Virus record (IMG/VR): IMGVR_UViG_3300001749_000005
Location: 1-20,684 of that record
Source of the DNA: a virus
Length of the DNA: 20,684 nt
Reading direction: 5' to 3' (one strand)
Position numbers and translations under genes: made by a program. Each line of letters begins with the position of its first letter. The first letter of the stretch is position 1. Below, one piece after another: positions 1 to 20,684 of this stretch. The notes beneath the pieces were generated by a model. The model saw nothing but the letters and a program-made list of their open reading frames with translations, ran no database searches and was not told the DNA's origin.

Positions 1-21
1 GAGATATTAAGCCAATAACCT

Positions 22-37
22 CCTTTTTTTGGGGTGA
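22..37 (+). promoter_or_regulatory. T-tract plus GGGGTGA ribosome binding unit
   Basis: Two C, seven T, then GGGGTGA, five bases before the ATG at 42. GGGGTGA can pair over seven positions with the archaeal 16S 3' end (core UCACCUC), with one G-U wobble. The T run is the type of sequence that ends transcription in archaea, so the unit may be both the end of an upstream transcript and the binding site of the next gene. Confidence 0.6.
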
Positions 38-41
38 AAGC

Positions 42-260
42 ATGCAATGTACACTTTTTGAAAAAACACAGAACCATCACAGCTTCACAAATTACGTGTG
101 TTTCCACTGCACTTTAGACCCAAACAACATTCCAAAAGGAGTACAAGCAAGATACGCAAGAAGAAAATTACATCCTATCCTAGAACAAGTCTGTTTAACA
201 CTACTGCAATGTCCGGTCTGTAAAAGGCAGTTCTATACGAAAGAGTTTTTTAACCGTTAA
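42..260 (+). CDS. Small protein with two CxxC pairs
   Basis: 72 residues. Two CxxC pairs are visible, VCFHC near residues 19-23 and QCPVC near residues 56-60, spaced as in a zinc ribbon or knuckle. The middle is basic (QARYARRK) and helical-looking, so nucleic-acid or protein contact is possible. The ATG at 42 is fixed by GGGGTGA at 31-37, five bases upstream. A T-rich tract and another binding site follow the stop. No family is recognised and no specific function can be given. That it is a real gene is likely from the binding site and the cysteine spacing. Confidence 0.7.
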   Translation: MQCTLFEKTQNHHSFTNYVCFHCTLDPNNIPKGVQARYARRKLHPILEQVCLTLLQCPVCKRQFYTKEFFNR

Positions 261-263
261 GTT

Positions 264-281
264 CCTCTTTTTTTAGGGTGA
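264..281 (+). promoter_or_regulatory. T-tract plus GGGTGA ribosome binding unit
   Basis: Second copy of the unit: CCTC, seven T, one A, then GGGTGA, four bases before a TTG codon at 286. It starts four bases after the stop codon of the preceding gene, so there is no room for a separate promoter. Confidence 0.55.
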
Positions 282-285
282 AAAC

Positions 286-414
286 TTGAAGCTTGAAGTT
301 AGGATTCAAAAAGCAACGGATGGAAGAGACTATCTGCAAATAATGTCAGAAGACCAAACCTCAATCAACATTGTTCTCATATCTGAAGAAATCACAGTTA
401 AAGACCGAAGATAG
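286..414 (+). CDS. Hypothetical 42-aa protein, TTG start
   Basis: A 42-residue frame from TTG at 286 to TAG at 412-414. It was chosen because GGGTGA sits four bases upstream, the same arrangement as its neighbours. The translation (LKLEVRIQKATDGRDYLQIM and onward) alternates hydrophobic and polar residues, as expected for beta strands; there are no cysteines and no membrane segment. The gene ends one base before the end of the opposite-strand gene at 416-1078, so the two converge. No family is recognised. Existence rests on the binding site and plausible composition only. Confidence 0.5.
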   Translation: MKLEVRIQKATDGRDYLQIMSEDQTSINIVLISEEITVKDRR

Positions 415-415
415 A

Positions 416-1078
416 TTAACCCCTAGCTTCCCTTTCTTTTTCTGCAAGTTCCTTAGACCATTTCTCTTGGCCTTTAGGGGTGACTTCGTGGATAGGTTCA
501 CCAGCAAAATATTTTCCGACACGACTCTCATACAACTGCTCATCAGTTATCCGAGGAGGTTTAGGCGGGAAAATATGGTATTTCTCCCAATACTGCTCAG
601 CAGAAACATCGCCTTCCTTCATCATTTCATCCAGAACTTTAGCTGCTGGCTCACGTTTCACATCCTCACCAGTGAATTGTTCAGTTAACGTAGGCGTCAT
701 AGAGTTGGCACAGACAAGGGCGCATTTCGTTTTGTCTTTTGCAGACGGCTCTTTTCCAGCAACAATTTTTTCGGTGGCTGCACAATCAAAATAACATTTA
801 GCTTGGTCCGCACTGAAACAGCGTTTACGCGTAGCCCCGCCTGGACATTTCAGTTGAACGCAAACGTCGCCTTCAGGATGAACAGTAGCTTCTTCAACAA
901 CAACTTCGGCAGGCTTACAAAATTTCTTTTCTATCTCTGTAAAACGAGTGAAAACTTTAGGAGTTACACGGCTAGGCATCAATCCAGGATAAGGGCGACC
1001 TCGCGCTTCACTTAAGCGTTTCTGATATGTTTTATACTCTTCCAATGTCTCCTTTACTTTCTGGACAGTTTCAGACAA
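416..1078 (-). CDS. Cysteine-rich hypothetical protein
   Basis: 220 residues from TTG at 1078, with AGGAGA at 1087-1092 eight bases upstream. The N terminus is a charged helix (residues 1-25). The centre, about residues 53-125, has eight cysteines (FCKP, VCVQLKC, RCF, KCYFDC, KCALVC), which suggests metal binding or disulfides; there is no signal peptide or membrane segment. The C-terminal third is charged, with a proline motif FPPKPP and a lysine/glutamate-rich tail. It is the only minus-strand gene among plus-strand genes in the left 3.8 kb and has its own promoter-like box. I do not recognise the family. The regular composition over 220 codons makes a real gene likely. Confidence 0.72.
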   Translation of the reverse strand: MSETVQKVKETLEEYKTYQKRLSEARGRPYPGLMPSRVTPKVFTRFTEIEKKFCKPAEVVVEEATVHPEGDVCVQLKCPGGATRKRCFSADQAKCYFDCAATEKIVAGKEPSAKDKTKCALVCANSMTPTLTEQFTGEDVKREPAAKVLDEMMKEGDVSAEQYWEKYHIFPPKPPRITDEQLYESRVGKYFAGEPIHEVTPKGQEKWSKELAEKEREARG

Positions 1079-1093
1079 GATATAAGTCTCCTA

Positions 1094-1126
1094 CGCACAT
1101 ACAATTAGAGGTTTAGAGTTAAAAAG
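1094..1126 (-). promoter_or_regulatory. Candidate promoter of the cysteine-rich gene
   Basis: On the minus strand CTTTTTAAC (1126-1118) lies about 24 bases before a predicted transcript start near 1094, just ahead of the AGGAGA binding site. It lies in the 66-base gap between divergent genes, so it may also overlap control sequences of the plus-strand gene at 1145. Confidence 0.35.
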
Positions 1127-1144
1127 TTTATTGGGGTGAAAGAG

Positions 1145-1348
1145 TTGAGTAAAGAAAAACCGCCTTTAAAAATCGCCACTGACAGCATTTTAGACCCACA
1201 GGCACGATGGATATGCCAGCGACTAGACGCTCAGACAAGATTCCTACATGATTTACTTACTGAAGTCAGAGAAATAAATCGTGTCTTGAAAAACATTGAA
1301 AGCTATGTGTTGAAGGAACCGAGGACGAAGGACTATGACTACGAATGA
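1145..1348 (+). CDS. Small alpha-helical protein, TTG start
   Basis: 67 residues from TTG at 1145. A GTG nine bases upstream is in frame, but it is part of the binding site GGGGTGA (1133-1139); using TTG gives the five-base spacing seen at neighbouring genes. The protein is mostly helical and charged; residues 20-55 (RWICQRLDAQTRFLHDLLTE and onward) have a heptad-like hydrophobic pattern, so a short coiled coil or helical dimer is likely. Its end overlaps the next gene by 14 bases, which suggests translational coupling. No family is recognised. Confidence 0.65.
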   Translation: MSKEKPPLKIATDSILDPQARWICQRLDAQTRFLHDLLTEVREINRVLKNIESYVLKEPRTKDYDYE

Positions 1349-1706
1349 GTTTGACGTAAAAGGTAACCAAGTTTGGCTTGGAGACCGAAGAATCGGTTGG
1401 ATAACAACTACGATGGAAGGCAAAAAAGTTTTTGTCAGCCCACGAAACAGAAGAAAACATTATTTCAGAAAATTTGGGGGATTTGGATTAAGCATTGAAG
1501 TGTTAAAGTTTCTCAAACGGAACTTGTTTGACGAGGTGCATCTTCGCATCGGCAAAAGAGTCACGTTAATCAGCCCCCTAGCTTACTGGGACATTTACGG
1601 CATAGATTATCACAAAAAACCAGAATTTGAGCCACAGAAAATCCTTCCAGAAAAGCATATGGAGAAGAAAATGTTAAGCTTAAGCGAAGTAATGGAGTTT
1701 CCCTAA
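1335..1706 (+). CDS. Hypothetical 123-aa protein
   Basis: 123 residues from ATG at 1335, inside the end of the previous gene; a purine stretch (GAGGACGAAGG) just upstream can serve as binding site. The first 35 residues look like beta strands (VWLGDRRIGWITTTMEGKKV), followed by a basic stretch (SPRNRRKHYFRKF), a helix around IEVLKFLKRNLF and another strand pair. The basic segment fits nucleic-acid contact, but that is inference. There are no cysteines and no membrane segment. The stop is followed at once by the next T-tract unit. No family is recognised. Confidence 0.7.
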   Translation: MTTNEFDVKGNQVWLGDRRIGWITTTMEGKKVFVSPRNRRKHYFRKFGGFGLSIEVLKFLKRNLFDEVHLRIGKRVTLISPLAYWDIYGIDYHKKPEFEPQKILPEKHMEKKMLSLSEVMEFP

Positions 1707-1710
1707 CTTT

Positions 1711-1727
1711 CCCTTTTTTGGGGGTGA
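1711..1727 (+). promoter_or_regulatory. T-tract plus GGGGGTGA binding unit
   Basis: CCC, six T, then GGGGGTGA. The triplet at the usual five-base spacing is TCG (1733), where neighbours have TTG or ATG. Either the small frame downstream uses the GTG embedded in this site (1724), or its start codon has been lost. Confidence 0.5.
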
Positions 1728-1861
1728 TAGAGTCGGGACAAAGGTATGGAGGGTTAGCGGAAACGGTGGCGCAAGCCGTGGAAGTGTTTGGAGAGTGTCG
1801 GGTTAGCTCCTGTAACCCCTACCGCCTTCCCGATAACAGTGGGGGTGTAAAGTTTGGCTGA
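1724..1861 (+). CDS. Short ORF with no normal start codon (coding status uncertain)
   Basis: An open frame runs from GTG 1724 (inside the binding site) through TCG 1733 to TGA 1859-1861, giving up to 45 residues. The translation looks protein-like (ETVAQAVEVFGECRVSSCNP, then YRLPDN) with a Cys-x4-Cys pair. Its stop overlaps the start of the coiled-coil gene at 1854. The same DNA has inverted repeats: TCGGGA (1733-1738) with TCCCGA (1828-1833), and two copies of GGGTTA (1751 and 1800) that could each pair with TAACCC (1813). It may be a small gene with an unusual start, a gene broken at its start codon, or a structured leader of the next gene. Confidence 0.4.
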   Translation: MIESGQRYGGLAETVAQAVEVFGECRVSSCNPYRLPDNSGGVKFG

Positions 1862-2915
1862 AGAACCTAGGACACTGGAATATTACAAAAGCTTGTCACT
1901 TACTGAGTTGAAGGCTGAAATTGCTAGAGAAGAAACGTTGCTTGAAGGGTTTAAAGACCAGCTTAGTGAGGCGGAAGCTAGAAGACGAGAAACAGAGAGG
2001 CTTTTAAAACGTGAACGTTTACCTCCAGAGGAACGATTGAGAGTTAGAGAAGCAACCATTCGTGAGTTAGAAACACGAATTAGAGAAAGAGCTGTAAAAA
2101 TCTGGGAACTAGAAGAAACAATCAGGTTTCATGAAGCAAGGCTTCCGCGAGTAAGTCCAACAGAACGATATGTTACACGTCGGGTGATTGCTAGTTTAAG
2201 GCGTACTGTAGCTGCTTATCATGGATGGCAAACTCGTGACCGAAGAAGCTTAACCACTTATAGAGGATGGCAAACGCGGGAAGCCGCAACGGTTGAAAGG
2301 TTTGAGAAGCTTCAAAAGGAACTGGACAGTTGGAACAGAGAAGTCAATATTCTCACCACTCAGATAGCAAGTGTTGAAGGGGAACTTGAAAAGAAACGTG
2401 AAGCTTACCCTAAATATTTGCTTGTGGAATACACGAAGTTCTTTGATGTTATAGTGCGTAACCCGATAAAAACGCCTGAAATAAGTTTTGAATTACGAGG
2501 CGAGTTTACACTTGCAGCAGGGTTAGACCCTGCGGATATGAGGGTGTTGAGGGTTATAGAAGATAAGTTGCGCGGGGCTTTTGAATCGTGGGGAAGCCCA
2601 ACTAGAGAATCGAAAGAGTTTGCACCGTATAGGTTTCCAGCGATGCCAGGGCAACGTTACGAAGTGCGAGAGGAAGGAGGATACTGGCGGTACACCACTA
2701 CAAAAGTTAAGAATATTTACATGGAACATTATGAGCAGCGTGAAGGCACGCCTTACCCGAAGTATGGAGCTGAGGAAGCAGAGGAAACTGACGTGTTCAA
2801 AACTGTTGTTGAAGTGACTATTGCTAAATACAAGAAAGGAAAGGTTGTGGGTACTCCTTGGGAAACACGAGTAAGTGTGAGAGAAGATGAGTTTCCAGAG
2901 GTAGAAAAGGAATGA
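1854..2915 (+). CDS. Coiled-coil structural-type protein
   Basis: 353 residues from TTG at 1854, behind GGGGGTG at 1841-1847. Residues 10-105 and about 145-200 are strongly charged heptad-like helices rich in Glu, Arg and Leu, so long coiled coils are expected. Between them a short repeat occurs twice, centred on the pentapeptide GWQTR (near residues 123 and 138), likely a helix-turn element. The last 150 residues are mixed alpha/beta with several aromatic segments (EGGYWRYTTTKVKNIYMEHY) and look globular. There is no signal peptide or membrane segment. It overlaps the next gene by ATGA, so the two are probably co-translated. A scaffold, tail or filament role is possible but not shown. Confidence 0.75.
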   Translation: MAEEPRTLEYYKSLSLTELKAEIAREETLLEGFKDQLSEAEARRRETERLLKRERLPPEERLRVREATIRELETRIRERAVKIWELEETIRFHEARLPRVSPTERYVTRRVIASLRRTVAAYHGWQTRDRRSLTTYRGWQTREAATVERFEKLQKELDSWNREVNILTTQIASVEGELEKKREAYPKYLLVEYTKFFDVIVRNPIKTPEISFELRGEFTLAAGLDPADMRVLRVIEDKLRGAFESWGSPTRESKEFAPYRFPAMPGQRYEVREEGGYWRYTTTKVKNIYMEHYEQREGTPYPKYGAEEAEETDVFKTVVEVTIAKYKKGKVVGTPWETRVSVREDEFPEVEKE

Positions 2916-3304
2916 ACAAGGATTGGCGGAGAAGAAGGATAGGCGTTGATTTAGACAGATGTACTAGGCTTGAGTTGTTAAGAGTTTATTTCAACGCATG
3001 TTATTATTTTCCTGGTGCAGACATAGAGGTTAAAGAAACAAGTAAAGGCTATCACATTCGCATTCATAAACAGCACAGGCTTGAGGAAAACTTAGATGTG
3101 AGACGAGCCTTGCTAGATGACCCGGTTAGAATTAAATTTGATGAGATGAGAATGGTTAAGCCTGAACTTCACAGTTGGTTAGACACACTTTTCAGATTTA
3201 AGGTTAAGAATGGAAAGATAATCAGCAGGGAAGAACCATGCAACGTTCTAGCAGAAGCTTTCTATACTAAGCTGCCGTGTCGAAAACCCTCCTTTTTGGG
3301 GTGA
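2912..3304 (+). CDS. Hypothetical 130-aa protein
   Basis: 130 residues from ATG at 2912, overlapping the previous stop as ATGA. The N terminus is very basic (NKDWRRRRIGVDLDR); then a helix with aromatic residues (LLRVYFNACYYFPGADIEV), two strands around YHIRIHK, and a motif RRALLDDPVRIKFDEMR that looks like a conserved core. This could be a small nucleic-acid-binding fold, but I cannot name the family. The final codons run through the T tract of the next ribosome-binding unit, and the stop TGA is itself part of that unit's GGGGTGA, so translation termination and the next initiation site coincide. Confidence 0.72.
   Translation: MNKDWRRRRIGVDLDRCTRLELLRVYFNACYYFPGADIEVKETSKGYHIRIHKQHRLEENLDVRRALLDDPVRIKFDEMRMVKPELHSWLDTLFRFKVKNGKIISREEPCNVLAEAFYTKLPCRKPSFLG
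3288..3304 (+). promoter_or_regulatory. T-tract plus GGGGTGA binding unit
   Basis: CCTCC, five T and GGGGTGA, five bases before TTG 3310. It lies wholly within the end of the preceding reading frame, whose stop codon is the TGA of the motif. Confidence 0.6.
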
Positions 3305-3309
3305 AAGGC

Positions 3310-3426
3310 TTGGGGAAATGTAAGCTTTGGAAAACATGTGAAAATTACCGAGAAGATTCATATACATGTAATGATGACGGTCAGGCACGACATTTCTGTG
3401 GAATCAGAAAGGAAAGCACGAAATAA
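3310..3426 (+). CDS. 38-aa four-cysteine knuckle protein, TTG start
   Basis: From TTG 3310 to TAA 3424-3426. The start is set by GGGGTGA five bases upstream. The 38 residues include cysteines at 4, 10, 20 and 30 with a histidine at 28 (CKLWKTC, TCND, HFCG), a pattern able to hold one zinc ion. It lies between two copies of the T-tract unit in a run of tiny genes. No family can be assigned. The binding site and the cysteine pattern support a real gene. Confidence 0.6.
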   Translation: MGKCKLWKTCENYREDSYTCNDDGQARHFCGIRKESTK

Positions 3427-3429
3427 TAT

Positions 3430-3445
3430 CCTCTTTTTTGGGGTG
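3430..3445 (+). promoter_or_regulatory. T-tract plus GGGGTG binding unit
   Basis: CCTC, six T and GGGGTG, six bases before the GTG start at 3452. It begins four bases after the previous stop codon. Confidence 0.6.
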
Positions 3446-3451
3446 TAAAGT

Positions 3452-3583
3452 GTGAAAGTTGAAGATGTCTTTGAAGTCAAGTATGTTTGTATGAAGTGTA
3501 AGTGGGTTCGCCCTAAAAGTTCGTCATGCAAGAAGTGTGGACGGTGCGGTAGCAACTTGAGGAAGATGTTAGTTAAGAAATAA
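3452..3583 (+). CDS. 43-aa zinc-ribbon protein, GTG start
   Basis: From GTG 3452 to TAA 3581-3583, with GGGGTG six bases upstream. The peptide has CMKC at 13-16 and CKKC at 26-29, plus another Cys at 32 (CGRCG), giving a compact zinc ribbon. It is very lysine- and arginine-rich, which suits binding to DNA or RNA or to the transcription machinery, but nothing more specific can be read. It is the last gene before the promoter of the ribbon-helix-helix regulator. Confidence 0.68.
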   Translation: MKVEDVFEVKYVCMKCKWVRPKSSSCKKCGRCGSNLRKMLVKK

Positions 3584-3596
3584 GAAAGCTTATAAG
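3584..3596 (+). promoter_or_regulatory. BRE/TATA promoter of the RHH gene
   Basis: GAAAG followed by CTTATAAG (3589-3596). The expected transcript start, about 24 bases after the box, is near 3620, immediately before GGTG (3621-3624), giving a leader of roughly ten bases that still includes the ribosome binding site. Confidence 0.6.
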
Positions 3597-3629
3597 TTCA
3601 GTATGACTCTATGGTTAAGTGGTGTTTAG

Positions 3630-3782
3630 GTGCCGAGACGGACCATAACCTTTGAGCCAAAGCTATTCAAGGCTATTCAAGAAAAACGTGGCAAGTTATT
3701 AATCGATGGTGTTGAGAAAAACTTCACGGAAATAGTTAACGACCTTTGCGAGAAGGGTTTAGACCATTTCGAAAAGTCTTAG
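3630..3782 (+). CDS. Ribbon-helix-helix DNA-binding protein
   Basis: 50 residues from GTG 3630, with GGTG five bases upstream. The pattern is that of the MetJ/Arc/CopG superfamily: a basic N-terminal strand (RRTITFEPKLFKAI, residues 3-16), then helix A and helix B around NFTEIVNDLCEKGL (31-44). Such proteins dimerise through the strand, insert it in the DNA major groove, and usually act as repressors. It is preceded by its own promoter and followed by a 15-bp inverted repeat. It is the only clear transcription regulator in the window, so it may control the neighbouring small genes; operators were not identified. Confidence 0.8.
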   Translation: MPRRTITFEPKLFKAIQEKRGKLLIDGVEKNFTEIVNDLCEKGLDHFEKS

Positions 3783-3785
3783 AGA

Positions 3786-3843
3786 GGTGGGTGTGGAAGG
3801 GAGAGATTTTTAATAGTCTCCTACACGTCCTTCCGTGCTCACC
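3786..3843 (+). terminator. 15-bp stem-loop after the RHH gene
   Basis: Arms at 3786-3800 and 3829-3843 pair over 15 positions when G-U pairs are allowed, with a core GGAAGG/CCTTCC. A further four-base stem (GAGA/TCTC) can form inside. It starts four bases after the RHH stop codon. Two six-T stretches follow within about 100 bases. It may end the transcript, stabilise its 3' end, or be a small RNA. The pairing is seen; the function is inferred. Confidence 0.5.
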
Positions 3844-4043
3844 CTAAAGAGGCAACTACACAACATAGTAGTTTTTTCTACATTTAAAGTTTATTCTATT
3901 TGCTCTTAATTCTTGAGTTTTACTTTTTTCAAAAGACTTTTTGCGGTATAGGGGTGTGTGCTGGCGGTGAAAGCTTTACCGACTCCCACTTGTCTTAACC
4001 AGCTTTGAATGTTCTAGAAGCGTAGAGACACACATTCCCCCTC
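3844..4043. other. Convergent intergenic region, AT-rich then foldable
   Basis: This gap lies between the last plus-strand gene of the left arm and the end of the glycosyltransferase gene. The first 100 bases are T-rich, with two T6 stretches, and may end plus-strand transcription. From 3944 a multi-branch fold is possible: GGGGTGTGTG (3951-3960) pairs with CACACA and CCCC (4029-4040) around a two-base bulge; CTGG (3961) pairs with CCAG (3999); and 3965-3981 forms a near-perfect hairpin. No start codon with a binding site and no tRNA were seen. A non-coding RNA or a bidirectional 3'-end structure is possible. Confidence 0.35.
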
Positions 4044-4706
4044 TTAGAACCGTTCAACACTTATTTCTTCACACCATTTACAGAGCGCTTCAGGACCATC
4101 AAGCAAACACATAACACATGCTTCTCTAGGTCGTGTATGACCCGCTATAGCTGAAGGAACCAACCTGAATTTTCCTAATTGCCTGAGTTTCCAGTTAATT
4201 TGGTATTCTTGCGACCAAACAGTTTTAACCCAACTTATACCGTCAGGTTCATAACCGCCTACTGCAAGAAAAGCGTCCCGCCTATAAGCAACTGCGGAAC
4301 CAGGAGTATAGTTGAAAAGATAGAACGCGAGAATCCTCAGCCTACCAACCGAATTCATCCTTTCACCATAGGGTTGCCAGATGCCCGAAACAAGTAAAAC
4401 ATTAGGGTCATTAAAAGGATGAGTTATTGTTTCCAGAAAGTTTGGAGCATAATAACAGTCTGCATCGACAAACACAACAACTTCTCCACTTGCCTTTAAC
4501 ACGCCGAGGTTTCTAGCGTTACACACACCCCGAGCCGCAGAAAATACAAGCGACGTGTATTCTCTCGCTATCTCCACCGTTCTATCTGTACTATCATTGT
4601 CAACAACTATAAGTTCAAACGGAACGGTCTGCTGCATAAGACTGTCTAAGGCAGTGCGAATCCAGTTTTCCTCATTATACGCTGCTAAAACAACAGATAC
4701 AAACAT
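4044..4706 (-). CDS. Family 2 glycosyltransferase
   Basis: 220 residues, a GT-A fold enzyme that should transfer a sugar from a nucleotide-sugar donor. Visible motifs: N-terminal VSVVLAAYNEENW (3-15), the VDNDSTDRT nucleotide-binding loop (35-43), and the metal-binding DAD at 81-83 in VVFVDADCYYAP. RRDAFLAVGGYEPDG and the later WSQEYQINWKLRQLG are typical of the acceptor half. The length matches a single GT2 domain with no membrane segments, so it is probably cytosolic. The gene is last in a minus-strand run, five bases after the zinc-finger nuclease gene. The acceptor cannot be predicted; a surface glycan or glycoprotein is likely, given the sugar genes elsewhere in the window. Confidence 0.88.
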   Translation of the reverse strand: MFVSVVLAAYNEENWIRTALDSLMQQTVPFELIVVDNDSTDRTVEIAREYTSLVFSAARGVCNARNLGVLKASGEVVVFVDADCYYAPNFLETITHPFNDPNVLLVSGIWQPYGERMNSVGRLRILAFYLFNYTPGSAVAYRRDAFLAVGGYEPDGISWVKTVWSQEYQINWKLRQLGKFRLVPSAIAGHTRPREACVMCLLDGPEALCKWCEEISVERF

Positions 4707-4710
4707 TAGC

Positions 4711-5733
4711 CTAACCCTTTAATTTCCTACTGTTTGACATTCGTAATATTTTATTCACTATCTTAGGTTCATCGTTAGCGTTCAGCTCATGTTCCCACAA
4801 TATCAGGATTTTATAGCCGAGTTCAAGAAAGAAGGCTTTACGCACGTCTTCACGCATAGTTCCCTTACAAATCTCAGGATTGTGCCAATAAGTACCAAAT
4901 ACCTCGATAATTTCTCTACCATCTCGACTTATGAAGTCAGGATTCAAACCGCCAATAATTAGCGCACCGTTGCCAACATACTTGAATGGAAGATTATAGT
5001 CTTCGATTATTTTCATTAGTTTCTTCTCTGGTTTCGTCGGTCTCTTCAGCAATGCTTTCAGCATTTTTTTACGGTTATTATCAGAGATTCCATGTATTTT
5101 AAGCCATTTTCGAAAGCATGCATCGCTACAAAACTTGCGGTTAGGATTTGATGGATATGTTTCAAAGGTTTGCCCACACATAGCACATTTCTTGATTATT
5201 TTAGGCTTCCAATTGGGATTATCTTCTTTCCGTCGGTGTTTACTGAGGAATTCCCATGCGCATTGTTGTGAGCAGTATTTTTGCCTAATGGATGGCTTCA
5301 CTTCGAAAGTTTTACCGCAGTTAGGACAAGTTCTCGTCTCACGCTTGTAATTTGAGCTTCTTTCTCCAGTATGCCATATTGCAGAGCATTCTTTAGAGCA
5401 GAAAGTCATATTGTATTTAATTCTTGATTTCCGCCTAGCAAATGTTTTACCACATGCTGGACAAACCAATGTTTCTCTGGAATAATTAAGGTAACATTCT
5501 TTAGAACAGAAAATATGGTTCTTAACGTTTGAGGGCGCTCTAGAAAAGATTTTTCCGCAAAATTCACATGTTACATAATTAGCTTTAAAATTATGGGGTT
5601 TAAAATGTTGTTTTCTTTTCCAAGCATAGTGACATTTACGTGAACAGAAATAATGTTTACTTTTTCTGAGGTCCCTTGGCCATTTCATCACAGGTTTTTT
5701 GCAGTTCTCACAGTAAACCTTAAGTTTACTCAT
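4711..5733 (-). CDS. Zinc-finger endonuclease, Vsr/EDxHD-like (probable homing endonuclease)
   Basis: 340 residues. Five consecutive treble-clef-like fingers occupy about residues 5-215, each CxxC then CxxxC (for example C8, C11, C30, C34). The C-terminal 110 residues resemble the Vsr-like/DUF559 restriction fold: PTKPEKKLMKIIEDY, NPDFI with an acidic residue, IIEVFGTYWHN, and LELGYKILILWEHEL near the end. Related domains occur in the phage EDxHD homing endonucleases and in Vsr mismatch nicking enzymes. The fingers probably recognise DNA and the C-terminal domain cuts it. The ATG at 5733 lies within the end of the upstream gene (8-base overlap). It is most likely a free-standing mobile nuclease inserted between structural genes. 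Confidence 0.8.
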   Translation of the reverse strand: MSKLKVYCENCKKPVMKWPRDLRKSKHYFCSRKCHYAWKRKQHFKPHNFKANYVTCEFCGKIFSRAPSNVKNHIFCSKECYLNYSRETLVCPACGKTFARRKSRIKYNMTFCSKECSAIWHTGERSSNYKRETRTCPNCGKTFEVKPSIRQKYCSQQCAWEFLSKHRRKEDNPNWKPKIIKKCAMCGQTFETYPSNPNRKFCSDACFRKWLKIHGISDNNRKKMLKALLKRPTKPEKKLMKIIEDYNLPFKYVGNGALIIGGLNPDFISRDGREIIEVFGTYWHNPEICKGTMREDVRKAFFLELGYKILILWEHELNANDEPKIVNKILRMSNSRKLKG

Positions 5734-6268
5734 GCAGGTTCACTCTACAAGTAGGACATTCACTTACTAAGTCATATGCTTTGTTCTGGATGGCTTGAAC
5801 TCTACTTTTCAGTTCGACTAAGTCTTTCTCCGTTCCATGACCAGTTGTAAGTCCTCTACCAGATAAACCGTATTCTTTTCTAATCCACCTAACCTCATCC
5901 AAGATTTCATTAATACCCTGCTTAACTTCAGGTGCAGCACCCTCAGTGTTTCTAGCATCCTCCACGATGCCTGCAATTTCAGCAATTGCAACTCTAACTT
6001 TCTCTGTTACACCAGGAGTCATCTTCCCAGCCGTTCTATATCTATCTGTTGCATGACGCATCTCTGTAGAAGCAAGCATTGTGTGGCCTTCTATACATTC
6101 TAGACAGTAGCTCTCATTACTCTGCCCAGCATAAGTTTTTCCACTTGTGGGTTTTCCAACCTCGCCTTCTTTTCCTGTTGACGGGTGAGATGGCTCATGT
6201 TTTTGAGTGGCAAGTATCAGTATGAAAACGCCGATTGGAAGCAGTAAGGCTAAGTGTTTTGTTTCCAA
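5726..6268 (-). CDS. N-terminally anchored helical protein with CxxC-x2-H motif
   Basis: 180 residues when started at TTG 6268. That start lies two bases after the previous stop and behind GAAGGA; a longer frame from 6310 has no binding site and would overlap the upstream gene by 40 bases. The TTG start puts a membrane segment at residues 6-22 (LALLLPIGVFILILATQ), then a polar linker, then YCLECIEGH and a long set of helices (about residues 65-160), and ends with ECPTCRVN. The two CxxC pairs at either end of the helical part could share a metal. It is probably membrane-bound with the helical bundle outside. No family can be named with confidence. Confidence 0.72.
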   Translation of the reverse strand: METKHLALLLPIGVFILILATQKHEPSHPSTGKEGEVGKPTSGKTYAGQSNESYCLECIEGHTMLASTEMRHATDRYRTAGKMTPGVTEKVRVAIAEIAGIVEDARNTEGAAPEVKQGINEILDEVRWIRKEYGLSGRGLTTGHGTEKDLVELKSRVQAIQNKAYDLVSECPTCRVNLHE

Positions 6269-6270
6269 TT

Positions 6271-6483
6271 TTATTTTCCTTCGTAGCCTGGAGGCGGTAT
6301 TACTGAGCATAACAAGCAGTATTTTCCGTCTGACATGAAGTAAATGAGGTCGTCAACGATGAGGATTACGCCAGCGCCTATTAATATGCCTAACCACCAG
6401 TATTTTTTGGGGTCTTCAAGAAAGAAAAACAAAGAGCTAGCAATGGCTGCTTGACCCAAATAGCTACGGTGGATAGTAGGCAT
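6271..6483 (-). CDS. Small membrane protein
   Basis: 70 residues from ATG 6483, which shares its A with the stop of the 22-aa frame upstream. AGAGGA lies about 11 bases before it. A hydrophobic stretch occurs at residues 8-22 (YLGQAAIASSLFFFLED), and a strong membrane segment at 29-50 (WWLGILIGAGVILIVDDLIY). A CLLC pair and PPPGYEGK form the tail. Two acidic residues within the second segment are unusual. It belongs to a set of membrane proteins encoded at 5726-6883 that are probably made from one transcript. No family is recognised. Confidence 0.7.
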   Translation of the reverse strand: MPTIHRSYLGQAAIASSLFFFLEDPKKYWWLGILIGAGVILIVDDLIYFMSDGKYCLLCSVIPPPGYEGK

Positions 6484-6551
6484 TAAAGTTCTATTCCTCT
6501 TTTCCTTAAGCTTTTACCCATCTCGGTTAACCAAGGCTCAAGTTCACCCAT
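6483..6551 (-). CDS. 22-aa small ORF coupled to both neighbours
   Basis: ATG at 6551-6549 shares its A with the TAA stop of the upstream gene (TAATG), and its own TAA at 6485-6483 shares its A with the ATG of the next gene (TAATG again). The 22-residue product is MGELEPWLTEMGKSLRKRGI followed by EL, a possible amphipathic helix. GGGGAG just upstream can serve as binding site. The double one-base overlap exactly fills the gap between two real genes, which is the best evidence for translation. Function unknown; it might also serve only to couple translation. Confidence 0.5.
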   Translation of the reverse strand: MGELEPWLTEMGKSLRKRGIEL

Positions 6552-6883
6552 TACTTTCTCCCCAAAAGCCAGATGAGGAATATTCCTCCTCCGATAACTA
6601 GGAGAGGAACCCAGTCAATATTTGCTAGAGATTGATTTGGGTATCGTCCCCAAGGAGCATAACGGTATTGTCTCGCGGGTAATGTTGCTTCTTTTCCGTA
6701 AATAGCTTGGTGTGTTACAGCGCGTTCTTCCTCGGTTTTTCGCCATGCAGGCCAAGAAACGTTTCCGGTTGGAGCGAAGCGGTATTGTCTGGCAGGTAAC
6801 GTTGCGCCTTTGCCGTAGATAGCTTCATGTGTTTGTCTACGTTCCTCCGTGGTTCTTCTAGGCGGATAAGCTCTTCTACTCAT
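6551..6883 (-). CDS. Tandem-repeat protein with C-terminal membrane anchor
   Basis: 110 residues from ATG 6883, with AGGAGG ten bases upstream; a longer frame from 6928 lacks a binding site. Two copies of a roughly 27-residue repeat lie at 11-37 and 50-77, each with TEER, TH(E/Q)AIYGK(G/E)ATLPARQYR and (F/Y)AP. The exact conservation of AIYGK and ATLPARQYR points to a repeated structural or binding unit. The extreme C terminus, residues 91-110 (WVPLLVIGGGIFLIWLLGRK), is a membrane segment ending in a short basic tail. The first 80 residues are very arginine-rich. Nearly the same anchor appears on the two TIM-barrel proteins further right, so these proteins probably share one membrane. Confidence 0.78.
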   Translation of the reverse strand: MSRRAYPPRRTTEERRQTHEAIYGKGATLPARQYRFAPTGNVSWPAWRKTEEERAVTHQAIYGKEATLPARQYRYAPWGRYPNQSLANIDWVPLLVIGGGIFLIWLLGRK

Positions 6884-6910
6884 TTTTTCATTTCCTCCTA
6901 CACATGTAAA

Positions 6911-6918
6911 CTTATAAG
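6911..6918 (+). promoter_or_regulatory. Palindromic TATA box, probably for the gene at 6953
   Basis: CTTATAAG, identical to the box before the RHH gene. For the plus strand it predicts a transcript start near 6942 and an 11-base leader. On the minus strand the predicted start would fall after the AGGAGG site of the opposite gene, so a shared divergent role fits less well. Confidence 0.45.
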
Positions 6919-6952
6919 GTTGGTTCATAGTAAAAAGTTTTAGGGTTCACTA

Positions 6953-7201
6953 ATGCCAGAGTATGTAGGTAAAGGACAGAATTTCTATTTAGTTACATGT
7001 GAATTGATGCTGTCGCCGGATGCCAGTAAAGAAGAGAAAATAAAGTTTCACGAGAACTTTTGTAGTAAATGTGGATTTTATATTGATGCAGCAGCGCGAG
7101 CTGAGAAAGCCATAAAAGAAAAAAGACCGTTTAGAAAGTTAGTTTGTGTTCACCCGAGTAACACGGCGGTTTTGGACAAGTGGAAGCAATATTTGGAATA
7201 G
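6953..7201 (+). CDS. Small cysteine-containing protein
   Basis: 82 residues from ATG 6953. Cysteines lie at 16, 37, 40 and 65, including an FCSKCGF pair and VTCEL/LVCVH, so one zinc site is possible. The middle (YIDAAARAEKAIKEKRPFRK) is a basic helix. There is no membrane segment and no strong ribosome binding site, so the message may be nearly leaderless. It is followed by a separate promoter for the membrane-protein gene at 7251. Not assigned to a family. Confidence 0.66.
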   Translation: MPEYVGKGQNFYLVTCELMLSPDASKEEKIKFHENFCSKCGFYIDAAARAEKAIKEKRPFRKLVCVHPSNTAVLDKWKQYLE

Positions 7202-7206
7202 CAAAA

Positions 7207-7215
7207 CTTTTAAAG
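7207..7215 (+). promoter_or_regulatory. TATA-like box of the membrane-protein gene at 7251
   Basis: CTTTTAAAG five bases after the previous stop. The expected transcript start, about 7239, coincides with the purine-rich binding site GAGGGAG (7239-7245), which lies five bases before the CTG at 7251. Confidence 0.45.
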
Positions 7216-7250
7216 TAGTTATTTGCCCTTTAGAGTTTGAGGGAGTCATC

Positions 7251-7682
7251 CTGAAAAAGTTTTTAGGCAGTTTAACAATGCTTGCGGTGATGTTCTTGCT
7301 ACTAGCAGTTCCTGTGTTTGCTCAAGGGAACGAAACAGATATTATTCCCTTGAATGGTGAAAACGGCTTCGAGGAAATCAAAATACTTGGAGAAACATTG
7401 GTATCTTTTGTGTTGGCTGCGGTGTTATGGGCTTTGACCGGCTTCTTCAAAATCCGAGACCCAGAGACAGAAGTGTTTGACCCCGTACAATTCTGTACCA
7501 CATTGGTTGTCGGCGCTATTACGGGTATCATTGCATTTGTTATTTATGAAGTGAAAGGAGTCTCATTGGCACCTACAGAAATTTGGGAGTATTTAATTGC
7601 GGCTGGTTTCGTAGCTTTCGTAGAGTCTTGGATAAAAGTTGTTTGGAGAAGAATAAAGCCCTACTTTACGCCTCCAACCTAA
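7251..7682 (+). CDS. Signal-peptide membrane protein, apparent CTG start
   Basis: 143 residues if translation begins at CTG 7251. There is no ATG, GTG or TTG between the promoter-like box and residue 10 in this frame. With CTG the protein starts with two lysines and a classic signal sequence (LKKFLGSLTMLAVMFLLLAV, cleavage likely after VFA), and GAGGGAG lies five bases upstream. Starting at ATG 7278 would lose the lysines and the binding site. Three further membrane segments follow (near LVSFVLAAVLWALTGFF, LVVGAITGIIAFVIYEV and YLIAAGFVAFVESW), and the C terminus is basic. It may be a virion or envelope membrane protein. It has its own promoter and is followed by a T8 terminator. Confidence 0.7.
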   Translation: MKKFLGSLTMLAVMFLLLAVPVFAQGNETDIIPLNGENGFEEIKILGETLVSFVLAAVLWALTGFFKIRDPETEVFDPVQFCTTLVVGAITGIIAFVIYEVKGVSLAPTEIWEYLIAAGFVAFVESWIKVVWRRIKPYFTPPT

Positions 7683-7684
7683 CC

Positions 7685-7695
7685 CTCTTTTTTTT
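7685..7695 (+). terminator. T8 terminator
   Basis: CTC followed by eight T, three bases after the stop of the membrane-protein gene and directly before the end of the converging minus-strand gene. It fits the archaeal T-run type of termination without need for a hairpin. Confidence 0.6.
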
Positions 7696-7917
7696 CTATG
7701 TTAAAAACGCTATAATAACTGCTGATGCTGACGCGATGCCACTTGCTATTATCGTTGCTTTAGCCTGCCACGTCATTGGAGGATGTTGATGATTATTTAT
7801 TGCGTTTACAACTTCGGTTTTCATACTGTCAATTTTCTGTTCTATCCGACGGGTGCGTTCATCACAAAAACTTCTAGGAACAAACTCTCTTGGGTTACTA
7901 CGTTTCTTCCGTGGCAA
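7696..7917 (-). CDS. Small basic protein with C-terminal membrane anchor
   Basis: 73 residues from TTG 7917. GGTGA (7927-7923) lies exactly five bases upstream and the TATA-like box predicts a transcript start next to it; an in-frame ATG at 7929 would fall at or before that start. The first 25 residues are very basic (LPRKKRSNPREF), residues 26-45 form a charged helix (RTRRIEQKIDSMKTEVVNAI), and the last 22 are a membrane segment (ATIIASGIASASAVIIAFLT). Basic soluble part, helix and tail anchor fit a small membrane-bound oligomer. Family unknown. Confidence 0.68.
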   Translation of the reverse strand: MPRKKRSNPREFVPRSFCDERTRRIEQKIDSMKTEVVNAINNHQHPPMTWQAKATIIASGIASASAVIIAFLT

Positions 7918-7948
7918 GTTAATCACCATTTTCTTATTGTTTCAAGAT

Positions 7949-7956
7949 ATATTAAA
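7949..7956 (-). promoter_or_regulatory. TATA-like box of the small anchored protein gene
   Basis: On the minus strand TTTAATAT, followed by ATC. The predicted transcript start, about 7924-7927, leaves only a short leader carrying GGTGA. Confidence 0.45.
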
Positions 7957-7960
7957 CAGT

Positions 7961-8677
7961 TTAGCTTGTAAGCAATATCCAAGCGGCGACGCCTAACACT
8001 ATTAAAGGTGCAGTTTTAGTTACTGTAACGCCAACAGGCGGCGGGATATATGCTTCTTCGCTGCCCAATCCAATCATGCCGTCCCGGTCATGCTGCAACG
8101 CGCCTATCACTTGTGCCCAATCAAGCTCGGGACGGTTCCACAATTTAGCTATCCACCTATCACACTCGGCGATGCCAGCGTTCCAGACGTCTTTCAGTTT
8201 AGCCCCATCCAACATTTTTTGGATGATTGCAACTGTCACGTTTTTAAACGGTTCAGCTAATGGGTCTTGTTCAACTGAATATTCAGGGTTGATTAGAAAC
8301 TGGAAATCGACTTGGTAGCCTACTGTCCATATTCCACCTTTCTTAATTATCGACGGCAACAATTCCTGGCCTACACTACAACTGACAAAGTGGCTTATAG
8401 ACCCTGCCATTATTTCATCGTTTGTGCAGGCTCGAAAGACAATTTGTTGTTCAAACCCTGTAAATACTGAGGCGTTGCCATGGCCAAGCAGTATAACCGC
8501 ATCTATTTTCTCGTTTTCTATTGTTTGCTTTAATGTTTGAAAGGTTGCTGCTTCATCAACTAAATCAATGATGTTGAAGCCTCTTTTAACTGCTTCTTCT
8601 ATTCCTACTCCAAGCCATGATTTGCCGTATTTGAGAGCTACGTCCACGTCAGGCCGAAAGAACAGGGCAGTAGGCAT
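7961..8677 (-). CDS. Clan CD (caspase/gingipain-like) peptidase homologue with C-terminal membrane anchor
   Basis: 238 residues from ATG 8677, with GGTGA four bases upstream and a TAATG overlap with the gene before it. The core resembles clan CD cysteine peptidases (caspase, gingipain and CHAT relatives): a strand ending in a His-Gly loop, AVILLGHGN (His66), and about 34 residues later a strand ending in the presumed nucleophile, SHFVSCSVGQELL (Cys100), then KKGGIWTVGY, where these families have an alanine/glycine strand. After a proline stretch (IPPPVG) the last residues, APLIVLGVAAWILLTS, form a membrane anchor. It is probably a membrane-tethered protease, perhaps acting on the virion or on the host surface. 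The fold assignment rests on two motifs only and could be wrong. Confidence 0.62.
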   Translation of the reverse strand: MPTALFFRPDVDVALKYGKSWLGVGIEEAVKRGFNIIDLVDEAATFQTLKQTIENEKIDAVILLGHGNASVFTGFEQQIVFRACTNDEIMAGSISHFVSCSVGQELLPSIIKKGGIWTVGYQVDFQFLINPEYSVEQDPLAEPFKNVTVAIIQKMLDGAKLKDVWNAGIAECDRWIAKLWNRPELDWAQVIGALQHDRDGMIGLGSEEAYIPPPVGVTVTKTAPLIVLGVAAWILLTS

Positions 8678-8898
8678 TACTTCACCACATAGTTCAAACG
8701 TTTCGCTTCGTCAAACACGTATTCTTTTCCTACTTGGCTGTTTCTTTCTACTTGCGCAATCAAATCTAAAACGCTATATGATTTCATGTCTAGCACGATT
8801 CTAGGTCTACGCCGTTCTGCTACAGGCAGTTCTTTAGCCCATTGTCTTAACCTGTCAAGAACCAGTTTTTTAGCATTTACATAATTTATCTCACTCAT
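8677..8898 (-). CDS. Hypothetical 73-aa helical protein
   Basis: From ATG 8898, behind GTGGTAAGT; an in-frame GTG at 8907 is the less likely start. The 73 residues are mostly helical and charged: NAKKLVLDRLRQWAKEL, RIVLDMKSYSVLDLIAQVER, and a final segment YVFDEAKRLNYVVK. There are no cysteines and no membrane segment. The stop shares its A with the start of the peptidase-like gene (TAATG), so the two products are likely made together, and this could be a partner or inhibitor. That role is inferred from position only. Confidence 0.66.
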   Translation of the reverse strand: MSEINYVNAKKLVLDRLRQWAKELPVAERRRPRIVLDMKSYSVLDLIAQVERNSQVGKEYVFDEAKRLNYVVK

Positions 8899-8931
8899 AC
8901 TTACCACTCAGCAAAAACTATAGAGAGAAGA

Positions 8932-8941
8932 AATTATAAGG
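8932..8941 (-). promoter_or_regulatory. TATA box for the 73-aa protein and peptidase pair
   Basis: Minus strand CCTTATAATT, with a predicted start near 8911 and the ATG at 8898. Confidence 0.5.
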
Positions 8942-8942
8942 T

Positions 8943-9176
8943 TTACTCTCTCAGAAGTAAAAGAAGCCCGAAAATCCCGAGAAGTATAAGGAATCCTGTA
9001 GCTGGTGGCGCTGCAACTCTTCGTATTTGTAGTGTTTCGGTTTTGTGAGAGGTTTGGTAGAATGGGTCGCCTAGTTTTAGTTTGGCTGAGGAAGGTTGAT
9101 ATTCTGTTTCGTAGCAGATGATGGCTTGTTTATATCTTCCTTGTTCATCGAGTATGTCGCATTTGGTTAGGCTCAT
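8943..9176 (-). CDS. Small C-terminally anchored protein
   Basis: 77 residues; ATG 9176 directly follows the TAA of the upstream gene. The N-terminal 50 residues are soluble, with beta-strand character (KQAIICYETEYQPSSAKLKL). They are followed by RRVAAPPATGF and a membrane segment ending in a short charged tail (ATGFLILLGIFGLLLLLRE). The proline / hydrophobic / charged pattern recalls archaeal C-terminal sorting signals and is shared, in varied form, with five other proteins in this window. No family for the soluble part. Confidence 0.7.
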   Translation of the reverse strand: MSLTKCDILDEQGRYKQAIICYETEYQPSSAKLKLGDPFYQTSHKTETLQIRRVAAPPATGFLILLGIFGLLLLLRE

Positions 9177-9521
9177 TTATCTTTTAACCCTCGGAAACCT
9201 AACTTCAACAGTATGTGTGCCTTCTGTTAGGATGCCGAGTGAATATTGGTAGTAGTTGGCGTTGCCGTCGTAACTGTTCAAGGTTACTGTGCCGACTAAT
9301 GTGCCGTCTAGAAAAACGCGTAGTTCTGTTCCTGTGAGGTCGGCTAGGTCGTCAGCAATTAATGTTCCGGCTACCATAACGTCTTCGTCTTCTCCGAACT
9401 CGGTTCCAGGTGTTGTGTAATCGTCTGCTGAACCATAAGCCGTAATTGTCAGGGTGGTTCTTACAGCTCTTAAAATAATGATGGTTTCAGTTATTTTGGT
9501 TGGTCTGTATATTACGGGCAT
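9177..9521 (-). CDS. Ig-like beta-sandwich protein
   Basis: 114 residues from ATG 9521, behind GGTG four bases upstream. The sequence is almost all short strands: TLTITAYGSADDYTTPGTEF, then VAGTLIADDLADLTGTELRV, FLDGTLVGTVTLNSYDG, and YQYSLGILTEGTHTVEVRF. The last two match the end of Ig-like repeats such as those with GxxVGTATTxxDG...YSxxLxxGxHTVxV in archaeal and bacterial surface proteins. There is no anchor of its own; it is followed at once by the anchored 77-aa protein, so the pair may form one surface unit. Probably an adhesin or spacer domain. Confidence 0.72.
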   Translation of the reverse strand: MPVIYRPTKITETIIILRAVRTTLTITAYGSADDYTTPGTEFGEDEDVMVAGTLIADDLADLTGTELRVFLDGTLVGTVTLNSYDGNANYYQYSLGILTEGTHTVEVRFPRVKR

Positions 9522-9552
9522 TTACACCACAAAATAGAGTATGTGTTTACGA

Positions 9553-9561
9553 GTTTAAAAG
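9553..9561 (-). promoter_or_regulatory. TATA-like box of the Ig-like gene
   Basis: Minus strand CTTTTAAAC. The predicted start near 9532 leaves about 11 bases, including GGTG, before the ATG at 9521. Confidence 0.5.
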
Positions 9562-9569
9562 TTTTTTAG

Positions 9570-9580
9570 AAAAAAAGGGA
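9570..9580 (-). terminator. T7 terminator of the TIM-barrel operon
   Basis: On the minus strand CCC followed by seven T, three bases after the stop of the 55-aa gene. It separates the TIM-barrel operon from the promoter of the Ig-like gene. Confidence 0.55.
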
Positions 9581-9583
9581 GGT

Positions 9584-9751
9584 TTAGTCTTTTTTGAATG
9601 CGTAGAGTGTTCCTAGTTGTCCGAGGTCTATGTCGCCTTCTGGGAATGCTGTGTAGCCTGTTGGTGGTTCTGGTGGAGTGTCAGCTAATATTCGTTTGAC
9701 GGTTATGGTGACTGGAACTGTTACCGTGAATGTTGTTTCTATTTCGCCCAC
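9584..9751 (-). CDS. 55-aa beta-rich protein, GTG start
   Basis: From GTG 9751 to TAA 9586-9584. GGGGTAA lies five bases upstream, a variant of the site used in the left arm, and overlaps the end of the TIM-barrel gene; the start is one base after that stop. The product begins with alternating strand residues (ETTFTVTVPVTITVKRIL), followed by a proline linker (DTPPEPPTGY) and an acidic end. VTVPVTVTVKR-type strands also occur in the 932-aa protein (TVPVTVMSK). No anchor and no family. A T7 terminator follows. The tight fit and the binding site make it a likely real gene. Confidence 0.62.
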   Translation of the reverse strand: MGEIETTFTVTVPVTITVKRILADTPPEPPTGYTAFPEGDIDLGQLGTLYAFKKD

Positions 9752-9752
9752 T

Positions 9753-11108
9753 TTACTTACCCCTTATAAATAAGATTATTGTTAATCCACCAAATAAGAT
9801 TAACGGTATCCAAGGGATTGTAGGCGCAGGCGAAATTGTCGCGCGAATCTCTTGTATTATCCCGTCTTGTGCTGGCGCGTTTCGCCATGAAGTATCTATG
9901 TGCGTTGGGTGAGCATCCTTATCTAGACAGTAGCGTTCAAAGTCTTGCCCGCAACACCATGGTTGGCTTCCAAACCCTCTTACCTGAGCCACCCACGCGA
10001 CCTTTTGCGCCATGGCATCAATAGTCCCACCGCTTCCAATCGGTCTGGTGAGCACCTCATGTGCATTCCTATATCCAACATTAGTCAAGATAGGTTTGCC
10101 CATGATTTGGTTGATTGCCCAGAAGTCTTGAATTATGTCTCGTCCAAAGACTCCCGAGACCATTCCGTGTCCAGTTCCAGCTTTGTACCAGTTAAGGTTG
10201 TTTCTGAATGCAGGCACGATAAGAGTATCGACATCGTTGTCAGTCCATGTTGCAGGTATTTGTGCCGAGGTCAGTATGGCTAGCCAATAGCTGATACTGA
10301 TGAAGTCAAGATGCGAGAGATATGTTGCTCCCGTGAGCCCTTTGTAATACGCTGGGAGTTGATTGTCTAGTGCTAGTCCATTGTCGATGAGCAATTGCAA
10401 ACCGTCGTATCCAAGCCCATAGTCATTATAGAATCCGTTGATGTCTATTGTTAGTAGAACGCTAGACTTGCCTGCACCTGTGAATATTTGCCGAACCTCG
10501 TCTATCATGGAAATCCATTTGGCGTTGTGATTCCAACAGAAGTCTCCGTAAGGGTAGCACATTTCGAACGTGAGCATGAATATATCACCGTTCTCGAAGT
10601 TAGAGTTGGAAGCTAGGAATTCCGCTGTTGGTCGAAGTGTGTTATCCATGTAATTCGTCAGGAAAGTTTCACCGTTGAATGTGGGATAGTCTGCTTCTGG
10701 CCCGGAGTGAAACACAGGAACACTGTCAGCTATTGTGCCCGTACCCGTCCAAGCAGTCGACAGGCAGAACTCCAGTTTAAACCCTGCATCATGTATCCTT
10801 TTCGCAGCACATGGACCGTAGTTTGGGTCTGTCGGATATCCGAAAACCCATTTTTTGTAGTTGTCGCACATTACTTGTTGGCTGTCTTCGTATGCACCGA
10901 GGACAGGCGTGTTCCATGTGCTTTGATTACTTATGTCAGGAATCTTCCAGAAAGTGCGCAGTTGCACATGAGTGATTTCTCCATTGGGCGAGGCTGTCTT
11001 CAAATCGTTCAAAGCCTGTTGCCAAGCGTTTGCGTAGCCTTGGTCATCCAAGTTTATGGATAGAAGGTCGACCATGAAATCTGCGATTCTGTACCTGTAG
11101 CCTGTCAT
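9753..11108 (-). CDS. TIM-barrel glycosidase-like protein with C-terminal anchor
   Basis: 451 residues from ATG 11108, GGAGA seven bases upstream. Strand and loop signatures fit a glycoside-hydrolase-type (beta/alpha)8 barrel: ITHVQLRTFWKIPD (45-58), GFKLEFCLSTAW (109-120), IFMLTFEMCYPYGDFCW with Glu182 as possible acid/base, LDFISISYWLAIL (267-279) and GKPILTNVGYRNAHE (337-351). The place of the second catalytic acid (about 376-386, VRGFGSQPWCCG) has no Glu, unlike the 932-aa paralogue, so activity is uncertain. Residues 433-451 (WIPLILFGGLTIILFIRGK) form a membrane anchor much like that of the repeat protein at 6551. It probably acts on or binds surface polysaccharide. There is no N-terminal signal peptide. 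Confidence 0.72.
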   Translation of the reverse strand: MTGYRYRIADFMVDLLSINLDDQGYANAWQQALNDLKTASPNGEITHVQLRTFWKIPDISNQSTWNTPVLGAYEDSQQVMCDNYKKWVFGYPTDPNYGPCAAKRIHDAGFKLEFCLSTAWTGTGTIADSVPVFHSGPEADYPTFNGETFLTNYMDNTLRPTAEFLASNSNFENGDIFMLTFEMCYPYGDFCWNHNAKWISMIDEVRQIFTGAGKSSVLLTIDINGFYNDYGLGYDGLQLLIDNGLALDNQLPAYYKGLTGATYLSHLDFISISYWLAILTSAQIPATWTDNDVDTLIVPAFRNNLNWYKAGTGHGMVSGVFGRDIIQDFWAINQIMGKPILTNVGYRNAHEVLTRPIGSGGTIDAMAQKVAWVAQVRGFGSQPWCCGQDFERYCLDKDAHPTHIDTSWRNAPAQDGIIQEIRATISPAPTIPWIPLILFGGLTIILFIRGK

Positions 11109-11141
11109 CTTTCTTCTCCAACTAAAAGTAGAGGAGCAACT

Positions 11142-11149
11142 CTTATAGA
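11142..11149 (-). promoter_or_regulatory. TATA box of the TIM-barrel gene
   Basis: Minus strand TCTATAAG. The predicted start near 11117 leaves a leader of about ten bases with GGAGA before ATG 11108. Confidence 0.5.
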
Positions 11150-11190
11150 TTTTATGAAATAGTTATCAGGTAGAATAATATTTTTCCATT

Positions 11191-13989
11191 TTACTTTGTC
11201 TCTGTGGTTAACAGATACAGTAATAATCCTCCCATAAACAATATTGGGATTATGGGAGGCGGTGGAGGCGGAGGAGGAGCGACGGCGGTGTGGGATACCA
11301 GACCTGCATCGATAATGCCTTGCATGGACGCATAGCAGTTGCGGCAGGTGCCGGTGGTCGTGCCATACGTCATCGGGTCGTCAAAGTGCTCGAACAGGAC
11401 GCCGTATAGGCTGTCTTGAATGGCTCTGTAGGCGTCGAACCACGCCTTGTACGCGATGGCTTGTTCCCCCTCGTCGTCTGGCAGTTTAAGTCCCCCTCCC
11501 CACGGTCTCAGGATGGCAGCCCATTGCCTCGCGTAGCCGAAGTTCATCATTACTTTCTTGTTGAAATTGGCAGAGATGTCGGCTACGCGTTGCAGCAGGT
11601 TGCCTTCGTCGGGCGCATTGGAGAACGCCGCCAGCAACTCCTCGTATGTCGCGTCCACGTTGTAGGTTAACCGTGACCACAGGCTGATGCTTAGGTAGTC
11701 GAGGCTGGACAGAAACGTGTTACGCGTCGCGTTCGCCCCCTCAAAAGCGATAAACGTCGCCCCTTGCCACGTGAGCATCACGTTAGGAGCTGCCTCGCGA
11801 CACGCGTCTATGATGGCTTGCCACTGTGCGTTGAACGTGCCATCTTCCAATCGTGGGTCTATCCAGTAGGACTCCCAAGCAATGCAAAGTTCTTCCACAC
11901 CGTTCAGTTGGCACCATTCCGCTGATTCCACGGCAAACTGTTTGAAACTGTCGAAGTAGGTGACGCCGTCGCCCACCGTGGGATAGTTGCCGTAGCAGAC
12001 CAAGCCGAGCCTAACCCGATAGCCACGGACTTTAGCTTTCTGGGTGGCAGCGAGAAGTTTGGCGAAGGTGAGCTGCGGCCAGCCAGGCGATTGCACTACT
12101 TTGTTAGGATTCGCGGGGTCAGCCTCGTATAATCTACGGATGTCAATGGTGTTGACATGGGGGATTTGCGCCTTTAGGTCGTCGAGGCAGTCGTCCATGC
12201 CCGTTGAGTCGTACTCGAACCAGTAGGGAAAGATGCAGGCGCACCTGCACGGCCAGACGTTGCCCTGATAAACGTCTGAAGGTACGCAGCAAATCTTAGG
12301 TGCTAGCGCGAAGTCCTTGACGACAGAGTTTTCTCCTTCTAGAAAGACGAACAGTTCACGGTTCTTCTCGTAGTAGTCTGGGCGAAACGCTTCAATAATG
12401 TAGGTGGGCAACCCGACTTCCGAGACAGCCATGGCGAATGCGCCCTGCGCGTCGGTGCGAGCCGTCGTCACGGGAGTGTGAATCGTGGTATCGCTGCCCT
12501 GTCCTAGGGCGACGCAGACGTCCGCTAGTGGCGCCCCCGTGTTCATATCCGTCACGGTGCCTGTTATTGTCTTCTCTGTCACTAGAGCTGGGGTTTGCCA
12601 CAAACTCACATAATACACTGTGGTGCTGACGTCGATGCCTATTGCCCAGCCTTCGCCCACTTCCACGGAATCAATGTACGGCGCAAGGTCAGATGTGGTG
12701 ATGCCTAATTTTTCAAACCCCTTAACTGGCAGTGTCGGGGTGGGATATACCTCGCGGGCGAACACTTGCAGGTAGCCTAGTGTTTCTGTTTCCGCTTTGT
12801 ACACTACTTCAAACTCGTAGAGGACGTTCGGCTCCAATGCCAGCCCTGCGACCATCCCTTTTGACTCGCCGCCCTGGTCCCAATACACGACGCCCAGTCG
12901 GTTGCTCGTGCCGCTTAGGTACAACACCACAAAAGGACTCCCGCCCCCGTACTGGCTGTGATGGCTAATGTAGAGGATGTTCCGAAGCTTAGTGAAGTCG
13001 GGGAAGGACGCCTGAAACTTGAGACGAACGCTGGCAAACTGCGCTTCAAGGTCTTGATAGAGAAGTGAAGCTCGCCCGTCCGTTGCCGTAAGCTCAACAC
13101 CATTTCTGCCCAACCCCACGGGGTCCGCGAAAACGTATGAACCGTCACCATAAAACCTCATGGGTTCGAAAGAGCCGTTGCAGTCCGTTTCGAAGACGAG
13201 GATTTCCTCTGATTCTTTAAATACTGCGGTTATGGTCTGTGCCACGTATATTACTTTGGCTAACGGGTTGTCTGTCGCTAGCGGTGTTCCGTCCGAAAAT
13301 TCGTAACGGTTAAAGGTGTAGAGCTTGTCGTTAACCAGGATGGTGGCTGGCGCCTGCAACGTGAAAAGAGTGTCCTCCCCCACTTCTCGCGTGAATGGCG
13401 TGACATTTGGTGGCGTGGCAGGCTGGATAAAGGGGATGCCAGTGAGTTCCGCATCTGCCGTCGTTTTACTCATGACGGTGACGGGCACGGTTGCTGACGC
13501 CGCTGTAGCTTCGAGGATGTCCAGCTTGTACGTGTGCGCTTCGTTCCTGTTGGTTATTTCAAGCCGCAGGTATGAGACGTCTGCTAGATTCGGGCTGCCC
13601 GTGATTGTGCCGCTCGCAATCGGCAGGATGACATGTGTCCATTCCCCCGACACTAGCTGCGACGTGAAGTCGAATGTAATGTAGTTTTCCCAGTCTGGAC
13701 AGTTTACACGGAGTTTCGCTGCGAAGTCTGCCGTCAACGGGTCGTCGGTCTTGAACCAGAACTCAATGTTCGCTTGACCCGACAAGTCGATGGATGGAGA
13801 CGGGGAGTACGACATATAGACATTGTACTTGACGGCGTCGGAGAGGCAACTGATGCTGCCAAGGTTGTTCGGGTAGTCAATCTTGTCAACCGTGTCGATG
13901 ACGAAGGGATTCGCGGGGTCGCAGAAGCGTATGTACCAATTGTTGGGTTCTTCCGTCAGCGACGCCGTGTCGCAGTAGGAGATTATCAT
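11191..13989 (-). CDS. 932-aa multidomain glycosidase-like surface protein with C-terminal anchor
   Basis: Domains, in order: jelly-roll carbohydrate-binding-like (1-165; WFKTDDPLTADFA, GEWTHVILPI), small beta domain (166-262), LamG-like lectin fold (263-460), carboxypeptidase-regulatory-like repeat (472-562; TITGTVTDMNTGAPLADVCV), TIM barrel (595-895), eight prolines (905-912), and a membrane anchor (IPILFMGGLLLYLLTTETK). In the barrel, Glu706 (AWESYW) and Glu867 (VLFEHFDDP) are the likely acid/base and nucleophile, and LDYLSISLWS and KKVMMNFGYARQW match the 451-aa neighbour. The gene is visibly richer in G and C, above all at third positions, than its AT-rich neighbours, suggesting recent transfer. 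It probably binds and cuts a polysaccharide from a membrane-tethered position. The specific substrate cannot be read. Confidence 0.78.
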   Translation of the reverse strand: MIISYCDTASLTEEPNNWYIRFCDPANPFVIDTVDKIDYPNNLGSISCLSDAVKYNVYMSYSPSPSIDLSGQANIEFWFKTDDPLTADFAAKLRVNCPDWENYITFDFTSQLVSGEWTHVILPIASGTITGSPNLADVSYLRLEITNRNEAHTYKLDILEATAASATVPVTVMSKTTADAELTGIPFIQPATPPNVTPFTREVGEDTLFTLQAPATILVNDKLYTFNRYEFSDGTPLATDNPLAKVIYVAQTITAVFKESEEILVFETDCNGSFEPMRFYGDGSYVFADPVGLGRNGVELTATDGRASLLYQDLEAQFASVRLKFQASFPDFTKLRNILYISHHSQYGGGSPFVVLYLSGTSNRLGVVYWDQGGESKGMVAGLALEPNVLYEFEVVYKAETETLGYLQVFAREVYPTPTLPVKGFEKLGITTSDLAPYIDSVEVGEGWAIGIDVSTTVYYVSLWQTPALVTEKTITGTVTDMNTGAPLADVCVALGQGSDTTIHTPVTTARTDAQGAFAMAVSEVGLPTYIIEAFRPDYYEKNRELFVFLEGENSVVKDFALAPKICCVPSDVYQGNVWPCRCACIFPYWFEYDSTGMDDCLDDLKAQIPHVNTIDIRRLYEADPANPNKVVQSPGWPQLTFAKLLAATQKAKVRGYRVRLGLVCYGNYPTVGDGVTYFDSFKQFAVESAEWCQLNGVEELCIAWESYWIDPRLEDGTFNAQWQAIIDACREAAPNVMLTWQGATFIAFEGANATRNTFLSSLDYLSISLWSRLTYNVDATYEELLAAFSNAPDEGNLLQRVADISANFNKKVMMNFGYARQWAAILRPWGGGLKLPDDEGEQAIAYKAWFDAYRAIQDSLYGVLFEHFDDPMTYGTTTGTCRNCYASMQGIIDAGLVSHTAVAPPPPPPPPIIPILFMGGLLLYLLTTETK

Positions 13990-14020
13990 CCGCTCACACC
14001 ATACATTATTTAGGCTTCCT

Positions 14021-14029
14021 CATATTAAA
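14021..14029 (-). promoter_or_regulatory. Candidate promoter of the 932-aa gene
   Basis: Minus strand TTTAATATG, in the 48-base gap after the fibre-like gene. The predicted start near 13997 lies within GGTGTGAG, about eight bases before the ATG at 13989. Weak. Confidence 0.3.
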
Positions 14030-14037
14030 CTACCGTG

Positions 14038-14736
14038 CTACGGGATAGAGCTTATCCGTAGCGCCTGCCACCACGCTTTAGTTCTTCCCGCCGCTGAACC
14101 TTGAAACAGCGGGGTAGCGACGAGCGGGGGAATACCGTAGGCTGCTGTGGGGTGGTCTTCGTAGTAGAAGGGTAGTCCGTTGTTGATGTTAGGCGGGTCT
14201 ATTCGTGCAGTCATGTCAGCAGTGGAGCATAACATATAATTGTCCGTTGCATTATCAGATTCATGCACTCCAAAGTAAATACCTGGCACCAGCTGAACAG
14301 GTGTCGTGAACGGAAAGAACTGTTTCTGGCGTATGCCAGCACTGGCGATGCTAACCGACACAGCCAGCCGATTGACGGGCGCGTAGTTCAAGCTGTCGTA
14401 GACGGCGACGTATTGATTGCCCGCCCCGACGTTGCTGTGGCTCATGATAATGCCGTCCACGGTCATTATGAACGGTATCTGGTATGGGTTGTAGGTGATT
14501 TCGCGATTATTACTGTGCACACTTGAACCTGTAAAACTTCTCCCCGAGTCCGAATAGATTTCTCTCATAAAATGTGGAAACTCTTGTTGCCAAGCGACAC
14601 CGTTATCACGGTATAAAATACTAAGGTCTGTCGCCCAGTAATAACGGTTAACGACGCCAGCAGCGGGGCGAGCAGCTAAAGTTCCACTGAAAATGTAGGT
14701 TCCGCCTGCACTGGATGCCCGAGTCTTAACCGACAT
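14038..14736 (-). CDS. Phage tail-fibre-like protein
   Basis: 232 residues from ATG 14736, one base after the previous stop, with GGAG about nine bases upstream. Residues 17-50 have the pattern common in phage tail-fibre and tail-tip proteins: GTLAARPAAGVVNRYYWATD followed by LYRDNGVAW. The remaining 170 residues are beta-rich with a jelly-roll look (QYVAVYDSLNYAPVNRLAVS, VQLVPGIYFGVHESDN). No membrane segment. It follows the PEGA-domain protein in what looks like one transcript. A receptor-binding or fibre role is the best guess, based on the N-terminal motif. This is one of the two strongest signs that the window is viral. Confidence 0.72.
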   Translation of the reverse strand: MSVKTRASSAGGTYIFSGTLAARPAAGVVNRYYWATDLSILYRDNGVAWQQEFPHFMREIYSDSGRSFTGSSVHSNNREITYNPYQIPFIMTVDGIIMSHSNVGAGNQYVAVYDSLNYAPVNRLAVSVSIASAGIRQKQFFPFTTPVQLVPGIYFGVHESDNATDNYMLCSTADMTARIDPPNINNGLPFYYEDHPTAAYGIPPLVATPLFQGSAAGRTKAWWQALRISSIP

Positions 14737-14737
14737 T

Positions 14738-16093
14738 CTAGTTTACTCCAACATAACTGATGATTTCTGTTGCCGTGCCGATAACCCATATCTTATTAAC
14801 GTTGTCAATATCCATGCTAACTGTAGCACCTGGCTGAAGCCTATAACCATTCAGTAAAGTTACAGTGTTGTCATGTCCCATGCACACAACCGCATTCGTG
14901 GTTGGATTCTCTAAAGTCACGCTTTTACACGTTTCATTCGGTAATTGTTGAGCTGCTCCAGTTAATGTTACTTGTCCCTCAAGCACCTCGGTTGGGATTC
15001 CGCCTTCAACTACGTTTACTGGAAGCGGGTTCTCCGATGAAACATCTTCTTCACCGCCGAAAACTTGTCTTAAATTGTCTTTGTGTTGAAGTTGGTTGAT
15101 GGGGCCAGCTTCTTCAATTTGTTTCAGCCTGTACGTGGCAGTTAAATTCACAGCTTCTGGACTGCCTAAAGTCACTGTTCTAGAGGGGTTAACCGAACCG
15201 TTTTCCCATTGAGTGAAAATGTATTTGTCTACGCCGACCATCCATGAAGAGGGAAACACAAGAGTGTAGCTTCCGCTAAGCAAAGGTTGCCGGAAAGGTG
15301 TTGATTGTTTTTCACCGTTTAAAGTGAAGTCGACAGGAGAAGGTTCTGAAGTTATGGTTACATCATGCATTTCAGTAAAGGTGAGGGTAACTATAGATGT
15401 TTTTCCCTCTTCAATTGTAACTGTTTTCTTGTCTGTTTGACCTTTATAGTTGCCGACAACCGTGTAAATTCCAGGGGTTAAATCAAGCGTTTTTTCTGTA
15501 TTGTATGGTCCTTGCCCATTTATCAGAAAGGAAGCGTCTACTTCCTCCGAATCAGCAACAGCATACACATATAATCTGCCTTTGCCAGCTGGAGGTTTTT
15601 CAGTAGGCTTGTAAGTACAGTAGATACACCTGATATATGAGTCCGTTGTTGTAGCTGCTAAAGTGTCCGGAAAATTTGGGTATGTTACCAGCTTAAAAAA
15701 TCCTTGTCCTGACGCACCACCATTAATCGCTCCGACTTGTATACTATTATTGTTAGAGTCTTCCAGCGTCCAGTTAGCCAATACAACTAGCCAGTATTCT
15801 TCAGCATTTAATGTTGGTGGAGATGAAAAAACAAACGTTACCCATTGCCAATCAAATTTGTAATTAAAAGTTTTTTCTTCTGTGACAGCGACGAGGCGGT
15901 TATCAGATTTTCGGTAGATTGCAGCCCTAATTTTTATAAGTTCAGTGGGAACTTCAAAGTGGAATGCGTGAAGCCATGCCTTAATGTTCTGAGCTACCCC
16001 TGGCGTAGAACATGTAAAAAACGAACCGCCTATATAATTTGAAATGTTGAAGTTAAATAGTGTTCCTTCACATTTACTTCCGAAAGTAGCCAT
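14738..16093 (-). CDS. PEGA-domain virion-surface protein with phage-like C-terminal domain
   Basis: 451 residues from ATG 16093, immediately after the previous stop. Residues 1-165 form a beta jelly roll (IKAWLHAFHFEVPTELIKIR, WLVVLANW). A PEGA-type domain follows at 171-240 (GRLYVYAVAD, TLDLTPGIYTVVGNYKGQT), then a second related domain at 243-322 (VDFTLNGEKQSTPFRQPLLS, YIFTQWENGSVNPSRTVTL). The final domain, 373-451 (GQVTLTGAAQQLPNETCKSV, GYRLQPGATVSMDIDNVNKI), resembles C-terminal domains of tailed-phage head or tail surface proteins. PEGA and Ig-like domains usually bind glycans or cell-wall polymers. No signal peptide or anchor. Likely a virion decoration or adsorption protein, co-transcribed with the fibre-like gene. 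Confidence 0.72.
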   Translation of the reverse strand: MATFGSKCEGTLFNFNISNYIGGSFFTCSTPGVAQNIKAWLHAFHFEVPTELIKIRAAIYRKSDNRLVAVTEEKTFNYKFDWQWVTFVFSSPPTLNAEEYWLVVLANWTLEDSNNNSIQVGAINGGASGQGFFKLVTYPNFPDTLAATTTDSYIRCIYCTYKPTEKPPAGKGRLYVYAVADSEEVDASFLINGQGPYNTEKTLDLTPGIYTVVGNYKGQTDKKTVTIEEGKTSIVTLTFTEMHDVTITSEPSPVDFTLNGEKQSTPFRQPLLSGSYTLVFPSSWMVGVDKYIFTQWENGSVNPSRTVTLGSPEAVNLTATYRLKQIEEAGPINQLQHKDNLRQVFGGEEDVSSENPLPVNVVEGGIPTEVLEGQVTLTGAAQQLPNETCKSVTLENPTTNAVVCMGHDNTVTLLNGYRLQPGATVSMDIDNVNKIWVIGTATEIISYVGVN

Positions 16094-16597
16094 TTAGTTT
16101 TCACGCTCCACTTCAAAAACTTCTTTTTGTTCAGGTGAACGCGGCTCTAAAAGAACAGCCATAGCATACAAGTAACGCAGACAATTAATTGATACTGTCA
16201 GGTCAGTATTTATAACCCACATTTCAAAAATGTTCTGCCAAACCTGTCCCTGTGGAACAACCAACGCATAAGTGCCTGGTTGCCCAACAAACGGGGCAGG
16301 ACGGTAACGGCTAATCCATCCCCAAACGTTAGGTGCAAGAACACCGTCAGCCCACAACGTTGAAATATCCAGTGTAATAGGCCATTCAGGGTAAGCGTCT
16401 ATTCTTATTCCTCCGAAAGGTTTGTCAAACACGAATTTGCCGAACAGGAAAACACCTTCGGGGTATTGGTGTATTGCTATCTTTTTTTCTTCAGCTACAG
16501 GAATGCTAAATGGTTTTCTAATGTCTCTAAAAATGTATTTCCAACGAAGCCCGTTTCTAATCCAGTCAGCCACTAAAGGCGAAGGAATAGTGCTCAT
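16094..16597 (-). CDS. Hypothetical virion-type protein, 167 aa
   Basis: 167 residues from ATG 16597, with TAGGAGA five bases upstream. It is a beta-rich sequence with many aromatics: LRWKYIFRDI near the start, GVFLFGKFVFDKPFGGIRI in the centre, and VWGWISRYRPAPFVGQPGTY later; a helix occurs near LRYLYAMAVLL, then a charged tail. No signal peptide or clear membrane segment. It is the first gene of the transcript that also carries the PEGA and fibre-like genes, so it may be a structural protein of the same particle. No family is recognised. Confidence 0.68.
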   Translation of the reverse strand: MSTIPSPLVADWIRNGLRWKYIFRDIRKPFSIPVAEEKKIAIHQYPEGVFLFGKFVFDKPFGGIRIDAYPEWPITLDISTLWADGVLAPNVWGWISRYRPAPFVGQPGTYALVVPQGQVWQNIFEMWVINTDLTVSINCLRYLYAMAVLLEPRSPEQKEVFEVEREN

Positions 16598-16632
16598 TCT
16601 AATCTCCTACACTTCTATATATCTTGGTAGTG

Positions 16633-16638
16633 TTTAAA
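16633..16638 (-). promoter_or_regulatory. Candidate promoter of the PEGA/fibre operon
   Basis: Minus strand TTTAAA within AAGTTTAAACAC. The predicted start near 16608 lies next to the GGAGA site. A second AT box nearer the gene (GATATATAG) would place the start at the ATG itself. Confidence 0.35.
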
Positions 16639-16643
16639 CTTAA

Positions 16644-17093
16644 TTAGGTTTTTCTTTCTCCACGAGCGTATGCGACATCACCGTACCATTTCTCTTTTGC
16701 TGGAACGTCTTTTGTAACGACTGCACCCGCACCGACCAATGCTTCTTCTCCTATTGTTACGCCAGCAAGGATTACTGCCGCGCCCCCTATTATCGCACCC
16801 CTTTTAATAAGGACCCGCATAGGTGTCCATTCAGCCTTTAACAGGTTAGGGTACTTGTCGTTTTGTATACTCGCATGAGGACCAATAAAAACATAATCTT
16901 CCATAACCGTACCAGGAGCAATAAAAGCGTGGGCTTCAATCTTGCAGAAGCAGCCTATTTTAGCTCCTCCAATCTCTACGAAACTGGCTATTTTTGTGCC
17001 TTCACCTATTTCACTATCATAAATGTTAACCAGTTTAGAGTGATGAATAGATGCTAAAACAGTCGGATGTAACTTGCTACGTTCAATAGGTAT
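16644..17093 (-). CDS. Left-handed beta-helix acyltransferase, no canonical start codon
   Basis: About 149 residues. Hexapeptide repeats make a left-handed beta helix: IGEGTKIASFVEIGGAKIG, then AFIAPGTVMEDYVFIGPHAS, NDKYP, IKRGAIIGGAAVILAGVTIG, and VGAGAVVTKDVPAKEKW, as in WlbB/WbpD-type sugar N-acetyltransferases. The first ATG in frame (16904) would cut the helix in half. Sequence matching the family's N terminus (ERSKLHPTVLASIHHSKLVN) continues upstream to the overlap with the epimerase stop, but holds no ATG, GTG or TTG. ATA 17093 or ATT 17087 (overlapping TGA as ATTGA) are the best-placed starts, GGAGTGG lying upstream. It probably acetylates an amino sugar made by the neighbouring enzymes. 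Confidence 0.7.
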   Translation of the reverse strand: MPIERSKLHPTVLASIHHSKLVNIYDSEIGEGTKIASFVEIGGAKIGCFCKIEAHAFIAPGTVMEDYVFIGPHASIQNDKYPNLLKAEWTPMRVLIKRGAIIGGAAVILAGVTIGEEALVGAGAVVTKDVPAKEKWYGDVAYARGERKT

Positions 17094-19059
17094 TTTGGAA
17101 CCACTCCAAAGTTTTTTTCAATCCCATTTTAAATCTTGTCTGTGGCGTCCAATCCAAGAGTTTCTGGGTTTTTGCCATACTAATTTCTTCCTTTATTATT
17201 TGTCCGGGACGGTCCGGAACAAACTTGAGCATATCGCTAGGACATCTAGTTTGTTCCAGAATCATGTTAGCAATTTGCAAAACAGAGAGTTCTTCTTCCG
17301 TAGCTAAGTTTAATGTTTCGTCAGCAATTCCCTTCTCTAAAACTTTGGTTATTCCCTCTATAAGGTCGTCAATGTAAATCATACATCTTGTCTGTAATCC
17401 AGACCCATGAATTGTTAACGGTTGGTTTTCAAGAGCTTGCCTAATGAAAATGTGAATTGCTAAAGCTTCGCGCAAGCCAGGTCCATAAGTAGTTCCGAAC
17501 CGTAGAATGTCATAGGTTAACCCATTCTTCTCATGCAACCCTTTAATGATAGTTTCACCCACAACTTTTGTAACTCCATAAATGTCTGTAGGTACACAAA
17601 TGCTTTCTTCAGTGCTCGGATGATTCGGCGTATTCCCAAAAACACATGCGGTGCTATTACCACTAAACGTCACATCACCCTCTCTTTCAACAAGGAAATT
17701 ATTGTTTGGAACGGAGAGACACCATATTGAACCATTATAATCGACCATTTTAGCTGTATTAAATGTTTGACCAAGTAACCTTTCCTTTGAATGAACATAA
17801 ACATAATAGGTTGAATAGTTGTTGGCTATTCTTCTTTTATTTATGTAAGAAACTTGTTCCTTTTCAATATGAAAATGAGTTGATTTACCTATTTTTATGC
17901 ATAATTCCACCATATTCTCAGCAAGAAAAGGAGAAATGGTTGTTAAAACTCGGTGTCTATATCCATCGCTATCCATAAGTCCGTCAAAGAGAAATTCCAA
18001 ATATTCTTTGCCGTAAGAAAGACACCATTTAGGAATTTTTTTCTGCAATGCCCCTTTCCCACATTCTTTAAATAAGTTATAAAATGATGACGAAACAAAA
18101 TAAATTTCTGCACCTTTTTTATGCCAAGAGTATTTTATTCCACATCTATTTAGAATCCCTTCAACCTTTTTTGCCGCCTTATCCGATTTAGGAATACACA
18201 GATTAATTTGGTTAGAAGGACCGAAAATCTTTTTATTACCGTCGCTTGTTTGAATTTTTATAAAACGTCCCTTGTTATCTCTTGCTTTAACTAACCGTTC
18301 TTTACGAGTTAACCCAGTTTTATTAATGTAAAGGTTATATGGATGTAAATATCCATCGCCAATGTATATTCCAATTAGATATAAAATATCTCCAGTATCA
18401 TATGATTTATTATCAATTTTTATTTTTTCTTCTTTATTTCCATTCCAAATTCCGCTAGGAATTTTATAAACTCTTCGTGTGAATGTTTTTTGGGCATCTT
18501 CCAAAATTATATGATTGGACGGTGTCCTAATGAGCATTTTATGGTTAGGAGTTACTAAAAGATTAAATGACCTTCCTTTGAAATGAATCATTTTTCCATT
18601 ATATTTATAAACATAAATTTTTTCTATTGGTTGAACTTCTATTATACCCTTCTTATTCAAAGTAAACACTTTGTCTTCTATGTTTAATTCATCAACTTTC
18701 TTAATTCCATTTATAGTAACAATCCTTGTTTGTATATCATGGCAAGCAAAACTTAAAGGCATGTCCAGGTCAGAACAGCATTTAGCAACAACATAAGTTC
18801 CGTCAACGTTAACTTTCAAAGCTAACTCTGGATGAAGACGAGCAACATTTAAGTCTGCAATAGCTGCTAAATGATAAACATAATTCACTTGCTTAACAGC
18901 GTTATAAACTGCTTCCACATCAGTAATGTCTCCAATAATAGAATTGCACACTTTACTAGGTCGGAGGTCGTAACTGTAAACTTCGTAGCCGTTTTCAATA
19001 AGTTTTCTAGACAGTGCAGAACCAATAAAACCCGCTCCACCCGTAATGAGGACTTTCAT
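17083..19059 (-). CDS. NDP-sugar epimerase/dehydratase (extended SDR) interrupted by an intein
   Basis: The 658-residue frame includes a 363-residue intein (106-468), leaving a 295-residue mature enzyme, normal for the GalE/RmlB-type family. The N-extein has the NAD-binding TGGAGFIG (6-13), acidic Asp31 after the second strand, GDITD (43-47) and YHLAAIADL (62-70). The C-extein begins STACVFGNTPNHPST with the catalytic Ser/Thr loop, followed by TDIYGVTKVVGE with the Tyr and Lys of YxxxK, and later RFGTTYGPG. It should change the stereochemistry of, or dehydrate, a nucleotide-linked sugar for glycan synthesis. ATG 19059 is preceded by a short gap after the radical SAM gene. It overlaps the acetyltransferase gene. 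Confidence 0.9.
   Translation of the reverse strand: MKVLITGGAGFIGSALSRKLIENGYEVYSYDLRPSKVCNSIIGDITDVEAVYNAVKQVNYVYHLAAIADLNVARLHPELALKVNVDGTYVVAKCCSDLDMPLSFACHDIQTRIVTINGIKKVDELNIEDKVFTLNKKGIIEVQPIEKIYVYKYNGKMIHFKGRSFNLLVTPNHKMLIRTPSNHIILEDAQKTFTRRVYKIPSGIWNGNKEEKIKIDNKSYDTGDILYLIGIYIGDGYLHPYNLYINKTGLTRKERLVKARDNKGRFIKIQTSDGNKKIFGPSNQINLCIPKSDKAAKKVEGILNRCGIKYSWHKKGAEIYFVSSSFYNLFKECGKGALQKKIPKWCLSYGKEYLEFLFDGLMDSDGYRHRVLTTISPFLAENMVELCIKIGKSTHFHIEKEQVSYINKRRIANNYSTYYVYVHSKERLLGQTFNTAKMVDYNGSIWCLSVPNNNFLVEREGDVTFSGNSTACVFGNTPNHPSTEESICVPTDIYGVTKVVGETIIKGLHEKNGLTYDILRFGTTYGPGLREALAIHIFIRQALENQPLTIHGSGLQTRCMIYIDDLIEGITKVLEKGIADETLNLATEEELSVLQIANMILEQTRCPSDMLKFVPDRPGQIIKEEISMAKTQKLLDWTPQTRFKMGLKKTLEWFQNTY
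17656..18744 (-). mobile_element. LAGLIDADG intein in the epimerase
   Basis: Starts at Cys106 (CHDIQTRIVTINGIKKVDEL, block A). Block B is LLVTPNHKMLI with the TxxH motif. Two LAGLIDADG helices are present, LIGIYIGDGYL and EFLFDGLMDSDGYR, each with an acidic residue. Blocks F and G are IWCLSVPNNNFLVEREGDVT and FSGN, followed by Ser as the first C-extein residue. The penultimate residue is Gly instead of the usual His. It is inserted directly before the catalytic STACVFG loop of the enzyme. The DNA is visibly more AT-rich than the extein, which suggests a separate origin. Homing activity is likely intact, since both endonuclease motifs are whole, but was not tested. Confidence 0.9.
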
Positions 19060-19063
19060 TTTT

Positions 19064-19879
19064 CTACCACCATCTTCGTCCGCCTTTTAAGGGGCAAATA
19101 CTACAATACTTATATTTTAATCTGCCACCGAACTCAGCGAGTGTTTTAACTATTTTTTGGTGTTTAGAGCTGTACCACAACTGCTTAAGGGAAGAATCAT
19201 AAATGTTGCCTAGGTCCCAGTTAGCCATGATGTCCTCGCAGCATAGAAGCATCTCTCCTTTATAGTCAATTATCATTCGGCGTGTAAGGTAGCAGGGAGA
19301 AGGCCAGTTGCGCCTTAATTTTATTAGCCTTTCCAACTCTTGTTTTCTTGGACTGTAATGGGTGACTATGTGTTCTCCATATATCGCGTGTGTTGACTCC
19401 CATCCAAGTCTCCGTTTAAAAAGTCCTTCAAGATATTTGGTTCTCTCTATCGCTTTAGTTGTAGGCATATGGTCCATCGTTATGTAGTATCGGTCAATCA
19501 CAAAACCTGTTATAAGCGTATCAATCAGTTTAGCAATTTTCTTGCTATCGGGGTTTTCAGGAGTTAACACGTCGCCGTTTGTGTCCAATCTGGTTTTAAG
19601 TCCCCTCTTCTTAGCGTACTGGACAAACTTGAAGAAACGCTGCCAATCCAATAAAGGTTCACTGTAAAGATAGAATGCAACCCAGTCCTTGTAACCCATC
19701 GCTACTGCTTGGTCTATTACGCTGTAAACTATTTTGGCGGCTAATTTTATGTTCTTCGGCGTACCGTCTTCGTTCCACCGGCTCCTAGTAGGGTCAGTTT
19801 GCCGTATGCATGTAGGACATCTCCTATTACATAAACTGCTAATCTCCACGATTAAATTCTTGAATAACGGAAACGCCAC
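19064..19879 (-). CDS. Radical SAM/SPASM-type protein
   Basis: 271 residues from GTG 19879, with GAGGG six bases upstream and the stop of the methyltransferase gene one base before. The N terminus has VEISSLCNRRCPTC, the CxxxCxxC (17, 21, 24) that binds the 4Fe-4S cluster and S-adenosylmethionine. Later, FYLYSEPLL replaces the usual GGEP motif. The C-terminal part has PCYLTRRMIIDYKGEMLLCC, DLGNIYDSSLKQLW and YKYCSICPLK, as in SPASM domains that hold extra clusters. Such enzymes modify peptides, sugars or lipids by radical chemistry. In this operon a role in surface glycan or glycolipid modification is likely. Confidence 0.85.
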   Translation of the reverse strand: MAFPLFKNLIVEISSLCNRRCPTCIRQTDPTRSRWNEDGTPKNIKLAAKIVYSVIDQAVAMGYKDWVAFYLYSEPLLDWQRFFKFVQYAKKRGLKTRLDTNGDVLTPENPDSKKIAKLIDTLITGFVIDRYYITMDHMPTTKAIERTKYLEGLFKRRLGWESTHAIYGEHIVTHYSPRKQELERLIKLRRNWPSPCYLTRRMIIDYKGEMLLCCEDIMANWDLGNIYDSSLKQLWYSSKHQKIVKTLAEFGGRLKYKYCSICPLKGGRRWW

Positions 19880-19880
19880 T

Positions 19881-20507
19881 TTAAACCCTCGTAACCCTTA
19901 ACATTCTCTGTCTCTCTGCTGCTGGGTCATGTCTATACCCGAAACTCGCAAGACCCCCAATATCCGTGATGGTTAACCCGTATTTTCCAGTTAGAACCGT
20001 GTAAAAATTCATGGGACGTTCAACAACTGGAAAACCTTTCCAGTAACACCGAGTATTTCGTGGTGCAATATTGACATTCATGTATAACACTCCTGTTTTC
20101 TTTAAATGTGAACTCACAAAATTTAAAAACTTGTCTAAGATTTCGTCGCCCATGTGAATGACAACTGAAAACGCCCAAACATAATCGAAGGTTTCAAAGA
20201 TTTGCACGGAGTCCATGTTTTCTATGTAAATCAACTTGGGGTGTTTGGCTTCCAATTCTTCCTGCTCTTGGACAATTTTGGTATTCTCCTTGTAAACGCT
20301 TTTTCTGATGTCGAGACCATAATAATTACCTTCATCTAAATATTTGATTAAGAGAGGGCCTACACGGTTCCCGTACTCTCCAAGGCCATAAAACTCTCCG
20401 CAGCCATAATCAAGAAGTTTATGCTCTGGCTTAGCCCCATATTTTTTTAAAAGGTAAAATTGAAATTTTCGCCAAAACAAGTAATCCGTTTTTTTATCAA
20501 ATATCAT
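19881..20507 (-). CDS. Class I SAM-dependent methyltransferase
   Basis: 208 residues from ATG 20507, which overlaps the end of the upstream gene by 11 bases. Motif I is KLLDYGCGEFYGLGEYGNRV (30-49), a Rossmann nucleotide-binding loop, and YYGLDIRKS supplies the acidic residue of the second strand. FDYVWAFSVVIHMGD is the motif IV region, and KKTGVLYMNVN is a later strand. The length suits a single catalytic domain. It transfers a methyl group, most likely to a sugar or related small molecule, given the flanking radical SAM, epimerase and acetyltransferase genes. The actual acceptor cannot be read. Confidence 0.85.
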   Translation of the reverse strand: MIFDKKTDYLFWRKFQFYLLKKYGAKPEHKLLDYGCGEFYGLGEYGNRVGPLLIKYLDEGNYYGLDIRKSVYKENTKIVQEQEELEAKHPKLIYIENMDSVQIFETFDYVWAFSVVIHMGDEILDKFLNFVSSHLKKTGVLYMNVNIAPRNTRCYWKGFPVVERPMNFYTVLTGKYGLTITDIGGLASFGYRHDPAAERQRMLRVTRV

Positions 20508-20684
20508 ATTGTAAAACCTTTATTATTTCTGTGTAGTTTTGGTAGCGACTGCACATTCTAGCTTCCCATCTTTTTAAATACTCCATTTCAACGTTTTTGT
20601 AGCCTAAACTGTTCAAGTGTTTTTCGATTTGAAGCCAAGATAATGAACAAATGTGACCTGCTCCAACACCGTCATATCCTATAT
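20497..20684 (-). CDS. C-terminal end of a possible methyltransferase (partial)
   Basis: An open frame enters at the right edge and ends at TGA 20499-20497, inside the next gene, so its start is outside the window. 61 residues are visible: GYDGVGAGHICSLSWLQIEK, HLNSLGYKNVEMEYL, then RWEARMCSRYQNYTEIIKVL. The segment GHICSLSWLQIEKHLNSLGYKNVEM fits the end of class I methyltransferases, in which a helix precedes the last strand pair. The 11-base overlap with the next start supports a real gene in the same operon. The family is a guess. Confidence 0.6.
   Translation of the reverse strand, partial: IGYDGVGAGHICSLSWLQIEKHLNSLGYKNVEMEYLKRWEARMCSRYQNYTEIIKVLQYDI

Follow-up and report, generated by a model that had tools for sequence, protein, structure and literature searches.

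Genes and C-terminal spans at the locus

The window analyzed here is a stretch of 20,684 nucleotides, positions 1 to 20,684 of the 44.8-kb IMG/VR virus record IMGVR_UViG_3300001749_000005. It contains six genes on one strand whose products end in a hydrophobic segment (Table 1; genes are named by their first coordinate). An earlier note had described these segments as C-terminal membrane anchors, and all six lie at the positions claimed, each at the true end of its ORF. The same-strand block continues upstream with two genes without such a tail. The C-terminal ~75 to 85 amino acids of 14738 match phage proteins, one of which is annotated as a virion structural protein (40%, E = 3e-5), and we presume the fibre assignment of 14038 from its YYATD..LYRDNG motif. 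The virus is probably archaeal; an archaeal TATA/BRE-like sequence, AAAACTTTTAAA, is found at 7203-7214.

Table 1. Features of the locus and of two further carriers elsewhere in the record
Feature	Coordinates	Strand	Description
Motif-tail carrier 1	6551..6928	-	125 aa; two THxAIYGKxATLPARQYRxAP repeat copies, then tail WVPLLVIGGGIFLIWLLGRK
6551 motif tail	6554..6613	-	Last 20 codons; GRK at end
Membrane protein	7146..7682	+	Sec-type signal (LKKFLGSLTMLAVMFLLLAVPVFAQGN); internal contrast to carriers
Single C-terminal span protein	7696..7929	-	77 aa (ATIIASGIASASAVIIAFLT); outside motif family
Single C-terminal span protein	7961..8677	-	238 aa (APLIVLGVAAWILLTS); motif match in loosened form only
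Single C-terminal span protein	8943..9176	-	77 aa (APPATGFLILLGIFGLLLLLRE); without xP[LI][LI] motif
Motif-tail carrier 2	9753..11108	-	451 aa; probable TIM-barrel protein, paralogue of 11191 C-terminal domain
9753 motif tail	9756..9815	-	PWIPLILFGGLTIILFIRGK
Motif-tail carrier 3	11191..13989	-	932 aa, multidomain; N-terminal part beta-rich
11191 polyproline linker (P8) and motif tail	11194..11277	-	IIPILFMGGLLLYLLTTETK
Upstream gene	14038..14736	-	No tail; matches PHROG 19068, of unknown function (E = 2.5e-5); likely fibre-type protein
Upstream gene	14738..16093	-	Likely virion structural protein, no tail
Motif-tail carrier (outside window)	record 31934-32899		GH5-family glycosidase, polyproline linker; PF00150, E = 3e-17
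Motif-tail carrier (outside window)	record 33004-33828		Polyproline linker

Proteins of this layout are more frequent in the record than expected. One span only, at the C terminus, was found in 9 of 82 ORFs, compared with 5 of 400 ORFs from eight reference archaeal viruses (STIV1, SIFV, SSV1, ATV, PSV, SIRV2, SH1, and SFV1) processed with the identical ORF caller and threshold, with spans called from hydropathy only (Fisher p = 8e-5). Five of the nine have a motif tail, described below, and four have merely hydrophobic ends (7696, 7961, 8943, and 30572). None of the nine carries an N-terminal hydrophobic segment. Reading the window carriers from stop to stop also yielded no such segment, so that a signal peptide missed through a wrong start is unlikely and the absence of an obvious signal from the six proteins is borne out.

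The motif tail and its carriers

The motif (I/V)P(L/I)xxxGG had been reported in three of the six tails, and we recovered it in 6551, 9753, and 11191. In the form [I/L/V]P[I/L][I/L]xx[G/C]G it is also common to 31934 and 33004. The proposed six-member family therefore holds for 6551, 9753, and 11191, while 7696, 7961, and 8943 fall outside it. The tail of 6551 scores 51 against that of 9753 and 41 against that of 31934, and none of 300 full tail shuffles scored as high, a comparison that overstates the similarity because shuffling breaks up the hydrophobic block. We replaced it with a stricter shuffle of non-polar residues in which polar residues stay fixed in place. The mutual similarity of the five motif tails exceeded that in all 500 such shuffles (z = 10.9). 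The remaining four tails are not clearly alike, their observed sum being reached by 17 of 500 shuffles.

The carriers were said to be otherwise unrelated. This is incorrect for one pair, since the C-terminal third of 11191 is a paralogue of 9753 (25% over 198 aa by blastp, E = 4e-5). The bodies of 6551 and 9753 are unrelated, and the tails of these two nonhomologous proteins (51) are closer than those of the paralogues 9753 and 11191 (39). We therefore reject gene duplication as the origin of the common tails. The comparisons support the view that the motif tail is a reusable module, as judged from sequence, across nonhomologous carriers.

Proline-rich linkers had been noted before several tails. 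The linker is clear in 11191 (P8) and weaker in 9753, 8943, and 7961; three of the five motif-tail carriers have a P7-P8 linker in mixed codons. In 11191 the codons are CCT CCT CCG CCT CCA CCG CCT CCC. Such mixed codons rule out slippage as the source of the polyproline and indicate that the proline run is maintained as a feature of the protein.

The carriers that could be identified, 31934 and 11191, are predicted to be glycan-linked. By its sequence, 31934 is a GH5-family glycosidase: its catalytic acid/base NE aligned with the NE of a Thermotoga endoglucanase, and a candidate nucleophile (TELG) falls outside the local alignment. In 11191, a CarboxypepD_reg-like domain occupies amino acids 474 to 562 (Pfam CarboxypepD_reg, E = 5e-7), and the C-terminal domain is GH113-like by a weak Pfam match (E = 0.005). 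The earlier assignment of two TIM barrels thus stands only in part, on this weak match and, for 9753, on a model of low confidence in which strands alternate with helices. The description of 7961 as peptidase-like found no backing, with no match in Pfam, NCBIfam, PADLOC, or PDB. AlphaFold models of 7961 (pLDDT 46) and 9753 (pLDDT 39) were both too poor, and Foldseek returned no match for either at an E value of ≤0.001. Among the other genes of the record are at least three for glycosyltransferases and one for a nucleotide-sugar epimerase. Cys-rich and lectin-like domains have, by eye, an extracellular look.

Relatives were sought in several collections. None was found in IMG/VR, from which near records were possibly left out, for 9753, a structural candidate (L002:5390), the GH5 protein, or two paralogue alignments. 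Tail patterns in IMG/VR gave 6 hits for PPPP plus LP[LI][LI]..[GC]G, 22 for W[IV]PL...GG, and 54 for a relaxed PPP form; none was the C terminus of a long ORF, and we judged these hits to be chance. A tblastn search of GenBank phages matched one domain of the noncarrier 14738 and found no carrier relative except weak partial matches of 11191. No capsid protein, packaging ATPase, or membrane-virion hallmark was recognized with Pfam, PHROGs, tblastn, or a Walker motif scan. The epimerase, used as a query against genome contigs, gave a single bacterial match (28%), which is uninformative on the host.

Proposed tail anchoring and its alternatives

A single span within ~30 residues of the C terminus together with no signal peptide is the layout of tail-anchored proteins. 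Our preferred reading, to which we give a probability of roughly 0.5, is that the tails form a tail-anchor module that is inserted from the cytosol and, in a virion that contains a membrane, displays glycan-active proteins at the envelope. We infer the following course for membrane insertion, topology, virion location, and the glycan role of the carriers. They would be synthesized and folded in the cytosol, after which the ~18-residue C-terminal segment would enter the membrane, with only 0 to 4 mostly basic residues crossing it. The bulky N-terminal domain would remain on the side of synthesis, spaced from the surface by the proline linker. If the viral membrane is acquired intracellularly, as are the envelopes of STIV and SIFV (PMC10551542), the carriers would come to lie on the outer face of the envelope, where they could bind and trim host surface glycans at attachment. 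This reading is favored by the nine tails without a signal, although the record encodes an ordinary Sec-type signal protein (7146). Likewise in its favor are the likeness of the five motif tails on nonhomologous carriers, the mixed-codon polyproline, the predicted glycan links of the carriers together with the glycosyltransferases and epimerase of the record, and the precedents of the STIV membrane proteins (PMC10551542) and of the transmembrane lectins of Thermococcales spindle viruses (PMC12934983). A place on the virion membrane would also fit with the carrier genes adjoining the virion-type gene 14738. Against the reading, neither a capsid protein nor a membrane-virion hallmark was recognized, and no relative turned up that would show the tails to be conserved. 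More tentatively, the tail might serve a dedicated, signal-independent display system, in which an interchangeable polyproline stalk and P-L-L-xx-GG span on glycosidases, lectin-like proteins, and repeat proteins is recognized by a viral envelope protein, perhaps via the GG face, and the virion is loaded from the cytosol.

Tail anchoring alone does not specify the membrane. The carriers might be anchored on the cytosolic side of the host cytoplasmic membrane and be absent from the virion, acting in the synthesis of viral glycoproteins or lipid-linked glycans or being freed at lysis to release progeny from the host surface. The record's richness in glycosyltransferases and sugar enzymes would suit this, as would the retention of the domain in the cytosol by tail anchoring, but GH5 and lectin-like domains have no known cytosolic substrate and the carriers adjoin a virion-type gene, so we consider it fairly unlikely.

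The charges around the spans can be taken in two ways. Past the spans, K or R makes up 10 of 17 residues and D or E makes up 2 of 17, which we count in favor of our preferred reading; the motif-tail spans are followed by 0 to 3 basic residues, with none in 33004. Against that reading, a basic end in the host membrane would, if the positive-inside rule applies, leave the domain on the exterior of the cell, and export would be needed. Accordingly, the domains could be exported without a signal, by N-out insertion, a holin-like pore, or lysis, leaving the basic C terminus inside, and the virion would bud through the cell membrane. The extracellular look of the Cys-rich, lectin-like domains agrees with such a route, but domains of up to ~900 residues would have to cross a membrane signal-less, for which we know of no common precedent, and we regard export as improbable.

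We also doubt strongly that there is no common module and that the hydrophobic C termini are independent, alike since spans are low in complexity. Such an origin would account for the absence of the motif from four of the nine tails and for tail codons that are not alike in the DNA. It is at odds with the five motif tails surpassing every non-polar shuffle and with the record's own tails being closer to each other than to the tails of other archaeal viruses (p = 3e-4).

Least credible is that the tails are CTERM-type sorting signals, which a host archaeosortase or a rhombosortase-like enzyme would cut and attach: the many-to-one design, with a motif, a hydrophobic span, and in many cases basic residues at the end on several carriers per genome, resembles them, but the carriers lack the N-terminal signal that CTERM proteins have always or with few exceptions (PMC3237569), and the P-L-L-x-x-GG motif sits within the span, not before it with a basic cluster after. 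The PGF_CTERM model had no match in the record, none of the carriers was hit by a CTERM model of NCBIfam, and among ten further proteins of the element, most of them membrane proteins, neither a sortase nor an insertase candidate was recognized. From the proposal of a modular tail anchor or sorting signal, the module is supported, with its five motif-tail carriers, and the sortase-read signal is not.

Comparison with known systems

The reuse of one short C-terminal span on several unrelated carriers is shared with the GlyGly-CTERM/rhombosortase, PEP-CTERM/exosortase, and PGF-CTERM/archaeosortase systems, which, unlike the motif tails, combine an N-terminal signal with a motif placed ahead of the span and have a dedicated protease (PMC3237569). 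Tail-anchored proteins delivered by Get3/TRC40 likewise lack a signal peptide and have a single C-terminal span followed by a very short tail; unlike these clients, the carriers are viral, and no Get3 was recognized in the record.

Among archaeal viruses, Chiyouviridae and SFV1 (enveloped Adnaviria; PMC10848311, PMC6105669) resemble this element in membrane proteins, glycosyltransferases, a GDP-mannose dehydratase-like gene (SFV1), and size. However, neither an adnavirus coat protein nor any other homologue was recognized in the record, and SFV1 has zero single-span C-terminal proteins by the same test. In spindle-shaped viruses of Thermococcales, lectins with a transmembrane helix are described as core genes (PMC12934983). 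These ConA1/ConA2 lectins (PAV1, TPV1) are archaeal virus proteins that similarly join modular glycan binding to a transmembrane domain; the parts of that account available to us make no mention of glycosidases with the same tail (PMC12934983).

A close parallel to the anchor is in STIV (Turriviridae), in which A55 and the major capsid protein B345 are held in the internal virion membrane via C-terminal helices (PMC10551542), the sole anchor of a viral structural protein. Unlike the motif-tail carriers, A55 and B345 are neither enzymes nor lectins and have no polyproline linker. If the tails do load cytosolic enzymes on an envelope, an archaeal virus could carry large folded glycosidases without export, the tail would serve as a compact, transferable tag for displaying proteins on membranes, and there would be a testable handle on how surface proteins are supplied to the envelopes that archaeal viruses form intracellularly. 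The span test found two tails in STIV1, in ORFs of 133 and 125 aa, both without the motif.

Predicted C-terminal membrane spans across the record

The earlier note had reported that six proteins, named here by the start coordinates of their genes (6551, 7696, 7961, 8943, 9753, and 11191), end in a hydrophobic membrane segment. All six tails are present, and each is the true C terminus of its own ORF. The window covers bases 1-20684 of a 44,788-base virus record. We scanned every ORF of that record by hydropathy for proteins with exactly one span, ending at most 12 residues from the C terminus. Nine such carriers were found: the same six together with 30572, 31934, and 33004 (see table). They account for 9 of 82 ORFs, versus 5 of 400 in eight archaeal viruses with enveloped, internal-membrane, or naked virions, a small and mostly crenarchaeal control set processed in the same way (Fisher p = 8e-5). 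No hydrophobic segment lies at the N terminus of any of the nine, in line with the note's remark that its six lack an obvious signal peptide; stop-to-stop reading of the carriers in the window adds none. This is not a genome-wide trait, because another gene encodes an ordinary Sec-type signal, LKKFLGSLTMLAVMFLLLAVPVFAQGN.

Features of the record; L002 (record 20600-40000) and L003 (record 39900-44788) are later sections with their own coordinate counts
Feature	Position (strand)	Length	Detail
Sec-type signal protein	7146-7682 (+)		
30572 tail protein	30572-31678	368 aa	C-terminal end IILATGVALTSVALIVIYLKKR
31934 tail protein	31934-32899	321 aa	tail PPPPPPPSFILPLIIVGGMFFLLSRG
33004 tail protein	33004-33828 (+)	274 aa	tail PPPPPPPDILPLLVLCGIVLLLTQI
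Epimerase gene with apparent intein	17083-19059 (-)		
Radical SAM/SPASM protein	19064-19879 (-)		
KHxxEESVxKH... module	L002:3366-4721, L002:2289-2546, L003:1928-2119		blastp E 2e-6 and 1e-4
Membrane protein cluster	L002:7847-9955 (-)	143, 113, 148, 256 aa	
CxGKKGxxFxxC paralogues	L002:19060-19296 and L003:297-590 (+)		
CxxC repeat/nuclease protein	4711-5733 (-)		

Tail similarity and its origin

Tails within the record resemble each other more than they resemble those of the control viruses (p = 3e-4). Under a strict null in which only non-polar residues were permuted (500 shuffles), the nine tails, a set that needs no grouping, gave z = 8.2, with 0 of 500 shuffles as good. The motif [ILV]P[IL][IL]xx[GC]G is common to 6551, 9753, 11191, 31934, and 33004. 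These five tails, picked by motif after inspection so that the choice favors them, beat all 500 shuffles (z = 10.9), whereas 17 of 500 were as good for the remaining four (z = 2.0). On these results, the proposal that the original six form one family holds for 6551, 9753, and 11191 and fails for 7696, 7961, and 8943, which are simple hydrophobic ends; 31934 and 33004 are two further members outside the window. The suggested search for the same tail on other viral proteins yielded no relative of tail or carriers in IMG/VR or GenBank phages, collections that may lack records very close to this one.

Because 9753 is paralogous to the last third of 11191 (25% identity, E = 4e-5), the tails of this pair may have been inherited together with their bodies. 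Their tail score is 39, lower than the 51 for 6551 and 9753, two proteins with unrelated bodies; 31934 and 33004 score 55. Recent copying of tails and slippage in the polyproline linkers (P7-P8) that precede the spans are ruled out, since codons differ from tail to tail and the runs use mixed proline codons. To judge from the sequences, the similarity is maintained at the protein level.

Carrier domains and sugar-related genes

31934 belongs to the GH5 family (E = 3e-17), and its NE lines up with the NE of a Thermotoga endoglucanase, in GH5 enzymes the catalytic acid/base. For 11191, searches gave a CarboxypepD_reg-like domain (E = 5e-7) and, weakly, GH113 (E = 0.005). At what is presumably the nucleophile stretch of GH-A enzymes, 11191 and 9753 have NFGY or NVGY instead of TEIGY, so both may bind rather than cut if that stretch is correctly placed, a lead only. 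By eye, 33004 resembles a lectin or carbohydrate-binding beta domain, as does the N-terminal part of 11191. 6551 contains a two-fold repeat. The peptidase label given to 7961 would depend solely on an HG...C pattern: family searches gave no match, and the predicted model was too poor for use.

The record also encodes a hexapeptide-repeat protein and several glycosyltransferases, as well as a nucleotide-sugar epimerase (Pfam Epimerase E = 7e-39). An apparent intein, C-HDIQTRIVTING...VTFSGN-S, splits the epimerase gene without breaking its reading frame (Pfam intein splicing E = 2e-4). A radical SAM/SPASM protein adjoins sugar and methyltransferase genes. A second shared module, this one N-terminal (KHxxEESVxKH...), is carried by both a glycosyltransferase and a small protein, and a third protein contains a related stretch. 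The module may serve the virus as an N-terminal tag for recruitment.

Proposed membrane insertion, virion, and host

A sorting signal read by a sortase is not supported: CTERM carriers nearly always have a signal peptide and a motif before the span (PMC3237569), whereas the carriers here have no signal peptide and their motif is not ahead of the span, CTERM models matched neither tails nor carriers, and no sortase was recognized among ten further proteins of the record, most of them membrane proteins. By sequence, their anatomy is that of tail-anchored proteins, with no signal, a single short span, and after the span 0 to 4 residues, most of them basic (10 K/R and 2 D/E among 17). Such a tail would insert from the cytosol with almost nothing to translocate, and the folded domain would remain at the cytosolic face. 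For STIV, SIFV, and SEV1, envelopes are proposed to be made within the archaeal cell (PMC10551542). If an external envelope is assembled intracellularly, its outer face would meet the cytosol at that stage, and tail-anchored proteins could then reach the virion surface without export. STIV A55 and B345 are anchored in the virion membrane by C-terminal helices (PMC10551542), and span-bearing lectins are among the core genes of Thermococcales spindle viruses (PMC12934983). The weak point of the tail-anchor mechanism is the charge pattern, as basic ends in the host membrane would favor the opposite topology. The carrier architecture is real and unusual; its function we infer.

Gene 14738, upstream of the 11191 gene, encodes a domain shared with virion proteins of phages (40%, E = 3e-5). 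Terminal repeats, a packaging ATPase, and a capsid protein were looked for in the record and none was recognized, so the record could be a fragment of a genome. Four clustered small membrane proteins, for which searches gave no matches, are candidate envelope or coat proteins, should the virion contain a membrane. Looking for relatives pointed to no host; AAAACTTTTAAA-type boxes, sited upstream of two genes (4 observed versus 0.6 expected; at least 4 in 3 of 100 shuffles), weakly suggest an archaeal one. A small paralogue pair with CxGKKGxxFxxC (40 to 47% identical) had no relatives in our searches. In another protein, a Vsr/DUF559-type nuclease domain comes after several zinc-finger-like CxxC repeats.
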